The translations under genes were made by a program, and so were the position numbers. A DNA stretch of 59,432 nucleotides from a virus. The notes below the pieces were generated by a model. The model was not told where the DNA came from, ran no database searches, and saw nothing but the letters and a program-made list of their open reading frames with translations. Shown here in pieces: positions 1 to 59,432 of the stretch. The stretch's first letter is position 1. Every line of letters starts with the position of its first letter. Where the stretch lies: positions 1 through 59,432 of IMG/VR virus record IMGVR_UViG_3300014838_001974, one strand, 5' to 3'.

Positions 1-1056
1 ATGTCACCCCGTCACTACGGTGCTTTGGATTTCTATCGGTTTATCGCCGCGACTGGCGTCGCCGTATTGCATTTCAGCATTTTTGCAAAATATGACGCGT
101 CATACGGATTTGGCGCCGCCGTAGGCAACTTCACGTTTTTCGTCGATTTCTTTTTCATCTTGTCAGGCTTCGTGATCGGATTAACCTATTCCGAATCCGT
201 TTCAGGCGGTGACGGCATCTTCACATACCTGCGGCGGCGCATCGCGCGAATATATCCGCTGCACATCCTCACGCTGAGTTTATTTCTTGTGCCTGGGCTG
301 CTTGGCCTTGGTCATCACCCCGATAAGGCAAACTTATTTCTGATCCTGCAAGAAGTGCTGCTGATGAGGTCATGGCCGCTGCACGCCTCATTGCCCTATA
401 ACTTCCCCTCATGGTCAATCAGCGTCGAATGGTCGATGTATCTGGTCTTCCCGGCAATCATCTTACTGTATCGACGATGCGGATTCCTTGCGCTCGTGGC
501 TTTGATAGTTGCCGACATTGTAATCGTCGGGACCGTTCTCACCGCTGACTACCCGTGGACACTCCTAGACAACCCACTTCGTGCGCTGCCCACCTTCACG
601 ATCGGTGTTCTGATTTCGTGGATACCAATGAAAGCGAGGGTCGCCGGTAGCGAATGGTTGAGCTTCGGCGCCTTCGTATTCTCGGTTGTGCTGATGATCT
701 TTCAAGCGAACACCTTGTTCATCCTCACCGCTTTAGTCACGACCGTCTTTTTTGCTGCGCTGAGCAACAATTCGTTGTTCAACCGGAAGATCTACGCCGA
801 ACTGGGCAACGCGTCATACGCCATCTACATGCTGCATGCGTTCATGCTGACGGTTTTTGTCGACAATGTTTGGCCGCGCTTGTTCGGAGGCCCGGTACCG
901 CTGAGCTATGGCGCAGCAATTATTGCCGTCACGATCGCGGTATCTATTTTTGTGTTTCGATATTTCGAGGTTCCGATGAGGCGCTGGATATCCGGCGGTA
1001 GATTCAAGCTGCCTTCGCCAGCCCCACCGGACTATTATCGTTCGAAGCTGGATTGA
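1..1056 (+). CDS. OafA/YrhL-type membrane acyltransferase (acyltransferase 3 family)
   Basis: A 351-residue polytopic inner-membrane protein of the acyltransferase 3 family, which transfers acetyl or other acyl groups to cell-surface polysaccharide. The N-terminus has the family signature LDFYRFIAA followed by a His (VLHF), then the FFILSGFVIG segment and about ten hydrophobic helices; the C-terminus ends in a short basic tail. The ATG is the first base of the window, so an upstream start cannot be excluded. It is the only plus-strand gene at this end; its last 53 bases overlap the 3' end of the convergent fibre gene, which ties it to the phage. The likely role is lysogenic conversion of O-antigen or capsule, an inference from similar phage-borne enzymes. 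Confidence 0.85.
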   Translation: MSPRHYGALDFYRFIAATGVAVLHFSIFAKYDASYGFGAAVGNFTFFVDFFFILSGFVIGLTYSESVSGGDGIFTYLRRRIARIYPLHILTLSLFLVPGLLGLGHHPDKANLFLILQEVLLMRSWPLHASLPYNFPSWSISVEWSMYLVFPAIILLYRRCGFLALVALIVADIVIVGTVLTADYPWTLLDNPLRALPTFTIGVLISWIPMKARVAGSEWLSFGAFVFSVVLMIFQANTLFILTALVTTVFFAALSNNSLFNRKIYAELGNASYAIYMLHAFMLTVFVDNVWPRLFGGPVPLSYGAAIIAVTIAVSIFVFRYFEVPMRRWISGGRFKLPSPAPPDYYRSKLD

Positions 1057-4000
1057 TGTCTCGTTCTAGTAGCCAGTTCTGCTGTGGGCACGCGGGCGGG
1101 ACGATTGGAAGGAATGCCGTCGGACTGCCGCACGGAATAGTTCCGGGCTGGCCGCTGCGCATGTAGTTGTTAGCCGCAGCGGCGATCCATGTCGTGTTCC
1201 AGCCGGATTGCGCGTTCTGCGTCATCGCTTGCGCAATGTAGTGATTGCCCGAGCCGTTCGTCATAGCAACGGGGCCGACATTTGACAGCGTACCGGGAGG
1301 CGCGGAAACCGTGAACGACGTGCCCGAGCCGGACACAACCTGCATGAATTGCGCACAGCCCGTGCAAAATACATAGTCGAAGATCGCAGGAGCGGTCCCG
1401 CTGTTGATCACGAGTGTGCCGCCATCATAGCTGCTACCCGCACCCGGATTGAATGTGCATGGGCTGTTACAGGTCACTGTGCCATTGAAACCGCTGCCGT
1501 TGTTCGCGGCGTCATAGGCTTCGACGTTGGCATTCGGATAAATCGTCGAGCATGGGACGGTTTTGGTGCCGCAATTCATCACCTGCGATGTTGCAAGTGC
1601 CGGGAGATTGGTTCCGGAAAATCCGACATCACTTGTGTTGTTTGAAACGTTCGTCTTGCTCCAATAATAAATATAGTTGCCGCTGCCGTTGTTACCGCTC
1701 GTCTGGGTTTCCCAGATAATGGCGGGAGACCCAGATCCGGAAGTGTTGCTGCCTTGATTAATAAACAGGTTGTTCGGGCCGAACCGGGCAATTGGGGTAT
1801 TGGGATTGTTAGGAAGATTAAACAAGAATGTCTGGCCGCCGTCCCCAACAGGCACCGACCCGCCGATTGCCGCAATAGAAGGATCGCATGTCACAAGCGT
1901 TGTTTTATCCGACGAAATAAATTTTGCTGTTGTTCCGCCCTGTGACCCGCTGATCGTTTGCGGAAAGGCGAAACTCGCACCAACAAACACGTTAGTCCCT
2001 GCCGCGCAGGTAGCGTCCGCCGTGACATACGATGGAATGTTTACCGCAGGCATTGAATTTTCGACAATCGAGAACTTGAACAGAGTGCTTCCGGTTCGGG
2101 CAATGTTAGAGCCGGTTGTTCCTAGATGGGTATCGATGTCGGTCCCGCCCGCACAAAGCCCGCTGCCGTTGGCGGCGTAGACCGGATAGGCGGTCGAGCT
2201 GCCATTAGCGGGATCGGCGCAATACCACGTGTTCAACGAAAGCCCTGCGGGCAACGCGCCGGGTGTCCCTGTGGAATAAATGATGGTAACGCCGGTTCCA
2301 ACGCTGAGACCCGCGCTGGGAGTCCAAGAAGCAATCGACGCACCCGGCTGCGTGGAGCATGTCCCAGCCGTGGTGATACTGTTGATCGTTGTGATGTTGC
2401 CAGCCGAATTTGTCGATGCATTCAACACCGGATTAACCGAACAACCAGCGCCTGCCCATGTGAGGGTCCCGGTGACGGAAGCTCCGTAGCCGCTGCCAGA
2501 ATAATTTACAGCGGGGGCTTGTTTGAACTGGAATGGCTCGTCCTGACTTCTTGCAGAGGCAATGCTTGGCTCCGTCACGATAGCTGGCAAGGCCGCCGAG
2601 ACGGAAGAGACGATGGAGCCAGTAGCAAATTCTCCGGTGACCCCGATGGTCGCGGGACCGTTATCAACAAAAATTCCAGAGATGTTCGCCAGTATGCCGT
2701 AACCGTTTCCAGCCCAAATTTGTATGTTGTCGCCAATCTGAACACCGTTGCCGCGAATGCCAGCAGTAATTGCCGTGCTGAGGTTTACAGAAAATCCATC
2801 TCTTGCGGATGCTATAAAAGCTGTGTTCGGAATCGATCCGGGATTGGAAAGGTTGACAATACCATTACCACTGGCGCTTCCGATAGCCGCCGCTAGAACG
2901 CCGTCTATCGAAAGAACGGTGCCGGAAGTAGCGGCAGCGGTTGCAGTTCTGTTAGCAACAATGTTGTCGTTTGCCTGCTCAACTACATTGTAGGAAATGA
3001 AACAGGGGTTGTCCTGAAGGTTGGCTGCAAGCGCACCTGAATTTTTCCAGAACAAGTTATTTATGGCCGTGCCGCAGTCACGGTACTGGCCATCTGCCGC
3101 ATTATTGAATACCGAGTTTCCGTGAATATAGATCGGAGCCTGCGGGTTGTGCAGATACCATGTGTGATCCAGCGACGTCGCAAAATAAGCCCATACATTT
3201 GGATTCCAAGCGCCAAAGTTCGAAGCATTTTCCTCTATCGTGATCTGGCCGGTGCTGGGGCAAGTCGGGCTGTATGTCGAGAGACAATTTGCAGGTATGA
3301 AGAGATTGGCTGTGTTTTGAGTTGACCCGTTAAATATGCTTCGCCTAAAAAACTGGTTTACGATTGGATAGCCTCCCGCAACAGTGCCGCCGCCAACGGT
3401 GGCAAAAGCCCCATAATCGAATCTATCGTCCTCGATAATTAAAGTGTTGGTCGTGCCGTTCATCGAGACGCCTGCATTTGCATTCCGCGTCTGGATCTGG
3501 ATCTTCATCTGGGTCGCGGTGAATGATGCGTTCGCATTCATCAGAATTGAAGTCTGAGCTGCGGCAATCGTAAAAGCCACGGAACCACCGCTTGAATATG
3601 TTCCAGCAAACGTAGTTCCAGCCAATTCAAGATGAGTGCTATCGTCAACAGCGCTTACCGTCGTCGTGGCGTTACACGCCGTTCCAGTTGCGCCAGCAAT
3701 GCCAGTCACAGCCACTGCCTGACCGATCGCCACGCCGGTCGTGCTGCTGACAGTCAGCTTGCACTGGCCTACGTTGGTCGTTCCGGTGACTGCCCCGGTT
3801 ATAGTCAATGTAAGAGGGGAAAAACTGTTGATGCCGTTTCCGATGATGGAAAAACTTGCGGATGTATAAATCTGCGAAGGTATGCCCGCCCCTGCGTTAA
3901 TATTGCAGATGACATTCGCTGTCCCGCAATTGGCGACGCCCGTATCGGCCGTGAGCGTAGCTCCCTGAAAAAACGGAGAAGCCGGATCATGTACTGCACT

Positions 4001-4639
4001 TTCGCAGTTGAGCCCGACGAAAGCCATGTACTCGCCGTTATGCTGATTTGTTGTCCAGCAAGATATATTGTCAGAAGTGGACTGGCTTATTATCGGACGT
4101 GCTCCGGTCCCACCAGCAATCACCAGCATCAGTTCATTGTTGGAAAGCCCCGACTTTCCCCAATTGTCATTTGACGTCGAGTTAAGACTTCCCGCCCAAG
4201 TATCGCTGCGCTTGAGAACCATCCAGTCTGGCTGGTTATTGCGCATGAGAGCTTGCGCTGCACCCAACGTCGAGCACGAAGTGGTAGCCCAACTACTAAT
4301 GGACGATAATTGGGTGCTGGACGTAATGCCTAACGATGCTGCGGTAACTGCTGTGCAATTCCCCGGAGCACTGCTCGAAACCAGAACTATTTTGGTCCCC
4401 GCCGAAGGCGTGAAAACCGTGTAGCCCGTCACAAGCCCGACGCACCAGTTCTGCCCGACCGGCTGGATGCCGCAGGTGTTGGCGTAAGTCGGAATTGATC
4501 CGTGCATCGCAGCCTGATGCAGCACCGAGACCGAGAACGGCAGCTTGGGTTCACCGATGAAAGGCTTCGCGCTGACGGAACCGAGGCCCGCGCCGATCAA
4601 AACCAGCGATAGAACGAGGAGGCGAACAATGTTCTTCAT
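1004..4639 (-). CDS. Large secreted fibre-like protein with beta-helix character
   Basis: A 1211-residue Gly/Asn/Thr/Ser-rich protein, last gene of the late operon. I chose the ATG at 4639, not the one at 4657, because it gives a clean Sec signal peptide (basic MKN start, hydrophobic core, VSA cleavage site) and begins two bases after the preceding stop. The middle contains a GTTNVGQCKLT...SAVDDSTHLELAG module (plus-strand span about 3560-3800) that recurs in the next gene upstream. The rest is low-complexity, beta-rich and resembles right-handed beta-helix surface proteins. It may be a receptor-binding fibre or depolymerase-like adhesin; no catalytic motif is recognised. A Sec signal is unexpected for a virion fibre. 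Confidence 0.6.
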   Translation of the reverse strand: MKNIVRLLVLSLVLIGAGLGSVSAKPFIGEPKLPFSVSVLHQAAMHGSIPTYANTCGIQPVGQNWCVGLVTGYTVFTPSAGTKIVLVSSSAPGNCTAVTAASLGITSSTQLSSISSWATTSCSTLGAAQALMRNNQPDWMVLKRSDTWAGSLNSTSNDNWGKSGLSNNELMLVIAGGTGARPIISQSTSDNISCWTTNQHNGEYMAFVGLNCESAVHDPASPFFQGATLTADTGVANCGTANVICNINAGAGIPSQIYTSASFSIIGNGINSFSPLTLTITGAVTGTTNVGQCKLTVSSTTGVAIGQAVAVTGIAGATGTACNATTTVSAVDDSTHLELAGTTFAGTYSSGGSVAFTIAAAQTSILMNANASFTATQMKIQIQTRNANAGVSMNGTTNTLIIEDDRFDYGAFATVGGGTVAGGYPIVNQFFRRSIFNGSTQNTANLFIPANCLSTYSPTCPSTGQITIEENASNFGAWNPNVWAYFATSLDHTWYLHNPQAPIYIHGNSVFNNAADGQYRDCGTAINNLFWKNSGALAANLQDNPCFISYNVVEQANDNIVANRTATAAATSGTVLSIDGVLAAAIGSASGNGIVNLSNPGSIPNTAFIASARDGFSVNLSTAITAGIRGNGVQIGDNIQIWAGNGYGILANISGIFVDNGPATIGVTGEFATGSIVSSVSAALPAIVTEPSIASARSQDEPFQFKQAPAVNYSGSGYGASVTGTLTWAGAGCSVNPVLNASTNSAGNITTINSITTAGTCSTQPGASIASWTPSAGLSVGTGVTIIYSTGTPGALPAGLSLNTWYCADPANGSSTAYPVYAANGSGLCAGGTDIDTHLGTTGSNIARTGSTLFKFSIVENSMPAVNIPSYVTADATCAAGTNVFVGASFAFPQTISGSQGGTTAKFISSDKTTLVTCDPSIAAIGGSVPVGDGGQTFLFNLPNNPNTPIARFGPNNLFINQGSNTSGSGSPAIIWETQTSGNNGSGNYIYYWSKTNVSNNTSDVGFSGTNLPALATSQVMNCGTKTVPCSTIYPNANVEAYDAANNGSGFNGTVTCNSPCTFNPGAGSSYDGGTLVINSGTAPAIFDYVFCTGCAQFMQVVSGSGTSFTVSAPPGTLSNVGPVAMTNGSGNHYIAQAMTQNAQSGWNTTWIAAAANNYMRSGQPGTIPCGSPTAFLPIVPPACPQQNWLLERDINPASNDNSPVGLAKAA

Positions 4640-4641
4640 GT

Positions 4642-5784
4642 TCAGCATCCGATACACCGGGACCCGCCGCTGGATGGCGCGCTCACCGTGATCCCGGTGT
4701 TACCACCGAGATCGAATGAGCTCGTCGGCAACAGGGGCCCACCGGTGACCGTGATCTGCTTGAACGCTCCCCATGAGGCCGAAAGCGTGGCTCCGGTCAC
4801 GGCTAACGTTGCCACCGAAGTCGAGTTCGTACTGGAGCCGGACAGCTCGACCAAACCATTTGATGCCCCGGTTATCGTGAGCGCTCCCGTGATTGTATTC
4901 GTCGTGGCGGAAGTCAGCGTGTAACGTCCGGGACCATTGAAAATCAACGTGCCAAATGAATTTGATCCCGTGATCGCGTTTTCTGTGGCATTGGTTCTGC
5001 TGTTGAACTTCACCGTTCCGTAAGTCTTGCCCGCTCCGGCGAAACTCGCGGAGTTTCCAGTAAAGCCGCTGGCATTTATGACAATCGTCCCCGAATTGAA
5101 CGTGGACGACCCGTTGGCGTTCGTCATATCCCACGGTGTAGAACCATTCAAAGTGAGAGTTCCGGAACCCAACGTTATAACAGGAGAGCCCGTGCTGTTG
5201 GCCAAAAGACCGTTGCCGACGGATGAGATATTCAAGTTTTGACCGTTGAAATTCAGGCCACCATTATATGCACCCAACGTTAAAGCTGCGATGGTGGCAT
5301 TGTTCATCGTGGAATCGAGAGCAACGGTTCCGAGCAGCGAATTGGCATCGAACGTAGCCGTATCTGCCGTGCCGGGAGCGGATGATCCCCCGGAACCACA
5401 CGTAGCCGTCGATGACGCCGCCCAGCTGGCTGTATTAGATGCAGTCCATAATCCGCCCGACGCGCAAGCCGGGCCGCCGAATGTGCCCGCACCAAATGTC
5501 GATCCAGCCAGTTCGATGTGCGTGGTGTCGTCCACAGCACTGATCGAAAACGTACCATTACATCCCGTCACCCCGGTGATGCCGACAACAGTCACCGAAG
5601 TTCCGACCAGGAGGCCGCCGCCGACAATGGCAGGCGATATCGTGAGCTTACACTGACCTACGTTGGTCGTTCCGGTGCCCGCTCCCGTCACGGAATATGG
5701 ATTCCAGAAACGTGTCGCCGCCCCCGCCTGCGACGATACCAGCAGCCCCAGCGCGATCAGGGCATATCGGAGATAATTTTTCAT
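4642..5784 (-). CDS. Secreted beta-solenoid fibre-like protein
   Basis: A 380-residue protein beginning MKNYLRYALI with a signal peptide ending near AGA. The open frame extends 75 codons further upstream but that part overlaps the neighbouring gene and is not protein-like, so the ATG at 5784 is preferred. Residues about 25-90 carry the GTTNVGQCKLT...AVDDTTHIELAG module shared with the 1211-residue neighbour. The rest is a series of short N/G/T/S repeats typical of beta-solenoid or autotransporter passenger stalks. It lies 5 bases after the 410-residue protein and 2 bases before the next gene, so the three are coupled. Probable role: cell-surface or virion adhesion, an inference only. Confidence 0.55.
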   Translation of the reverse strand: MKNYLRYALIALGLLVSSQAGAATRFWNPYSVTGAGTGTTNVGQCKLTISPAIVGGGLLVGTSVTVVGITGVTGCNGTFSISAVDDTTHIELAGSTFGAGTFGGPACASGGLWTASNTASWAASSTATCGSGGSSAPGTADTATFDANSLLGTVALDSTMNNATIAALTLGAYNGGLNFNGQNLNISSVGNGLLANSTGSPVITLGSGTLTLNGSTPWDMTNANGSSTFNSGTIVINASGFTGNSASFAGAGKTYGTVKFNSRTNATENAITGSNSFGTLIFNGPGRYTLTSATTNTITGALTITGASNGLVELSGSSTNSTSVATLAVTGATLSASWGAFKQITVTGGPLLPTSSFDLGGNTGITVSAPSSGGSRCIGC

Positions 5785-5789
5785 TGTGA

Positions 5790-7022
5790 TTAACCCGAGT
5801 AGCCGGATGCCGAGCAGATCACGCTGGCTCCAGTCGTGACGTCCTGCGCATAGAGACCATTGCCCGCCGTGGTCCAGAACAGAGGGTACGCATTGGTGCC
5901 CTGCTCGCCGCCGAAATTGTCTGCAGCGACCAATGTGTCGAGTACAGTCCCGCCGCTGCCGTCTTGAATTTGAACCAGCGTATTGACGGTCGTGCTTGAA
6001 TTGTTGCACTTCACCCGGGTGATGTAGAGCCGCTTGCTCGCGACCGCTGCCACCACCTGGGTGCTCGATGTTCCCGTCATGGCAGCTGAGACGGTGCCGG
6101 AAACAAACGTTTGCCCCAGCGCGAGTGTACCTGGAATTTGCGTTTCGAACGCGGGGTTGGTCGCGCTTAAAGCCGTACCACCCTGCGTCGGTACCACGCC
6201 GTTGCCGTTCACCAGCGATGGCGTCGCATTGAGACCGACACCGCCGATAATGTTCGAGATCGCCTGCGTCGCCAGCGGATTACCCGCCGTCGTGTTGAGC
6301 GTACCGAGAGCGGCATAGACGCCCTTGAGGAGGGCGATGACGGACGCCGAACCCGAACCGCCATAGGCGGCGTCGGCCTTGGCTCCCTGCGTCAGGTCCC
6401 AGCCATCGACGCCGGCGCCGGTCGCGAAAGCCCCTGCGGAAAGCGCACCGGCCGCATAAGATCCGACCGCCGCTGTGATGGCGCCGCCGCCAGTGCCACT
6501 CGACCCGCCGCCAAATCCGGTGCCGTTGCCCGAACCACCCGCCATCAGGATCTGGTTCGATCCTGTGCTTCCGGTCTGATCTATACAGGAGACGTGGTCG
6601 AAACCAGTGACGCCGATATCCTTGACGCTCATCGGCGGCAGGATGACGTTGTTGACGACGCCGGTGGCAGCCCCGCTCGCAAACGTGCACGACACATAGG
6701 CCGAGGTCAGGTTGGCAAATTCAACCGTGCCGGTACTGGTCGGCAGCGCGGTAGATGCCGAGGGCGACGCGGTCGCAGTCAGGGTTCCGAACACGTTGCT
6801 CGGCGTGAACGGGGTCGACGATCCCCCGCTAGATCCTCCACATTGTCCAGCGGTCGTTGCCGGCACCCATTGTCCGCTGCCGTTTTCGCAACCGAACATC
6901 ACCGAACCGACCGAACTCTCTCCGGCTGTCGTTGTCGGCCACTGCGTGGTCGCCAGTGCCGGCGCCGCTGACGCGAGAGCCCAGACACAGCAAGCCGCCG
7001 CCAGATTGCGGATGATCTTCAT
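5790..7022 (-). CDS. Secreted phage structural-type protein, unknown function
   Basis: A 410-residue protein with a Sec signal peptide (MKIIRNLAAACCVW..., cleavage after ALA). A GGAG ribosome-binding site lies 8 bases before the ATG. The middle is a Gly/Ser/Ala-rich linker. The C-terminal about 100 residues (VSGTVSAAMTGTSST...RLYITRVKCNN...) resemble the compact beta-sandwich found at the end of many phage tail and decoration proteins. It is translationally close to the two fibre-like genes downstream and likely works with them. No enzymatic motif is seen. Confidence 0.55.
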   Translation of the reverse strand: MKIIRNLAAACCVWALASAAPALATTQWPTTTAGESSVGSVMFGCENGSGQWVPATTAGQCGGSSGGSSTPFTPSNVFGTLTATASPSASTALPTSTGTVEFANLTSAYVSCTFASGAATGVVNNVILPPMSVKDIGVTGFDHVSCIDQTGSTGSNQILMAGGSGNGTGFGGGSSGTGGGAITAAVGSYAAGALSAGAFATGAGVDGWDLTQGAKADAAYGGSGSASVIALLKGVYAALGTLNTTAGNPLATQAISNIIGGVGLNATPSLVNGNGVVPTQGGTALSATNPAFETQIPGTLALGQTFVSGTVSAAMTGTSSTQVVAAVASKRLYITRVKCNNSSTTVNTLVQIQDGSGGTVLDTLVAADNFGGEQGTNAYPLFWTTAGNGLYAQDVTTGASVICSASGYSG

Positions 7023-7056
7023 TTGATTTTCTCCGGTAATTTTTAAGAGAAGGCCG

Positions 7057-7509
7057 TCAGACGCCGCCGGGCGCCACGTAGCAGTAAACGAACCAGGTGC
7101 GGCTCAGGAAGATCACACCATGGCCGCTCGGATTGCGCTGTGGCGTCGGGTCGGTGTCGCCCGCTCCCCATTTGAATTTTTGCGCAGGCACCTCGATCTC
7201 GGTGCCGATCGGGACATGTGGACGCATCCGTGGCGCGTCTGGCCTGTCGTCGGTAATCACGGCATAGACCTTGCCGTTCCTGACGTGAATCTCGTCCGCC
7301 CAATAGGCGTCGGCCTCGCCGCAGCACGATGCGGCCGGTTGATCCGGCTGCCTCAAATTCTGGTACCATTCGCGGATCGCGGGGTCGTTGTTGATGGCCC
7401 CCCATTGCCCGAGATCCCGGGAGTGGCCCAGCTTGACCGTGTAGAGATAACCGCCGATCGCCAGCATCGCGGCGATCGCCAGCAGCAGCCTGCGGTTCTC
7501 GGCGCTCAT
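7057..7509 (-). CDS. Membrane-anchored hypothetical protein of the lysis region
   Basis: A 150-residue protein with one N-terminal transmembrane segment (residues about 8-25) preceded by basic residues, then a periplasmic domain with a SCCGEADAYWADE motif (paired cysteines and acidic residues), and a C-terminal W/Y/C-rich stretch. Similar small proteins are frequent in Bradyrhizobium-type genomes but I cannot name a function. Its ATG overlaps the stop of the RlpA-like gene (ATGA), so the two are co-translated. It sits in the lysis and cell-wall module, which suggests an envelope-related job. Confidence 0.6.
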   Translation of the reverse strand: MSAENRRLLLAIAAMLAIGGYLYTVKLGHSRDLGQWGAINNDPAIREWYQNLRQPDQPAASCCGEADAYWADEIHVRNGKVYAVITDDRPDAPRMRPHVPIGTEIEVPAQKFKWGAGDTDPTPQRNPSGHGVIFLSRTWFVYCYVAPGGV

Positions 7510-7838
7510 TGCACGGACACCCGCGCCACGCCGGCACCGACAAAGCCGAGCTCGCGCGCGATGCCGTGGCTGACGTCGATCACGCGGCCGGTCCAGCTCG
7601 CCGGACCGAAATCATTGACGTAGCAGCGCGCGCTGCGCCCGGTCGCCAGCACGGTGACGGTGACCCAGCGCCAATGATGCGTCCGCATCGCACAGGTCGC
7701 GCCCTCGGGGTGAAAGCGCTGCCCGCTCGCGGTCTGGCGGCCGCTCTCGGCGCCGTACCAGGACGCCAGGCCGGATTCGGCCGACGCGGGGATGGCGAGC
7801 GCGCACAGCAACGCCGCCGCGCATGCGGTTTTCAACAT
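7506..7838 (-). CDS. RlpA-like double-psi beta-barrel cell-wall protein
   Basis: A 110-residue exported protein: signal peptide ending ASA, then the RlpA core GLASWYGAESGRQTASGQ, a cysteine pair, and VNDFGP, corresponding to the NDRGP motif with its catalytic-type Asp in RlpA lytic transglycosylases. The C-terminal part (RVIDVSHGIARELG) also fits the family. The start at 7838 was chosen for the signal peptide; upstream codons overlap the coiled-coil gene and do not look coding. RlpA proteins bind or cleave denuded peptidoglycan glycan strands; here it probably helps wall breakdown at lysis together with the GH25 muramidase. It lacks the SPOR domain of host RlpA. Confidence 0.8.
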   Translation of the reverse strand: MLKTACAAALLCALAIPASAESGLASWYGAESGRQTASGQRFHPEGATCAMRTHHWRWVTVTVLATGRSARCYVNDFGPASWTGRVIDVSHGIARELGFVGAGVARVSVQ

Positions 7839-7857
7839 GATGAATGCCTTTCGGTTT

Positions 7858-8208
7858 TCAGTAATGCGGCGGCGGCGTGCCGCCGCCCTTCGACAGCCAG
7901 GTCGCCAGCCAGGTGATGGCCCCGCCGGCGGCCGCCGACAGGAAATGCCCGATCGCGCCCAGCACGCGGCTCTGGCCCAGATGATCGCCGGTGCGGCGAT
8001 TCTCACGCCGCTCCATATCGGTGAGACGATCCCAGAGCCGGCGCTGGTCGTCGCTCAGGCGCTCGTTCTGCTTGCGCAGGTCATTGATCTGGTCGGTCTT
8101 GAGATCGTTGATCTCCTGGCGCAGCAGGTCCTCGATGCGCTTGAATCCGGATTTGATTTCGGACTCGAGCCGGGTGACGCGAGCGTCGACGGCGGCAGCG
8201 TCGGTCAT
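7858..8208 (-). CDS. Coiled-coil protein with C-terminal transmembrane segment (lysis accessory candidate)
   Basis: A 116-residue protein. Residues about 8-75 form a charged heptad-rich coiled coil (LESEIKSGFKRIEDLL...RRLWDRLTDMERREN), followed by one hydrophobic helix near residues 83-107 and a short GGGTPPPHY tail. This layout resembles XhlA-type lysis accessory proteins and some pinholin or spanin-like products. It lies between the holin-like gene and the RlpA-like gene. No sequence-specific family motif is visible, so the lysis role rests on topology and neighbourhood. Confidence 0.55.
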   Translation of the reverse strand: MTDAAAVDARVTRLESEIKSGFKRIEDLLRQEINDLKTDQINDLRKQNERLSDDQRRLWDRLTDMERRENRRTGDHLGQSRVLGAIGHFLSAAAGGAITWLATWLSKGGGTPPPHY

Positions 8209-8212
8209 TGGC

Positions 8213-9211
8213 TTAAAGGCCGACCGCCGAGGCGGCCGCGAGTCCTGCCGCGCCCGTCACGATTCCATTGACGGCCTGCAGCGCGGTGACCTTGAACATT
8301 TGCGCCGTGCCGGCGCAGGCCGTCAGCAGCACACCCTGCGGCGACAGATTGTCGATCAGCTCCGCTATATCCTCGATATCGGTGATCAGCGCGGGGTCGG
8401 GACGTACCAGCGGATTACCGCCGGCGTCCTTCAATCCGTCACCGCTGACCTGATCGGCCGCCGCCGAGATCGCGGTCAAGCACTGCAGCCGGACCTTGCT
8501 GCCGTTGGTGTTGGCGCCCTTTGCCTTGGCGATGGCATAGGTCAGATCGTCCTTGTTGATCTTGGCGATGCGCTTGGACACGCGCTGCACGTCTTCGGAT
8601 ATATTGCCGGTCAACAGTCCGCACAGCCCCAACGGGTCCCATGGCAGCGGGCACGCCTTGGTCGGAGCCGCCGGCGCGGCCGCGTGCGCCTTAGGCTGCG
8701 CGGATGCCGGTGCGGCCGCCATCATGCCGACCACGAACATCGCGAGCAGCACCGCCGCGACCTTGCCGACCTGCACGGTATTGCTCGGCACCGCCGTCGC
8801 CAGCGCCTGGCCGCTCCTGGTGTCGATCGTGGCGACGCCGGCGACCTCCGGCAGCTGATCGGTGATCGCCACCACATTGACCTTCTGGTCGAAGCTGGCG
8901 AGCTTCACCTGGTCGATCATCTTTGGGCTGCCGGCGATGGCGGCCGCCGAGCGGAAGAAGCTCGCGAACGGACCGGACTTGACCGCCGAGTAGGCGATCA
9001 TCGCCAGCGTCGCCAGCGAGGCGATCGAGCCGTAGAGATCCTTCAGGTCGGCGGCGATGTGGTCGACGTCCTGCGTCGCCTCCTTGACCTGGCTGGCGTC
9101 GAGCGCGCCGAAGAACGAGAGCGCCGCGATCGCCGAGCCCGCGCCGACCACCAGATGCGACGCGATCACGGCCGCCTGATGTTTGGTCGGCATCGTCACG
9201 TTGATATTCAT
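8213..9211 (-). CDS. Holin-like membrane protein with long periplasmic or cytoplasmic extension
   Basis: A 332-residue protein starting MNINVTMPTKH at 9211; the open frame extends further but the upstream part overlaps the lipoprotein gene. The N-terminal about 100 residues contain two hydrophobic helices (near 15-36 and 60-80) separated by an acidic helix, as in Pam3-gp28-type putative holins of alphaproteobacterial phages. A third hydrophobic segment near residue 160 ends in PASAQP, like an internal signal or anchor, and is followed by an Ala/Pro linker and a Cys-containing domain. It may be a fusion of a holin-like part with an exported domain. The neighbourhood (endolysin, lipoprotein, coiled-coil TM protein) supports a lysis role. 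Confidence 0.55.
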   Translation of the reverse strand: MNINVTMPTKHQAAVIASHLVVGAGSAIAALSFFGALDASQVKEATQDVDHIAADLKDLYGSIASLATLAMIAYSAVKSGPFASFFRSAAAIAGSPKMIDQVKLASFDQKVNVVAITDQLPEVAGVATIDTRSGQALATAVPSNTVQVGKVAAVLLAMFVVGMMAAAPASAQPKAHAAAPAAPTKACPLPWDPLGLCGLLTGNISEDVQRVSKRIAKINKDDLTYAIAKAKGANTNGSKVRLQCLTAISAAADQVSGDGLKDAGGNPLVRPDPALITDIEDIAELIDNLSPQGVLLTACAGTAQMFKVTALQAVNGIVTGAAGLAAASAVGL

Positions 9212-9246
9212 TTTCCGTCTCCTTGTTTGAAATCGAAAACAGCGGG

Positions 9247-9429
9247 TTACTTCGGCAATTGCACTTCCTTGCATCCGCCGTCGGCCTTGCAATTGTGATA
9301 GGCGGTGATGGCCAGCGCGCCGGCGGAGATGCCGACGCCGGCGACCGCGAGACCGGTGGCGAGGGGAAGCGCCGCGCAGCCGCCCAATGAACAGGCCAGC
9401 ACCAGCGCCAGGACGATCTTCATCTTCAT
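9247..9429 (-). CDS. Small lipoprotein of the lysis region
   Basis: A 60-residue lipoprotein: hydrophobic signal, lipobox LGGC with Cys18, then a second hydrophobic stretch and a C-terminal NCKADGGC. The ATG at 9429 is 7 bases after AGGGAGAG, which decides the start over upstream codons. Small lipoproteins next to holin and endolysin are often outer-membrane spanin (Rz1-type) components, but this one is not proline-rich and no inner-membrane partner embedded in the same locus is obvious, apart from the coiled-coil TM protein at 7858-8208. Confidence 0.6.
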   Translation of the reverse strand: MKMKIVLALVLACSLGGCAALPLATGLAVAGVGISAGALAITAYHNCKADGGCKEVQLPK

Positions 9430-9445
9430 CTGAAATCTCTCCCTG

Positions 9446-9949
9446 CTAATGATCAATTCGAACGTGGCTGGACAGGATCAACATCAGGTCGCGCGGCGTG
9501 ACGTGATGGAACGGCACCGTCAGCGGCCACCGGAAGATCTCGCACTTGGGCGCGCGCAGCCCGTCCGTCATCAGCGCCGAACAGATGATGTGGTCGAGCA
9601 GATGCGTATGCAGATCCGGCGCCACGAAGCCGAAGATCGATTGCCAGTCGTAGGGCTCGCCGATCTTCGCCTGCAGAAAAGCGTAGAACGCCGCTTCCTG
9701 CTCCGGCGTGCACGGCAGCGGGACGATGCGTTCTGACAGGGATCCGTCGGGCAATGTCAGCAATTCGCCGGCATCGTATCCGACCGGCCGCGCCAGCACG
9801 CCGCCGTCGAAATGCGCGCCGATATAGAACTTGCCGTCCGGCGTCAGCGCCTCGGCATGGCTCGGCGTGAACGGCATCGAGACGCCGGCCTGCATCCGGA
9901 TCAGTTTCGACGCGAAGTCGTTTCCGGTAACGAAGCGAATACGGATCAT
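9446..9949 (-). CDS. Permuted NlpC/P60-like (YiiX-type) cysteine peptidase
   Basis: A 167-residue protein. His31 in a TPSHAEA context near the N-terminus and Cys123 in HIICSALM give the His-before-Cys order of circularly permuted papain-like YiiX/YebB hydrolases. The length matches that family. The ATG at 9949 overlaps the preceding stop (ATGA). It could cleave peptidoglycan peptide or amide bonds, adding a second wall-cutting activity to the GH25 muramidase 300 bases upstream; some family members act on lipids or lipoproteins instead. Family assignment is moderate; the substrate is inferred from location. Confidence 0.6.
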   Translation of the reverse strand: MIRIRFVTGNDFASKLIRMQAGVSMPFTPSHAEALTPDGKFYIGAHFDGGVLARPVGYDAGELLTLPDGSLSERIVPLPCTPEQEAAFYAFLQAKIGEPYDWQSIFGFVAPDLHTHLLDHIICSALMTDGLRAPKCEIFRWPLTVPFHHVTPRDLMLILSSHVRIDH

Positions 9950-10143
9950 GATGCTTCCTTGAACTTGACATTGGCCATGGCGATCGCGCGGGCATGGAAC
10001 GCCTTCACCCGATCGAAGCCGAGCGCGAGCTGCTGGTCTTTTTCCGAGTCCGGCAGATCCGTCGCAAACACGTTGCGAAATTCGGTCTTGACGGTTTCGA
10101 TCGCCTCTTCGTCGATCGCCTTGATGACATCGCCGAGCTTCAC
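9946..10143 (-). CDS. Small hypothetical protein, lysis region
   Basis: A 65-residue acidic, helical protein (VKLGDVIKAIDEEAIETVKTE...). I prefer the GTG at 10143, which forms a GTGA overlap with the stop of the 50-residue secreted protein, over a start 18 codons upstream. Its own stop overlaps the next ATG. No family recognised; it is soluble and has no signal peptide. Confidence 0.5.
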   Translation of the reverse strand: MKLGDVIKAIDEEAIETVKTEFRNVFATDLPDSEKDQQLALGFDRVKAFHARAIAMANVKFKEAS

Positions 10144-10292
10144 GGAAGCGCCGCCTTCCAGATGCAGCGCACATACATGATGCCGATCGCCTCGCATCGA
10201 TCGTGCGGCGCGCGCGGGCGATGATGCCGCGGATGCGCGAGAGCGCTCCCGGCAAGCAGCACCAGCAGCCCGATCGCGATCAGGCCGCGCAC
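10140..10292 (-). CDS. Tiny secreted protein, lysis region
   Basis: A 50-codon frame with a GTG start at 10292, a strong hydrophobic signal sequence (GLIAIGLLVLLAGSALA) and a short His/Arg/Pro- and Cys-containing mature part. It overlaps the end of the muramidase gene by 13 bases and its stop overlaps the next GTG (GTGA), which is the same coupling used throughout the operon and the main argument that it is real. It could be a small membrane or periplasmic lysis factor; no homologue is recognised. Confidence 0.45.
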   Translation of the reverse strand: MRGLIAIGLLVLLAGSALAHPRHHRPRAPHDRCEAIGIMYVRCIWKAALP

Positions 10293-11002
10293 GCGACCCA
10301 GTCCGCCTTCAGCTCGTCGAACGTGCCGGCATAGCTGTTGATGTCGACGCCGCGGGTGATGATTCCGGGCAGCGTGTGCGGCACCGGCCCGATGCCGTCG
10401 CCGGTGAACTGCCACAGCGTCGGCCGGGCCCAGGGCAGCTGGTGCCCGTTGCTGTCGGTCATGCGGGCGCGCGGTCCGTACTGGCATAGCCAGAATTTTC
10501 GTTTCGCAAAGGTCGCGCGCACCTCGGCCGAGGCGTTGCCGATCAATTCCTTGATGCGGTTGCCGCTGTAGAGCCACAGCAGCCGGCCGAGCTTCTCGTC
10601 GGCGAGCTGCAGGAACTGCACCGCTTCCGACAGCGTCATCTGGCTTTGCCGGTTGTCCTCGAAATCCAGCGCGAGCATGGTCTGCGCGTCGGGCTGCGCC
10701 GCGTCGAAGAAATGATTGACCTGACCGGGAATCGTATCGCCGGTGTTGAAGTGATAGCCGGCCGTCAGCAGCCCGGCGGCCCTCGCATTTTTGCTGCGCG
10801 ACGCGTAGGCCGGATCGTGCTCGCCGATGCCTTGCGTGGCCTTGTGGATCAGGCCCCAGATCCCGGCCTGCTTCAGCACGGCGAAATCCGCCACCGGATC
10901 GGTGCGGTGCACGTCGCTGACCATGATGTCGCCGTGGTAGATATCGACCACGCGCGGGGTGACGGGCATGGCGGGAGCGCCCGCGGAAACGGTATCGGTC
11001 AT
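10280..11002 (-). CDS. GH25-family muramidase, phage endolysin
   Basis: A 240-residue glycoside hydrolase family 25 protein that cleaves the beta-1,4 bond between N-acetylmuramic acid and N-acetylglucosamine. Asp20 in VVDIYHGD begins the barrel, and the catalytic DxE motif is Asp113-Phe-Glu115 (LALDFEDN). YHFNTGD and the late WQFTGDG and VDINSYAG strands complete the family pattern. There is no signal peptide, so holin-dependent release is expected. It is the first gene of a coupled lysis cluster. A 15-residue N-terminal extension precedes the catalytic domain. Confidence 0.9.
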   Translation of the reverse strand: MTDTVSAGAPAMPVTPRVVDIYHGDIMVSDVHRTDPVADFAVLKQAGIWGLIHKATQGIGEHDPAYASRSKNARAAGLLTAGYHFNTGDTIPGQVNHFFDAAQPDAQTMLALDFEDNRQSQMTLSEAVQFLQLADEKLGRLLWLYSGNRIKELIGNASAEVRATFAKRKFWLCQYGPRARMTDSNGHQLPWARPTLWQFTGDGIGPVPHTLPGIITRGVDINSYAGTFDELKADWVACAA

Positions 11003-11039
11003 GGGGAAAATCTCCGGAGTATGGTAGGTTGAATGTGTC

Positions 11040-11114
11040 GAGAGTAGCTCAAGGAGTAGAGCACCCGCATCGGTAGCGGGTGATCCACGTGCAAATCGTG
11101 GCCTCTTCCCACCA
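11040..11114 (+). tRNA. Degenerate tRNA-like element, anticodon position reads CGG
   Basis: In the 117-base gap between two minus-strand genes the plus strand folds as a cloverleaf: D stem GCTC/GAGC (11047-11050, 11059-11062) with GG in the loop, anticodon stem CCCGC/GCGGG (11064-11068, 11076-11080) with a 7-base loop ATCGGTA, T stem CCACG/CGTGG (11085-11089, 11097-11101) with loop TGCAAAT, and an encoded CCA near 11112-11114. The acceptor stem pairs only about five bases (GAGAG with CTCTT) and is misphased; position 37 is T, and the T loop lacks the usual TTC. It may be a decayed or non-canonical proline tRNA, or a tRNA mimic. Confidence 0.4.
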
Positions 11115-11119
11115 GCCGG

Positions 11120-12040
11120 TTAATGCGTGTTGAGATACGCTTCGATCTGCGCCTTGGCGATGCCGGCAGCCTGCGTCATGCCGGCGCCGTTGTAATCCGT
11201 TCCCGGCGAGCCGATGCGATTGCCGGCGGGGATCACGTCGAAATTCCCGAGTGAGAAGGTCGTCACGTTGTCCACAAGACCGGCTTGCGCCGCCGTGATG
11301 GCCGAGCACGTTGTTCCGAGCTGATAGGATGCCTGCGCGATGAAGACGATCAGGCCGGAAATGATCGCGCGCCAGGTGGCTATTTCGCTCGCCTTCGTCG
11401 TGGCATAGGCGGACTGCGAAGTCCCGGCCGCACAATCATCTTCGCCTTGATGCGTCAAACCAAAGAGCCGCGTGGGCGAGATCCCCATCGCCAGATAGCG
11501 CCGGGCGGCAACTCCGATGCGATGGTTCAGATATCCACCAGCTGCCCAATCGGCAGACTTGGTGCCTCCGACGCCGATGGTCTCGATAATGACGCGGTCG
11601 GCATAGTTGTCGGTAATCAGGGCGTCCGCGAGCTGTGTCGACCAGGCGCCGCCGCCAACGCCGCAGCCAAGTAGCGGCTCGACGGCTTGATAAACGGCCC
11701 CGTTGTCCACGCTGAGATTTTGGACAACGGTGGGGTGCGCCGGCGTAAAGAGAGACCCCGTTGCCGCGCATTCGCTGTTCGACTGTCCCCACACGAGAAG
11801 CACGATGGTGCGCTGCCCGACCCCGAGAACGGGAGACACCATGGTCCGTCCCGCCGTGTTCGTGAGGTCGTTGGGATTTCCATGCGGCGTCAGATTGTTG
11901 AGGATGTAAGGGTCTACATTGCTGAGACCGAACGAATGGCCGGGAATCTGCGGCAACGCCGGGCTGCTGGCGAAAAGCGCCAGGGCCAGGAAAGCCAGGA
12001 TTGCGCGTTTCACGATCGCGCCGCGGCCAAGCGAGCGCAT
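11120..12040 (-). CDS. Secreted SGNH/SASA-type carbohydrate esterase
   Basis: A 306-residue exported protein with a Sec signal in its first 30 residues. WGQSNS (Gln86-Ser87-Asn88) and HQGEDD (197-202) are the two signature blocks of the SASA/DUF303 sialate O-acetylesterase family, in which the Ser and the Asp/His region form the active site. It most likely removes acetyl groups from a surface glycan, opening the polysaccharide for adsorption or release. Its ATG overlaps the stop of the preceding fibre gene by one base, so it is produced together with fibres. This enzyme is the chemical opposite of the acyltransferase at the left end of the prophage. Confidence 0.75.
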   Translation of the reverse strand: MRSLGRGAIVKRAILAFLALALFASSPALPQIPGHSFGLSNVDPYILNNLTPHGNPNDLTNTAGRTMVSPVLGVGQRTIVLLVWGQSNSECAATGSLFTPAHPTVVQNLSVDNGAVYQAVEPLLGCGVGGGAWSTQLADALITDNYADRVIIETIGVGGTKSADWAAGGYLNHRIGVAARRYLAMGISPTRLFGLTHQGEDDCAAGTSQSAYATTKASEIATWRAIISGLIVFIAQASYQLGTTCSAITAAQAGLVDNVTTFSLGNFDVIPAGNRIGSPGTDYNGAGMTQAAGIAKAQIEAYLNTH

Positions 12041-14229
12041 CAGTTCTGCACCACGCCCTGGATACCGGCCTGGGTCATGTGAGTTGTATTGGTGCCGAAC
12101 CAGATCGTCGTACCCGTGGCGGCGGAGTACTCTTTCCAGATCAGGATATGTCGTCCCTGCCCCGGATAACCGGCATATAGAGCGGACAACCCGACGGGAT
12201 CGCCGGCCGGCGATGCGCCGATCGAGCCCAGGCCGACCGTGAGGCCTGTCGTGACGAGGGTATCAAGATCAATGCCGACACCGAACAGGACGGTGCCGGA
12301 AGAATTACTGGCAGAACCGGCGACATTGGCGGATACGAGCCCGCCTGGCAGAGCCTGCAGAAGGTCGAGTTGGTTGGCGCTGTTGGCATGCGCCTGCTCG
12401 AACGCCGCCGTCGTGTAGGTCCATGATACCGCCGGATCGGTGACCTGCATGGTGCGAGGCGTCGCGTTGTAGATATTGGAGACCCAGCGAAACGCCTGGG
12501 TGTCCATCAGCAGCGACGATGCGTTGGACCGAACAGCACCGACAATGATCCCGCGATTTGCCGCCGGGCCGTTGGTGATGGCCCACTTGTTGGTCGGCAG
12601 CGGCGTCGTGTAGTCGACCTCGGCCGTACCCGAGCCGGTGCCTGGCGAGGTGTCTGACGCCCATGCATAAGTTCGTGTGGCGCGGAGCGTGCCTGAATCG
12701 TTCCAGACCACGATGAAATAGACGGAGTTCGCAGCAACCGCTGCCGGGCTCTTGGTGGTGTCCGTCGTCGCCTGCGACAGCTGCGTGAACACCGTCGGGA
12801 TCAGGTTGGTCCCGTCGTAGATCAGGCAGATGTTGCCGACGGCTGGCGTGTAAAAAAGCGTCGCGGCGCCGGCGACGTCCGTCGTCGTAATGGCGACGCC
12901 GCTGGTAAGCGTCAGCCGCCCCTGCGGGGCGGAATACGACGTGAGCGCGCCGGTCTGGCCGTTCAGCGACGTGACGCCGCTGCCGACCGAGCTCGACAAC
13001 GCGCTCGGCGTGCAGCTCTTGATGGTTCCGGTTGTATGATCGACGCACGGAAGCAGGTCGAGTGTCGAACTCGGAGAGGGCAGCGCCGTCAGGCCTGCCA
13101 GCGTGAAATCGGTTCTCGCCGCCGCGGAGCCCGTCGGGTTGCCGGTGAATACCGCGCCGGCGCCGGTGTTGTTGAGCATCGCGAGCGTGACGATGCCCGG
13201 CCCGGTGGTGAACTGTCCGGCCGCAATGGCGCCGGTGAGATCGGAAAAGCCGGGTTGCGCGCAAACCGGAACGCCGAGGATCGAGATCGTATTGAGCCAC
13301 AGGTGGGTGGCGCAGGTGATCGACTCGACGCCGCCGATGACGCTCGCCGACGCCGGCTGCAGATTGAGATTGGCACCGCTGTTCGCAAGTCCGGTGCCGG
13401 CATTCTGGGTCGCGACATTGCCGAGCCCGAGATTGCCGCGCGCGGTGGCAGCGCTTGCGATGTCCGAAAGATTGTTCGGTCCCAGCAGCGCCGTGCCGGT
13501 GTTGTAGGCGCGCCGCCATTGCGTCGCCGCCAGGTCGTACTCGTAGGCGACATCGCGGCCCGGTCCGACGGTGTCGGTCGAGGTGCCCGCCGACATCACC
13601 GTGCCGGCGCCGGCCGTGATGGTCAGGGTCGCGCTGGCATCGACATTGGCGACGACGATGCGCGTCCCGTTGACCATTCCCGTGGCGGACGACGCCGGGA
13701 AGGTGTCCGACATCGCCGAGCCGGAATTGGAGCGGCGGGTTTTCTTGAAAAGGTCCGCGGTCGCAAAGGTCTTGCTGGCGCCGGTGACGGTCTGCGGCGG
13801 CAGCACTTGCTCGAGCGTGCCGGTGCCGGGATTGAGCACGCTGATGCCGGGCGAGAGCAGCGCGCCGCCCGAATACGACGTCCAGGCGAAGGTGGACGTG
13901 TTCAGCGTCCCGAACTCGCTCCAGTGCACGCCGTCCGCGGTATAGGAAAACACCCACGGATTGCTGGAGGTGTTGATCCAGCACTCGCCGGGGAAGGCAG
14001 CCCCTCCGGTCCCGTTGGTCGGCGCGCTGTTGCCGCCGTTGCAGGATCCGACCGAGAGGAAGGCTGAATTGAGGAACGCCGCCAGCCCCGTCATCGGCAA
14101 GGGCGGCCCCGGCGTCACCAGCGTCGCCTGCGTGGCGAGTACGGGCGACACCAGCGCCAGCCAAAGCGCCGCGATCCGGAACAGCCGGCGCGCCACGGCG
14201 AAGCCTCTTGGCGAAGCCTGGTTGATCAT
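12040..14229 (-). CDS. Secreted tail-fibre-like protein
   Basis: A 729-residue Gly/Ala/Thr/Ser-rich protein, ATG at 14229 (an in-frame TTG lies five codons earlier). The N-terminus has a long signal or anchor (basic FAVARRLFR, hydrophobic core, ending VLA). The middle contains the phage fibre phrase LNGQTGALTSYSAPQGRLTL and NIGSAATARGNLGLGNVATQ-like motifs common in receptor-binding fibres. The C-terminal about 180 residues look like a compact beta-rich head. It sits directly upstream of the esterase, with TGATG coupling. Fibre assignment is good; the signal peptide is the oddity. Confidence 0.65.
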   Translation of the reverse strand: MINQASPRGFAVARRLFRIAALWLALVSPVLATQATLVTPGPPLPMTGLAAFLNSAFLSVGSCNGGNSAPTNGTGGAAFPGECWINTSSNPWVFSYTADGVHWSEFGTLNTSTFAWTSYSGGALLSPGISVLNPGTGTLEQVLPPQTVTGASKTFATADLFKKTRRSNSGSAMSDTFPASSATGMVNGTRIVVANVDASATLTITAGAGTVMSAGTSTDTVGPGRDVAYEYDLAATQWRRAYNTGTALLGPNNLSDIASAATARGNLGLGNVATQNAGTGLANSGANLNLQPASASVIGGVESITCATHLWLNTISILGVPVCAQPGFSDLTGAIAAGQFTTGPGIVTLAMLNNTGAGAVFTGNPTGSAAARTDFTLAGLTALPSPSSTLDLLPCVDHTTGTIKSCTPSALSSSVGSGVTSLNGQTGALTSYSAPQGRLTLTSGVAITTTDVAGAATLFYTPAVGNICLIYDGTNLIPTVFTQLSQATTDTTKSPAAVAANSVYFIVVWNDSGTLRATRTYAWASDTSPGTGSGTAEVDYTTPLPTNKWAITNGPAANRGIIVGAVRSNASSLLMDTQAFRWVSNIYNATPRTMQVTDPAVSWTYTTAAFEQAHANSANQLDLLQALPGGLVSANVAGSASNSSGTVLFGVGIDLDTLVTTGLTVGLGSIGASPAGDPVGLSALYAGYPGQGRHILIWKEYSAATGTTIWFGTNTTHMTQAGIQGVVQN

Positions 14230-14250
14230 GGTGGACGTTTCCAAGGAGCT

Positions 14251-15792
14251 TCAGGCGGCCTGACGCCGGCGATCGGCGACGGGCGCGGCGAAATCGTCAT
14301 TCGCCGCCAAGGACGACGACGGATACGAAGGCGCCTCATTCATCGCCAGCACCCGGATCATGCAGTTGGCGGTCAAGGTCGGCTGTGTCGTCCTTACCGG
14401 CGTCGGCGACGCGGCCGTGTTGTTCGATGTGACGGCGATCGGATTGGACCCGGTGAACGACGACGTGTAGCCGACCGAAGCGGACGAATTCGAAATCGGA
14501 GCGACGTTGCCGCCGGTGCCGGTGCCGACGCCGCCCCATCCCGTCGTGTTGAAGGGCACGTATTGGGCCGCGCTGCCGCCGGGATTGACCGAGATATTGT
14601 TGGCTCCGTTCGACGTGATCGACGGAATGTTGCCGCTGGAACCGGCCACGAGTTGCGTGCTCTGACTGCCGCCGCTGGCGCCGAGCGCGTTCGGATTGGT
14701 CCCGAAATAGGTCGATGTCAGATTGCCGGCCGGCGTGCCGCTCATGTTGGGACGGCCTGCCAGCACCACGCCCTGGCACTGCGGCAGATTGAACGTGGTC
14801 GAGCCGTCGCCGTTGCCGTTCGGAAAGATCGTCACGTTCGCCGTGCCGCTCGAGGTGGCGTTGATCGCCATCGTGCAGGTGGTCGGGGTGCAGGAGAGGA
14901 TCGTGTCGGACGCCGGAACGCCGGAGCCCTCGATCGCCGCGCCGGTCGGGATTTGGGTCGTATCGGTGAAACCGGTCAGTGTCGGCGAACCGGTCGTTCG
15001 CGTGACGGATTGCGTGATCGTGGTGCCGGTCAGGAGCGCGGCATAGGTCGTCCGCGAGACCGCCTGCCCGTAGGAAAACAGATATTTCGCCGAAGGCGGC
15101 GCGGTCAGGCTCGTCATGATGTAGTCGCCGACGTCGATCGACGGATTGATCAGCGCGCCGCCCGAGGCCGGCGTGTAGCTCGCGACCTGCCAGTTGCCGC
15201 TTCCCAGCGAAACCAGCGTCGCCTGGTCACCGGGCACCGTCGGGGAGATATTGTTGGCGCCGGGAATGATCAGGCTGGTCGCATTGTAGGTCAGGATCAG
15301 CGCGCCCGAAAACGTCACCAGCTTGACCACGCCGGCGGGACAGGTCGCACCAAAACTGGTGATGGTGGTGGTGCCGGAAATGGTCAGGTAATTGCGCGGG
15401 GTCGAGCAGAGATCGACCGTCGAGGCGCTGGCAAGCGTGGCGGCGCCGCCACCGATCTGCACGTTCCAGGCGTGCGCCGTGGGATCGAGCCAACCGATCG
15501 CGGGCCAGTTCGAGCTGCCGTCGTTCATTCCCAGCGGATAAGGCGCCGAGGTCAGGTTGAGCCACCAGTTGCCGAGCGACGCCGAGCCGGAAAGCTGGTT
15601 GGTGGGCGCGGTCGCGCCGGAGTTGGCGGTATTGAGTGAATCCAGCGCGGAATTGTAATTGTTGGTGAGCTGCAGGCCGCTGACCGTGCCGGTGGTCGGC
15701 GACAGCAGCGCATTCTGCGACGCCCAGGATGGCGCGATCTGCGCCAGCACCAGGACGGCCGAAAGCAACAGCGCGTTCAGACGATCGAGCAT
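14251..15792 (-). CDS. Secreted tail-collar-domain fibre protein
   Basis: A 513-residue protein; the ATG at 15792 follows AGGA by 9 bases and opens a signal peptide ending SWA. The C-terminal half contains a phage tail collar domain: GDYIMTSLTAPPS, then FSYGQAVSRTTYAALL, then GDGSTTFNLPQCQGVVLAGR, the standard fold of short tail-fibre tips. Between the two collar halves lies an inserted ITQSVTRTTGSPTLTGF module. The N-terminal half shares the opening style (LLSPTTG, NYNSALDSLN) of the neighbouring fibre. Likely receptor binding. Confidence 0.7.
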   Translation of the reverse strand: MLDRLNALLLSAVLVLAQIAPSWASQNALLSPTTGTVSGLQLTNNYNSALDSLNTANSGATAPTNQLSGSASLGNWWLNLTSAPYPLGMNDGSSNWPAIGWLDPTAHAWNVQIGGGAATLASASTVDLCSTPRNYLTISGTTTITSFGATCPAGVVKLVTFSGALILTYNATSLIIPGANNISPTVPGDQATLVSLGSGNWQVASYTPASGGALINPSIDVGDYIMTSLTAPPSAKYLFSYGQAVSRTTYAALLTGTTITQSVTRTTGSPTLTGFTDTTQIPTGAAIEGSGVPASDTILSCTPTTCTMAINATSSGTANVTIFPNGNGDGSTTFNLPQCQGVVLAGRPNMSGTPAGNLTSTYFGTNPNALGASGGSQSTQLVAGSSGNIPSITSNGANNISVNPGGSAAQYVPFNTTGWGGVGTGTGGNVAPISNSSASVGYTSSFTGSNPIAVTSNNTAASPTPVRTTQPTLTANCMIRVLAMNEAPSYPSSSLAANDDFAAPVADRRRQAA

Positions 15793-15823
15793 CGTTGGTG
15801 GTCCTGTTGATGAATGGATGGTT

Positions 15824-16354
15824 TCAGCGGGCTTGCGGCGGATGCTTGCCGATGATGATCGAGACATAGCCCGGTGGGCTTGCCCCGTTGACGATCTCGG
15901 GTGCCAGCCGGCCGTTCGTCGCTTTTTTCAGCATCGCGATCGCCTGCTCCGCCGCCGGGCGGTCGAACGGGTTGACCGTGATGCCGATGCCATAGCCGAG
16001 CGGCCCGACCGCATGATCGAGGCCGCTGGAGATTCCAGCCCCTTCAAGCGCGTCGTCGATATCGGAGGCGAGTTCGCTGCAACTGGCATCGTTGCAGACG
16101 ATGTCGAATTTGACGCCTTTGGGCAGCGTCTTGCCGACGTCGGTGATCGCGGATTTTTCTTCCTCGCTCAAGGATGGCCAGGCGTGTTTCAGGAACGCCG
16201 GCGAATCCGACATTTTAGCCGCCATGCGCAATTCAAAGACCATCTCCTGCAGGATGCGGATGCGCTGGTGATCCGTCATCGGATGCTTGTGCCGGGCCAG
16301 CGCCGGCGAGACGGCCAGCGCCAGCGCCATCGCGGCCATGATGCAGCGTTTCAT
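15824..16354 (-). CDS. Secreted hypothetical protein near tail tip
   Basis: A 176-residue protein with a clean signal peptide ending ALA, then a His-rich start (RHKHPMTDH), an alpha-helical middle and a C-terminal domain VGPLGYGIGITVNP...PPGYVSIIIGKHP. Two cysteines (VCNDASC) could form a disulfide in the periplasm. It lies 3 bases downstream of the tail-tip protein gene. The ferredoxin-like alternation in its C-terminus suggests a small binding domain; no family is recognised. Confidence 0.5.
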   Translation of the reverse strand: MKRCIMAAMALALAVSPALARHKHPMTDHQRIRILQEMVFELRMAAKMSDSPAFLKHAWPSLSEEEKSAITDVGKTLPKGVKFDIVCNDASCSELASDIDDALEGAGISSGLDHAVGPLGYGIGITVNPFDRPAAEQAIAMLKKATNGRLAPEIVNGASPPGYVSIIIGKHPPQAR

Positions 16355-16357
16355 TTT

Positions 16358-19300
16358 CTAATATCCTTCCACGGTCATGCTCAGGCTTCGCACCACCCGC
16401 ACCCCGCTGTTGACGACTTCGAAGGTGATCGACGACAGCGACAGCGACGAGATCAGGAGATCGTCGCCGGCCTGGGCGTTGACGATGCCCCATTGCACCA
16501 CCGGCAGGCCGGACGGGCCGGCCCCGCCATTGAAGGGCGCGGTGGCGGAAGCGCCAGTCGGCTCGAAAGTGATGGTGGTGTTGGCCGACGAAGAGGTCGT
16601 CACCGCGTAGGTATCGATCCGCGGCGGGATGGTGATGGTGATGACGAATTCGAGGTTGTAGGCGATGGTCAGCGGATCGACGGTCTCCAGCAGCATCGCG
16701 AAGTTGATGGCGCGCGCCTGATAGGTGCCCGGCGAGAAGCGCTGGAAGCCATTCCAGTTGTAATCGGCCGACGTGTAGAGATCCGGATACTGGTAGAGGT
16801 CTCCGAGCGAATAGAGATCGCCGCCGGTCGCGGTCGCGGTGTTGATCAGCGGATAGACCGTGATGTATTGCGTCGACGCCGAGCCGAGAATGTCCGGCGT
16901 GTTGAGAAAATCTCCGATCGCGAGGATGTTCTGTCCGACCGGAACGCCGGTCGGCTGGTACTGGATCGAGATCGACGCGTTGGCGACATAGCCGATGTCG
17001 AGGAACGCCGCGTCGCTCGGAAAATACTCGCCCGAAATGCCGCCGCCATATTCCAGGATATCCGTGGTGCCGAGGATGCTGGAATCGGTCAGGATGTTGC
17101 CGCCGCCGGTGCGGATGGCGTTGATGGCGTTGTCGACGCCGGCGCCGCCGCTGAAGGCGCCGGGCCAGTTGTCGGCCTTGAGGTCGACGGTCAGCACCAC
17201 GTTTTGCGTGATCACCGCGCCGGCGACCGCGATATCCTCCCAGGCTTCCGAATAGACCGTCAGGCCCGGAACCGGTGTTGCGACCGCGGCGACCCAATAG
17301 GTGCCGTTGCCCGGCACCCGGAACGGCGGATGCGCCACCTGCCCCAATGAAAGCGCCGAGGCGAACGACGTTCCGGTGCGCACCTCGTATTTGAAGGCGC
17401 GGAAGTCCGTAATGTCGTCCCAGTCGAGTTCGGTGAAGCCGGCATTGACGTCGAACACGGTGCGCAGATTGGTGATGCTGGGCAGCGGCGAGGCCAGCGC
17501 CGAGCCGGTGATCGCGTAGGTGTAGGGCGTGCAGTCCGCGAGGCTTTGCTGACCTCCCTGATAGATGTTGAAGGACTGGAATTTAAGATAAAGCGTCGCC
17601 CCGATCCGGCCCTGGTCGTAGGCGAAGGCGAAGATGTTGCCGTCGAGCCGCGCGAACGGCGTGCCGACCGGATGGCTGGCGATCTCGGATTCGGTGCCAT
17701 AGGCGCCGCGCACCAGATAGGTCAGGTTGTAGGCCTTGGCTCCCGTCAGGGTGGCTGTGGCGTAGGAAAGAATCTCGCCGCCGAGATAGAAGGCGGTGTT
17801 CAGCGCCAGCGCGTCGCCCTGCGTTCCGGACGACAAGGTCGCTCCGCTTTCCGCGACGTTGACCGAAACGGCGTTCTGCGTGTCGATGGTCTGCTGGCCG
17901 GTCGGATTCGCCGCAACCGCCGGCGTGACCGCTGACGTGACACCCATCCGTGACGGGCCGATGATCTCGCCGACGCGCTGATAGTTCTCCCCGTCATAGC
18001 TGGCCCAGACGAAGCAGCCGCCCCAGGTCTGCAGATCCTGCCCCGAAACCGCGCCCCAGATCTGCAAACCGCCCAGCGCGTTGGTCTGGTTCAGTTCGTC
18101 CGTGGGCTCGAAGATGATCGGCGCGTTAACCGGCCCCGGCGCCACGTTGTAGTTGATCACGGCGCCGGCGGTCGGCTGCGTCCCGTAGGTCGGCGCCGAC
18201 ACCGTGCCGAGATATTCCTCGGCCGTGACGGTGATCGAGAAGTCGGAATTCTCCTGGATCTCGATGATGCGGGCGGGCTGTTCGAAGAACCCCTGCCCCT
18301 CATCGGTCACCGTGACCAGCGCCATCAGCTCGAGGATGAGCATGAAGTGCCGGCCGCAGGTGAACTGGAACGTTCGCGCGATCTGCTGGCGCACCAGCTG
18401 CAGCATCGCCGATTGCTGCGCGGCGCCGGCGAGGCAGAAGAAGTGGTACTGCTTGATGTCGCTCGGCCGGGTGCGGCCGAAGGCGATGATCGAGGCCTCA
18501 TCCTTGACCTCGATATCGACCGGATTATAGGAGTTCGGGCGATCGAGATATTCGACCTTGACGACGTTGTTCATCTGATCGCGCGAGGTGCGCACGCAGA
18601 TCAGCGGCGAATTGTTGACGGCCAGCCCCGAGCCGATGGTGCCCTGGTTCGCAAGAAAATCGTCGAGCGTGAAATCGTACAGCGGCGTGGTGTTCGGATA
18701 ATACGATGCCGCCGCGGCGTAGTCGTAGCTGATCAGGACTTCCTGGTTGATGTCCCCCGGATTGAAATAATAGACCCCGCCCTGCTCGTAGTACTGGCCC
18801 TGCGCCGGGCTTCCGCTGGTGGCGTAGCCCGTCGGCTCATAGGTCGTGACTTTGGTCAGCGGCGCTCCGCTCGAATAGGTGACCCCGCCGTCACCCGCGA
18901 ACAGCGCATAGAAGCTGACTTCGATCAGCGGCCAGTAAAGCGGATTCCCTTGCGAATCGACGCCGTTCTGATCGGCCGGGACGTCATGCGTTTCCGTGAT
19001 CGACCGCACCTGGCCCGCGGTCACCGCGGCGTCCCCATAGGGAACCACGGTGAATTGCCCGTCCTGCCAGCACGGCGCCGAATTGGTGGCGTCGGTCAAG
19101 TCGTTGACGAACGAGGACGCCGCCACGCTCGAGGCGATCACCGGCGAAACCACCAGGCCGAGCGCGAGGCAGTAGCTCTGCCATTGTGCGAACGAGCCGA
19201 GCCGGGACACCGGGAATCCCAGGCCGTAATACGGATTGGTCAGGAACGAGGTCAGCGCGACCGAAGCGTCCCCGTCCGGCTGGCCGGCGATGGCGGTCGC

Positions 19301-19852
19301 GTTCGGCGACACCACTTCGAAGGTGATGTTCGGAATCGCGGGCGACGATCCCAGCGGAAAATTGGCGAACGCGGCATAGCAGATGCCGCGATAGGCCTGC
19401 GCATGCGAGACGTCGTAGGCTTCGGTGTTGCTCCACGGCTGTTGGGCATAGTCGCCGAGAAAGTTTTCCTGCTCGTAATAGAAGCCGTTGAGATAGAACT
19501 GCCCGTTCTCGTCCGGCGTTCCCGGAAAGCTGGCGGGCGTGCCGCCGATCCACATGTTCGAGATGTTGTAGACCGGGCCCTCGCAGATGCCGATGATGAA
19601 CGAGGTGAAGTAATCGTAGTTGCCGCTGCTGCCCTTGCCGCCGCCCGAGACCGCGCCGCCCTTGCCGCCGCCGGATGATGGCGCGTTCTGGTAGTTGAAG
19701 CCGTAATTGTCCAGCAGATTGCCGGCTACGCGATTCTGACCTCCGAGCACCAGCGCGATCGGCACGCCCTGCAGCGAGGTGTTGACGCGCAGTGACGTCG
19801 CCGGCGGCGATGTCTGCTGGGCGCCGAAGATACCGGTAAGGAACCGAGCCAC
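16358..19852 (-). CDS. Large tail-tip / host-specificity protein (GTA gp15-like)
   Basis: An 1164-residue tail-tip protein. It starts with GTG (19852). The N-terminus resembles gpJ/GTA megatron proteins: a LQGVPIALVLGGQNRVAGNLLD strand set followed by a Gly/Lys-rich loop (GGGKGG...GGGKG) and YDYFTSFIIGICEGP. The middle (ITETHDVPADQNG, EYLDRPNSYNPVDIEVKDEASI) and FQFTCGRHFMLI fit the putative phage tail (Phage-tail_3) region, and the C-terminal 350 residues are beta-sandwich modules of fibronectin type. Position right after an NlpC/P60 gene, a DUF2163 hub and a DUF2460 protein matches the gene-transfer-agent tail tip order. It probably forms the end of the tail needle and contacts the host. 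Confidence 0.85.
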   Translation of the reverse strand: MARFLTGIFGAQQTSPPATSLRVNTSLQGVPIALVLGGQNRVAGNLLDNYGFNYQNAPSSGGGKGGAVSGGGKGSSGNYDYFTSFIIGICEGPVYNISNMWIGGTPASFPGTPDENGQFYLNGFYYEQENFLGDYAQQPWSNTEAYDVSHAQAYRGICYAAFANFPLGSSPAIPNITFEVVSPNATAIAGQPDGDASVALTSFLTNPYYGLGFPVSRLGSFAQWQSYCLALGLVVSPVIASSVAASSFVNDLTDATNSAPCWQDGQFTVVPYGDAAVTAGQVRSITETHDVPADQNGVDSQGNPLYWPLIEVSFYALFAGDGGVTYSSGAPLTKVTTYEPTGYATSGSPAQGQYYEQGGVYYFNPGDINQEVLISYDYAAAASYYPNTTPLYDFTLDDFLANQGTIGSGLAVNNSPLICVRTSRDQMNNVVKVEYLDRPNSYNPVDIEVKDEASIIAFGRTRPSDIKQYHFFCLAGAAQQSAMLQLVRQQIARTFQFTCGRHFMLILELMALVTVTDEGQGFFEQPARIIEIQENSDFSITVTAEEYLGTVSAPTYGTQPTAGAVINYNVAPGPVNAPIIFEPTDELNQTNALGGLQIWGAVSGQDLQTWGGCFVWASYDGENYQRVGEIIGPSRMGVTSAVTPAVAANPTGQQTIDTQNAVSVNVAESGATLSSGTQGDALALNTAFYLGGEILSYATATLTGAKAYNLTYLVRGAYGTESEIASHPVGTPFARLDGNIFAFAYDQGRIGATLYLKFQSFNIYQGGQQSLADCTPYTYAITGSALASPLPSITNLRTVFDVNAGFTELDWDDITDFRAFKYEVRTGTSFASALSLGQVAHPPFRVPGNGTYWVAAVATPVPGLTVYSEAWEDIAVAGAVITQNVVLTVDLKADNWPGAFSGGAGVDNAINAIRTGGGNILTDSSILGTTDILEYGGGISGEYFPSDAAFLDIGYVANASISIQYQPTGVPVGQNILAIGDFLNTPDILGSASTQYITVYPLINTATATGGDLYSLGDLYQYPDLYTSADYNWNGFQRFSPGTYQARAINFAMLLETVDPLTIAYNLEFVITITIPPRIDTYAVTTSSSANTTITFEPTGASATAPFNGGAGPSGLPVVQWGIVNAQAGDDLLISSLSLSSITFEVVNSGVRVVRSLSMTVEGY

Positions 19853-19855
19853 ATT

Positions 19856-20371
19856 CTAAACCTGATCTGATTGCCGCAGCCCGTCGCCCTGCGGCCGGCG
19901 CGGGGCGAACAGGCTGAAGAATTTCATGTCGAGAATTTCTGTCCCAAGCCTCGGCCGCAGCCCGTTATCCCGGCGAACACATTTCGACGCGAAATGGGCG
20001 TGGATGATGCTGGGCCAGCCCGGCTCGATGATCAGCGCGCCATGGGCAAAACAAAGGCCGATCTTGTAGAGCACGATGTCGCCGGTCCGCGCTTCATCCT
20101 GCGGGATCTCGCGTCCACCGACCTTGAGTATCCAGCCGATGTACCGCTCTTCCTTGCCGTGCAGAAAGAACTGCGGCGAATAGTGATCCAGCTGGAATGG
20201 TTCGACCATGCCGGCTTCCTGAAACGTGCATTTCAAAAACGTCGCGCAATCGACGCCGGCGCCCTTGACTTCGCCATGGTCATGAAACGGCGTCGAGATA
20301 TAGCTGCGCGCGATGGCGTCGATGCGATCGCGAGCCGCACGCTCTGAATCGGTCACGTCTTGGTCCGTCAC
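19856..20371 (-). CDS. NlpC/P60 tail-tip peptidase (GTA gp14-like)
   Basis: A 171-residue cysteine peptidase. Cys42 (GVDCATF), His110 (CFAHGAL) and a third polar residue in IIHAHF (124-126) follow the NlpC/P60 Cys-His-His order. The GTG at 20371 overlaps the previous stop (GTGA); a second in-frame GTG at 20356 is possible. Located between hub and large tip protein, it is the tail-associated muropeptide-cleaving enzyme that helps the tail pass peptidoglycan during DNA entry. Confidence 0.85.
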   Translation of the reverse strand: MTDQDVTDSERAARDRIDAIARSYISTPFHDHGEVKGAGVDCATFLKCTFQEAGMVEPFQLDHYSPQFFLHGKEERYIGWILKVGGREIPQDEARTGDIVLYKIGLCFAHGALIIEPGWPSIIHAHFASKCVRRDNGLRPRLGTEILDMKFFSLFAPRRPQGDGLRQSDQV

Positions 20372-20649
20372 GTCTTGCCGATTTCCGCGAGCGCGTCCGC
20401 CATCGCCGCCTGCACGATCCGCGCCGACGCGGCCTGGATCTTCTGCGCGTTGGCGAGCTGGACCTTTGGGGCCAGATCGACCACCGATTTGCCGTTGGCG
20501 GCGACCTGATCGCTGATGCGCGCGATCGCGGCCTGGCGCTGATCGGACGGCAGCGCCTTCAGATAGGGCACCAGCAATTCCGACACCACGGCGTCGATCA
20601 CCAGCACCATGCCGACGAGGCTTTGATTTTCGAGATCGATGATCTTCAT
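20368..20649 (-). CDS. Small helical tail-region protein
   Basis: A 93-residue, mostly alpha-helical, Ala/Gln-rich protein without signal peptide or membrane segment. It sits between the hub and peptidase genes, a place where gene transfer agents have no extra gene. Coupled to the peptidase by GTGA. It could be an assembly factor or small tip component; no homologue is recognised. Confidence 0.5.
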   Translation of the reverse strand: MKIIDLENQSLVGMVLVIDAVVSELLVPYLKALPSDQRQAAIARISDQVAANGKSVVDLAPKVQLANAQKIQAASARIVQAAMADALAEIGKT

Positions 20650-21609
20650 TTACCCACCTTGGGTTTCGGGCGGCGGAATGAAGGGCTGGCCGCCGTAGTT
20701 GAGCTGGTTGCCGAACTGTCCGCAGGTCGAAAACAGCTTGTTGCAGCCGGGATAGGCCAGGAAGGTATCGCCCGGTGCGACCGGAAACGGCAGCGGATTG
20801 AGCAGTCCGATGGTGAACGAGCCGTCCCAGGTCTTGATGGTGCGCTGGAATGTCTTGTTCATCCCGCCGGTCATGACGATGCGGCCGAGCTGATAGGTGC
20901 CGGAGCCCTGCGGAATGGCCAGACCGTTGCCGCGGATGGTCGATTGCGTCGAGCCGCTCGCGACGTTGCAGGCAACGGCGTAGCTCGCGGCGTTCAGCGT
21001 GCAGCCATTGTCGAACAGGGCGTGCCGGCACTGCGCCTGGTAGAAGTGCAGCGGCATCTGGATGGTGAACAGCGACCGGTAGTCATTGACGGTCAGCACC
21101 GCGACCGCGTTGGTGGTATCGACCTCGGCCACGGTGCCGGCGAAGATGGTGCGGCACCCCACCGGCACGGCGCCGGCCGGCGGGATCGGCCAGGTCGGCA
21201 CCGCCGAGAAATAGGCCTCGTCGACCTGAAAGTCCGCGGCATCGAGCGCGCCGCCCTGCGCCGCCTGCAGCCAGGGCACCTCCCCGATCATGTCCGGGAA
21301 GGCCGCGCCAGTGACCAGATCGAACGGCCGCGGCATCAGCACCACCACCCAGGTGTCGGTGTCGGTGCCGATCTTCATATGTGCCTGGGTCTTGGATTCC
21401 TTCTGATCGACCCGGATGCCGCCGGATGAATAGGTAAAGCCGTTGACCCGCGTGCTGGTGCTTTTGGCCTTGATATCGAAGTCGGCATCGGTGAAGCGAA
21501 TCACGCCGCCGCCGAACAGCGTAATGGTGTAGAGCCTGGCGACGTGAAGGCCGCCAAGCCCGGCGAGGAAATTGTTGAACAGCGTCACCAGCGCGGGCGT
21601 CGGCGCCAC
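20650..21609 (-). CDS. Baseplate hub protein, DUF2163 / phage_BR0599 family (GTA gp13-like)
   Basis: A 319-residue hub protein starting with GTG at 21609. The N-terminal half (VTLFNNFLAG, LYTITLFGGGVIRFTDAD) fits DUF2163; the C-terminal half has the cysteine-rich signature of phage_BR0599: CRHALFDNGC and YPGCNKLFSTCGQFGN followed by LNYGGQPFIP. In the gene transfer agent tail the equivalent protein forms the hub on which the tip is mounted, and its clustered cysteines are conserved. Gene order on both sides supports the call. Confidence 0.85.
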   Translation of the reverse strand: MAPTPALVTLFNNFLAGLGGLHVARLYTITLFGGGVIRFTDADFDIKAKSTSTRVNGFTYSSGGIRVDQKESKTQAHMKIGTDTDTWVVVLMPRPFDLVTGAAFPDMIGEVPWLQAAQGGALDAADFQVDEAYFSAVPTWPIPPAGAVPVGCRTIFAGTVAEVDTTNAVAVLTVNDYRSLFTIQMPLHFYQAQCRHALFDNGCTLNAASYAVACNVASGSTQSTIRGNGLAIPQGSGTYQLGRIVMTGGMNKTFQRTIKTWDGSFTIGLLNPLPFPVAPGDTFLAYPGCNKLFSTCGQFGNQLNYGGQPFIPPPETQGG

Positions 21610-21610
21610 G

Positions 21611-22219
21611 TTACGGCAACTTCTCGCTGGAAAACTTCAGCGCCTTGTTCTCCCAGATCGTCGCCAGGAATTTGCTGAAGTCGCTGCTGTCGTCATCGAA
21701 GCGGCACGGAATATAATAGGATCCCGACCAGGTCAGCGAAGCGTCGGCGGCCGGCGCGTTGCCGGTCGTGAAGGTTACTCTTCCATAGGAATCGACGGTC
21801 CAGTTCGTGTTCGGCGTTGCCGCGACCTCGATGGTCGGGTTGCCGTTGAGCAGGAACACCGGCTCGGCAAACCCGCCCAGCGCGCGCACCAGCTGGAACG
21901 GGCCGAGCGTCGTGCCGTCGCCGATCCCGAAATCCTGGTTGACGACCGTATTGTCGTCGGGATCGGTGTAGCCGAACAGCTGGACCGGACCGTTCACCGA
22001 ATTGATGAAGCCGACCAGCGTCTGCCACTCCGCGTTGACGTTATCGGACCGCAGGTACGAAAACGGCAGCTCGTAACTGTGCGTCGGATAGGAAAACAGC
22101 GTGTAGCGCGTGCGCTTGCCACTGAGCGCATCCTGCTTCACGCTCGACCAATTGAGGCCGAGCTTCCTCGGATAGGTTTCGCCCGGCAGCGTCGGGAAAA
22201 CCGGCCCTGTCCACCCCAT
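21611..22219 (-). CDS. Distal tail protein, DUF2460 family (GTA gp12-like)
   Basis: A 202-residue DUF2460 protein. Diagnostic segments are FPTLPGETYPRKLGLNWSS, the FGIGDGTTLGPFQL strand turn with GGFAEPVF, and the final WENKALKFSSE. It forms the ring between tail tube and hub in GTA-like siphophage tails. It follows the tape-measure gene by 13 bases and precedes the hub gene by one base. Confidence 0.85.
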   Translation of the reverse strand: MGWTGPVFPTLPGETYPRKLGLNWSSVKQDALSGKRTRYTLFSYPTHSYELPFSYLRSDNVNAEWQTLVGFINSVNGPVQLFGYTDPDDNTVVNQDFGIGDGTTLGPFQLVRALGGFAEPVFLLNGNPTIEVAATPNTNWTVDSYGRVTFTTGNAPAADASLTWSGSYYIPCRFDDDSSDFSKFLATIWENKALKFSSEKLP

Positions 22220-22232
22220 GACTGATCCCTGG

Positions 22233-24446
22233 CTACGCGACCGACGGATTGAGGTTTTGATAGCTGGACAGCGCCCGCGCGAATTGCGGCATCATCCGGT
22301 TGATCATGGCCTGCAGGCCGGTCGTGTCGAAGGCGCTCATCTGCGGGGCGAACACCACCTGGCCGCCGTTCTGCCCGCCACCGCCGCCGGCCGCCGCGGC
22401 GCTCCGGAAGCCCGACGCGAAATTCGCCGGCATCACCATTTCCCCCGGATGCAGCAGCGCCGGCATGGTCGATGGGATATTCCAGGCGCCGACATCGAGC
22501 TTGGGAAGCCCGATCGCCATCACCTGCGCATAGGCCGCCGCGGCAGGGGCAGCCGCTGCCGGCCCCAACAGCGGCGCCTGATTGGCAAACACGCCCGCAT
22601 AGGCAACACCCGCATCGACCGTCACCTTGGCTGACGCCGCCGCGGCATCCGCCGTAGAGGCCGTCAGCGCATTGGCGGCTGCCTGCGTTTTGCTGGTGGC
22701 GGCATCCGCAACCAGTTGAGCGGCGTGCGTCACCACCCAGTTCTCGCCGAGCTGGATCAACTTCATGAACAGATCGGTGCCGATGTTCTTGGCCGCCTGC
22801 GCCCAGGACGTCGTTCCCGCCAACAGCCCGCGCAGCTGCGAATTGAATGCGCCGGTGAAGGCCTGCAGGTATTGCGTGACGGACGCCTGCATTTCCTTCT
22901 GCGAATCCTGCACGGTTTTTAGCATATCCTTCTGGTACTGCTGGGTCAGCTTCGCCTTTTCCTTTTCGACCTCGGCATATTTGGCGCCGTCGCCCTTGTA
23001 GAGCGCTTCCTTCTGCGCGATGAACGCCATCTCGGCCTGATAGGCCTGCTCGATCGCGGTCTCGGTATTAAGAGCTTTTTGCTGCTGGGTGATCTTGTGG
23101 GCGGTGGCCTCTTCGTTGAAGATCGCCTTGATCCGCTCCAGCTTGGATTTCTCCGCGGCAATCTCTTCCTCGATCTCGGTCGCCCGCGCGGTGAGGCGAT
23201 TCTTGGCGCCGTTATCGGCGGCGGCGGCGTTCAGCTTGGTGAAGCTCTCGGCCGCTCCCAGCACTTCGGTATTGAGTTTGGCGACGTCCTGGCCGAGCGC
23301 CTGCCAGGTGCCGGACACCGGGATCGCGCCGTTAACGGCGTCGTGTGCCCGCTTGGCGGTTTCCGCGATTTCATCCAACTGCCTGGGAACGCTGGAGAGG
23401 GCGTCGCCCTTCCCGCTGCTTTCGCCGTTGAAGTTGAGGCTGATCGGCCTCGATAGCGTATCTTTTAGCCGATCGTAGTTTCCGCTGATCTTGGCCATCC
23501 AGCCGATGAAGCTTTCAGCGGGGCCGTCGATCTCTCCGAAATTCAAATCGGGGCGAAAGCTCGAAAATTTGGCCTTGAGATTGTCGATCTGGACGCCGGC
23601 CTTCACCGCGAAGGACGCGACAGCAGCGGCGATGTCGATCAGATAATTCGCGATCTTGTTAGCGGCATCGCGGATATCGTCCGCCGAGATGCTGCCGGTC
23701 AGACTCGAGAACGCGTCGATCGCCGCATCGATCGCAGGCTTCAGGACCGTGAACACCTGCGCGGCAAAAGCCCTTGAGCGCAGGCCCAGCAGGTTGAGTT
23801 TCTCCTCGGTCTCGGAGATGCCCGGCAGGGTCGCGGAAAGCCCCTCCTGCGCTTTCTGCACGGCTTCGCGGAGCTCATCGAAATGATCCGAGCCCTGGAT
23901 CAACAGCGGCAGCAATTCCGCAAACCGGCTTCCAAACGCTTGCTGGACGTTGCTGGTCAGCGTGATCGATGGATTAAAGCGGGAGACTGCGTCGGAGACC
24001 TTCGAAAACCACTGGTCGACAGGAAGTCCTGTCAGCTCCTTAGCCGAAAGCCCGAGAGCCTTCAGTCCCTGCGCGGCCGGCCCATAGGCGTCGGAGGTTG
24101 ATTTCTGCACCTGAAGGTTGGCGCGGGCGACTTCCTCCGAAAGCGAATTGAACGATACCCCCGCTAACGTCGCCACGCCCGACAGCGTCGTGATCGACTC
24201 CAGCGACCCGCCCATGCGGGCCTGGACGTTCTGGATCTGGTCGGCAAACCGGGAAAGGGAATCAAAACCCGCCTTCAGGCCCTCGAACGACAGCGCGACG
24301 CCGGCGAGTTCGGCGAGCGACGTCAGGCCGCCCGACACACCCTCGACATGGCTCTTGATGCTGTCGAGCGATGAATTGACTTCGTCGATCGCGGATTTCA
24401 GTTCGCCGGTCGACGCGCCAAACTCGACGCTTACCCTGTTGGCCAT
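22233..24446 (-). CDS. Tail tape measure protein
   Basis: A 737-residue protein, long, alpha-helical and Ala/Ser-rich, with repeated coiled coils at both ends (STGELKSAIDEVNSSLDSI; EEEIAAEKSKLERIKAIF) and hydrophobic segments in the middle and at about residues 590-690. Position between the chaperone genes and the distal tail protein is the standard one for a tape measure. The length sets the tail at roughly 100-110 nm by the usual 1.5 angstrom per residue rule. The C-terminal Gly-rich stretch (SAAAAGGGGGQNGG) precedes a conserved tip-binding end. Confidence 0.85.
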   Translation of the reverse strand: MANRVSVEFGASTGELKSAIDEVNSSLDSIKSHVEGVSGGLTSLAELAGVALSFEGLKAGFDSLSRFADQIQNVQARMGGSLESITTLSGVATLAGVSFNSLSEEVARANLQVQKSTSDAYGPAAQGLKALGLSAKELTGLPVDQWFSKVSDAVSRFNPSITLTSNVQQAFGSRFAELLPLLIQGSDHFDELREAVQKAQEGLSATLPGISETEEKLNLLGLRSRAFAAQVFTVLKPAIDAAIDAFSSLTGSISADDIRDAANKIANYLIDIAAAVASFAVKAGVQIDNLKAKFSSFRPDLNFGEIDGPAESFIGWMAKISGNYDRLKDTLSRPISLNFNGESSGKGDALSSVPRQLDEIAETAKRAHDAVNGAIPVSGTWQALGQDVAKLNTEVLGAAESFTKLNAAAADNGAKNRLTARATEIEEEIAAEKSKLERIKAIFNEEATAHKITQQQKALNTETAIEQAYQAEMAFIAQKEALYKGDGAKYAEVEKEKAKLTQQYQKDMLKTVQDSQKEMQASVTQYLQAFTGAFNSQLRGLLAGTTSWAQAAKNIGTDLFMKLIQLGENWVVTHAAQLVADAATSKTQAAANALTASTADAAAASAKVTVDAGVAYAGVFANQAPLLGPAAAAPAAAAYAQVMAIGLPKLDVGAWNIPSTMPALLHPGEMVMPANFASGFRSAAAAGGGGGQNGGQVVFAPQMSAFDTTGLQAMINRMMPQFARALSSYQNLNPSVA

Positions 24447-24449
24447 TGG

Positions 24450-25009
24450 TCAGCCCATTCCCGGAATGCGGCCGCCCGTCAGGGCGAACATGCGCTTGAA
24501 TTCTTCGGCCGTCATGTATTTCTGCTGTTCGGGATCGTCTTTTGGAATCTCGAAGCCGATGAAGGCGGCCACGAGATCGCGCAGTGGCGGATATTTGCCC
24601 CAGTAGGTCAGCAGGCGATTGACATCGTCCAGCGTCATGTCGCGGATTTCGGAAGGCGTATATCCTCCGTCGGTCTGCAGCCTGCCGAACAGCTCGGTCC
24701 AGTAGGACTTGTCTAGCTTGCGTCCAGCCCCGGATTCCGATCCGGGGCCTGGAGGTTTTTTGAGTCAGGGAGATTATATCCCGAACCGCGCATGATCTTC
24801 TCGATGGCCTCGCGCAGGTGACCGGGCTCGGCCTCGATGTCCCGGATGTCCCCGATCGGAGGATTGGCCCGGCGCATCAGAATCGTCAATGCGAGGAAAG
24901 TCCATTTGGCGGCGGAGGCATCGAGCTCCGTCATATCCTCGATCTGCCCGATGTTCATCTTCGGAACATCGTACTCCTTGTCGCCCAGCGTAACCTTGAT
25001 CGAAGACAT
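24450..25009 (-). CDS. Tail assembly chaperone fusion (G-T type) made by -1 frameshift
   Basis: Joining the 98-residue chaperone to the next frame by a -1 shift at 24755-24761 gives a product of about 186 residues. After the shift the frame reads through Lys-Leu-Asp-Lys-Ser-Tyr-Trp-Thr-Glu-Leu-Phe-Gly and continues into a 62-codon stretch (MTLDDVNRLLTYW...GGRIPGMG) that would otherwise be an isolated small frame. Such G/GT pairs are nearly universal just upstream of tape measure genes in siphophages, where the longer form binds the tape measure and recruits tail tube protein. Frame arithmetic was checked by hand: codons at 24755 and 24638 are in phase. Confidence 0.8.
24713..25009 (-). CDS. 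Tail assembly chaperone, short form (G type)
   Basis: A 98-residue protein, unshifted product: MSSIKVTLGDKEYDVPKMNIGQIEDM is typical of small phage tail chaperones (GTA gp10-like). It lies between the major tail protein and the tape measure. Codons 83-85 (TCA AAA AAC) form the frameshift site, after which the normal frame runs only 13 more codons to a TAG. Confidence 0.8.
   Translation of the reverse strand: MSSIKVTLGDKEYDVPKMNIGQIEDMTELDASAAKWTFLALTILMRRANPPIGDIRDIEAEPGHLREAIEKIMRGSGYNLPDSKNLQAPDRNPGLDAS
24724..24761 (-). other. Programmed -1 ribosomal frameshift signal
   Basis: On the minus strand a perfect slippery heptamer A AAA AAC (24761 to 24755) sits in phase (TCA AAA AAC). Six bases downstream starts a 9-bp perfect hairpin GCCCCGGAT / ATCCGGGGC with tetraloop CGGA (24748 to 24727), extendable by CCA/TGG with one bulged G to 24724. 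Heptamer, spacer length and stem all match the canonical design. The shifted frame is open to 24450. Confidence 0.85.
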
Positions 25010-25057
25010 TCAACTTTCCCCTTGAGAAAATCGGACTAAACCCAGGACTCGACTCGA

Positions 25058-25825
25058 CTATGCGAGGTTCGGCCAGACCGCCTCGAACAGGTTGCCGGCG
25101 GGGTTGCAGTACATGCTGAAATCGATTTCCGGCATCGCGTAATCCTCCAGCTTGAACTGCAACCCGAAGCTGTCCGAGACGCATTGGAAGGCGCGAACCG
25201 CAAAGGGAGACGCGCTCGGCTGGACGACGTTGTTCCAGTAGTCGAGCTGAAACACCGGCGTGGTGCCGATCGGCTGGTTGGCAAACAGCATGTTTTGGCC
25301 GGTTCCGGAGACGGTCGAGGTATAGGTGATCAGAACGGCGACGCCTTCGTCCGCCGCGGCGAACGTATAAACACCGGCCGAGACCGAATATTGGCCCACG
25401 GTCGGCCCCGATGCCACCAGCACGAACGGCTGTCCCGTCGCGGCATAGGTGACGCCCAGATCCTGATCGAAGGTCGCGCTGTTGGTGACCGTGATGGTGT
25501 AGGTACTCACAGCCGGAATGTTGTGCGCTTCGTTGACATTCCACTGATAGCCGCCGGAATTCAACGTCTGGCCGAAGAATGCCGCGTTCATGGCCAGCGC
25601 CGACAACCGCGCCGCCTTGATCTTGCCCGACGCCTTGATGGTGCCGCGCGCCACCAGATCGGGCAGCTGGTTCTGGCCGTAGAGTTCCTTGCTCGACGCC
25701 TTCAGGTTGATCGAGAACTCCTGGGCCTTCCCGATGTTGATCGAGCCCTGGTTGGCGATATCGATGCGTCGCACGCACAGGATACCAGGACCAAACAAGG
25801 CAATAGGTTGCGCAGTGGCCGTCAT
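25058..25825 (-). CDS. Major tail tube protein
   Basis: A 255-residue beta-rich protein directly before the chaperone pair. The opening (GPGILCVRRIDIANQGSINIG, FSINLKASSKELYGQNQLPD) and the closing ALEDYAMPEIDF-like strand are typical of tail tube proteins of alphaproteobacterial siphophages. A middle Ig-like segment (STYTITVTNSATFDQDLG...GQYSVSAGVYTFA) fits an inserted surface domain. No signal peptide. Confidence 0.75.
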   Translation of the reverse strand: MTATAQPIALFGPGILCVRRIDIANQGSINIGKAQEFSINLKASSKELYGQNQLPDLVARGTIKASGKIKAARLSALAMNAAFFGQTLNSGGYQWNVNEAHNIPAVSTYTITVTNSATFDQDLGVTYAATGQPFVLVASGPTVGQYSVSAGVYTFAAADEGVAVLITYTSTVSGTGQNMLFANQPIGTTPVFQLDYWNNVVQPSASPFAVRAFQCVSDSFGLQFKLEDYAMPEIDFSMYCNPAGNLFEAVWPNLA

Positions 25826-25853
25826 CGTTCAGTCCTCCGTCAGGAAGTGATTG

Positions 25854-26291
25854 TCAGGGAAACAGGATGCGGATCGGAACCACCGCGAGCGCCTTGCCCG
25901 TGGTGTCGCCGCTGGAGCGCTGGGATTCGCCGTCGATGGTGCAGCTCTGCACCAGGCGGCCGATCGTAAAAACGCCGTTGACGATATCGTCGGGCACCAT
26001 CGCGGCCTCGATCGCGTCGAGCGCGTTATTGATGGCCGTGTTCGGAACGGCGCCATCGTTGGTGCCGACATCGTTATAGACGATGGCGTAGAGCTTCAGC
26101 TCGCGCTTGGCTAATTCGTTATAGCCCGCGGTTCGATCCCACTTGTCGACGCCCTCGACCAGAAACAGCGCCGGCGTCTGCGTCGGGCCGAGATTTTCCG
26201 GGTTGGTATTTCTGCGCCCCGTGGTGACAAATTCCGAGCTAGCGCTCAGGATTGTGAACAGCGCTGCGACGACCTGCTCGCGGGTGACCAT
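25854..26291 (-). CDS. Tail terminator-like protein
   Basis: A 145-residue protein with the profile of tail terminators/completion proteins (gpU-like): MVTREQVVAALFTIL at the start, PALFLVEGVDKWDR, and AINNALDAIEAAMVPDD in the middle. It sits between the HK97 gp10-like gene and the tail tube gene, the expected place. Assigned by pattern and synteny. Confidence 0.65.
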   Translation of the reverse strand: MVTREQVVAALFTILSASSEFVTTGRRNTNPENLGPTQTPALFLVEGVDKWDRTAGYNELAKRELKLYAIVYNDVGTNDGAVPNTAINNALDAIEAAMVPDDIVNGVFTIGRLVQSCTIDGESQRSSGDTTGKALAVVPIRILFP

Positions 26292-26294
26292 CGT

Positions 26295-26858
26295 TCACTC
26301 GGCCTTGTATTCAGCGGAACTGGCGCCGGATTCGATTTGCTTACCAAGACCGGCGCGATCGAGGCCGGTGACCAGCGCGTCGCCGATCTGTGTTTCGACC
26401 GCATTGATGGACTCGTCGAACGCCGCGTGAATGATCGGTTTCGGCTGATAGACAACCGAGGGCCGATGCACAACGGAAGCGAACACTTCGCCGGCGGACC
26501 CCATGAAACGAAGCACCTGCGCCACGTTCGGAAGAATCTCTCGCGGCGCTTGGGTACCACCGAATTCGAACACGGCCGCCAGACCCGGATCGCTCGACCA
26601 GACATAGCCGAACACGCCTTTATCCGAGGACCTGACGCGCGACTCGATGCTGCGGAGATATGCCCCCGTCCTGACCTGGATGACATCGTCGGACGCCAGC
26701 TGCTGGGCCCGACCGAGGATCTGATCGGCGCTGCTCTTGATGACGGTTTCCAGCGCTGCCCGCACCTCCGGCAGCAGCGTCTGCATCTGCAGGATGACTT
26801 TGTCAGGGCCAGTGACCTTGACGTCGAAGCCCATCTCAAAGTCGGAAACACCAGCCAT
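26295..26858 (-). CDS. HK97 gp10-like tail completion protein
   Basis: A 187-residue protein with the gp10-type features: an N-terminal amphipathic helix set (LPEVRAALETVIKSSADQIL), then VRTGAYLRSI and FEFGGTQAPREI with an aromatic-rich beta part, and C-terminal KPIIHAAFDES. These proteins join heads to tails or cap the tail tube. Followed by the terminator-like gene after three bases. Confidence 0.7.
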   Translation of the reverse strand: MAGVSDFEMGFDVKVTGPDKVILQMQTLLPEVRAALETVIKSSADQILGRAQQLASDDVIQVRTGAYLRSIESRVRSSDKGVFGYVWSSDPGLAAVFEFGGTQAPREILPNVAQVLRFMGSAGEVFASVVHRPSVVYQPKPIIHAAFDESINAVETQIGDALVTGLDRAGLGKQIESGASSAEYKAE

Positions 26859-26873
26859 CGCGAATGCTCCAGC

Positions 26874-27272
26874 CTACGCGACACCGGCCGCCTTGAGTTC
26901 AATCGCGCCGGCAACGGCGCGCTTGAACCCGTCGACATCGACGACGTTCAATTCGTCGCCGGTGTCGACGATGATGATCCTGTCGTTCTTCCGGACCGGC
27001 AGCGGAAACCGCGCATTCGCCAGATCCGTCGCCATCAGAATGACCAGGCGATCGCCTTCCGTGATCGCGCCGATCTTGGTCGCGGCGTAGCCGGTCTGCG
27101 CCGGCTGCGTGGTATCCGGCTGATAGTCCGTCACCATCGCGACCACCCAGGCGCTGAAACTCGCGGTCGGATTCGGCGCGAAGCCCGTGACGCGCTTGAG
27201 GATGATCTGGGTGCCGCGCTTGAGCAGCGCCCGATCATAGGCCGCGACCATTCCGGGGTTCGGTGTCGTCAC
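26874..27272 (-). CDS. Head-tail adaptor / neck protein
   Basis: A 132-residue protein. The GTG at 27272 overlaps the previous stop (GTGA); the longer open frame upstream lies on top of that gene and is not protein-like. The MVAAYDRALLKRGTQIILKRVTG opening and the KNDRIIIVDTGDELNVVDV end resemble head-closure or head-tail joining proteins. Position between connector and gp10-like genes agrees. Confidence 0.65.
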   Translation of the reverse strand: MTTPNPGMVAAYDRALLKRGTQIILKRVTGFAPNPTASFSAWVVAMVTDYQPDTTQPAQTGYAATKIGAITEGDRLVILMATDLANARFPLPVRKNDRIIIVDTGDELNVVDVDGFKRAVAGAIELKAAGVA

Positions 27273-27742
27273 CGCGCCTCGCAATTCACGCTGAGAAGCG
27301 ACCCGCCGCCATAGGTCCCGGTCGAGACCACGGTCGCTTGCAGTCGATCGCCGAGCGGGCCATTGAGCACGGTGTTGTTCGCCAGCGCCAGATTGGTCAG
27401 CGCCGCCGGCGTGGTAACCGAATTCAGGCCGGACAGGTTGATGGCATCGACGCCGCTCGAGGTGGTGAATTCGATATTGGCGATGTCGAACCAGCTCTGG
27501 CCCTGGTCGAGCGAGCTTTGGATGTAGACATTCACTTGCGTGCCGCCGGAGCCATAGGCGAAGCGAGCCTGGCACGACAGCGCGGTCATGCCCTGCAGGC
27601 CGGTCTGCGGCGTTCCGACCTGCGTCCCAGCCGGACCCACCTGGAAATTGCCGAGCGGGATGACGCCGGAAGAGGTGAACTGCGCGGCCGCGGGAGCGGC
27701 AAGCAGCCAGAGCAGCGCGACCGATGTAAGAAGGCGTTTCAT
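27269..27742 (-). CDS. Secreted small beta-rich protein within the neck gene cluster
   Basis: A 157-residue protein starting MKRLLTSVALL with a signal peptide ending AAA-Q. The mature part is beta-rich (VNVYIQSSLDQGQSWFDIANIEF) and resembles virion decoration domains such as that at 29856-30377, which shares the FSLDVQTGPDNSTWTDYA style. A Sec-exported protein between two cytoplasmic neck proteins is unusual. ATG at 27742 lies 4 bases after the connector stop. Confidence 0.5.
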   Translation of the reverse strand: MKRLLTSVALLWLLAAPAAAQFTSSGVIPLGNFQVGPAGTQVGTPQTGLQGMTALSCQARFAYGSGGTQVNVYIQSSLDQGQSWFDIANIEFTTSSGVDAINLSGLNSVTTPAALTNLALANNTVLNGPLGDRLQATVVSTGTYGGGSLLSVNCEAR

Positions 27743-27746
27743 CCTG

Positions 27747-28796
27747 TCACCCAATGACCGGCACCCGGTAGTCGTCGATCAGTCCCTGGATATCCGGCGG
27801 GAAACCGGCGCCGCCGGGCCCGTTGGCAAACCAGTACAGGGCCGAATACACGCCCTCGATATTTTCCGACCGCAGGTTCGGATCGCGCGTCGCGGCGAAA
27901 TAGGCGCCGCGCACCAGGCGAATGCAGGCATCCTGCAGCGACGCGATGTCCGGATCGCCCTTGGCGTAGCCCGCCTGATAGACGATCTGGATCGGCAGCA
28001 TTTCCCATTTGCAGGGGTAGCCGTCGTTGAAGAGGCGGGAGAGCTGGGCCTTCCTGTAGTCCGCGTCGAAGTCCTGGCCCTCGATCAAATTCTGCGGGAT
28101 CAGGCTGATGTTCGAATTGTTGACGTTGGCGTTCAAGGTCACCGAGATGAATGTCGGCAGAGCAGGCCCAGGTTGAACTCCGGTCGCACTCATGGTCCAC
28201 GATACGTTCAGCGCCAGCGGCACGGCGTTCTGCCTGGTCTCGGCACCGGAAGCCGTGCCGACATAGACATTCCAGCCGGTCGCCAGCGCGTTCGGATCCG
28301 CCGGCGGCGCTGCGACCTGCAGCAAATTGTCGGCCGCAATCACCAGATTCGCCTCCGGCGACATCGGCGTCTCGCCGGTCGGCGTGGTGTAGCTAATGCG
28401 AACGAAGTAGTTCTGGGCCGCCAATGTGCCTCCGGCGACCGCCGCGAGCGCCCCGGGCGCGGTCGGCGCGGCGTCGAGGGCGATGCACGGCGAGCCAGCG
28501 ATCGGCCATTCCTGCAACTGCAGCGGCTTGAAGCCGGAGGGCAGCTGCCATGGGTAGGGATCGCGCTGCGACCACAGCCATTCGAGATAAGTCTGGATCT
28601 GGAACGTGCGGTTGCAATACTTCCGGATCGCGCTCGATGCCTGCGTGATGAAGAGCGAAAGATTCTTGTCCGAGTTGGTGTTGGTGATGCCGAGGATCGA
28701 CTTCACCGTCGCCAGATCAATAAGATCGTAGGGCTTCTGGTTCGCGTACCAGCCGGGCGTCGGAGCCAGCACGCGTTTGATGATGGTGGGCGCCAT
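27747..28796 (-). CDS. Head-tail connector (gp6-like) with inserted Ig/Fn3-like domain
   Basis: A 349-residue protein. The N-terminal part (VKSILGITNTNSDKNLSLFITQASSAIRKYCNRTF) and the C-terminal part (IVYQAGYAKGDPDIASLQDACIRLVRGAYFAATRDPNLRSENIEGVYSALYW) together form the gp6-type helical head-tail connector. Between them, residues about 118-215 form a separate beta-sandwich (NYFVRISYTTPTGETPMSPEAN...WNVYVGTASG) of fibronectin/Ig style. Normal gp6-like proteins are 100-220 residues, so the insertion explains the size. It would decorate the neck. Confidence 0.7.
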   Translation of the reverse strand: MAPTIIKRVLAPTPGWYANQKPYDLIDLATVKSILGITNTNSDKNLSLFITQASSAIRKYCNRTFQIQTYLEWLWSQRDPYPWQLPSGFKPLQLQEWPIAGSPCIALDAAPTAPGALAAVAGGTLAAQNYFVRISYTTPTGETPMSPEANLVIAADNLLQVAAPPADPNALATGWNVYVGTASGAETRQNAVPLALNVSWTMSATGVQPGPALPTFISVTLNANVNNSNISLIPQNLIEGQDFDADYRKAQLSRLFNDGYPCKWEMLPIQIVYQAGYAKGDPDIASLQDACIRLVRGAYFAATRDPNLRSENIEGVYSALYWFANGPGGAGFPPDIQGLIDDYRVPVIG

Positions 28797-28797
28797 C

Positions 28798-29016
28798 TTA
28801 CTTCGTCAGATAGCTCTGCGGGCGCCGCGCAGGCACAGACAGCCGCGGTTTCATCCCGGGGCGCGATGACTCCGGCTCGGCTTGCGCGGCCGGCCAATCG
28901 ACGGCGCTGGAAACAGAGCCCTCGGCCTCGAGGCTAGCTGCGATTTCATCGGATACCAGCTTGGTCTCGCCGGCACCGTAGGGCGCCATGGCGCGATTGA
29001 ATGTCACGAGCTTCAT
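28798..29016 (-). CDS. Small hypothetical protein of the head module
   Basis: A 72-residue hydrophilic protein (MKLVTFNRAMAPYGAGETKLV...). ATG at 29016 overlaps the stop of the glycosyltransferase gene (ATGA); the frame continues far upstream but only as an overlap on that gene. Very short phage proteins with this MKLVTFNRAMAPYGAGE-like opening occur next to capsid genes; the function is unknown. Confidence 0.55.
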   Translation of the reverse strand: MKLVTFNRAMAPYGAGETKLVSDEIAASLEAEGSVSSAVDWPAAQAEPESSRPGMKPRLSVPARRPQSYLTK

Positions 29017-29777
29017 TCCGCGGCCTCCATCAGTTTCGGCGTCGAGCGCAGCATCTCGGAAATGCAGCCCGAATAGGCCCGGTTGCCGATGTGCGAGAGC
29101 CAGATGGTCGGGTCGATCCAGACTTCGCCGCCAAGGGCCCGCCAGCGGCGGCAAAACACAAAGTCCTCGCCCATCTCGCTGGTGTCGTCGGGATCGAAGC
29201 GGAAAAACTGAAAGTAATTCGCCTTGACGGCGGCGCTCATGCCCTCGTGGCCGTCGCGCTTCCATTCCGGATGCGCGGACTTAAGCTGCTCGAGGGCGGA
29301 GCGTGAAATCTTCAGGAGTCCAGTACCGACCGCTAGCACCTTGACCGCGCCCATGGCGTCCTGGTCGAGATGGCCTTCGGCGCCGGCTTCAAAATGCACG
29401 CACCAAACATTCGGATCGCTGTTCGGCTTGTCGACCCGCTTGCGCCCCACGCCCCCGATCACTTCCTTGTCGGAGGCCAATAGGCGCACGATCGCTTCCG
29501 GCTTCCAACCCATATCGTCATCGATGAAGATCAGGTCGTCGCAGTCGGAGGCAAGGAAGCGCGCCACGAGCTCGTTGCGCGCGCGGGGAAGATTCGACGA
29601 TCCGACCACGAACTGGCTGCATTGCCGGATTCCGGTCTGCAGCAGATGCACGGAGGTTTCCGCAAACGCCAGGGTATATTCCAGGCAAGGCGAGCGGGCG
29701 ACTGGCGTGCAGATCATCACCGCACGCGATCGGGCGCGTTCCAGCCTGGCCAACGCTACCGGGTCGAGATCGGACAT
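29013..29777 (-). CDS. GT-A fold glycosyltransferase-like protein in the head module
   Basis: A 254-residue protein. The N-terminal part resembles GT2-type nucleotide-sugar binding (VMICTPVARSPCLEYTLAFAET) and contains a DxD-type metal-binding cluster in DDLIFIDDDMGW, followed by GVGRKR and a KANYFQFFRFDPD / EMGEDFVFCRRW region with an acidic ED near the acceptor site. It probably transfers a sugar to a protein or glycan. Being placed between decoration and connector genes, it may glycosylate capsid or tail proteins; DNA or host LPS are alternative acceptors. Confidence 0.65.
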   Translation of the reverse strand: MSDLDPVALARLERARSRAVMICTPVARSPCLEYTLAFAETSVHLLQTGIRQCSQFVVGSSNLPRARNELVARFLASDCDDLIFIDDDMGWKPEAIVRLLASDKEVIGGVGRKRVDKPNSDPNVWCVHFEAGAEGHLDQDAMGAVKVLAVGTGLLKISRSALEQLKSAHPEWKRDGHEGMSAAVKANYFQFFRFDPDDTSEMGEDFVFCRRWRALGGEVWIDPTIWLSHIGNRAYSGCISEMLRSTPKLMEAAE

Positions 29778-29804
29778 ACTCGCTCCTGACAGAACTTGAT
29801 GGAG

Positions 29805-29830
29805 CGCTGCGGGACGGACGCCCCGCAGCG
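29805..29830. other. Perfect 9-bp stem-loop between decoration and glycosyltransferase genes
   Basis: CGCTGCGGG (29805-29813) pairs with CCCGCAGCG (29822-29830) around an 8-base loop. No U-tract follows on the minus strand, so an mRNA-stabilising or processing hairpin is more likely than a terminator. The next gene's site CAGGAG lies just downstream. Confidence 0.5.
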
Positions 29831-29855
29831 ATATCTCTCGAAGAGTAACCAGCGA

Positions 29856-30377
29856 TCAGGTCGCCGGCGCGACCAGCTGGTCGAAGCCGCCGAAGGTGAT
29901 GCCGATCGCCTGAATGACCGCGGTGTCAGTGCCGGTCCGCGACATGTGCGGAATGCCCGCCACACGAAGGTATCGATTGGCACCGGCGAGGCTGATGCCG
30001 GGGGTGTTGCCGGGGTTGTTCGAGGACGGAACGACCAACCTGGCGACGCCGCTGACAAGGCCACCTCCGGAAGGTCCGGTGACGACGACGGTCGACGCTT
30101 CGGTCGCATAGTCGGTCCATGTCGAGTTGTCCGGACCGGTCTGCACGTCGAGGGAAAAGGACAGCGTCTGCCCCGACCCAAGCGTCGCCGAATAGAAGAC
30201 CTCAATGTCGCACGACAGCGGCATCGAGCCGGTTGCAAGGCCCTCGCGATCGACCGAAGACGAGGTGAAGGAAATCGAGTCGGATCCACCGCCGGCGGTC
30301 CAGGAATACGGAGCGCTAAGCAGCGACTTGGTGTCGATCAAGGCACCAAGATTTTTCTGAAGTACGATATCGCTCAT
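29856..30377 (-). CDS. Head decoration-like protein
   Basis: A 173-residue beta-sandwich protein without signal peptide, located right after the capsid gene. It has the strand pattern DSISFTSSSVDREGLATGSMPLSCDIEVFYSATLGSGQTLSFSLDVQTG, typical of phage decoration or minor capsid proteins with many copies. A TGATG-free leader of 87 bases with a hairpin separates it from the capsid gene. Assigned by position and fold pattern. Confidence 0.6.
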   Translation of the reverse strand: MSDIVLQKNLGALIDTKSLLSAPYSWTAGGGSDSISFTSSSVDREGLATGSMPLSCDIEVFYSATLGSGQTLSFSLDVQTGPDNSTWTDYATEASTVVVTGPSGGGLVSGVARLVVPSSNNPGNTPGISLAGANRYLRVAGIPHMSRTGTDTAVIQAIGITFGGFDQLVAPAT

Positions 30378-30418
30378 GAGCGTGATGTCCTTGAGAAAGA
30401 GGGAAAGGGGAAAAGCGT

Positions 30419-30442
30419 CCGCCTCTGTTTTACGAGAGGCGG
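30419..30442 (-). terminator. Hairpin after the capsid gene (partial terminator or stabiliser)
   Basis: CCGCCTCT (30419-30426) and AGAGGCGG (30435-30442) form a perfect 8-bp stem with an 8-base loop. On the minus strand it is followed by ACGCTTTTCCCC, a weak U-rich run. It lies 22 bases after the capsid stop, where partial terminators keep capsid mRNA in excess. Confidence 0.5.
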
Positions 30443-30464
30443 TTGCCGGTCGGATTCAGAGCGA

Positions 30465-31946
30465 TCAGCTAATCGCGGGCGCCCAACGAACGAACTGGTC
30501 GACCGCAATCGATGCGGGATGCCGCATCTGGAAGTCGTGCTCCTGGATCGCGCGGATGATGGTCTGATCCTTCTGGAAGGCCGAGACCGTCGCACCGGTG
30601 GAGTCGATGTACATGCCCTCGCGGGACACCGCGAGCTCCATGGTCATCGCATCCAGGATCATGGCGTCGGTCATCTCCACCAGGAAGATGAACGAGCAGT
30701 CCTTGTTGGTGCCGGTCGTGTCCCAGATATTGATTGGGATCTGGGTCGACTTCTTGAACGGATAACCCAGCAGCGTGCCGCGCGACAGTTCGTCCCGGTA
30801 GACATAGACGCCGAGCGAATTCTGCACGTTGTTGAGGTAGTTGAAGATGCGGGGATGGAAGAACCACACCCGGCGCATATCGGGGACATTGGCGGTATCG
30901 AGCTTGTTGACCAGGCCGCCGAGCTCGGCTGCCGCGGTTGCCAGCGTATAGGCCAACGTCGAGGTGATGAAGTTGCCGCCGACGGCCGCGGTCGAATTCG
31001 CGGTCGCCGACCAAAGGCCCTGGGTGCCGGCATTCTGCAAGGCCCACATGTTCGCGAACGAAATGAACCCGCGCGGCGTATCCAGGGTGCCGTCGCCGAG
31101 CATGAACGCGAGATCTTCGCGCAGCGCCATCACCTTCACTAGGTCGTCGCGCACGAAGGCGTCGGCGGCCGGATCGGAATAGCGCATCAGATCGTTGGTG
31201 ACCGGCACCAATGCCGTCAGTTTCTTGTAGGTGGCGACAATCTGGCCGAGCTGCTGCTGGGAAGCCGTGATGGTCGCGGTTTCGCCGGAATAGGTCGCGG
31301 TCGCGGCCTGAGTCTGGGCGGGCAAGGTCATGGTGCCGCGCGGCATCGGCATGGTTCGCGGATTGGAGGCGCGAACGACCGCCAAAGGCCGCAACAGTTC
31401 GATGATCTCGTTGATGTACTCCGGAGGCACCATGAAGCCACCCGAGGCGCCGACGCCGGCGAGCAATGCCTTGGTAATGGGGTGGTTCTCGCCGTAGATC
31501 TCCTTGGCGTGCTGGCGCGCTTCGTAGAACGAGCCGTGGCCAAGGCCGATCATCTTGGCGATGCCGCCCATCACCAGACCCTTGTTGGTGACAAGACCGC
31601 GGGCCTTGGCAGCGGATTCCGACGTCCAGGGATCGTCATTGGCGGTCGCGGGAACGAGCGGGCGGTCCTGGCCGTTCACCGGTACCAGCGACTTGCGCTC
31701 CAGGTCCTGCATCGCCTGCAGGCGATCGATCTCGGCGTCGAATTCGGTTTCGGTCGCCTTGATCTTGAGGTCGATGTCCTCGATCGACTTCTTCAATCGG
31801 GCGAACTCGACGTCGTCGGTGCCGATCTTGAAATCCTTCTTCGGCTTTTCGCCGACGGTCTTCATCTTGGTGTAGTCGGCGAGACGAAGAGCGTTCAGCT
31901 CCTCGAGCGCCTTGGCGCGCGCGGCGCGCACGGCTGCGATCGTCAT
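30465..31946 (-). CDS. Major capsid protein, HK97 fold
   Basis: A 493-residue HK97-type capsid protein. Residues 1-95 are a helical, highly charged delta domain (scaffold) that the protease would remove. The mature part starts near residue 105 and has the diagnostic E-loop and P-domain segments: GGFMVPPEYINEIIELLRPLAVVR, MPRGTMTLPAQT, ALVPVTNDLMRYSDP, FMLGDGT and FHPRIFNYLNNVQNS. The N-terminal delta domain shows that scaffolding is at least partly built in, although the protease gene also carries a scaffold-like tail. Confidence 0.9.
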   Translation of the reverse strand: MTIAAVRAARAKALEELNALRLADYTKMKTVGEKPKKDFKIGTDDVEFARLKKSIEDIDLKIKATETEFDAEIDRLQAMQDLERKSLVPVNGQDRPLVPATANDDPWTSESAAKARGLVTNKGLVMGGIAKMIGLGHGSFYEARQHAKEIYGENHPITKALLAGVGASGGFMVPPEYINEIIELLRPLAVVRASNPRTMPMPRGTMTLPAQTQAATATYSGETATITASQQQLGQIVATYKKLTALVPVTNDLMRYSDPAADAFVRDDLVKVMALREDLAFMLGDGTLDTPRGFISFANMWALQNAGTQGLWSATANSTAAVGGNFITSTLAYTLATAAAELGGLVNKLDTANVPDMRRVWFFHPRIFNYLNNVQNSLGVYVYRDELSRGTLLGYPFKKSTQIPINIWDTTGTNKDCSFIFLVEMTDAMILDAMTMELAVSREGMYIDSTGATVSAFQKDQTIIRAIQEHDFQMRHPASIAVDQFVRWAPAIS

Positions 31947-32076
31947 GATGCGTATCCTTGAAAAGGGTGAAAGGGGTTTCGTCCACGCGCCATGTCGGCA
32001 GCGGTCGTCATCACCATGTCGGCGATGCGGGCGTGTCGCCCTTCAACTTGGTCCGGCGTGTCGCCGGGAAATTTCG

Positions 32077-33690
32077 TCAGGCCTTGGCGGGCAGCTCCAG
32101 CACCCGCTTGCGACCATCGACATCCGCGGCGAGCTCTCCATCGTCGTTGCCGTCGTCGTCATCGTCGGTTTCATCGGCGTCGGGCTTTTTCTTGCCGTCG
32201 TCGTCGCCCTGCATGGCCTTGACGTGCTCGCCGGTCTCCTCGATGTGCTGCTGCAGCTCTTCCATGTGGTCGTGGAGATAATCGTGCAGGTGGGCGGCCT
32301 TGGCACAGCAGGTTTCCATCTTGTCGGTGCACTTCGACATTTCGTCGAGATGATCGGTATTGTCAGCGGCCTTCGAGCCCGTCATCGCTTTGAGATGTCC
32401 CTTCATCTCGTCGATGTGGCCCTTCAGTTCCTCCGTGTGGCCGCCTGCCTCGTCGTGAAGATCGGCCATCTTCTCGCGGCACGCGTCCATCGCCTTGGTG
32501 CACTTGTCGATGGCGTCGAGATGGGCTTGGTTCGCCTGGCTGAAGCGCCGGCCGGCCTTTTGTGCCTTCGGCAAAAGAGACTTCAGAACCTTGGCGCGCG
32601 CAGCCTTGTCACCGTCGGGTGAAACATTGGCGAGCAATTCTGCGACTTCTTCCTGCGACATCGCCACGAAGGCGTCGGCCAGGACACGAAGCCCTTCCGC
32701 CAGCATGGCCGGGACCTTGCTGCCGTCGCCCTCCATCTCCGCTTCCCAGGCGGAAGACATCACCGCCCAGCCCAGATCCTCAAGCATCGATGCTAGCTGC
32801 GCGCAGCCATACATGCCCTTGGTGACGATGGTGGCGGACTTGATCTTCATGGCGGAAGCTCCCTTGCCATCGTCGCTGAATTTGGCTTCGTAATGATCGA
32901 TGACGGCGCGCGCCTTTTTTGCCGCAGCGTCCGGAATGTCGGTCTGCGGCGGGCGCGAAGCCGCGGCGCGAATGCCGCTCTTGAGCGCGACCAAGCGGCC
33001 ATCCTTCACCTTGGCGAACGGCAGCTTGTACGAGCCCTTCAGGGCCGGTGCCGAGGCGTCGTAGACCAGAAAGCCCTTGCGGGCGAAATTGGTGTCGGGC
33101 TTGTCTCCGTCGAAGCCGCAATGCGCGAAGATCGAGGCTTCGGCATCCGGGCCATCCCAGCTTGAATCCTCGTCGATGGTGAGATTGCGCGATGCCCCGA
33201 CCTTCCATTCGGAATCGGCCTTGGTCTTCGACGGCAACGAGCGGGCGATTGTCACGGCCTCGAAGTTGCAAGCCACGACGACACAGGAGAGCTCCAGTAA
33301 TTCCCATTGCAGATATTTGAAGCCACCTGTCTTGCCAATTGGTTCGAATTCGATCGGGTCGAAGCCAACCGAAACATCTGTCGCAACACCCGCCTTGTAT
33401 TTTGCGCAAACCTCATCGGCGAGAGCCGAAATGCCCTTGTCGAGAAATGTAATGAGGCCATCCACCTCGGTCTCCGAGATGGTGATGGCTGCGCTGCCTA
33501 CGAGGGAATGGATCTTCGCATCATGGTCCGCCAGAACCGGGAAGACTTTCTTGCGAAGGAAACAGCCCTTGGGAACGAGGATATCCCCAGCGCGATCGAC
33601 AACGCCGCTCGAGGCGCGGACGCGGATCTGCCGATCCGAGAGACCGTCGCCAATCGCTACGACGGAAAGCGGCATATCCTTTCGGATCAT
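32077..33690 (-). CDS. Prohead protease fused to scaffold-like C-terminal region
   Basis: A 537-residue protein. Residues 1-200 match HK97-family (S78) prohead protease, with His56 (LADHD) and Ser135 (LLELSCVVVA) as the expected catalytic pair. The remaining more than 300 residues are not protease: residues 200-280 form a compact domain, and 380-500 a helical, His/Cys/Met/Lys-rich coiled-coil region (HLDEMSKCTDKMETCCAKAAHL), ending in a strongly acidic tail (DADETDDDDDGNDD). A protease-scaffold fusion is the likely reading, releasing itself on maturation. The metal-binding look of the Cys/His helices is unusual. Confidence 0.75.
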   Translation of the reverse strand: MIRKDMPLSVVAIGDGLSDRQIRVRASSGVVDRAGDILVPKGCFLRKKVFPVLADHDAKIHSLVGSAAITISETEVDGLITFLDKGISALADEVCAKYKAGVATDVSVGFDPIEFEPIGKTGGFKYLQWELLELSCVVVACNFEAVTIARSLPSKTKADSEWKVGASRNLTIDEDSSWDGPDAEASIFAHCGFDGDKPDTNFARKGFLVYDASAPALKGSYKLPFAKVKDGRLVALKSGIRAAASRPPQTDIPDAAAKKARAVIDHYEAKFSDDGKGASAMKIKSATIVTKGMYGCAQLASMLEDLGWAVMSSAWEAEMEGDGSKVPAMLAEGLRVLADAFVAMSQEEVAELLANVSPDGDKAARAKVLKSLLPKAQKAGRRFSQANQAHLDAIDKCTKAMDACREKMADLHDEAGGHTEELKGHIDEMKGHLKAMTGSKAADNTDHLDEMSKCTDKMETCCAKAAHLHDYLHDHMEELQQHIEETGEHVKAMQGDDDGKKKPDADETDDDDDGNDDGELAADVDGRKRVLELPAKA

Positions 33691-33702
33691 CTCGTCAAAC
33701 CC

Positions 33703-35178
33703 CTAGTTGACCGGCTGGTCGAGACCGACCGTTTCGCCGCGAAGCGTTGCGATGAAATTCGCGTTCGCGTCCTCGCCGATCGTCTTTCGCTTGCGAAAGC
33801 CGCCCAGCAACTGCTGCAGTTCCGCTACGGTCTTCGAAACGCGGCGCATCTTTTCTTCGTCGTCGCTATCGGCGTTGTTGCCGCCAGGCTCCGCAACCGG
33901 ATCCGGCAGATTGCCGGCGGCCGGCCGTCCATTGTTGTCCGGCGCCGTTCCGGTCGCGTCGCTGCCAAGCGAGGCGAGATTGACCGGCGCGCGAACCTCA
34001 TCGCCACCCGGCACCGGCGGCAAGCGCTCGCCGGCGCGGAACTCGTTGGTTGCGATCAGGCCCGACAACGTACCCATCCGGCCGATGTTGTAGCGGGTCA
34101 GGATATCGGTGCGCAGCAGGCGGCTCTCGTCCAGTCCGATTTCGAGACCTTCGTCCGAAAGCCCGAGCTCATAGTCCAGCTTCTGTTCCCAGCGATCGAG
34201 ATCCGGCGCGATGGTGTCGTTGACGTATTCCTGGTTGACCTGAACCAGGTTGACGCCGCGGAGCTGCTCGAGGCCAAGCTTGAACGGCGGGATCCGATAG
34301 AAGCGGGCGATATCGCCGAGCTGAAACTGGCGCTGCTCGATGAAGGCGAGATCGGAGGAGGTCAGCTGCAACGCGGTCGCCTTCATGCCCTCCTCGAGGA
34401 CGACGGTGTTGCCGGTGTTCTGCAGACCGGCCTTCAATTCGTCCCACTGCTGCTTCAGGCGCTTTGCGGCCGCTTCCGAAACCGTCTTGCTCGATTCCAG
34501 CACGATGCTGGGCCGCGAACCGTTCGCCATCCAGCGCGCGGCCTGCTGCTCCAGCCCCATCGCGACGCCGATCGCATCGCGGGCCATGCCGATGGTCGAG
34601 ATCGCCACCAGCGCGTTGAACGACAACCCGCGCAGGTGAACGATGTCTTCCTGCGCGATGGTCGGCGGAAAATCCCGCAGCATCGCGATCTGCCAGAGCC
34701 CGATGCGGTTGACGTTGTAGAAAATCTCTCCGTTGACCGATTCCATCACCAGGACGGCGTCCGGGTTGATCGGGATCAGTTCGGTGATCTGGCCTTTGCT
34801 GTTGCGTATCTTCGCGGCGTAGGCGTTGCCGCGCAAGAGATAGGCGGCATTCATCTGCTCGGAAAATTCAAACCAGGTCTGCTGCCGGTTCGGCCGCTTC
34901 AGCAGCTTCGCCATCGGATGATTGGTGACGATCTGGCGGCTGCCATCATCTTTTGGCTTGTAGATTCGGGGCGTACAGCGCGCCATGTCCTGTGATCGAA
35001 TGGTCACGCAGGCATACAGCGCGCCCACCGACATCGCGGTGCCCTGGCTGATCAGCAGCCCGGTCGCCGAGGGCGTCGAACCCAGTGTCGGCAGGTAGCC
35101 CTGTGAGGGGAATGACGCCCCGCCGAGTGCCTTGAACACCGTGCCGATGCCGGCGCCGATTGACTTGGCAATGCCCAT
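33703..35178 (-). CDS. Portal protein, HK97 family
   Basis: A 491-residue portal. Landmarks: SVGALYACVTIRSQDMA, PMAKLLKRPNRQQTWFEF, NAYAAKIRN, LRGLSFNALV, the long clip/stem part, FYRIPPFKLGLEQL, and the C-terminal crown rich in D/E. The ATG overlaps the terminase stop by one base (TGATG). It forms the dodecameric DNA gate of the head. Confidence 0.9.
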   Translation of the reverse strand: MGIAKSIGAGIGTVFKALGGASFPSQGYLPTLGSTPSATGLLISQGTAMSVGALYACVTIRSQDMARCTPRIYKPKDDGSRQIVTNHPMAKLLKRPNRQQTWFEFSEQMNAAYLLRGNAYAAKIRNSKGQITELIPINPDAVLVMESVNGEIFYNVNRIGLWQIAMLRDFPPTIAQEDIVHLRGLSFNALVAISTIGMARDAIGVAMGLEQQAARWMANGSRPSIVLESSKTVSEAAAKRLKQQWDELKAGLQNTGNTVVLEEGMKATALQLTSSDLAFIEQRQFQLGDIARFYRIPPFKLGLEQLRGVNLVQVNQEYVNDTIAPDLDRWEQKLDYELGLSDEGLEIGLDESRLLRTDILTRYNIGRMGTLSGLIATNEFRAGERLPPVPGGDEVRAPVNLASLGSDATGTAPDNNGRPAAGNLPDPVAEPGGNNADSDDEEKMRRVSKTVAELQQLLGGFRKRKTIGEDANANFIATLRGETVGLDQPVN

Positions 35179-36953
35179 CAGACCACCAGGAAGCCGCGCT
35201 TCTCATAGACGGACGGTCCGCCATTCGACGGTTCCGGATTCAGCGACATCAGATGCGCGGCGTTGAACAGCGCCACCAAGGGGTCGATCTTTCCGAACCC
35301 GGCTTCCTCGCGCGCGATGCGCGAAGCGGTCGAGGTTAAGACCACTTGCGCATTGCCGACGCACCAGTTGAGCAGCTCGGAGCCGCAGTGAAGGAACGTC
35401 CGGTCGCCGAGCTTGCGCTCAAGGGTCTTGAAGGCCCCCATCAGGCCGATGCCCTGCCGGACCGCGTCGAGCGTCTCGGCGTCCTGCGTAATATCGATCT
35501 TCGCCAGCGCATCGACGATGCCGCCAATGCCGGCGGCGTCGACGCCAACCTGGGCGAGTAGTCCAAAGTCCCTTACCTTCACCACAAGATCGACGATGTA
35601 CTGGATATCATCGGGCAGCGGCGGATCGTAACCGTCCGGCAGCTTCGTCATATCCACGCCGGCGAACCCGTCGACGAAGCAGAATTCCGTCAGCGTGCCT
35701 TCCTTCTTGAAGCGATTGTAGTCCTCGGTGTTGGCCTTGCGCCGTTCGGCACCGATGTCCGAGATGAAGGCGTGCGCCCAGCCCAGCCAGCGTTTGGTCT
35801 TCTTCTCGCGCCCGATCACGCCGATGCCGAGCAGGTCGTCATTGCCGCCGCCGTCGAGGCCGATCGTGACGACTTCGCTGCGCTCCAGCAGCGTCTCCAG
35901 TGTCAACGTCGGGTCGATGCCGCGGTCCCAGACTTCGGCGCCGGCCCAGCCGTCGGCGCGCTGCGACATGCCGGCCTGGACGTTGAGAAACTTCGCATCC
36001 CAGTCGATGACAGAAGCTTTGCCGGCGCGCAGCGCCTCGGCGCGCTTACCCTTGAGAAAGACCGGATCGACCGACTTGCTCCAGTTCGGATTAGGGATGT
36101 ACCAGTTATCGAAGTTCTCATAGGCCTTCGACTTGATCATCTCCTCCGGAAATTCGTAGATGATCGGCAGACTCTGCGGGTCGACCAGCTTGCCGTCGCG
36201 GATATCGCGAAAATCCTTCAGCTTCTGGTCGAAGATACCGGATGGTGGCTTCGGCGACTGCGTCGTCAGATAAATCACGAAGCCTTCGGGTCGCGAATTC
36301 AGTCCTCCCTCCGCTTCGCGGATCATCGATTCCGCGTTGGCGCGCATGCCGAACAGCCAGAGTTCGTCGATCAAGAGGCCAATCGTCTTCTTGCCCGACA
36401 CCGTCTCGCTGTCGGCCGCGGCGACCTTGAGGAAAGCTCCCGTAGTGCGATGGGTGATCAGCCGCTGGCTGTCCTGGACGTGCAGCAGGCTGGTCAGCTT
36501 CTCGTCGGCGCGGATCATGTCGCGCGCCGGGAAAAACGAATTGTCCGCGACCTCCTTGGTCGGCGCCAGGATGTAGAACTCGCCGCTCTCGCGCCAATTG
36601 CGCATCAAGGCGGTCACCATGATGCCGGCGGCCAAGGTCGACTTGGTATTTTTCTTGCCAACGCAAAGGAAGAAATATCGGATCAGTCTGCGACCGAGAT
36701 TGGCCGCGCCGGATATACCCTCTGCGTCATAGGAACCGAACAGCGCGCGCGGTAGGTCATAAACCCACGGCAGGCAGCACTCTTCGATGGTGGGGCGTCC
36801 AGGCACATCGACGATGTGCAGGTCTCGGAAAATCGATAGCGCAGCTTCTGCCTCATCGGGAAAAAGCGCATCGAACGTCACCAGCGATTGCCGATTGACG
36901 ATGCGTTCTTTCCAGTCGGGGCATGCTGTCGACCAGCTCGGCACAAAATTCAT
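35178..36953 (-). CDS. Terminase large subunit
   Basis: A 591-residue DNA packaging motor. Walker A-like GKKNTKST at 99-106, Walker B GLLIDELW with Asp196-Glu197, and coupling motif TTQSPKPPSG in the ATPase half; the nuclease half contains GLDGGGNDD and VDAAGIGG acid residues. It is of the HK97/cos-type group often associated with an HNH partner. It overlaps both small subunit and portal genes. Confidence 0.9.
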   Translation of the reverse strand: MNFVPSWSTACPDWKERIVNRQSLVTFDALFPDEAEAALSIFRDLHIVDVPGRPTIEECCLPWVYDLPRALFGSYDAEGISGAANLGRRLIRYFFLCVGKKNTKSTLAAGIMVTALMRNWRESGEFYILAPTKEVADNSFFPARDMIRADEKLTSLLHVQDSQRLITHRTTGAFLKVAAADSETVSGKKTIGLLIDELWLFGMRANAESMIREAEGGLNSRPEGFVIYLTTQSPKPPSGIFDQKLKDFRDIRDGKLVDPQSLPIIYEFPEEMIKSKAYENFDNWYIPNPNWSKSVDPVFLKGKRAEALRAGKASVIDWDAKFLNVQAGMSQRADGWAGAEVWDRGIDPTLTLETLLERSEVVTIGLDGGGNDDLLGIGVIGREKKTKRWLGWAHAFISDIGAERRKANTEDYNRFKKEGTLTEFCFVDGFAGVDMTKLPDGYDPPLPDDIQYIVDLVVKVRDFGLLAQVGVDAAGIGGIVDALAKIDITQDAETLDAVRQGIGLMGAFKTLERKLGDRTFLHCGSELLNWCVGNAQVVLTSTASRIAREEAGFGKIDPLVALFNAAHLMSLNPEPSNGGPSVYEKRGFLVV

Positions 36954-37582
36954 TGCACCGTTCCGGTTCGCATCGAGCCGGGCGGCGGCGGCGGCGCATA
37001 TTTGCCGGCGGCAGCGTTCCGGGCGACGACGGCGGCCTCTTCCTTCTTGCCGAGTGCCTTCGGCTGCAGGCCTTCCGGCACCTTAGCGACCTGGACGGTC
37101 CCCACTCCCCGATCGAGCAGCGACTTCGCCGCCGAAACCCTCGCGCCCTCTGTTTCGCCGCGCGTGGCGATCGAGCCAAGTACCTCGATCGCCAGGTTGG
37201 CGTACTTCCTCGCCTCGACGCGGATCTCATCGCCGACGACAGCTGCTGGCCGGATGCCTCCGAACAGTGAGAGCTGCGAGAGGCCGCCGACGTCGACGGA
37301 CGGCTTGCCATAGCCGCGGTCGAGGATGGCGTTCGCGGCGTTCACCTTCGCGGTCTCGCTCTTGCCGTGGCAGAGCTGCTTCACCAGCGAGGCGATCGCG
37401 CCGCGCGAATACGCCTGAGCCGTCGACTCGATGTCGTCGGGCGCTGGAGCCGCCAGCGCCGCTTCCAGGTCGAGCGCCGGCAGTGCCGACGTGGCCTTGT
37501 GACCTTTCGGCTTCCGGCCGGCGCCAGGGCGGCTGCCGCCACGCTTCGACTTGGCCGGCGCCGCACTGGCGCTCTTGCTCAT
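36950..37582 (-). CDS. Terminase small subunit-like DNA-binding protein
   Basis: A 210-residue basic protein, N-terminus SKRGGSRPGAGRKPKGH as in the P27-like small terminases, then Ala-rich helical repeats (ARVSAAKSLLDRG, TAKVNAANAILDRGYGKP) that appear twice, suggesting two copies of a helical unit. It is coupled to the large subunit by ATGA. It recognises the packaging site. Confidence 0.75.
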   Translation of the reverse strand: MSKSASAAPAKSKRGGSRPGAGRKPKGHKATSALPALDLEAALAAPAPDDIESTAQAYSRGAIASLVKQLCHGKSETAKVNAANAILDRGYGKPSVDVGGLSQLSLFGGIRPAAVVGDEIRVEARKYANLAIEVLGSIATRGETEGARVSAAKSLLDRGVGTVQVAKVPEGLQPKALGKKEEAAVVARNAAAGKYAPPPPPGSMRTGTVQ

Positions 37583-37597
37583 GGGGCCGTTTGATTT

Positions 37598-37624
37598 CTT
37601 TGATTGTGCTTTGAATAATCAAAG
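37598..37624. promoter_or_regulatory. Inverted repeat upstream of terminase small subunit
   Basis: CTTTGATT (37598-37605) and AATCAAAG (37617-37624) with an 11-base loop in the 119-base gap before the terminase genes. It is AT-rich in a GC-rich region and could be an operator, promoter element or part of the cos/pac site. Function unknown. Confidence 0.35.
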
Positions 37625-37701
37625 CTCTGGGCTCAGAAAAAAGTTTTGCGCGTGACTATGTGGCGGGTTGCAGGGCGGGTTATTGTAAGGAAATAAACCC
37701 C

Positions 37702-38028
37702 CTACCCCCTTGCGCGGTCGAATGCTGCGGACGCTGTCTTCCTGGCATGGCAGAAGGAGCAACGAAGCATGATGTTCACGGGGTCGAGCAGCGCGCCACC
37801 ATCCTTGATCTCTTGGACATGGTCGCCAAAGATGCGGACACCGTCCCGTGGTTTTGAGGGATCGTGCTCAGTATCCTCGCAGCGCCGCCCCCGTTGCCTG
37901 ATGAGCTTTGCTATCAGGGCCTTCCATTCCTTCGACAGATAGAACGGATCGGCTCGCTTCTCGCGAACGACGACCGGGCCGCAATGTGTGGACGGTCGCA
38001 GCTTGCGACCGATGGTACGTAGTTTCAC
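37702..38028 (-). CDS. HNH endonuclease of the packaging module
   Basis: A 108-residue HNH nuclease. GRRCED, GDHVQEIKDGGALLDPVNIML and RCSFCHARKT supply the Asp-His, Asn and His plus two CxxC-type zinc ligands. GTG start at 38028 with AAGG about 7 bases upstream. HNH proteins beside terminase genes are needed for specific cos cleavage in HK97-like phages, the likely role here. Confidence 0.85.
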   Translation of the reverse strand: MKLRTIGRKLRPSTHCGPVVVREKRADPFYLSKEWKALIAKLIRQRGRRCEDTEHDPSKPRDGVRIFGDHVQEIKDGGALLDPVNIMLRCSFCHARKTASAAFDRARG

Positions 38029-38049
38029 CGGACGCCTTCGGGAAAGATC

Positions 38050-38077
38050 GGCTCGCCTGCATTGCCGCAGGCGAGCC
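38050..38077 (-). terminator. Stem-loop C in the nusG-like / late operon spacer
   Basis: GGCTCGCCTGC (38050-38060) and GCAGGCGAGCC (38067-38077), 11 bp perfect, hexaloop. On the minus strand it is followed by GATCTTTCC, a weak U-tract, and ends 21 bases before the HNH start. It could be a terminator or cover the ribosome-binding site. Confidence 0.5.
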
Positions 38078-38153
38078 AGTCTGGGGAGGAAACGCCCAAG
38101 ATGGGCAGCGGCTATTCAAAACGTTTGCCGCACACCCTACGCCAAACGAAAAC

Positions 38154-38181
38154 GCCGCCCGCAGCGTGAACTGCGGACGGC
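38154..38181 (-). terminator. Stem-loop B (terminator-like) in the nusG-like / late operon spacer
   Basis: On the minus strand GCCGTCCGCAG pairs with CTGCGGGCGGC (one G-U pair) over a hexaloop, followed by GTTTTCGTTT. A reasonable intrinsic terminator. Confidence 0.6.
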
Positions 38182-38223
38182 GCGGTATTGCCCTCGGGAA
38201 GATGCTGGTAACCTATCAAAGCA

Positions 38224-38249
38224 AAAGCCCCGCGCGACGGCGGGGCTTT
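38224..38249 (-). terminator. Stem-loop A: strong intrinsic terminator after the nusG-like gene
   Basis: AAAGCCCCGC and GCGGGGCTTT pair perfectly (10 bp, hexaloop CGTCGC on the minus strand), followed by TGCTTTG after a run of four T. It stands 52 bases after the antiterminator gene stop. The stem is symmetric, so it can also act on plus-strand transcripts. Confidence 0.75.
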
Positions 38250-38301
38250 GTGTTCCAATGCAGCAGCAGCCCGGGTGGTTAGGGGGTGGCTGCAGGGGTG
38301 G

Positions 38302-38979
38302 CTAGATCTTTTCGATGTCGGAAAGAGAAAGCACAACCCGTGTCGATCGTCCGAACAGATCGACCAGTAGATGAACGCGAACTGAGTCGTCAAGATCTTC
38401 CAGCGCTGCGTTTACCATTTGCTGGGAATTGAGCACCGGCAATTCCTCGATCGTGCCGGGAAACGAGGCAAACGGCCCGTTGGCGACGCGAACGCGCTCG
38501 CCTAGGATGTAGGGCATTTCGAACAGCCTGGTGACCGCTGGCACCGCGCCGGCGACCTCGAGGCCCTGAATTTCGGCAATCATCTTCCACGGCACTTCGA
38601 CCGGCAGGTTGTTGGCACAGACCAGCCCGCGAATGTGGGTCATCTTGAAGATCTCGCGCCAGCGCTCGCCGGCTTGCGAATAGTCGATGAAGGCATAGCC
38701 GGGAAAAAACGGTTCGATCTTTTCCCGCATCGGTTTGATCGGCGACTTGCGCTGCGCCTTCGAAAGCGTATTGCGCGGCACCGGCTTCAGGCTCCTGATC
38801 AGCGGCCGGTACAACTCGATCTGCAGCCGGCGCAGAAAATCGACGCCCGCGCCGTCAAGACCATCGCTGATCTGCACAAGATGCCAGATTTTCGCGGCTG
38901 GCGACGTCGAGGCACTTTTGGCTGTTTCGACATAACCGACCACCTGGCCTTTTTGGTAACTCTGGTCCCGCACGTTCAT
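38302..38979 (-). CDS. NusG-family processive antiterminator, phage type
   Basis: A 225-residue NusG paralogue; ATG at 38979 with GGAG 7 bases upstream. The N-terminal NGN domain ends with EPFFPGYAFIDY (89-100), the RNA polymerase-binding signature; the KOW linker is GERVRVANGPFASFPGTIEE (160-179), and the end VRVHLLVDLFGRSTRVVLSLSDIEKI is the standard NusG C-terminal strand pattern. It is a specialised NusG (RfaH/LoaP-like role) between the early and late operons and probably lets RNA polymerase pass the stem-loops downstream. The regulatory link is inferred from position. Confidence 0.85.
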   Translation of the reverse strand: MNVRDQSYQKGQVVGYVETAKSASTSPAAKIWHLVQISDGLDGAGVDFLRRLQIELYRPLIRSLKPVPRNTLSKAQRKSPIKPMREKIEPFFPGYAFIDYSQAGERWREIFKMTHIRGLVCANNLPVEVPWKMIAEIQGLEVAGAVPAVTRLFEMPYILGERVRVANGPFASFPGTIEELPVLNSQQMVNAALEDLDDSVRVHLLVDLFGRSTRVVLSLSDIEKI

Positions 38980-39323
38980 GATCAATCTCCAACATCTCGA
39001 TTTCCCCTCGATTTGCTGGCCTTCCGGCAACTGCCGGTCTCACTCACTTCGAAACGGTTCCTGCCGAGAACCGTTTTTGGTTGTTCCAGATCAGAACAAC
39101 CAAACTTGGGAGGGTTTGGGAGGGTCACTGACAATCATTTTAGAAACCCTCCCGGTTAGAAACCCTTGGTACACAGGCCGTTCTAAGATCATTTTATCAA
39201 AATGGGTGGATCGGGTGGATTATTGCAGTTCATGTTCCGTGTGCGCCTGCGCCCGCGCGCATGTACATAGAGAAAAATCCACCCAATCCGCCCAACCCTC
39301 CCGAACGCAATCAATTCAACGGC
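38980..39323. promoter_or_regulatory. 344-base spacer upstream of the nusG-like gene, rich in inverted G/C-run repeats
   Basis: No convincing gene. Visible: an 8-bp inverted repeat GGTTGTTC/GAACAACC (39079-39086 and 39094-39101); a stem AAACGGTTC/GAACCGTTT ending in T5 near 39052-39077; GGGAGGGTTT (39108) facing AAACCCTCCC (39144); GGGTGGAT repeats (39205-39221) facing AATCCACCC (39277-39285); and ATCCGCCCAACCCTCCC (39286-39302), which is a 16/17 inverted copy of 39351-39367 inside the next gene. It could hold the late promoter, an antitermination recognition site, or a replication origin. Confidence 0.5.
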
Positions 39324-39776
39324 TTATTTTCCAGTTTCCCTCCCGATTTTGGGAGGGTCGGGCGGATCGATCGGAGGTGGAAGCGTGCGATCCAACTTTT
39401 GCCGTGCACATTGCTGGTTGAAAACAATGGCCGGATCGACGTCCGGGTCATCGTCGCTGCAAAAATGAGAAGTCATTTCGAGGATGATGATGTCGCGCAC
39501 CCGCGTCGCATAGTGAAACCATTCTCCGTGCGAGTGGTGCTGCTCTATGCGCTTGTGAATGGCTCTTTCCCTCCGCTCGTTGCCGTCCAGCTCTGCTATC
39601 AGCTCCAGCCGCGTAGGCGAGCCGACCTGAAGGGTCGCCAGGCGTTTCTGCGGCCGGAGCGCCACCCCGCATTTTACCAGGCCAGTGGTCTTGCAGAGGA
39701 TGAAATAGACTTTGACGCGAAGCTCTCGCCCGTCGGGCTTGAGCACTTGAACGCGTCGTTTTTCAGAACTCGACAT
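39324..39776 (-). CDS. GIY-YIG / T5orf172-like nuclease-family protein
   Basis: A 150-residue protein with VYFILCKTTGLVKCGVA (GIY and YIG strands), RLATLQVGSP, and a late ERAIHKRI with the expected Glu region, followed by HGEWFHYA. It resembles T5orf172/MUG113-type GIY-YIG domains, which have lost or altered catalysis in many cases. The ATG at 39776 has AAGGA 9 bases upstream, better than the ATG at 39785. The C-terminus LPPPIDPPDPPKIG is encoded by the G-run repeat of the adjacent spacer. Confidence 0.65.
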   Translation of the reverse strand: MSSSEKRRVQVLKPDGRELRVKVYFILCKTTGLVKCGVALRPQKRLATLQVGSPTRLELIAELDGNERRERAIHKRIEQHHSHGEWFHYATRVRDIIILEMTSHFCSDDDPDVDPAIVFNQQCARQKLDRTLPPPIDPPDPPKIGRETGK

Positions 39777-41997
39777 CGCCCACATCCTTCTCTGCAGCCT
39801 TCTTGCCGTTCTGGTCGATCTTCACCGGTTGACCGTCGCTGTCGACGAAGTCATGCACATACCGAATCAGCTTGATGTCAACGAACCACGTGACATCGGA
39901 ATGCTTGCGTTTATAACCGCGCTCTTCCATCGCGAGCGAGAAGCCTTTTTGCTTCCATGCCGTTTCGCCGGACGATTTGCACCAGGCTTCGAACACCTGA
40001 TAGAGCACGCTCGACTGCACGCGCTCGCCGGGACTGTCTTCGACGCACATCGACAGAAAGCGACCGAGCGGATCGGACGACGAGCGGTATTCGGCGGTCG
40101 CCTGCGTCACCGCTTCCGGCTCGATCAGCCCCTTGTCGCACCATAGGCGCAGGCCATCGAGCAGCCGGTTGAGAATACCGCTCGCCTCGGCGCGTAGCTT
40201 TTCCGGCAGGTGGATGTCGCGCTCTTCCTTGGGGATGGTGACATTGAACGGCACCTGCCGCAGCCGGCGCCAGATCCCTTCATCGGCGCCGGAAATGCCG
40301 GGGCGGTAATTGCCGGAGATCGTCATCTTGAACTGCGGATAGAACTTGAAGAAATCGCGGTTGAGGTGCCGCGCCTGGATCGGTTCGCCGCCAGTGATCA
40401 GCTTGAGCATGGCTTCCGCGAGCCGCGAATTCTTTTCCGGCTCCGAGGTCCGCAACATCCGAACGCCGGGCAGGATGGCGAGATCCGGCGTCGCTTGGCC
40501 GGCGTTGCGCGATTTACCGTGGTCGAGGAAGGTCTCGATCGGCACCGTCTCGCCATAGTCGCCGGCGACGTAGGACACCACGTCGACCAGCACCGATTTG
40601 CCGTTGGCACCCTTGCCGTAGAGAAACATCAGTTTCTGCTCGGTGACGTCGCCGGTCAGCGACAGGCCGAACCATTGATGCAGGAAAACCCGCATCGGCT
40701 CCAGCGGTTGCACGCGCCCGATGAACTTGTCGTAAAGCGGGCATTCGGCTTTCGGATCGTAATCGACCGGCGAAATCTTGGTGATGAGATCGCCCGGATC
40801 GTGCGTCTGGAAGCTGACGTAATCGCCATCGCTCTTCCGCGCCACCACCAGCGTGCCGTTATTAACGTTGATCTTCATCTTGTCGGCATCGAGCTTTTCG
40901 ACGCCGATCGCGAAATACGGCGCGCCGCGCTTGGACAGCGCGCCGAGCTTGTTGAGCGCTTCCGAGGCGCGGCCCCAGCTCGCGATCTTGTCGGAATACA
41001 TCGTCTTGTTGCCGTCGCGATCGGTCTTGAACACAAAATCGCGCGCGCCGGTCGGGTGTGAGATCGCATCCTTGTCGCCGCTTTCGCGAACCTCGTCCGC
41101 CTCGTCCTGAATCGCGCGCACCGTGTCATGTTCGGCGATCTTGACCAGATCGTCGGCGCCGTCGCGGCTCCAGCGCTTGCCGTCCCAGGCGAGCCAGCCC
41201 AGCGCCGGGCACCACAGCAACTTATCGAGATAGCGCTCACGAAACCGTTCGGCATTGCCGAGGTCGGTGAGCGGGAAAAAAGCCAGCCGCATGTTGCGAC
41301 GTCGTTCGGTTTCCACAGCGCGTGGCGGCTTGCCTTTTCCATTGGCGCCATTTGCTGACGACGTCGCGCTCGCTCCGTCGGCTCGGGCGCTCCCCCCTGC
41401 ACCCCCCGCAGCAGAAGCATCCGGCGACAATGCTCCCGTTTGGGAGGGTATGTCCGATTCGCCTCCCTCGTTGGGGGGCGCGGGGGCGGCGACAAAAAAG
41501 GACGACGACAATGGCGCCGAAACATCCGCGGCCTGGTCGACAACGGAGGAAGGAACATGGTCGGCCGCTTCACGCGGCCGCCTTTCTGAATGAGGTGCAC
41601 GAAGCGTCGCAAGAGCGACGCCGCGCACCTCCGATAGATCGCGAGGCTGTTTCTTGCCGAGCTTCACGCCGTCCGCGATCGTCTTTTTGACCGCCTTCAA
41701 ACCGTCGTCGCGGATCAGGCCGCACGCGCCGGCGCCCTCCACCAGCATCTCCCTGGCAAAGCCCTCGTTCAGCGCGCCGGCGGCCGCGAGCTGGCCCAGG
41801 CGCTGCGCGGCGCCCGACAGCACCAGGCCCCTCGCCTCATCGGTGGCCTCGCGCACAGCTAAGATCGCCGCGTCGAGCTCGGCGAGGCCGAGCCGGCGGA
41901 TCGCCTCGGCGCGAGCTGCCGGATCCTCCGGCGGAGCGTCGACGAAGATTGGCGCCGCGTCGACGATCGCTAGGATGGCATTGGCGCCGGCGTTCAT
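39763..41997 (-). CDS. D5-type primase-helicase (SF3 / P4-like)
   Basis: A 744-residue replication protein; the ATG at 41997 overlaps the Dam-gene stop (ATGA). Residues about 1-235 are a low-complexity regulatory part; 240-440 match the D5_N region (WLAWDGKRW, GTLVVARKS), and the SF3 helicase core has Walker A GKGANGKS near 461-468, LRTSEPEKNSRL and a sensor in ISGNYRPGISGADEGIWRR. The C-terminus is a winged-helix domain. Works with the CHC2 primase two genes upstream. Confidence 0.9.
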   Translation of the reverse strand: MNAGANAILAIVDAAPIFVDAPPEDPAARAEAIRRLGLAELDAAILAVREATDEARGLVLSGAAQRLGQLAAAGALNEGFAREMLVEGAGACGLIRDDGLKAVKKTIADGVKLGKKQPRDLSEVRGVALATLRAPHSERRPREAADHVPSSVVDQAADVSAPLSSSFFVAAPAPPNEGGESDIPSQTGALSPDASAAGGAGGSARADGASATSSANGANGKGKPPRAVETERRRNMRLAFFPLTDLGNAERFRERYLDKLLWCPALGWLAWDGKRWSRDGADDLVKIAEHDTVRAIQDEADEVRESGDKDAISHPTGARDFVFKTDRDGNKTMYSDKIASWGRASEALNKLGALSKRGAPYFAIGVEKLDADKMKINVNNGTLVVARKSDGDYVSFQTHDPGDLITKISPVDYDPKAECPLYDKFIGRVQPLEPMRVFLHQWFGLSLTGDVTEQKLMFLYGKGANGKSVLVDVVSYVAGDYGETVPIETFLDHGKSRNAGQATPDLAILPGVRMLRTSEPEKNSRLAEAMLKLITGGEPIQARHLNRDFFKFYPQFKMTISGNYRPGISGADEGIWRRLRQVPFNVTIPKEERDIHLPEKLRAEASGILNRLLDGLRLWCDKGLIEPEAVTQATAEYRSSSDPLGRFLSMCVEDSPGERVQSSVLYQVFEAWCKSSGETAWKQKGFSLAMEERGYKRKHSDVTWFVDIKLIRYVHDFVDSDGQPVKIDQNGKKAAEKDVGDVEF

Positions 41998-42767
41998 GCG
42001 GCGACCCACTGATCGCGGCCGACGCTCTTGCCGGCTCCGCGTTGAAGCGTCTGTCTTAGCTTGGCCTGCCAGTTGGGATTCGATTTGGTGCGAGGATGAT
42101 CTCGAAACGCTCGATAGAGTTCCGAAACCGCGACAGGACCGTCGTGCGCAGCCAATATGTCCGCGACGAGTTCCCGCCAGGTCGCGTCGCTAAACGCATC
42201 GATCAAAACGAACCGCTGAAATAGCAGCGGATCGAAACGGCCGAACAAGCCTTTGCCGAGTTCGGCTCCCTCGAATGGCGCTGGCAGAGCGGAAAGCGCG
42301 TCGCTGTCCTCAAAGCCGAAAGCCGCCAGCACAACTGGCGCGCCTGAATTCGCGCTTTTGCCGAAATATTTTGATGTCGGTTTAGTAATGATCTGCGGCG
42401 ACCCGTCCCGCCGGCAGAAAATCACCCGGCCGGCGATCCAAAACAGCGCTGTTGCGCTGTCGCGCATGATATTGAACCAATCGGTCTCAGTCCGCGCGTG
42501 CACCAGGATGATGCCGCGATTGTGAGCCGCCATTCGACGAATCCACGCGGCAATCTGGAAACGATGAAACGGCGGGTTTAGCCAAACTCGATCGAACCAG
42601 GGCAGTTTCAAACCATCGTCGGCTTCCGTATAGGTCACGCTCGCCGTGTCCCAAGGCCGGGGATCGTTGCCACAGGGATCGAGATCGAATTTACCCAACG
42701 GGTCAAGAATGCGCCGCGGCGTCAGATGAACCTGGCTCTTTCCAATGGGCGTCTGATGCATACTCAC
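41994..42767 (-). CDS. Phage DNA N6-adenine methyltransferase (Dam-type)
   Basis: A 257-residue protein. LDPCGNDPRPW, TYTEADDGLKLPW and the catalytic NPPF (residues about 63-66) are the phage Dam (DNA_N6adenine_MTase) signature; AAWIRRMAA, FWIAGRVIF and PVVLAAFG follow. A 90-residue C-terminal extension (VADILAAHDGPVAVSELYRAF) looks like a winged-helix add-on. GTG 42767 gives a GTGA overlap; the ATG at 42761 is an alternative. Likely modifies phage DNA against restriction. Confidence 0.85.
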   Translation of the reverse strand: MSMHQTPIGKSQVHLTPRRILDPLGKFDLDPCGNDPRPWDTASVTYTEADDGLKLPWFDRVWLNPPFHRFQIAAWIRRMAAHNRGIILVHARTETDWFNIMRDSATALFWIAGRVIFCRRDGSPQIITKPTSKYFGKSANSGAPVVLAAFGFEDSDALSALPAPFEGAELGKGLFGRFDPLLFQRFVLIDAFSDATWRELVADILAAHDGPVAVSELYRAFRDHPRTKSNPNWQAKLRQTLQRGAGKSVGRDQWVAA

Positions 42768-43984
42768 GCCGCCTCGCCCCGCAGCACATCGTTAAAATCC
42801 CGCCCCGCCGGCGCGAACGCGATCCGAATGCTGCGGCCGAGCTTTGCGTAGCGGCGCGCCGCCCGCTCCATCGCGCATTCGGTCAACAGCGGCTCGCTGT
42901 CGCCGTCGCCGAGCAGGATCAGTTCCTCGACGCTGTCAGGAATCGACAAACCAATGTCGTCCGGATCCGGATAGCGATCGGGCACCGTCATGGCGCGCCC
43001 GTTCGGCCGCTTCAGGGTCGGGTGCGGAATGGCGCGGATCGCCCGGCCGGCGAGATTGCCAAGGTCGCCGGCGGCCCAGAATTCGGTGTCGGTCGTGGCG
43101 CGGCCGGCAATCTTGAAGGCCGTCCATACCGCCAGCACGGTCTCGATCCCTTCGCCGATGATCAGCGCTCGCGGCGAGGGATTCAGCGACGTCACCGTGA
43201 TATGGGCGCCGCTTTTAGAACCGCGCATCTTTTTCGAATTCAGCACCTCGCCGGTCGCGGGATCCGCAAGTTCGATCTTGCGGAACAGCCGCAAGGTCTG
43301 CTGCTCGGCCTCGACGAATTCAAGCTGGGCGCCGTAATCTTCCAGCCAGGTCGTATGCAGGCCGCCGAAGGTGCCGTCGGCGCGGATGAAGGCGCCGAGC
43401 ATCGCGGGGCCGGCATGGATCTGCCGCGGCGACGTGTGGCCCCTCGAATCGATCACCTCGCCATGCCAGTACGGCGCCGCGGGCAGATAGCGCAGGCCTG
43501 GGCATGATGCCGGCAGCTGCAGGCCGCGGCCTCTGAGATAGCCCTCGACCGGCGTTCCGGCGAGATCCTTGACGGCCGACTTCCACATCCGGTTGAGGCG
43601 CTTGCGCTCGGCCTCGCGATACCCCGCGGCGGTTTTTTCGCGCTGCAGGCGCTTGCGCTCCCGCTCCTCGAACAGCTTCTGGGCGGCCGCCGGATCCGGC
43701 GTAGCGCGACCGCCGAGCCGCTCGATGCTGCCGAGGAAATCGCAACCCTCGACCAGCTGCACCAGGCGGATGACGTCGCCGCCGTCCTGACAGACCGCGC
43801 AGACCCAGCTCTCGCCATTGTCGAGGATCTCGAAGCGCTGCGACGTCACCCGGCCGCCGCAGATCGGGCACGGGCCGACCAGGCGGCCGCCGACGCGGCG
43901 CAGCTTGACATAGCCGCCGGCGATGTCGGCCAGCGGATTGCGCGCCTTGATGTCGTCGAGGTCCTGCGGGGTGAAGCGGCTCAC
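42764..43984 (-). CDS. CHC2 zinc-finger / Toprim primase
   Basis: A 406-residue DnaG-type primase. Zinc ligands Cys39, Cys42, Cys62 and Cys65 (CPICGG...CAVC); Toprim acids in IIGEGIETVL, LILLGDGDSE and the ending AFAPAGRDFNDVL, as in phage/plasmid primases. It lacks a helicase domain, which the D5 protein supplies. Confidence 0.9.
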   Translation of the reverse strand: MSRFTPQDLDDIKARNPLADIAGGYVKLRRVGGRLVGPCPICGGRVTSQRFEILDNGESWVCAVCQDGGDVIRLVQLVEGCDFLGSIERLGGRATPDPAAAQKLFEERERKRLQREKTAAGYREAERKRLNRMWKSAVKDLAGTPVEGYLRGRGLQLPASCPGLRYLPAAPYWHGEVIDSRGHTSPRQIHAGPAMLGAFIRADGTFGGLHTTWLEDYGAQLEFVEAEQQTLRLFRKIELADPATGEVLNSKKMRGSKSGAHITVTSLNPSPRALIIGEGIETVLAVWTAFKIAGRATTDTEFWAAGDLGNLAGRAIRAIPHPTLKRPNGRAMTVPDRYPDPDDIGLSIPDSVEELILLGDGDSEPLLTECAMERAARRYAKLGRSIRIAFAPAGRDFNDVLRGEAA

Positions 43985-44172
43985 GACAGTGGCCCTTCGT
44001 TGAATTCGTGGACGATCCGTTCGGCTTCTTCCCGGAGCGCGTGCAGAGACACGATCGTGGCGACCAAGCCGTCGCCCTCGCGCGCGGTGATATCAACGCT
44101 CAAGACAGCGAACGGCTCGGGCGAGGGATTCCGAAGTTCGCAAAGCACATACCAAATCGTGCGCGCAGTCAT
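43981..44172 (-). CDS. Small hypothetical early protein
   Basis: A 63-residue protein (MTARTIWYVLCELR...) overlapping the primase start by ATGA. Mixed alpha/beta pattern with one strand-rich start and a helical end; no motif recognised. Confidence 0.55.
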   Translation of the reverse strand: MTARTIWYVLCELRNPSPEPFAVLSVDITAREGDGLVATIVSLHALREEAERIVHEFNEGPLS

Positions 44173-44474
44173 GACGCAGCCGCCTCCGCGTCGACGGCGA
44201 CATCCTTGTCGGGATCGAGCGGACGAACCTCCGGGATCGGCGATGTCCGGCGCAACGCCGCCAGCACGCGCTCGTATAGGACGTCATCGCTATGGATCAC
44301 GTCGATCAGACGCACCATGCCTATAAAGTCGTCGCGCAGCTCGACCTGGTTCGGCATCGGTTCTTTCAGCATGCCGCAGCGGACGCGGCCGTCCTGGCTG
44401 ATCTCGATCCGTTCGGCCTCGAGCATCGCGGTGCGCTGCATCCGGGCGAGCGATGTTTTGCCGGGCGGCTTCAT
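44169..44474 (-). CDS. Small hypothetical early protein
   Basis: A 101-residue protein with a basic N-terminus and an acidic C-terminus (PDKDVAVDAEAAAS). A VRLIDVIHSDDVLYERV core may form a helical domain. Co-translated with both neighbours by overlaps. Confidence 0.5.
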   Translation of the reverse strand: MKPPGKTSLARMQRTAMLEAERIEISQDGRVRCGMLKEPMPNQVELRDDFIGMVRLIDVIHSDDVLYERVLAALRRTSPIPEVRPLDPDKDVAVDAEAAAS

Positions 44475-44992
44475 GGTGTCTCCGAACCAACGTCAATGGA
44501 GAGCTCCGCTTCAACTGCCTGAAATTCGGCTGACAGAATCTCAATCAGAATATCGCGCTGATACTCGAACAGCGGAGCAACGATCTGGCCGGCATTTTCG
44601 CGAAGCGAGCCGAGATCGGTCACCAAATCGCGGCAAGCCAGCGCGTGCACCCAGGTCCCACGTGCCAGTTCCCGCGGCGACACCGCTGGTGGCGCGACGC
44701 GTTCCGGAACGACAGGCGCTGGTTCGGCGAAGAGATCCTGCTGCGGCGAGACTTTTTCCAGAACAAGCTGGGTTCGGTAATGCTCAAAATTCTCATGGAT
44801 CGAGCGCTCGATCTCGAGGGATGCCTCATTTTTCAGGTCCAGCGCATCGTCCGCATGATCGACCGCGCCGCAGAGGCTCGCGCAAAGCAGTTCGCGCAGC
44901 GCGACAATCGAATGAACGAACAGCTCGCCCTTGATCAAGAGGGCGACGGAATCGAAGATACGCTGAACTTCGGGGTCTGTTATATCGGTCAT
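44471..44992 (-). CDS. Helical hypothetical early protein
   Basis: A 173-residue acidic, mainly alpha-helical protein; ATG at 44992 overlaps the previous stop (ATGA). Two helical halves are separated by a Pro-rich linker (EPAPVVPERVAPPAV). No family recognised. Confidence 0.5.
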   Translation of the reverse strand: MTDITDPEVQRIFDSVALLIKGELFVHSIVALRELLCASLCGAVDHADDALDLKNEASLEIERSIHENFEHYRTQLVLEKVSPQQDLFAEPAPVVPERVAPPAVSPRELARGTWVHALACRDLVTDLGSLRENAGQIVAPLFEYQRDILIEILSAEFQAVEAELSIDVGSETP

Positions 44993-45327
44993 GTCGCTCC
45001 ACCCCTCCCTGTTGCCCGCGCCGGCGACGACGAAGCCGTCGCGCCGGTCGCGTCGGGCATGACGCCAAGGGGCGTCAGCCCGGCCGCATTGAGCCAGTCG
45101 TTGATTTTCTCGATCGCCTGGTGCCGGGCGTCCTCGATGCTGCGCGCCGGCATCCAGGCGCTCGAGGACGCGTAGGGAAGGCTGATCCGGAAGCACACCG
45201 GATATTGCGAGCGCGGATCGTGCACCGGTCCGACCTCGCCGACCGGAATCCGGCCCAGCACGATCTGTTCACGCCCGGGCGATAGCGGCCGGAACGCCAC
45301 TATGCCGTCGTGTAACTCCCCTGCCAT
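44989..45327 (-). CDS. Hypothetical early protein
   Basis: A 112-residue protein; beta-rich start (GIVAFRPLSPGREQIVLGRIPVGEVG), helical middle (SIEDARHQAIEKINDWLNAAG), basic end. Resembles small phage proteins of unknown role near ParB-like genes. Confidence 0.5.
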   Translation of the reverse strand: MAGELHDGIVAFRPLSPGREQIVLGRIPVGEVGPVHDPRSQYPVCFRISLPYASSSAWMPARSIEDARHQAIEKINDWLNAAGLTPLGVMPDATGATASSSPARATGRGGAT

Positions 45328-45418
45328 GTGATGCGTCCGGTTGGAGCTGCTGCCGATCAGGCCGCTTTCTTTTTCGCGGCGGTCTTTTTCGCGGGCTTCT
45401 CGATCGCGGCCGCCTGCT

Positions 45419-47278
45419 TCACCGGCGGCTTGGACCTGGATGGCGTTTCGCGGCCGATTGCGCCGGCGTTGGCACTTTCATCAATTTGTCGGCCGCATCG
45501 ATCGCCGCCCGCGCTGCGCTGGGCTTGTAATGCTCCGAGCCGGGCCCGGCGTAATGCACAGTGCGCAATTCCTTCGGCAACCAGCCGGTCGGGCCGAGGT
45601 TGGCGAGCGCGAACTTCCAGATCTCGGCCTTGGTCTTACCGGCGACCTTGCGGGCTTCGTCCGGGTTGATTGCTTCCGCGATCGCCTTCAGCACGATGCC
45701 CTTCGGCACCGAGGAAAAATAATTCTCGGCATCGAAGCGTTTGGCCAGCGCCGTGTTGAACACGCCGGCATTGAGCGCCTGCCGGATGCTCGGCAGTTTG
45801 GTTCGCACCGCGTCGGGCATGTGAAACGGCCGATCGGGAATGATCTGCGCGCAAATGGTCCTGGCCAGCGTCTCGAACAGTACGGAACGGGCGAGCTCGG
45901 GCTCGCCCGCGATCGCATCGCGGGTTGCCGCCGCCAGCTGCGCCTCCAAACGGTCCCTCAGCGCGTTGGAAAGCGTGGTCGACTCGGGTGCCGGCTTGCC
46001 GGAAGCCGCGGCGGCTTTCTTGACCGCCTTCGCGGTCTCGCGCTTCACCGCTTTCGTTTCCTCCACAGCGGCCTGTTTCTGCGCCGGCTTGACGCGGCCA
46101 TATTCGACATCAAGAAATCCGTCGCCGTCGATGCTGACGAAGCAGCCGGCCTTCGCCATCAACTTCGGTGGATAGCTGCGCAGTTCGATCGCCTCAACGA
46201 GATCCCAATAAGCCAGATAGGCCGCCTGTTGCGCGGTCGTCAGTTCGGCGAACGAATCAGCACCATAATGGCCGTCGCCCCGATGGGTACCGACGTTGAA
46301 GACGGCGTTGAGTTCGGCCAGCTTCCGTTGCTCTTCCTCCGTGGCGGGCGGTTCGACCTTCAATCTGCCGTAGTCGTACTGATTGCGGACGCTGTCGTGA
46401 ATTGAAGCAAAGCTCCAGCCCTGCTCTTTCAGGCGTTTGCACTCGGCCTCCAGCCGTTCGATAGCCAGCTTCTTGGCAAGCTTGGCATCGGATACCTTGT
46501 GATCGGTCCCGAACAGATCAAGCGTCACCTTGCCACCGGCATTGACATAAACCTCGATCCCGACGAATTCGACCAGCGTACCGGAATTGTCCTGGCCGAT
46601 CTTGAGGGCTTCCTTGACTTCGTCACCGTCGACGTCGATCAGATCGCAGCCGCGGCCCGTCTCGGCGTCATTCCGGAGATCGTCGAGCACCTTGTCCTGG
46701 GTCTTGTGGTCCGGCGCCAGGGTGAAGGCCTTGGCGGCTTCCGTCTTGATCTCGCCCTTGCGCCAGGCATCGCGTATATTCGCCGACAGATGCCCGAGCG
46801 CCAGCGCCTGCTCGACTTCGCGCTCGCTCATGCCATACTGCCGCGCGATCTCTTCCACCGTCTTGTCGTGGCGATCGCGCAGCCGTGCGAACGCCTCATA
46901 CTGGTCGACCGGATGCAACTGCCGCGCGGTGACCGCCGTGGTCAGCGAATCCTCAAACGCGCCGGCCTCGTCGACGTCGCGCAGCGTGCAGCGGATCGGC
47001 TGCGGACTGCTCTCGCCGTAGATCAGATGGAAGGCGGCCAGGCGCCGGTTGCCGTTGCTCACCGAATAGACGTCGCAAGTACCTGTCCAGTCCTCCGGCA
47101 GCGGCAATCCATTGTCCTCGCCGAAATACTTGATCACGAGGTTTTCGATCTGGCCGCGGGCGTGAAGATTCGCCGCCAGTTCGGGGATGCTTTCCTGCCG
47201 GCCGGTGACGCGGGCGTTGATGCCGGCGCCGTCTTCCTGGCCAAACTTCAGTCGATTGAGCGGAACTTCAAAATCCAT
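45419..47278 (-). CDS. ParB/RepB-family protein with HTH (C-terminus shifted in frame)
   Basis: A 619-residue ParB-like protein. Residues 20-110 form the ParB N-terminal fold (IPELAANLHARGQIENL, YSVSNGNRRLAAFHL); 120-175 the KTVEEIARQYGMSEREVEQAL helix-turn-helix; the centre is Lys/Ala-rich (AVKRETAKAVKKAAAA). The annotated frame stops at 45419, but the -1 frame continues to a TGA at 45357-45359 as SRSKPPVKQAAAIEKPAKK..., a typical ParB/histone-like tail. This suggests a 1-base change near the 3' end. It may regulate replication or transcription rather than partition. Confidence 0.7.
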   Translation of the reverse strand: MDFEVPLNRLKFGQEDGAGINARVTGRQESIPELAANLHARGQIENLVIKYFGEDNGLPLPEDWTGTCDVYSVSNGNRRLAAFHLIYGESSPQPIRCTLRDVDEAGAFEDSLTTAVTARQLHPVDQYEAFARLRDRHDKTVEEIARQYGMSEREVEQALALGHLSANIRDAWRKGEIKTEAAKAFTLAPDHKTQDKVLDDLRNDAETGRGCDLIDVDGDEVKEALKIGQDNSGTLVEFVGIEVYVNAGGKVTLDLFGTDHKVSDAKLAKKLAIERLEAECKRLKEQGWSFASIHDSVRNQYDYGRLKVEPPATEEEQRKLAELNAVFNVGTHRGDGHYGADSFAELTTAQQAAYLAYWDLVEAIELRSYPPKLMAKAGCFVSIDGDGFLDVEYGRVKPAQKQAAVEETKAVKRETAKAVKKAAAASGKPAPESTTLSNALRDRLEAQLAAATRDAIAGEPELARSVLFETLARTICAQIIPDRPFHMPDAVRTKLPSIRQALNAGVFNTALAKRFDAENYFSSVPKGIVLKAIAEAINPDEARKVAGKTKAEIWKFALANLGPTGWLPKELRTVHYAGPGSEHYKPSAARAAIDAADKLMKVPTPAQSAAKRHPGPSRR

Positions 47279-47308
47279 TGTGGGTCTCCATCGTTGAAAA
47301 AAGCAAGG

Positions 47309-47522
47309 GCCGTCGCTGTCGCGCCGGCTAGTCAAGCTGCAGGTGGTCACTGCGGCCGCGCGCCCCGATGTTCTCGCTCGAGTTGTCGGGCCAGATGCCG
47401 AGGTTCGCGAAGCGCGAGCCCGCGCCCTCGCCGCTCCACCACGAACCACCGAAGATGGACGCGCGCGGCGTGTCGGGATCGCCGTCATGGCCCCATACCC
47501 AGAGATTGCCGGTGGCCTGCAT
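47309..47522 (-). repeat. DGR variable-region block VR1 with 3' conserved segment
   Basis: A 214-base block, 92 percent identical to 52981-53194. The 15 substitutions between 47370 and 47456 all have A in one copy on the coding strand. The 65 coding bases before and the 22 bases after the stop codon are identical, the latter fitting an initiation-of-mutagenic-homing segment. Confidence 0.85.
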
Positions 47523-48236
47523 CGCGCCGTCCTGGCTGGTGCGCGCGGCATCGAGGCCGGTTATCCGCGGATCGCCAGCGCGAGAGGTTTTTTCGGTGAC
47601 GCCGAAGGCAAAGGCCCGGAATTCGTCCGAGCTCATCGGCTGCTTGCCGTGATGCGCCAGCACGGCGACGGCGGTCGGATAATCCAGCTTCCGGTACTTC
47701 TTGCCGGTTGCGGGATTGACCGGCGGCGCGTCGCCGTCCGCGATCGTCGCGCCGAATTGGCTGGTGCCATTGATGTGGTGGTCGACGCCAAGCAGGTAGA
47801 TGTCGCCCCAGAATTTAAGGCCGAATCGTTCGCACAGCGCCATGCCGCGCGGATCCGCCGCGGGGCGATACTCCAGATCCCACAACGATCGGGGATTGAT
47901 CGCCGGAATTTCGTCGCCGCCGACGCGCGCCGGTGCATTGCTGCCCGGCGCAAAATGGAAACCGGCAAAATAGATGTCGTGGGCCAGAACCGGACCGAGC
48001 AGTTTAACGGCTTGAGGCGCGCGGTCGAAAGTGCACATTACGCCGTAGTCGCAACCGGTTTCGAGGCCGACGTCGGGCATGATGATGGCGGTATCGGCGC
48101 CGAAGGACACGCCGTCGAAGATCGTGCCGGCCTTGACGGCCGCAGTTTTGGGACCGGTTAGCTTGATCGCGGGCGAATGCGGATCCAGCTTGGTCAGCAA
48201 TTTTGGCGAGATATCGGTTGTGGCATGCTTGTTCAT
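47328..48236 (-). CDS. Mtd-like variable protein 1 (C-type lectin fold, DGR target)
   Basis: A 302-residue homologue of the major tropism determinant Mtd of Bordetella phage BPP-1. Shared phrases include KAGTI, GFHFAPGSNA, DPRGMAL, FWGDIYLLGV, NGTSQFG...TIADG, then TGNLWVWG and the variable C-terminus IFGGSW...GSR...IGARGRSDHLQ. Variable residues are 261, 268, 270, 271, 276, 278, 281, 284, 285, 288 and 289. Compared with Mtd it lacks the N-terminal beta-prism. ATG 48236 has GGAG 8 bases upstream; a second ATG at 48242 is too close to it. It sits in the early operon beside a ParB gene, not with the tail genes. Confidence 0.9.
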   Translation of the reverse strand: MNKHATTDISPKLLTKLDPHSPAIKLTGPKTAAVKAGTIFDGVSFGADTAIIMPDVGLETGCDYGVMCTFDRAPQAVKLLGPVLAHDIYFAGFHFAPGSNAPARVGGDEIPAINPRSLWDLEYRPAADPRGMALCERFGLKFWGDIYLLGVDHHINGTSQFGATIADGDAPPVNPATGKKYRKLDYPTAVAVLAHHGKQPMSSDEFRAFAFGVTEKTSRAGDPRITGLDAARTSQDGAMQATGNLWVWGHDGDPDTPRASIFGGSWWSGEGAGSRFANLGIWPDNSSENIGARGRSDHLQLD

Positions 48237-48238
48237 GG

Positions 48239-48661
48239 TCATTCTCCAGGTTGAGGTTGTGTCCCGTTAAGTTCCTTGACGCGCAAAATCAGATATTCCC
48301 GCACCGCCGCCGGCGGAAAATCCGGATGGCCCCACGCCTTGCAGCGAATGCCGTATTCGAGAAAAAGCGTCCGGCCTTCCTCGTAACGGTACTGCGCGAG
48401 CTCGAACGATCGCGCATCGCCCACCGTGCTGCTCTCGATCAGATCGGGCCCGTCGAACAACGCCGGCATCGACCAGCCCAGCCGCTTCAGGGCGCCTGCC
48501 GGCGTCTCCGCAAAGATCCGCTGCATGATGTGGTCGTGGTTCATCGGCAGGCCGGCGCGCGCATCGAGGAAGCCGAGCCGAAACGCCGGATGCATGACGC
48601 ATTGCCAGAGATCGCCGAGCGTCATGGCTTTCTGGCTGACGGGGCGGTCGATAATCGGCAT
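48239..48661 (-). CDS. Hypothetical early protein
   Basis: A 140-residue protein upstream of Mtd-like gene 1, whose stop lies just before the Mtd ATG. It has LGDLWQCVMHPAFRLGFLDARAG and ELAQYRYEEGRTLFLEYG, an alpha-helical pattern seen in other small phage proteins. Because of the tight coupling it may be a partner or chaperone of the Mtd-like protein, which is a guess. Confidence 0.5.
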   Translation of the reverse strand: MPIIDRPVSQKAMTLGDLWQCVMHPAFRLGFLDARAGLPMNHDHIMQRIFAETPAGALKRLGWSMPALFDGPDLIESSTVGDARSFELAQYRYEEGRTLFLEYGIRCKAWGHPDFPPAAVREYLILRVKELNGTQPQPGE

Positions 48662-48667
48662 GGCGCC

Positions 48668-49000
48668 TCACCTCGGCTCCTCGATCAGAAACGCCGCGGC
48701 GCGCCCGAGCGGCGAAGCCGGCGACCCGTCGGAATTTCGCTTCATCGATTTGGCGATTTCGGTCGGTGGGCAGCCATATTGCAGCAGCATCGACATCAGG
48801 ATGGCGCCGTCGTTCGCCAGCAGGTCCGCGCCGCTGTCGACCTTCTGCGCGTTGAGAAACACCTCGGCGATCGGCCCGAGGATACCGCGCTCGATGCAGA
48901 CCACCTCGCGGCCGAGCCCGATCTTGTAGCGCATGCCCTCGTGCTCGATCGCGACGGTCTCGTGGGCGCGGCGATTGGCGAGGCGCTTGCGATGGGTCAT
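48668..49000 (-). CDS. TSCPD/NrdJ-C-terminus-like small protein
   Basis: A 110-residue protein; the ILGPIAEVFLNAQK...SMLLQYGCPPTEIAKSMKRNSDGSPASPLGRAAAFL pattern resembles the C-terminal module of adenosylcobalamin-type ribonucleotide reductases that is found as a free-standing protein in alphaproteobacteria. Role here unknown. ATG 49000 overlaps the previous stop. Confidence 0.5.
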   Translation of the reverse strand: MTHRKRLANRRAHETVAIEHEGMRYKIGLGREVVCIERGILGPIAEVFLNAQKVDSGADLLANDGAILMSMLLQYGCPPTEIAKSMKRNSDGSPASPLGRAAAFLIEEPR

Positions 49001-49311
49001 GCCGACGACCCCGGAATGGTTTCGAACAGGTCGGCGGGCTCGGCGCGCAATTCCTTTCCCGCATAGCCCATTGCAACCAGGGCGCGGGCGACCAGGTGCC
49101 AGACATGGATGGCCTGGCGCGGATAGTCGTTCACGTCGCCCTCGCGCGTGACGACGGCTCGATCGAGCTGCTCGCGCGATCGACCCCGCAGCGTGGCGAC
49201 GTAATAATCGCCGCGTTCGACCGACCCGCCGGTATTGCAGATTTTCATCCGCGCGATCTCGGTGACTTTTCGGGTGATCGCGGAATGCAGCTCTACGCGA
49301 ACAATGATCAT
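48997..49311 (-). CDS. Hypothetical early protein
   Basis: A 104-residue protein with strand-rich N-terminus (MIIVRVELHSAIT), GDYYVATLRGRS and a helical HVWHLVARALVAMGYAGKEL end. Common small phage protein type of unknown function. Confidence 0.5.
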   Translation of the reverse strand: MIIVRVELHSAITRKVTEIARMKICNTGGSVERGDYYVATLRGRSREQLDRAVVTREGDVNDYPRQAIHVWHLVARALVAMGYAGKELRAEPADLFETIPGSSA

Positions 49312-49607
49312 CGCTCGCCCTCATCGGAAGCGGTCATACTGATCGCCTCCGGCTTTGGCAGCGCTTCAAGGTAGGTATTCAGCTCGACCGCCCAGCTGTC
49401 GTGGTCGATCGAGCCATCCTCGGAAGTGATGATAATGTGGCCGCAGGAATAGCCGCCGGAAATCGAAGACGGCGTGAGTTTGCCATGCCGTCCGATCTCG
49501 CGCGCCAGATGTTCCAGTTCACGGGATAGCGTCGGCCAATCGTCGGCCTCGATCTTGGCGAGCAATACAACGCGCCGGCGCGGCTTGCGGTCGAGTTCGT
49601 CGGTCAT
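49308..49607 (-). CDS. Hypothetical early protein
   Basis: A 99-residue protein; ATG at 49607 overlaps the previous stop. Pattern: basic start (RKPRRRVVLLAKIEADDWPTL), Gly-rich GGYSCGHIII turn and acidic DHDSWAVELNTYLEAL helix. No family recognised. Confidence 0.5.
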   Translation of the reverse strand: MTDELDRKPRRRVVLLAKIEADDWPTLSRELEHLAREIGRHGKLTPSSISGGYSCGHIIITSEDGSIDHDSWAVELNTYLEALPKPEAISMTASDEGER

Positions 49608-49858
49608 GCCGATATCCCCCGCTTGGCTTCCCGCGGAAACGCGCCGATCGGATGCCGCCGGATCCATTTGCCATTTCGCGCGCGGAACAACGGCGGCGGC
49701 GCCGGCACGGCGCGGGCGATCACAAAGCCCTCGCCGGCATATTTGGTCGTGATCCGTCCGGCATCGCGCAGCGCGACGATTTCGGCATCGAGCGGCACCA
49801 GGTAGCCATCAAAGCGCTGCGCCAGTTCGAGCGTGAAGGCCGCCGCGTCATTCATCAT
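49604..49858 (-). CDS. Hypothetical early protein
   Basis: An 84-residue protein, ATG at 49858 (ATGA overlap); a second ATG follows at once. Starts with a helix (AAAFTLELAQRFDG) and has a Pro-rich, basic end. Confidence 0.45.
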   Translation of the reverse strand: MMNDAAAFTLELAQRFDGYLVPLDAEIVALRDAGRITTKYAGEGFVIARAVPAPPPLFRARNGKWIRRHPIGAFPREAKRGISA

Positions 49859-50106
49859 GATTTCAGCCGCCCTGTTATTGCCCCGGCCAGTTCGCGCCTT
49901 CCGGAGGCCGTGATGCGCGCGATGCGTTTCAGGCCCGTGCCGACGATCGTGCAATGGCGGCGCACCTCGAGCGACAAGATGGTCGCGCTGCTCCAGTACT
50001 GGCCTGGTCTGAGATCGCTGCAGAAGCCGGCGACGCTGTAGCCGAGCGCCTTCTTCGACATCCAATGCAGCGCGTCATGCTGGTGCGGGGAAAGTCGTTT
50101 CGTCAT
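49855..50106 (-). CDS. Small winged-helix-like early protein
   Basis: An 83-residue protein (MTKRLSPHQHDAL...). The TASGRRELAGAI ending and a preceding RHCTIVGTGLKRIAR strand are typical of small winged-helix regulators in phage early operons. Overlaps both neighbours. Confidence 0.5.
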   Translation of the reverse strand: MTKRLSPHQHDALHWMSKKALGYSVAGFCSDLRPGQYWSSATILSLEVRRHCTIVGTGLKRIARITASGRRELAGAITGRLKS

Positions 50107-51221
50107 GCCACAGCTCCCGTCCATTCCAGCTCGTCACCCCATGACGTCCATCCCGCGCGCGGCCGCCGCGCCTGCAGCTCGATGTAGGGCCCCTCGCCGA
50201 GCCGCTCGGCGCGCGCCAGCCATTCATCCGGCTTGCGGGAGTGCTCCATGACAGGCGCGATGATCAGCTGTCGCACGTCGGCGTGCAGGCGTTTCGGATT
50301 GCCCTTGGTGGCAAGCCAGCAGTCTTCCGGATTGGCGCGGGTCCAGAACCCCTGCCCCATATGCCAGGTCGAGGGGCTCCAGATGTCGAGCGCGGCGCCG
50401 TTTTTCCCCGCGATGCCATTGGTCTTGATCCAGGTCCAGGCGGTGGTGATGTGCCTGAATCCGTAATGGGCGATCAGGTCGAGCGCGTCCTGCGGGCACC
50501 AGTCCACCATCCACATGCAGAGGATCGAATCCTCATGTGCGAGCTCGCCGACCGGCAGCGCCTTGATCCTGTCGACCTCTTCGGTCTTGTAATGGACGTT
50601 GGCCGATCGGCCGTCGCCGGCGGCCGAGCGGGTCAGGAATTTCCACTGCGGATCGGAGCCGATCAGTTTGGCGCGATATCCGGACAGCGCCAGGCGTCCG
50701 AGATCCTCGACGCAGCCGCCGCTCCTGGTGCGCGCGGCGTGGTCGGCACGGCGCCTGTCGAGATCGGCGGCTTTTTCGGCTTCGCGCACCGGATTGACCG
50801 GGATGGCTTTTCCGGACGCCGCTCTCGCCAACGTGCTGGCGACCACGGCTTCGAATTCGTCGTCATCGAGCGCCGCCGAGGCTTTTGCGCGCATCGACAG
50901 CTTGCGATCGACGCCGATTTCGTCGAGCGTCGCCGGCGTCGGCGCGTCGCCATGTTCTTTCGCGAACTTCTCGCGGTTGACCGTTTTGGAAAGCAGCTGC
51001 CCGGCTTCCGTCGCCCGCTGCAACAACACCCCGAGCCAGCGCTCGATCCGCATCTGGTATTCGAGCGCCTTGTGCAGCAGCTCTTGGTCGCGCACCCGCT
51101 TCGCATGCAGCTTGACATGGTCGAGCTCGTCCCGACCCTTCAGCACCACGTCGATCTGGGTCGACTCCAGTGCCACGGTCAGGGCCGTCATCGCGCGATC
51201 GTAATGGGCGAGCACGGTCAT
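50103..51221 (-). CDS. MT-A70-family N6-adenine methyltransferase
   Basis: A 372-residue protein. The N-terminal half is helical and resembles phage MT-A70 partners; the methyltransferase core starts at LIGSDPQWKF. The catalytic motif is DPQW (190-193), not the usual DPPW. ILCMWMVDW, HITTAWTWIKTN, WHMGQGFWTRANPED and HSRKPDEW complete the family. Probably modifies phage DNA against restriction; the DPQW change may lower activity. ATG 51221 overlaps the previous stop. Confidence 0.8.
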   Translation of the reverse strand: MTVLAHYDRAMTALTVALESTQIDVVLKGRDELDHVKLHAKRVRDQELLHKALEYQMRIERWLGVLLQRATEAGQLLSKTVNREKFAKEHGDAPTPATLDEIGVDRKLSMRAKASAALDDDEFEAVVASTLARAASGKAIPVNPVREAEKAADLDRRRADHAARTRSGGCVEDLGRLALSGYRAKLIGSDPQWKFLTRSAAGDGRSANVHYKTEEVDRIKALPVGELAHEDSILCMWMVDWCPQDALDLIAHYGFRHITTAWTWIKTNGIAGKNGAALDIWSPSTWHMGQGFWTRANPEDCWLATKGNPKRLHADVRQLIIAPVMEHSRKPDEWLARAERLGEGPYIELQARRPRAGWTSWGDELEWTGAVA

Positions 51222-51436
51222 GCGATATTCTCGATCCGTCGCCGCTCGCGGCTGACCTGCAGCGCCGCCCAGGCCGCGCTTTCGGGCACCACCAGCCTGA
51301 TGGATATTTCCTTGGTGTCGAAACCGGCGGCGAACATGTCGCCGGCGATGATGATCAAGGCCTCGTCGCACCGCGCCTCGCTGATGCTCATGCGCGCGGC
51401 ACGCTTCGGAGGTCCGAATGTGCTGTCCGGTCTCAC
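51218..51436 (-). CDS. Small HTH-like early protein
   Basis: A 72-residue protein with GTG 51436 overlapping the ParB-like stop (GTGA). The AGFDTKEISIRLVVPESAAWAAL segment looks like a helix-turn-helix of a sigma-like or small regulator. Confidence 0.5.
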   Translation of the reverse strand: MRPDSTFGPPKRAARMSISEARCDEALIIIAGDMFAAGFDTKEISIRLVVPESAAWAALQVSRERRRIENIA

Positions 51437-52620
51437 GGTGCGATCTCCACGATCTGCCGTCCGATGCCCTTGAGGCTTCGGACCTCGAGTCCGATCTTCT
51501 TGAGCGATGCGAGCTCGTGCACCAGTCCGTCGAGATACTCGCCTGCATTCGACGGCCGCGCGTTCCAGAGCTTTGCGATCAGGAAGTCATCGCCGATCGG
51601 ATTCGGTTTTGCCTTGGAAAGCAGCCCGACCAGCAGCGCGGCGCGGGGCGTCACGCGGACCTGCCGTCCATTGAAGGTGACCACGTCGCGGCCGATGGAG
51701 AAGATGCCGGGGCCGGCTGCTGGCGCGGAGGCCGCCGGCGGCTGCCTGGTCGAAGCCGTCTTTAACGGGGCCGCGGGTCTCTCCTCTGGCGGCAGCGGCG
51801 CCTGCGATAAATGCGCGGCAACGAGACCGCCCAGGATCGCTGCCACCTTTGCTCCGGTATCGATCGACCTGGCGCGCGCGGCGTTGAACTGCGCGCTGAA
51901 GTCGAAACTCTGCATCTGGAAAAGCAACAGCTTTCGATCGGCGCGGGTTTGGCGCGCGTCTTTCAGCGCCAGGCACAGTCCCTCCACGATCGCGGCCCGG
52001 ATCATGCCGACATTGCCCTTGCGGGTCATGGTGATGCAGGCAAGTGCCGCGATCAGCACGTCACGGCCGAATCTTTCGAGCGCGCCCTGCAGCATCGCAA
52101 CCGCGAGCGTCTCGCCCGGCTTCATCTTGTTGGCCGGTACCGGATAGCGGCAGATCGTCACCCCGGCCTCGAGGCAGACCTCGGTCAGGGCGACGGCCGT
52201 CTTGTTGCCGGCAGCCAGGCGCGCGGCGTGAAGCTGCAGCGGCGACATCGCGGTGACGTTGGCGTTGATCGCAACGAACGCGTCGGCCTGCTCGGCATCG
52301 TCGGCCGCGATGATCACGCACGGCACGGACTCGAAGCCGCGGAGCGCGGCCGCGGTGGCGCGGTGCTGGCCGTCGACGATCGCGAACAGGCCCTCGCCGA
52401 TCGGCGCGACGATCAAAGGGCCGAACTTGGCCCAGCGGAACGCCGGCGCGATCGCCAGGATGTTATCAGCGCCGCGGCGGCCGATGTCCCGCTGGTATCG
52501 CGGATCGATGCGAAGCCGCGATATCTTGAGCCATTGCAATTCGGGCCGCTCGCCGGGCTCTGAGGCCGCTCCGGCATAGCGCGGCCTAAGCGGAGCCGGA
52601 TCGATGGCGCGCAGGGTCAT
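51433..52620 (-). CDS. ParB/sulfiredoxin-fold protein with C-terminal HTH
   Basis: A 395-residue protein. FAIVDGQHRATAAAL is the DGQHR-type ParB/Srx nucleotide-binding motif; AFVAINANVTAMSPLQ follows. After a Pro/Ala linker (residues 270-300) the C-terminal 90 residues form a winged-helix domain (RAALLVGLLSKAKPN...SLKKIGLEVRSLKG). Similar proteins act in DNA maintenance or gene regulation in temperate phages. Confidence 0.7.
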   Translation of the reverse strand: MTLRAIDPAPLRPRYAGAASEPGERPELQWLKISRLRIDPRYQRDIGRRGADNILAIAPAFRWAKFGPLIVAPIGEGLFAIVDGQHRATAAALRGFESVPCVIIAADDAEQADAFVAINANVTAMSPLQLHAARLAAGNKTAVALTEVCLEAGVTICRYPVPANKMKPGETLAVAMLQGALERFGRDVLIAALACITMTRKGNVGMIRAAIVEGLCLALKDARQTRADRKLLLFQMQSFDFSAQFNAARARSIDTGAKVAAILGGLVAAHLSQAPLPPEERPAAPLKTASTRQPPAASAPAAGPGIFSIGRDVVTFNGRQVRVTPRAALLVGLLSKAKPNPIGDDFLIAKLWNARPSNAGEYLDGLVHELASLKKIGLEVRSLKGIGRQIVEIAP

Positions 52621-52712
52621 CGCGCTGCCCCCACTGGAAATCCATTATGCACGCGCGCGCGGATCGGATTCCAGGTCGCATCCGTCCACTCGATCGCGGA
52701 GTTGTCGGCCAT
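52617..52712 (-). pseudogene. Remnant of a phage Gp37/Gp68 (DUF5131) gene
   Basis: 31 codons, MADNSAIEWTDATWNPIRAR then VHNGFPVGAAR and stop. The first 20 residues are the highly conserved start of Gp37/Gp68-family proteins, which normally run to more than 200 residues with a cysteine-rich centre. Everything after that is missing; the ParB-like gene follows at once. It lies in frame with the Avd remnant. Confidence 0.65.
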
Positions 52713-52799
52713 CAGTTTTTCCCCGCGCGGTTGACAGGACCAAGGCCAAGGCTGCGGATCAGGTTGGCGCTGTCGGCCCAACGCGCGTGGCCGAGCCTG

Positions 52800-52970
52800 G
52801 TAGAGATCGCCGATCGGCACGAACAGCGCGGCCAGCACGGCATCACGAAGGACGCCGTGCCGGCGCGGACTGTTCTGCAGGATCGGATAGAGATAGCTCA
52901 CAAAGGCCTCGTATTTTTCCACGATCGCCAGGGCATCGGTCGCTGACGTTTCATCCCGGACGATCATCAC
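52800..52970 (-). pseudogene. Truncated Avd (DGR accessory variability determinant)
   Basis: From GTG 52970 or ATG 52967. Residues 12-57 (DALAIVEKYEAFVSYLYPI, NSPRRHGVLRDAVLAAL) match the first two helices of the four-helix-bundle Avd of BPP-1 (IVERYERVISYLYPI, PRKHGVAR). After VPIGDLYQA the frame becomes basic and Pro-rich and runs into the Gp37/Gp68 remnant; the two last Avd helices are absent. In BPP-1 the order is mtd, avd, template, reverse transcriptase; here avd follows Mtd-like gene 2 by 10 bases from the conserved block. Confidence 0.75.
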
Positions 52971-52980
52971 GGACTCAACC

Positions 52981-53194
52981 GCCGTCGCTGTCGCGCCGGC
53001 TATTCAGGCTGCAGGTGGTCACTGCGGCCGCGCGCCCCGATGCACCCGCTCGAGACGCCGGGCCAGTAGCCGAGGTCCGCGTAGCGCGAGCCCGCGTTCC
53101 CGCCGTTCCACCACGAACCACCGAAGAAGGACGCGCGCGGCGTGTCGGGATCGCCGTCATGGCCCCATACCCAGAGATTGCCGGTGGCCTGCAT
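52981..53194 (-). repeat. DGR variable-region block VR2 with 3' conserved segment
   Basis: Second copy of the 214-base block. Variable codons on the coding strand in this copy include TTC, AAC, GGG, AAC, TAC, GAC, TAC, GGC, GTC, GGG and TGC where VR1 has ATC, AGC, GAG, GGC, TTC, AAC, ATC, GAC, AAC, GAG and AAC. Two more differences lie just before the stop codon. Confidence 0.85.
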
Positions 53195-53908
53195 AAGGCC
53201 GAATTTGCTGGTGCGCGGCGCATCGAGGCCGATGGTTTCCGGATCGTCCTTGGCCGAGCTGCGCTCAGTGACGCCGAATGCCGCGGCAAAGAATTCCTCG
53301 GCGCCGAGCAGCCCTTTGCCGTGGGCGGCCAGCGCGGCGACGGCGGTCTCGTAATCGAATCGCTTGTATTTCTTGCCCGAAGCATCGAGCGGCCGATTGT
53401 CGCCGTCGGCGATGGCGACGCCGAATTGGCTGGTGCCGTCCTTGGCGCAGTTGGCGCCGGTCAGATAGATGTCGCACCAGAATTTCGAGCCGAACAGCTC
53501 GACCAGCGCCATGCCGCGCGGATCCGGACAGGCCGGGCGGAAATTCAGGTCCCAGCACGAAAACGGATTGATCGTCGGAGTATCATCGCCGCCGGCGCGC
53601 GCGGCGGCGTTGCCGCCCGGCGCGAAATGAAAGCCGCCGATCTGAAGGTCGAGCGGCGTTGCGGTGATCAGCTTGATCGCCTGCGGCACGAACTCATGGC
53701 CCAGCATAACGCCGTAATCGGAGCCCGGCTCGAGTCCGGCCGCCGGCAGCCGCACGTCGACGTCGGCCGTAAAGCGATGCTCGCCGAGCCGGGTGCCGGC
53801 CTTCACGATCACGGTGCCGCGGCCGGTCACCTTCAGCGCCGGCGAGCCGGGATCCGTCTTCACCAGGAGCGAATTCGCTCCCTTGATCTTCGTGGCATGC
53901 TTGTTCAT
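53000..53908 (-). CDS. Mtd-like variable protein 2 (C-type lectin fold, DGR target)
   Basis: A 302-residue paralogue of the protein at 47328-48236, about half identical outside the last 63 codons and nearly identical within them except at 11 variable positions. It has the same Mtd landmarks (GFHFAPGGNAAARAGG, DPRGMAL, CDIYLTG, TIADG-like VAIADGD, TGNLWVWG, FGGSWW, IGARGRSDHLQ). GGAG lies 9 bases before the ATG. This copy neighbours the Avd remnant and so is probably the original DGR partner. Confidence 0.9.
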   Translation of the reverse strand: MNKHATKIKGANSLLVKTDPGSPALKVTGRGTVIVKAGTRLGEHRFTADVDVRLPAAGLEPGSDYGVMLGHEFVPQAIKLITATPLDLQIGGFHFAPGGNAAARAGGDDTPTINPFSCWDLNFRPACPDPRGMALVELFGSKFWCDIYLTGANCAKDGTSQFGVAIADGDNRPLDASGKKYKRFDYETAVAALAAHGKGLLGAEEFFAAAFGVTERSSAKDDPETIGLDAPRTSKFGLMQATGNLWVWGHDGDPDTPRASFFGGSWWNGGNAGSRYADLGYWPGVSSGCIGARGRSDHLQPE

Positions 53909-53982
53909 GGGTCAGGTCTCCAGGGTTGACCGGCCGTCCCGCCGGCGGGGTTGAAGAATCGGCGATGGAAATTTTCCGGACA

Positions 53983-54321
53983 TCAGTCGCAGCTCCGGCA
54001 TTCGAAGCAGTCGCAGGCGTGCTCGTAGCCTTCCGGATGATCATTCAGCGGCGATGACACCGCGATCAGCAGGTGCTCAAATGCCGTCGCGGTCAGGTTC
54101 GGATTCTTGCCGAGACCGATCGCCCATGTGTCCATGAGATCGGCGCAGCGGAATGCCTCGGATACCTTGGCGGTATCTTCCCCTTCGCGCGCCCGCAGCA
54201 GCGCCCAGATCCGCACCAGCGTCGGCGCGTGACGATCGCGGCCGAGCAATACGAACATCGGCTCATCGGACTTTGCCGCGGCATAACAATCGAACTGTCC
54301 GGGATTGTTCTTGCTGGCCAT
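53983..54321 (-). CDS. Hypothetical early protein
   Basis: A 112-residue protein; ATG 54321 in TGATG overlap. FVLLGRDRHAPTLVRIWALLRAREGED is a common small phage protein pattern, and the end CDCFECRSCD has four cysteines, perhaps metal-binding. Upstream neighbour of Mtd-like gene 2 with a 74-base gap. Confidence 0.5.
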   Translation of the reverse strand: MASKNNPGQFDCYAAAKSDEPMFVLLGRDRHAPTLVRIWALLRAREGEDTAKVSEAFRCADLMDTWAIGLGKNPNLTATAFEHLLIAVSSPLNDHPEGYEHACDCFECRSCD

Positions 54322-54644
54322 CACGACCCCCTCGCCTCTTTCTCGTTGCGGTGTGCGATCCAGACTTCACAGCGCAGCCAGGGCAGTGCGGCGCCGGCCA
54401 GCATCAACAGCCGCGAAGTGGCGTCGCGATCGCTGGCGAAGAATTCCTCCAGCAGGATCACCGTGACCAGCGCCGCGCGCGTGGTGCGGACGCCCTCGGC
54501 CGGCAGCGCATCGGCGCGGCGGACCTCGGCGGCAAGATCCGTGAAGCTTTGGTCGACGGCAAAACCGTAATGCTTCGCCGGCCGCGTGATGGTGAGCTCG
54601 GTAAAGCCGATCAGGTCGGTGAGGATTTCGGATAGCGGTCTCAT
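54321..54644 (-). CDS. Hypothetical helical early protein
   Basis: A 107-residue protein, helical, with TTRAALVTVILLEEFFASDRDATSRLL as the main conserved-looking helix pair. Overlaps both neighbours. No family recognised. Confidence 0.5.
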   Translation of the reverse strand: MRPLSEILTDLIGFTELTITRPAKHYGFAVDQSFTDLAAEVRRADALPAEGVRTTRAALVTVILLEEFFASDRDATSRLLMLAGAALPWLRCEVWIAHRNEKEARGS

Positions 54645-54976
54645 TGGCGCTGCGCTCCGGTGCGGGCGAGTTCGGCGGACTCTTCACGCAACAGGGGAAC
54701 GAAGGCGGCCATGATCGCCGCCCAGCGCTCGGCGCGGACGCCGGTCGCGATCGCGGTGCGCATCATCGCCACCACCAGGAGGCGCGTCGGATCGGCGACC
54801 GCGTTGCAGCGCGGATCGTGGCCGATCAGCTGCAGCTCGAGGAAAACCCGGTCGGCCTCAGTTGCGAGCCGGGCGCCGTCGCTGCGGCGCTCGAGATAGC
54901 TGGTCGCGGCGGCCACCGCCTGGGCGGCGAGGAAATTGGCCAGCTCGGGCGTGGTGAAGTTTTGATGCAGCGACAT
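54641..54976 (-). CDS. Hypothetical helical early protein
   Basis: A 111-residue alpha-helical, Ala/Arg-rich protein (FTTPELANFLAAQAVAAATSYL). It was checked as a possible Avd because it is a helical bundle, but lacks the Avd YLYP and PR.HG motifs. Confidence 0.5.
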   Translation of the reverse strand: MSLHQNFTTPELANFLAAQAVAAATSYLERRSDGARLATEADRVFLELQLIGHDPRCNAVADPTRLLVVAMMRTAIATGVRAERWAAIMAAFVPLLREESAELARTGAQRQ

Positions 54977-55440
54977 CAGGGTTTCCCCCGCCAGAATTTC
55001 GACGATCCGAAGGGATCGCGCAGGAAGTTGCGGGCAGCGGCGAGACCCGAGGGGAAGAAATGCCTGCCGCCGCCCGCGTCCGGCCGAAGGGCAGGACCGG
55101 ATTCGGAAATGGAAATCGACCGCGGCGCGAACGAGCGCCGCAGCGGATCGCGGGTGACGACCGGCGGCGCGATCCTGCGCAGCTGCTCGGCGGTGAAGCC
55201 GGTTCGCGACGCCGGGGCGAAACCGCAGGGCTCGTAGACATCTTCTGAATAATCAGGATCGGCCGGCGCGGAGTTGGCCCGTTTCACCTGCGACGAGGGA
55301 CCACCGAAATGGCCGGACTGCCGAGGCGCGCGCCAGCCGATCTTCGGCTGGCGCCGGAGCGCGAGCCGCACCGCGCACGCCAGACTGAGCGCGGTGAAAA
55401 CGAGGGCGATGCAGAGGATGATCCTGGCGATGATCATCAT
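54976..55440 (-). CDS. Single-pass membrane protein, early operon
   Basis: A 154-residue protein with an N-terminal transmembrane helix (residues about 5-24, start MMIIARIILCIALVF) and a basic, Pro-rich cytoplasmic or periplasmic part. ATG at 55440 overlaps the previous stop. Function unknown; early membrane proteins in phages often act in superinfection exclusion or host takeover. Confidence 0.5.
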   Translation of the reverse strand: MMIIARIILCIALVFTALSLACAVRLALRRQPKIGWRAPRQSGHFGGPSSQVKRANSAPADPDYSEDVYEPCGFAPASRTGFTAEQLRRIAPPVVTRDPLRRSFAPRSISISESGPALRPDAGGGRHFFPSGLAAARNFLRDPFGSSKFWRGKP

Positions 55441-55835
55441 AACGCGAACTCGCGCTGCATCGCCTCGATCGAGGCCTGCGTCCGCGCCTGGTTGCGCACC
55501 AGCTCGGCAAGCCGCAGATGCCGGCGGAAGCCGACCCACCATTTTGGGCGAGCGTCGCCCATCAGCACGATCAGGATCTCGCGGCCGACATCGGACTGCA
55601 GCAGCCTTTGCTGAAAGCCGGCGCCGAGCTCGCGGCGGCCGGCCAGGCAGCGTTCGCAATGGCTGACGTCGGCGCCGGTGCGCAGTGCCAGTTCAAGCGC
55701 GGTCTTCTGTGGAAAAAGGCGCTTGAATTCCAGCATCGCGTGAGAAATCGACCCGCGCTTTGGCGGGTGTTTACCCGCCAGCTGGCGGGAATGCTTTTTT
55801 GACGCGGCGCGCGCAGCTTTTACCTTGCGGGTCAT
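55437..55835 (-). CDS. HTH-type early regulator-like protein
   Basis: A 132-residue basic protein. The FPQKTALELALRTGADVSHCERCLAGRRELG segment is a helix-turn-helix of a kind often found directly after cro-like genes in alphaproteobacterial prophages. Highly basic N-terminus (TRKVKAARAASKKH). Overlaps the Cro-like stop by ATGA. Confidence 0.6.
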   Translation of the reverse strand: MTRKVKAARAASKKHSRQLAGKHPPKRGSISHAMLEFKRLFPQKTALELALRTGADVSHCERCLAGRRELGAGFQQRLLQSDVGREILIVLMGDARPKWWVGFRRHLRLAELVRNQARTQASIEAMQREFAL

Positions 55836-56023
55836 GGGGTACGTCCTGCCGTTTCGATCGAGAAAATCTCGCGCTCAAGCGCCTTGCGGGCCGGCCCGTG
55901 CCTGGGTGGCCCCTGGGTTTCCCAGCGATGGACGGTGCTCTGGTCGACGCCGAACCTCTCGCCGAAAGCCGCCTGGCTCTCGCCGACCTTTTCCCTCGCC
56001 TCGCGAATCACTTGTGCATCCAT
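55832..56023 (-). CDS. Cro-like XRE-family regulator
   Basis: A 63-residue protein almost entirely made of an XRE helix-turn-helix: VIREAREKVGESQAAFGERFGVDQSTVHRWETQG. Divergent from the CI-like gene and separated from it by 71 bases with three palindromic operators; thus the Cro equivalent that starts the early operon. Confidence 0.8.
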   Translation of the reverse strand: MDAQVIREAREKVGESQAAFGERFGVDQSTVHRWETQGPPRHGPARKALEREIFSIETAGRTP

Positions 56024-56028
56024 GACGC

Positions 56029-56057
56029 AACAATGCGATTTGCATTATTTTCGTCAA
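56029..56057 (-). promoter_or_regulatory. Early leftward promoter (candidate)
   Basis: On the minus strand TTGACG (56057-56052), 17 bases, then ATTGTT (56034-56029). The -35 directly abuts operator 2 and the region of the -10 is covered by operator 1. The same operator-TTGAC architecture occurs at 57212-57229 for the plus-strand early operon. Confidence 0.5.
56033..56045. promoter_or_regulatory. Operator 1 of the lysogeny switch
   Basis: ATGCGATTTGCAT: 13-bp palindrome with one mismatch to ATGCAAnTTGCAT. Centre 24 bases from operator 2. Confidence 0.65.
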
Positions 56058-56069
56058 TGCCTTTTGCAT
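56057..56069. promoter_or_regulatory. Operator 2 of the lysogeny switch
   Basis: ATGCCTTTTGCAT: one perfect half-site (TTGCAT) and one diverged half; centre 22 bases from operator 3. Confidence 0.6.
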
Positions 56070-56078
56070 GATGATCCA

Positions 56079-56091
56079 ATGCAAATTGCAT
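56079..56091. promoter_or_regulatory. Operator 3 of the lysogeny switch
   Basis: ATGCAAATTGCAT: perfect 6+1+6 palindrome, ending 3 bases before the CI-like ATG. It is the best match to the consensus and would give autoregulation of the repressor. Confidence 0.7.
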
Positions 56092-56094
56092 TTT

Positions 56095-56715
56095 ATGTCT
56101 GAGATGCACGAAAGGTTAACGACCGCGCGCAAGGAAGCCGGCTATCCGACGGCAAGGGCCGCCGCCGAGGCACTGGGCGTCAAGGAGCCGACCTATATCG
56201 GGCACGAAAACGGGCAGCGCGGCTTCAAGCGCGATTCAGCCGATCGCTACGCCCGCAAATTCGGTATCTCCCTGGAATGGCTGCTGACCGGCAAGGGCGC
56301 CAAGGAACGGCGCCCGGAACGCATCGATCGGGAGGCCGCCAAATATGTCGACCTGGTCGGCTATGTCGGCGCCGGTGCCGAGACCCACTTCTTCAACAAT
56401 GACGGCCCGCTCGACGAGGTCCCCGCGCCGGCCGGATCGACCGACACGACGGTCGCGGTGGAGATCCGTGGCGACAGCCTCGGATCGTTCTTCGATCGCT
56501 GGCTGGTGTTTTATGACGATGTGCGCCGGCCGGTGGCAACCGAATTGATCAACAAGCTTTGCGTGGTCGGCCTCGAGGACGGCCGCATCCTGATCAAGAA
56601 AATCCAGCGCAGCAAGGCGCGTGGCCTTTTTCATCTGCTGTCACAGACTGAAGATCCGATCCTGGATGTTCAAATTGCCTGGGCGGCGCGGGTCAAGAAC
56701 ATGGTGCCGCGATGA
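56095..56715 (+). CDS. CI-like repressor with S24 (LexA-type) autoprotease domain
   Basis: A 206-residue repressor: N-terminal HTH (residues 4-45, YPTARAAAEALGVKEPTYIGHENG), linker, then S24 peptidase region with cleavage-type AG at 93-94 (GYVGAGA), catalytic Ser128 (EIRGDSLGS) and Lys168 or Lys169 (ILIKKI). This predicts RecA-triggered self-cleavage and SOS induction. ATG 56095 has no visible Shine-Dalgarno and follows operator 3 by 3 bases, so it may be translated from a leaderless mRNA as lambda cI is; ATG 56104 is an alternative. Confidence 0.85.
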   Translation: MSEMHERLTTARKEAGYPTARAAAEALGVKEPTYIGHENGQRGFKRDSADRYARKFGISLEWLLTGKGAKERRPERIDREAAKYVDLVGYVGAGAETHFFNNDGPLDEVPAPAGSTDTTVAVEIRGDSLGSFFDRWLVFYDDVRRPVATELINKLCVVGLEDGRILIKKIQRSKARGLFHLLSQTEDPILDVQIAWAARVKNMVPR

Positions 56716-57209
56716 TGCAACGGCTGCTGCTCGGATTTTGCGTCGTAGCCCTATTGATCTATCTCGTGGGCAGTCGGGAAACACCTCCTCCGGCGCCGAT
56801 GAAGGCTACAATCCCTCTGACCAAGATTGAGACTGTCGCCGAAATACCCGCGCCGACACCCGCCTATCCCGCTCCCTTGACGGAAACCGAAAAACGTCAG
56901 CAGGCGATTCTCAGCATGATCGATCATGTACGGCTGACATCGCTGAGCTGGCACAAAGACGGATTCGGCTCCGTTGCCATCATCTCCGTCACCGTGCAGA
57001 ACGACAACAGCTTTGCGGTAAAGGATATCGTGCTGGCCTGTGATTTCCGCGCCAAAAGCGGGACCAAACTGCAGTCCAAGGAACACACGATCTACGACGT
57101 GGTGAAGGCCAGGTCGAAGCGCTCATTCCCGGACGTCAATACCGGATTCATTCACAGTCAGTCGGCCAATATCGGCTGTTCCGTGGGGTCGGTGACTCCG
57201 ATCGGATAA
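56712..57209 (+). CDS. Membrane-anchored protein co-transcribed with the repressor
   Basis: A 165-residue protein: N-terminal transmembrane helix (residues 4-20), a Pro-rich linker, and a C-terminal FxxVAIISVTVQNDNSFAVKDIVLACDFRAKSG beta domain with two cysteines. Its ATG overlaps the repressor stop (ATGA), so it is made in lysogens. A lysogenic-conversion or superinfection-exclusion role is likely from position, not from sequence. Confidence 0.65.
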   Translation: MMQRLLLGFCVVALLIYLVGSRETPPPAPMKATIPLTKIETVAEIPAPTPAYPAPLTETEKRQQAILSMIDHVRLTSLSWHKDGFGSVAIISVTVQNDNSFAVKDIVLACDFRAKSGTKLQSKEHTIYDVVKARSKRSFPDVNTGFIHSQSANIGCSVGSVTPIG

Positions 57210-57211
57210 TC

Positions 57212-57224
57212 ATGCAAATAGCAT
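57212..57224. promoter_or_regulatory. Operator 4 upstream of the xis/int operon
   Basis: ATGCAAATAGCAT: 11 of 13 positions as in operator 3. It shares its last T with the -35 TTGACA. Confidence 0.65.
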
Positions 57225-57252
57225 TGACATAATAATTCATTTTGCATTACCG
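57224..57252 (+). promoter_or_regulatory. Early rightward promoter (candidate)
   Basis: TTGACA (57224-57229), 17 bases, TTACCG (57247-57252). A perfect -35 with a weak -10, as usual in rhizobial promoters. A fifth degenerate operator covers the -10. The first gene of the operon starts at 57283 with GGGAGA as ribosome-binding site. Confidence 0.5.
57235..57247. promoter_or_regulatory. Operator 5 (degenerate) over the rightward promoter
   Basis: ATTCATTTTGCAT keeps one perfect TTGCAT half. Centre 23 bases from operator 4, the same spacing as in the switch region. Confidence 0.4.
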
Positions 57253-57282
57253 TTCTCCCGCTCACCCCACGGGAGACCCCTC

Positions 57283-57573
57283 ATGCCTCGCACGTCCCGC
57301 CACTGCAACCGCCTGACCGCGCGGCCGCGCTTTCTGCCGTCGCAGCCCCTCATTCCCGCCTTCATCGACAGCGCTTTCGTCCCGCCCCGCGCCGCCCTGG
57401 TCGGCTCGGCCGCGGTGCGTCAGCTCGCCGAGGATTTCCGCCATGCCTCGCAGCGCGAGGGCGGCGCCTGCCGCGACGACCTGAAGACGCTGGGCTGGAC
57501 CGGCGCCCAGCTCGACGAGCACGGGCCGGCCGCCAACATCCGGGCGCAGCAGCTGGCGGGAGCGTCGCTGTGA
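57283..57573 (+). CDS. Hypothetical protein, first gene of xis/int operon
   Basis: A 96-residue basic protein with a Pro-rich N-terminus and a helical C-terminal half (VRQLAEDFRHASQREGGACRDDLKTLGWTGAQLDEHG), a small-domain style frequent in rhizobial prophages. Good ribosome-binding site 7 bases upstream. Confidence 0.6.
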   Translation: MPRTSRHCNRLTARPRFLPSQPLIPAFIDSAFVPPRAALVGSAAVRQLAEDFRHASQREGGACRDDLKTLGWTGAQLDEHGPAANIRAQQLAGASL

Positions 57574-57767
57574 GCACCGACCGCGACATCGTCCGCGCCA
57601 TGGCCGCGCAGCTGCGCATCTACAAGGCCACCGCCAGCGAGCGCGACGCCATTCGCTGCCTGACGGATCGCGGCTTTCGTTTCGGCGACGTGGTGGCGTT
57701 GGCGGGAGATGCCCTGTTCGAGGCGCGCCATGGCGCCGTCGCCGCCGTCATGATGAGCTCGCGATGA
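57570..57767 (+). CDS. Small hypothetical protein
   Basis: A 65-residue helical protein; GTG start overlapping the previous stop (GTGA). The core RAMAAQLRIYKATASERDAIRCLTDRGF may be an HTH-like unit. Confidence 0.55.
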   Translation: MSTDRDIVRAMAAQLRIYKATASERDAIRCLTDRGFRFGDVVALAGDALFEARHGAVAAVMMSSR

Positions 57768-58174
57768 CCACCCGCGATCTCTGCGCCGAACGCCGCGCCC
57801 TGTCCTTCCTGCTGCGCGGTTCGCTGGTGCGCCGTTCGGCCGGCTGGCGCTTCGGCACCGCGCGGGTGCCTGACATCGTCGTCGAGCGCCTGGTCGCGGA
57901 CGGAAAGGCCGTGATCAACCATTCCGAGGTCGTGCTGGCCGAGCGCAGCCGCAGCGAGGCGCTGATCCGGCGCGACCTCGCCGCCGCCGAGGCCGCCGCG
58001 CGGCGCGAGCTGAAATGGGCGCAGGCATGCACCGAGCCGAAAAACATCCGCGGCCGCCGTATCAATGCCGACAACCACCGCGAACGCGCCGGCGAGCTGC
58101 GCACCGCGCTGGCCCGGCATCTCCGGCGCGATCGGCCCGAGGCCGCGGCGCCGGCGCCGGGAATGCCGGGATGA
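57764..58174 (+). CDS. Hypothetical protein in xis/int operon
   Basis: A 136-residue, Arg/Ala-rich protein with long helices (ALIRRDLAAAEAAARRELKWAQ). Overlaps both neighbours by ATGA. No family recognised. Confidence 0.55.
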   Translation: MTTRDLCAERRALSFLLRGSLVRRSAGWRFGTARVPDIVVERLVADGKAVINHSEVVLAERSRSEALIRRDLAAAEAAARRELKWAQACTEPKNIRGRRINADNHRERAGELRTALARHLRRDRPEAAAPAPGMPG

Positions 58175-58572
58175 ACCGCCTGACCCTGGAAGAGGCCGCC
58201 GCCGAGCTGCGCAAGACCCCGCGCTGGCTGCGGGACTGGATCCGCGCCCATCCCGCGGACAAGGCCGGGGAGCCCTATTATACGCCGGCGGGACGGGATA
58301 AGCTTTTTCATCAGACCGACCTTGTCCGCATCGAAAGCGCCCTACGGAAGGAAGTCCGGTGCCGCTCCAGCTCAGGCCGCCCCGTCCCGGCAAAACGCCG
58401 AACTTCGAAATCCGGGGCACCCACCTCGGATTCCGCGTGGAAACTAGCAGCGGAACTCACAAACGATCCCTCGCTCTCAAGCAACGCCGAAAGATCGAGG
58501 ACTGCATCGAAGAGCACGGCGCCTGGCCGGCGCCCGAAGCTGAGCCTCGTTCAGGGCAACCGACCTTCCTGA
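58171..58572 (+). CDS. Excisionase-like winged-helix protein
   Basis: A 133-residue protein. The LTLEEAAAELRKTPRWLRDWIRAHP start and YYTPAGRDKLFHQTDLVRIESAL are the helix-turn-helix and wing of phage excisionases. The C-terminal part (AKRRTSKSGAPTSDSAW) is also typical of Rhizobiales excisionases, although it overlaps the integrase gene in another frame by 214 bases. Directs excision with the integrase. Confidence 0.75.
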   Translation: MNRLTLEEAAAELRKTPRWLRDWIRAHPADKAGEPYYTPAGRDKLFHQTDLVRIESALRKEVRCRSSSGRPVPAKRRTSKSGAPTSDSAWKLAAELTNDPSLSSNAERSRTASKSTAPGRRPKLSLVQGNRPS

Positions 58573-59432
58573 GCGCCGCCGTCGCCTACATGCAGGCCGG
58601 CGGCCGCCGCAAATATCTTGCGGCCTTGATCAGGCGGTTCGGCGAAACGCCGCTGGCCGCGATGGACCAGGCGGCGATCGACGACGCGGCGACAGCACTT
58701 TACCCGCAGGTCTCGCCCGCCACGCGGAACTGCTACGTCTACACGCCGGTTTCAGCCGTGCTGCACCATGCGCTGGGCGACAAGTGCCCCGTCATCCACC
58801 GTCCCAAGGGCGCCAAGGGCAACGAAAAAACCGACTTCATGTGGCCGGCCGATGCGTTTGCCGTCATCGACGAGGCCGACAAGATCGACCCGGAATTCGG
58901 GTTGTATCTGCTCACTTTGCTCTCTACCGGCATCCGCAAGAGCGAGGGCCTGAAGCTCCTGCCCGAGGATACCCAGCCGGACGAGAGCGCGGCCTGGCTG
59001 CGCAATTCCAAGAACGGCGAGCCGCGCATGCTCAAGCTGCGGCAGGACATCCTGGAGCGCCTGCGGGCGCATCTGGAGGGCCATGCCGGAGAGCGGCTAT
59101 TCCGCTTCAAGGACGGCGGCCATTTCAAGCATCTGCTGCTACGCGCCACCATGGCGGTCTGCGGCGTGCCGTGTCCGGTGCGGCGCCCGACCGGATGGAA
59201 GAAGCCGCCGTTCCGGCTCGGCTTCGTCGGCTTCCACACCTTCCGCCACACCTGGGCGACGTGGATGCGCCGCTACGGCGGCGCCGACGTCCAGGGCCTG
59301 GCGGCGACCAAGAACTGGCGCGATCCGCGCAGCGCGCAGCGCTATGCGCATGTGGTGTCGCGCGACGAGTGGGACCGTGTGGACAGCCTGCCCGGCATGG
59401 GGAACAGACGGGGGAAAACAGTCAATGAATGA
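58359..59432 (+). CDS. int: Tyrosine integrase
   Basis: A 357-residue tyrosine recombinase, complete (GTG start at 58359, TGA at the window end). Catalytic Arg193 (TGIRKSEG), His293-x-x-Arg296 (HTFRHTWATW) and nucleophile Tyr329 (QRYAHVV) are all in place; the second His/Trp position is Trp320. N-terminal arm-binding part (TPNFEIRGTHLGFRVETS) fits phage integrases. It lies at the right end of the prophage; attP or attR should lie just beyond the window. Confidence 0.9.
   Translation: MPLQLRPPRPGKTPNFEIRGTHLGFRVETSSGTHKRSLALKQRRKIEDCIEEHGAWPAPEAEPRSGQPTFLSAAVAYMQAGGRRKYLAALIRRFGETPLAAMDQAAIDDAATALYPQVSPATRNCYVYTPVSAVLHHALGDKCPVIHRPKGAKGNEKTDFMWPADAFAVIDEADKIDPEFGLYLLTLLSTGIRKSEGLKLLPEDTQPDESAAWLRNSKNGEPRMLKLRQDILERLRAHLEGHAGERLFRFKDGGHFKHLLLRATMAVCGVPCPVRRPTGWKKPPFRLGFVGFHTFRHTWATWMRRYGGADVQGLAATKNWRDPRSAQRYAHVVSRDEWDRVDSLPGMGNRRGKTVNE

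Follow-up and report, generated by a model that had tools for sequence, protein, structure and literature searches.

The question raised by this locus is whether two overlapping reading frames, located between a major tail protein gene and a tape measure gene, represent two genes or a single gene whose second half is reached by a ribosomal frameshift. The locus lies in an IMG/VR virus record of 59,432 bases (the window, meaning the whole stretch of DNA that was analysed), which encodes terminase, portal, protease, HK97-type capsid, tail, and tape measure proteins on the minus strand. The major tail protein gene is followed by G, by T in the -1 frame, and by the tape measure gene (Table 1), and, in agreement with the location given in the first-pass annotation, the stop codon of the proposed GT fusion is found 3 bases before the start of the tape measure gene. 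Judging from its sequence, the locus almost certainly encodes a programmed -1 ribosomal frameshift of the type known from lambda G/GT. This reading is supported by the gene order, by the conservation of the -1 relation between G and T, by the conserved part of T that precedes the first ATG, GTG, or TTG of its frame, and, more tentatively, by the predicted fold of G.

Table 1. Coordinates of the features of the G/T locus and of the adjacent genes in the window.
Feature	Coordinates	Strand	Basis or remarks
Putative major tail protein	25058..25825	-	Adjoins G upstream; phrog_8234 (function unknown), E = 2e-46; weak match to phrog_88 major tail protein, E = 0.016
G frame, putative tail assembly chaperone, 98 aa, zero-frame product	24713..25009	-	ORF; PHROG matches of relatives; predicted fold
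Slippery heptamer A AAA AAC	24755..24761	-	In phase with G; read tcA AAA AAC
Spacer CTCCAG, 6 nt	24749..24754	-	
Hairpin GCCCCGGAT-CGGA-ATCCGGGGC	24727..24748	-	22 nt; perfect 9-bp stem, loop CGGA
T domain, -1 frame, 101 codons + TGA	24450..24755	-	Entered by shift (proposed); T profile match; conservation
Nominal 62-aa ORF within T frame	24450..24638	-	ATG-started; ATG is an internal Met in the proposed reading
Predicted GT fusion via -1 shift, 186 aa, 20.8 kDa	24450..25009	-	
Tape measure protein, 737 aa	22233..24446	-	Begins 3 bases past GT stop; phrog_2854 tail length tape measure protein, E = 2e-28

All of the sequence elements noted in the first-pass annotation are present where it placed them: an A AAA AAC heptamer, which is in phase inside the overlap of the two frames and close to the end of the 98-codon G frame; a 6-base spacer; and a predicted hairpin with a perfect 9-bp stem. 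Its span of 24724–24761 contains the site but extends trivially too far at the lower end, where the 9-bp hairpin stops 3 bases earlier, at 24727. The -1 frame contains stops at 24776–24774 and 24767–24765 and is thereafter open until the TGA at 24452–24450, giving the same count of 101 codons after the heptamer as was first reported, and the mass computed for the fusion (Table 1) is consistent with the product of about 20 kDa that had been proposed. All 9 pairs of the stem are Watson-Crick, with a calculated energy of -17.1 kcal/mol, and the folding energy of the 86-nt stretch at the site has a z of -2.69. The hairpin has the attributes of a stimulator as given in the available text of PMC4066793, namely a start 4–10 nt downstream, a G-C closing pair, and a stability of at least 7.6 kcal/mol. 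In the minimum-energy fold the stem extends via a bulged G into UCCA/UGGA, reaching about 13 bp and beginning 1 nt past the heptamer; the 9-bp part, 6 nt away, is what a ribosome positioned on the heptamer would still meet. No Rfam family was matched at the frameshift site, and the G GGG GAA ('fivetwo') signal is absent from the G/T overlap of the window, though most relatives have it.

The combination of in-phase heptamer, spacer, and 9-bp hairpin is far above chance. In 60 dinucleotide shuffles, an X XXY YYZ heptamer followed at 4–9 nt by a perfect stem of at least 9 bp is expected about 0.05 times per strand. The minus strand of the window has two such sites, at 24761 (the site described here) and at 39120/39117, the latter consisting of two overlapping heptamers sharing one hairpin; the plus strand has one, at 38040, within an Rfam suhB match. 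When G was redrawn with synonymous codons (20,000 trials), 2.1% of the trials placed an A/T-type heptamer within its last 22 codons, and 0.005% produced a heptamer together with a 9-bp stem. In the window, TCA accounts for 4.4% of Ser codons and AAA for 16% of Lys codons.

A simpler description of the locus would treat the 62-aa ORF as an independent gene that has its own start, the overlap and the heptamer being incidental. This ORF does have an ATG of its own and ends just ahead of the tape measure gene, and in the deposited phages Strzyga, Polewnik, and 5W, the G and T frames of these relatives are annotated as two hypothetical proteins. However, past the shift the -1 frame runs for 39 codons before it reaches its first ATG, GTG, or TTG, which is the ATG at 24638, and the conservation of T at the protein level extends well upstream of this codon. 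In this upstream part, 15/33 aligned residues are identical to those of the related locus L002, 9 of them via synonymous codons, while 18/34 are identical to those of L107, 10 of them via synonymous codons. Identity of residues encoded by differing codons is a trace of selection on the protein, and such conservation disfavours a gene beginning at this ATG. No Shine-Dalgarno-like sequence was seen directly before the ATG when the sequence was read by eye, and the -1 overlap is kept throughout nearly all of the family (see below), which also argues against a separate gene. We thus regard an independent 62-aa protein as very improbable. T in the -1 frame encodes a conserved protein domain, and the earlier suggestion that the frameshift turns the otherwise orphan 62-codon frame into part of this domain is supported.

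Neither G nor T of the window, when used as a query, retrieved relatives among viral contigs, and a DNA search in phages gave nothing beyond short chance matches. The family was therefore collected through the neighbouring major tail protein. The sample consists of 125 loci (L002 to L126) and the window, giving 126 sequences, with L001, the window's own stretch, left out. A T-domain profile search placed T in 117/126 sequences; the match to the window itself has E = 4e-32 in a profile that includes the window. Of the 9/126 sequences without a T match, six end before or shortly past the major tail protein (L007, L036, L037, L043, L062, and L124), and the remaining three are L059, L065, and L109. 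The T profile also located T in four named phages; T of L003, searched against the phage collection by tblastn, gave nothing.

After the removal of identical copies, which reduced the 117 sequences to 100, G and T are found in a -1 relation in 98/100, window included, in a +1 relation in none, and as a one-frame fusion in two. The 98 comprise 92 identified by an overlap filter and 6 by their reading frames (L006, L028, L061, L067, L072, and L093), the eight rows that failed the filter having been inspected by eye. The two exceptions are related loci, L076 (4732-5299) and L079 (4607-5300), in which G and T form a single uninterrupted frame; here no shift would be required for the long product, and there is no sign of a short G. 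In L061 (~7665-8180) and L093 (~7842-8402), the G/T pair does not directly follow the major tail protein but is located about 3 kb further downstream. Conservation in relatives, which the first-pass annotation had proposed as a check, is therefore found for the -1 relation but does not extend to the exact heptamer or hairpin. The nearest relatives carry heptamers that differ from that of the window (C CCA AAC in L002, A AAC CCT in L107 and L008, and G GGG GAR in L098 and L105), and the sequence of its hairpin is likewise not kept in them.

Across the family, the overlap of G and T contains one of two kinds of in-phase site: G GGG GAR is present in 82/98 loci (77 identified by the filter and five by reading frames) and X XXY YYZ in 13/98, window included, so that 95/98 have either; no recognised slippery site was found in the remaining 3/98 (L006, L017, and L110). 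As a control, the 21,516 major tail protein codons from these loci contain no G GGG GAR and 31 X XXY YYZ. These signals also bear on the idea that a fusion mRNA arises by transcriptional slippage on the A6 run instead of by ribosomal slippage. Six consecutive A's do exist at the site, and the same junction could result, but six A's are short for slippage by RNA polymerase, and most relatives use G GGG GAR or mixed heptamers (C CCA AAC and A AAC CCT are examples), none of which is a homopolymer that long. A transcriptional origin of the fusion is accordingly scarcely credible.

The distribution of the two kinds of site was compared to a tree of 96 rows, which came from a quick search on a proxy, the major tail protein, and does not settle the order of branches within the window's clade. 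The window falls in a group of 16 rows (SH-aLRT 98), of which 9 have X XXY YYZ, 5 have G GGG GAR, and 2 have other sequences, whereas just 2 of the 80 rows outside it have X XXY YYZ. The heptamers of this group include A AAA AAC, C CCA AAC, C CCA AAA, G GGA AAA, and A AAC CCT. On these data we lean slightly towards a history in which the shift is constant in the phrog_7947/phrog_8018 family while the signal turns over, the near-universal G GGG GAR having been mostly replaced in the window's lineage by unlike X XXY YYZ heptamers and the shift having been lost by in-frame fusion in the L076/L079 lineage. The comparison shows one homologous family retaining the -1 relation while its slippery sequence changes, and, if this hypothesis is correct, the replacement would let shift efficiency be compared with signal type in one homologous system.

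To survey hairpins across the family, we defined a strong hairpin as one of at least 0.452 kcal/mol/nt starting 4–10 nt downstream, with imperfect stems allowed. Such hairpins are found in 5/13 X XXY YYZ loci and 25/77 G GGG GAR loci, compared to 6.7% of 2250 background positions; the enrichment is suggestive, its p values being a guide only as the loci are related. The hairpin of the window is the strongest among the 13 X XXY YYZ loci, at 0.78 kcal/mol/nt. Perfect stems of at least 6 bp occur in 5/13 X XXY YYZ and 4/77 G GGG GAR loci (background 3.55% of 20,696), and a percentile measure gave no difference between the two site classes. The notion that hairpins are exclusive to X XXY YYZ sites was dropped, along with any contrast between the classes, because both are enriched once imperfect stems count.

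It is also possible that the heptamer does most of the work and that the hairpin is incidental or has some other use, such as protection of the mRNA. By the definition above, 8/13 X XXY YYZ and 52/77 G GGG GAR loci lack a strong hairpin, as this would predict, but the excess of strong hairpins over background in both classes, together with the very stable stem at the right distance in the window, makes a dispensable hairpin unlikely, although this possibility deserves more weight than the two alternatives discussed above. In lambda-type G/GT frameshifts, a stimulatory RNA structure downstream of the heptamer is common but not universal. We retain a probable stimulating role for the hairpin as part of the proposed programmed frameshift.

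Assignment of G and T to the tail assembly chaperones draws on relatives and on predicted structures. G and T of the window match no Pfam family and no PHROG under E = 0.1, but 30/56 G sequences of relatives match phrog_7947 and 27/64 T sequences match phrog_8018, both of which are listed as function unknown. Single family members weakly match the tail chaperone families phrog_183, phrog_1442, Phage_TAC_12, and Phage_TAC_7. The model of G (pLDDT 84) has a beta-beta-alpha3 fold, and VIA-align gives weak matches (Z below 8) to YqbN (3klu; Z 5.6, 78 residues, 3.4 A) and to the HK97 tail assembly chaperone (2ob9; Z 4.5, 74 residues, 3.3 A); its top match is an uncharacterised protein (3fgx, Z 6.2). 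Several tail assembly chaperones are among its weak matches in BFVD, the best with E = 0.01. The modelled G thus folds somewhat like the HK97 tail chaperone. The model of T (pLDDT 87) is all-helical, with no match at Z of at least 2 among the 9 PDB chains compared and weak matches only in BFVD.

Based on the lambda model, most ribosomes would translate G to its stop, producing a putative chaperone of 98 residues. On a smaller share of ribosomes, delayed by the hairpin that starts 6 nt past the heptamer, both tRNAs would slip from A AAA AAC to AAA AAA; these ribosomes would read 101 further codons, resulting in a GT protein of 186 residues that includes a T domain otherwise left untranslated. 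By analogy with lambda, G would coat the tape measure, and GT would bring the major tail protein to it.

The programmed -1 frameshift of phage lambda gpG/gpGT is reportedly described in Xu et al. 2004. As in lambda, the order is major tail protein, G, GT, and tape measure, and a -1 shift near the end of G would give a short and an extended chaperone, the long form being predicted in the window; unlike lambda, whose heptamer is GGGAAAG, the window has A AAA AAC, and its G and T match no lambda G or T sequence family. The lambda shift is the prototype of a widely conserved system, according to the available text of PMC5009743. AAAAAAC is known from reports on the phiCbK group of Caulobacter phages and on Acinetobacter phage Loki, where it lies in the chaperone gene that precedes the tape measure gene, and the available text of these reports describes no hairpin (PMC3556154, PMC5313236), whereas one is predicted in the window. 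The window shares with these phages the heptamer and the position of the gene. In the available text of the PRFect paper, about a thousand GGGGGAA 'fivetwo' chaperone sites are given for SEA-PHAGES (PMC10885494). GGGGGAA is the motif of most of the 82 G GGG GAR relatives, from which the window differs in using X XXY YYZ. The G GGG GAR motif has been noted before in actinobacteriophages.

The heptamers given as most efficient in E. coli are C CCA AAG, G GGA AAG, and A AAA AAG, with less shifting at mixed-base codons such as AAC (available text of PMC4066793); a weaker shift at AAC would suit a low share of GT. The label 'textbook' given to the site thus applies to its architecture but not to its signal, as A AAA AAC is outside these top three and the wider family keeps G GGG GAR. 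Since the lambda shift, A AAA AAC, and GGGGGAA have all been published, the window site is most likely a new but unremarkable case of the lambda-type G/GT frameshift used by many tailed phages. In PHROG, phrog_7947 and phrog_8018 are listed apart, without a frameshift link, and a small literature search found no published frameshift for this chaperone family. We name the two frames that precede the tape measure gene as a single putative frameshifted chaperone gene, offering a likely function for both PHROG families; beyond this naming and the change of signal, the locus is an ordinary feature of a tailed phage.

Several other loci in the window were noted. A phage-encoded NusG/RfaH-type protein (38305-39027, minus strand) matches Pfam NusG with E = 4e-5 and phrog_6386 transcription antiterminator with E = 3e-12. 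Adjoining this gene downstream is the Rfam suhB (MmgR) small-RNA match (38036-38113, minus strand), whose borderline score of 43.1 bits against a cut-off of 41 may be caused by a terminator-like hairpin. On the upstream side of the NusG-like gene, three 12-nt repeats (39105-39126 and 39348-39359) share the core GGGAGGGT, and these repeats adjoin a strong hairpin with CCCAAAC/AAACCCT. The minus strand also encodes a ParB HTH-domain protein (45422-47551, E = 2e-9) and an MT-A70 family methyltransferase domain (50106-51548, E = 5e-20).

Follow-up and report, generated by a model that had tools for sequence, protein, structure and literature searches.

In phage lambda, the gene of the late regulator Q is immediately followed by a terminated leader and the late operon (the Q/qut/pR'/tR' arrangement), and the 6S RNA is the short leader RNA of this late arrangement. 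RfaH, LoaP, TaA and UpxY are NusG-family proteins; LoaP, TaA and UpxY are encoded beside long operons, their presumed targets for antitermination (PMC7819879, PMC12691694). Some housekeeping NusG proteins promote pausing or termination, e.g. that of B. subtilis (PMC8060035). Phage Xp10 encodes a 7-kDa protein, p7, that carries host RNA polymerase past intrinsic terminators (PMC4513864, PMC6624301). Among small RNAs, SisA of Caulobacter, from the suhB/MmgR family, represses many messages through a shared anti-Shine-Dalgarno 10-mer (PMC12559287).

The locus described here has something of each. Like RfaH, LoaP, TaA and UpxY, it encodes a NusG-family protein, but it occurs in phages before the virion genes and is followed by tagged terminators and a small RNA; it has no ops element specific to the NusG loci, and its protein stays under the equivalog cut-off of every named paralogue. 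As in lambda, the putative late-regulator gene immediately precedes a leader with terminators and the late operon; unlike lambda, the protein has the NusG fold and is not Q, no pR'-like promoter is recognised and the leader is a small RNA of a host family. Its protein would share with Xp10 p7 the ability to take host RNA polymerase past intrinsic terminators, although p7 is not a NusG paralogue beside tagged terminators. The small RNA resembles suhB, MmgR and SisA–D (alpha-r8, RF00519) in its anti-Shine-Dalgarno core, 5' GCCC hairpin and terminator, and differs from them in lacking the chromosomal promoter boxes and in abutting a terminator–TAGG unit. Nearly all the phage NusG proteins match PHROG_6386 'transcription antiterminator', a family name that is silent on cis elements and RNA, and in the open-access literature we found no mention of phage copies of alpha-r8 RNAs in PMC1273637 or PMC12559287.

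By its gene content, the window (the whole 59,432-nt stretch that was analysed) is a temperate phage, and the nusG region is its early-to-late junction module. Early genes, among them ParB-like, methyltransferase, primase and helicase genes, run leftward to nusG. The genes 3' of nusG on the minus strand are, in order, HNH, terS-like, TerL, portal, protease, capsid and tail, and these late genes continue on the same strand as nusG down to about 1 kb (about 37 kb), as a preliminary description of this DNA had noted. The features that define this order are as follows.

58359–59432, plus strand: integrase of the window phage.
56068–56712, plus strand: repressor of the window phage.
38302–38979, minus strand: phage NusG paralogue, the last gene before the late operon (PF02357, PHROG_6386, TIGR00922).
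37702–38028, minus strand: HNH endonuclease, the first late gene (PF01844, PHROG_589).
36950–37582, minus strand: probable terminase small subunit, terS-like (PHROG_2538, partial match).
35178–36953, minus strand: terminase large subunit, TerL (PHROG_9, E 1.6e-110).
33703–35178, minus strand: portal protein (PF04860).

Other genes of the window deserve mention in their own right. An O-acetyltransferase gene (1–1053, plus strand) lies where the late operon ends, in the opposite orientation, and is a possible lysogenic-conversion gene. A T5orf172/MUG113-type gene (39324–39785, minus strand) is positioned between the primase-helicase gene and nusG; at loci L002–L004 a different gene abuts or overlaps the nusG start directly. 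The early region also contains two PHROG_11262 genes (47331–48242 and 53003–53908), labelled tail protein, each near a ParB-like gene (45422–47551 and 51436–52620); this is a duplicated pair whose label is doubtful. A close relative, L004, has a 75-bit Rfam Phage_DGR match at positions 4163–4315, the RNA of a diversity-generating retroelement.

The presence of a NusG-type protein was anticipated from the reading frame and is confirmed by profile and model comparisons. The window protein passes the gathering cut-off of PF02357 (E 3.7e-5) and matches PHROG_6386 (2e-12); its TIGR00922 match (5e-15) falls short of the equivalog cut-off. It reaches 40.7 bits with the RfaH profile TIGR01955 and 22.6 bits with the LoaP profile, under the respective equivalog cut-offs of 144.5 and 125. 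The AlphaFold2 model (mean pLDDT 84) is confident over most of its length, and its best PDB matches are NusG and RfaH, including NusG C-terminal domains. The NGN domain is present, and PF02357 is matched by 33 of 35 relatives at E<=0.01; PHROG_6386 is matched by 34 of the 35 paralogues. The C-terminal region of the window model is beta-rich, matches NusG CTD structures and is predicted in one state only (beta); in RfaH this domain changes from an alpha-helical hairpin to a beta-barrel. The KOW profile has matches in just 6/35 members, the domain being missing from several, and in one subgroup (L044, L103, L007, L076, L088, L112) the NGN domain is kept and a lysine/arginine-rich tail replaces the KOW domain. 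The three nearest relatives are 64–72% identical to the window protein; the other paralogues share 13–40% identity with it, the most diverged 13–20%.

Three strong stem-loops follow the gene on the minus strand (about 38249–38050), where the preliminary description had placed them, and the 276-nt hairpin stretch folds 4.7 sd better than its shuffles, none of 200 being as good. That description had also assigned U-rich runs to two of the three. These prove to be hairpins 1 and 2, each with a broken T-tract behind it; hairpin 3 is followed merely by GATCTTTC. The three are unequal as terminators, however, and here the earlier account needs revision. The window contains no hairpin/T-tract/TAGGKT combination other than those of hairpins 1 and 2, which are thus two copies of one unit, while hairpin 3 closes an alpha-r8 small RNA that had been missed. 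The elements between nusG and the HNH gene are the following.

38250–38301, minus strand: conserved GCCACCCC-type triplet block ending in CCGGGCTGCTGCTGCATTGGAA, limited to the window and its three closest relatives (alignment of four phages).
38212–38251, minus strand: unit 1, with a GC hairpin (about 38251–38226), a T-tract and TAGGTT (TAGG at 38215–38212).
38134–38184, minus strand: unit 2, with a GC hairpin (38184–38153), a T-tract and TAGGGT (38139–38134), abutting the 5' end of the small RNA.
38108–38131, minus strand: 5' hairpin of the small RNA (GCGGC...GCCGC), absent from the Rfam model and covarying across 41 loci.
38036–38113, minus strand: suhB/MmgR (alpha-r8) small RNA (RF00519).

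The small RNA scores 43.1 bits against RF00519 (gathering score 41). Its 16-base core, TTGGGCGTTTCCTCCC, occupies 38099–38084, and the RNA has the anti-Shine-Dalgarno core TTTCCTCCC. Hairpin 3 (38077–38050) is the terminator stem at its 3' end, with a weak T-tract, and a plain attenuator was rejected for this hairpin because it lies inside the RF00519 RNA. Matches to Rfam P6, rnk_pseudo and asX2 are weak, below gathering, and were set aside. All three nearest NusG relatives have an RF00519 RNA (46.8–62.9 bits) beginning ~140–260 nt past the NusG stop. Across 41 loci, 91.6% of the cells of the 5' hairpin are paired (83.9% in shuffles) and double changes number 18 (5.7 in shuffles); none of 500 shuffles is as high in pairing and double changes, and slid controls are lower. 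Chromosomal Bradyrhizobium alpha-r8 copies share this extra 5' hairpin (with a GTGCGGTAGCGC start) without the TAGG unit, and they have promoter-like boxes of their own (TTGCRY, 17 nt, CATATT). None was recognised for the phage copies by the window scan or by the position profile of NusG-linked sites. In phages, the RNA seems to be without the chromosomal promoter and tied to late transcription.

The preliminary description had set its proposal against a late promoter between the stem-loops and the HNH gene. A weak scan of the minus strand over 35–45 kb, which includes this interval, found no sigma-70-like site; the position profile contains no -35 element, and a sigma-70 late promoter was accordingly rejected.

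Across the module, nusG is followed by one to a few terminator-like hairpins with a T-tract and, in most members, by a complete alpha-r8 small RNA that has a terminator of its own. Aligned NusG-linked sites contain a T-tract and then CATAGG[G/T]TGTGCGG directly before the RNA, and TAGG[G/T]T sits 8–20 nt past the stem on almost all hairpins between nusG and the RNA. The strict motif is found at 36 of 44 NusG-linked sites, compared with 2/58 NusG-less sites and 1.3% of random 65-mers. Hairpin and motif statistics were computed by simple scripts, in which a terminator counts as tagged if TAGG, TAAGG or CATGG occurs within 30 nt. By this definition 45 of the 49 terminators between nusG and the RNA core are tagged; the figures are only 8/161 for other parts of these loci, 38/399 for loci without NusG and 65/737 for bacterial controls. 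Several loci, the window among them, have two tagged units. The pairing of gene and terminators that the preliminary description proposed to look for in related phages recurs across the 44 NusG-linked loci, and on these counts the hairpin/T-tract/TAGGKT unit is a feature specific to NusG loci.

The main rival to a role of this unit in read-through is that TAGGKT is the -10 element of a late promoter. The arrangement would then resemble lambda pR', with a short leader that ends at the small-RNA terminator unless NusG antiterminates into the late genes. The motif is located directly before the RNA 5' end, a position that matches lambda Q–pR'–tR', and its T, A and last T, the most conserved -10 positions, are present at 95, 100 and 86%. 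The position profile, however, contains neither a -35 nor a proper extended -10; the covarying 5' hairpin begins 2–3 nt past TAGGKT, so that a start 7 nt downstream would cut the hairpin; the first TAGG unit is distant from the RNA in several loci; and the -10 box of the chromosomal copies sits 6 nt further upstream. We regard this promoter as unlikely.

Alternatively, the units could be NusG-dependent pause or termination sites at which the phage NusG boosts termination and insulates the late operon, the late genes being started otherwise. The B. subtilis NusG does stimulate pausing and intrinsic termination (PMC8060035), and a hairpin and a T-rich non-template strand are kept in nearly all loci. 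On the other side, a terminator enhancer made early would shut off the late genes when they are needed, and the known NusG paralogues that adjoin long operons antiterminate (PMC7819879, PMC12691694). A termination-enhancing NusG fits the gene position less well and is in our estimation quite improbable.

A resemblance to the RfaH ops element was also considered. The sequence GCGGTAGCG, the centre of that element (PMC5995543), is frequent in the 5' hairpin of NusG-linked leaders and absent from the window. Chromosomal Bradyrhizobium alpha-r8 copies without NusG have the same 5' hairpin; the likeness is therefore a property of the small RNA, and recruitment through an RfaH-like ops (GGCGGTAGCGTG) was rejected.

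First scans of genomes and viral contigs by close alignment found no wider relatives. Viral contigs were scanned for the exact 16-base core, giving at least 119 stretches, and an iterated NusG profile was run over the reading frames of these core-positive stretches. About a third of them encode a NusG paralogue just upstream. With loci found later included, the order nusG, tagged terminator(s), alpha-r8 RNA is present in at least 44 distinct viral or prophage loci, the RNA core lying 112–922 nt downstream of the NusG reading frame. These locus counts are lower bounds biased to good matches, since the scan took exact cores only, and sequences of one clade are not independent in them. Among the NusG-linked loci with enough sequence (n=37), the longest downstream plus-strand frame is TerL in nearly all, from at least three PHROG families, whereas in NusG-less suhB loci it is rarely TerL. 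The proposal of a dedicated NusG at the early/late junction, in the place of lambda Q, is supported by these comparisons. The variety of NusG and terminase families speaks against descent from one recent lineage.

Many viral contigs (L005–L123) also have the suhB/alpha-r8 core away from the NusG module, e.g. immediately behind capsid-like genes or behind other genes, and some NusG-less viral copies are preceded by sigma-70-like boxes (L091, L020). The RNA was rejected as a constant mark of the late junction, because NusG-less copies seldom precede terminase and often follow, for example, capsid. Phages may be among the chief carriers of this RNA family.

A reverse search with NusG queries, blind to the RNA, gave 27 viral loci. 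The queries came from RNA-positive loci, and contigs sharing sequence with the seeds were therefore removed before counting. Of the 15 NusG loci that remained, 9 have the RNA core downstream and 14 a TAGG-type motif behind a T-tract. Six of the 27 protein-first loci are without a canonical suhB core, which indicates that the small RNA is not obligatory; five of these six retain a TAGG-type element. Diverged suhB-like elements also occur after NusG genes in L190 (5519–5740) and L195 (1200–1320), with TAAGG, a GC hairpin, CGTTTCCTC and a terminator and without an exact core; they possibly belong to a related small RNA family.

A pattern built from the RNA element alone (TAGGKTGTGCGG ... TTGGGCGTTTCCTCC) has four sites in 150 Bradyrhizobium-family genomes, one of them a known seed. 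The other three are prophage sites, and all three encode a NusG 128–229 nt upstream (E 2e-27 to 3e-48). In similar genomes, two suhB copies that lack the motif have no NusG upstream. DNA similarity to the RNA region also identified the whole module in ppBeUSDA76-1 and ppBdUSDA122-1, spontaneously produced Bradyrhizobium phages. Their NusG proteins are annotated as 'ABC transporter substrate-binding protein' and 'hypothetical protein', respectively, the former (L213:2998–3675, OP596613.1, WAX24340.1) a probable misannotation; the main text of the paper on these phages does not mention NusG, antitermination or small RNAs (PMC10127595).

These searches bear on a further reading, in which the elements are an uncoupled, co-inherited cassette made up of the usual terminators at operon ends, a small RNA carried as a moron and a NusG with a role elsewhere (e.g. 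as a general anti-Rho factor). Such a cassette would fit the presence of suhB RNAs in NusG-less phages and at sites other than the late junction, as well as the protein-first loci that have the gene without the RNA. It accounts poorly for the same order and TAGG-tagged terminators across NusG proteins diverged to 13–20% identity and at least three terminase families, or for a TAGG that tracks NusG even at RNA-less loci, and we consider it improbable.

Sequence comparison establishes the gene order, the tagged terminators and the RNA, and shows that they are conserved together even though the NusG proteins have diverged greatly. For these findings, the best explanation, to which we give about an even chance, is that polymerase reads through the terminators into the late genes in a NusG-dependent way and that a small RNA mimicking those of the host is released in the process. 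We infer that NusG is an antiterminator from three points: specialised paralogues beside long operons antiterminate, the gene occupies the place of Q, and no sigma-70 promoter is recognisable. Transcripts of the early operon would end at the tagged terminators until NusG builds up. NusG would then engage RNA polymerase at the hairpin/T-tract/TAGG unit and render it processive, and the polymerase with NusG would run through every further terminator, that of the small RNA included, and transcribe ~37 kb of late genes. With its own promoter apparently lost, the phage small RNA would be made solely with late transcription; by analogy with SisA it probably acts in trans, its anti-Shine-Dalgarno core being directed at host (or early phage) messages. 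In many loci the sole tagged terminator is upstream of its own TAGG, and loading at TAGG cannot rescue polymerase from a preceding terminator; read-through of this kind thus assumes either leaky passage or loading further upstream.

Phage NusG, tagged terminators and, usually, small RNA together look like a late-gene switch, so far little described, of dozens of phages and prophages of bradyrhizobia. More tentatively, they may represent a type of phage late switch that is widespread: a dedicated NusG paralogue would read the hairpin/T-tract/TAGGKT unit and thereby license late transcription, coupled to the release of a host-mimicking alpha-r8 RNA that simultaneously reprograms translation in the host. 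If true, a NusG-type late switch would join lambda Q and Xp10 p7. The TAGG cis element is short enough for mutation and is present in phages that laboratory Bradyrhizobium strains produce spontaneously, and the pairing of nusG and RNA makes the aiming of NusG paralogues and the targets of phage alpha-r8 RNAs directly testable. In Alphaproteobacteria, alpha-r8 RNAs exist in multiple copies and have spread laterally, for which carriage by phages would be a concrete reason.
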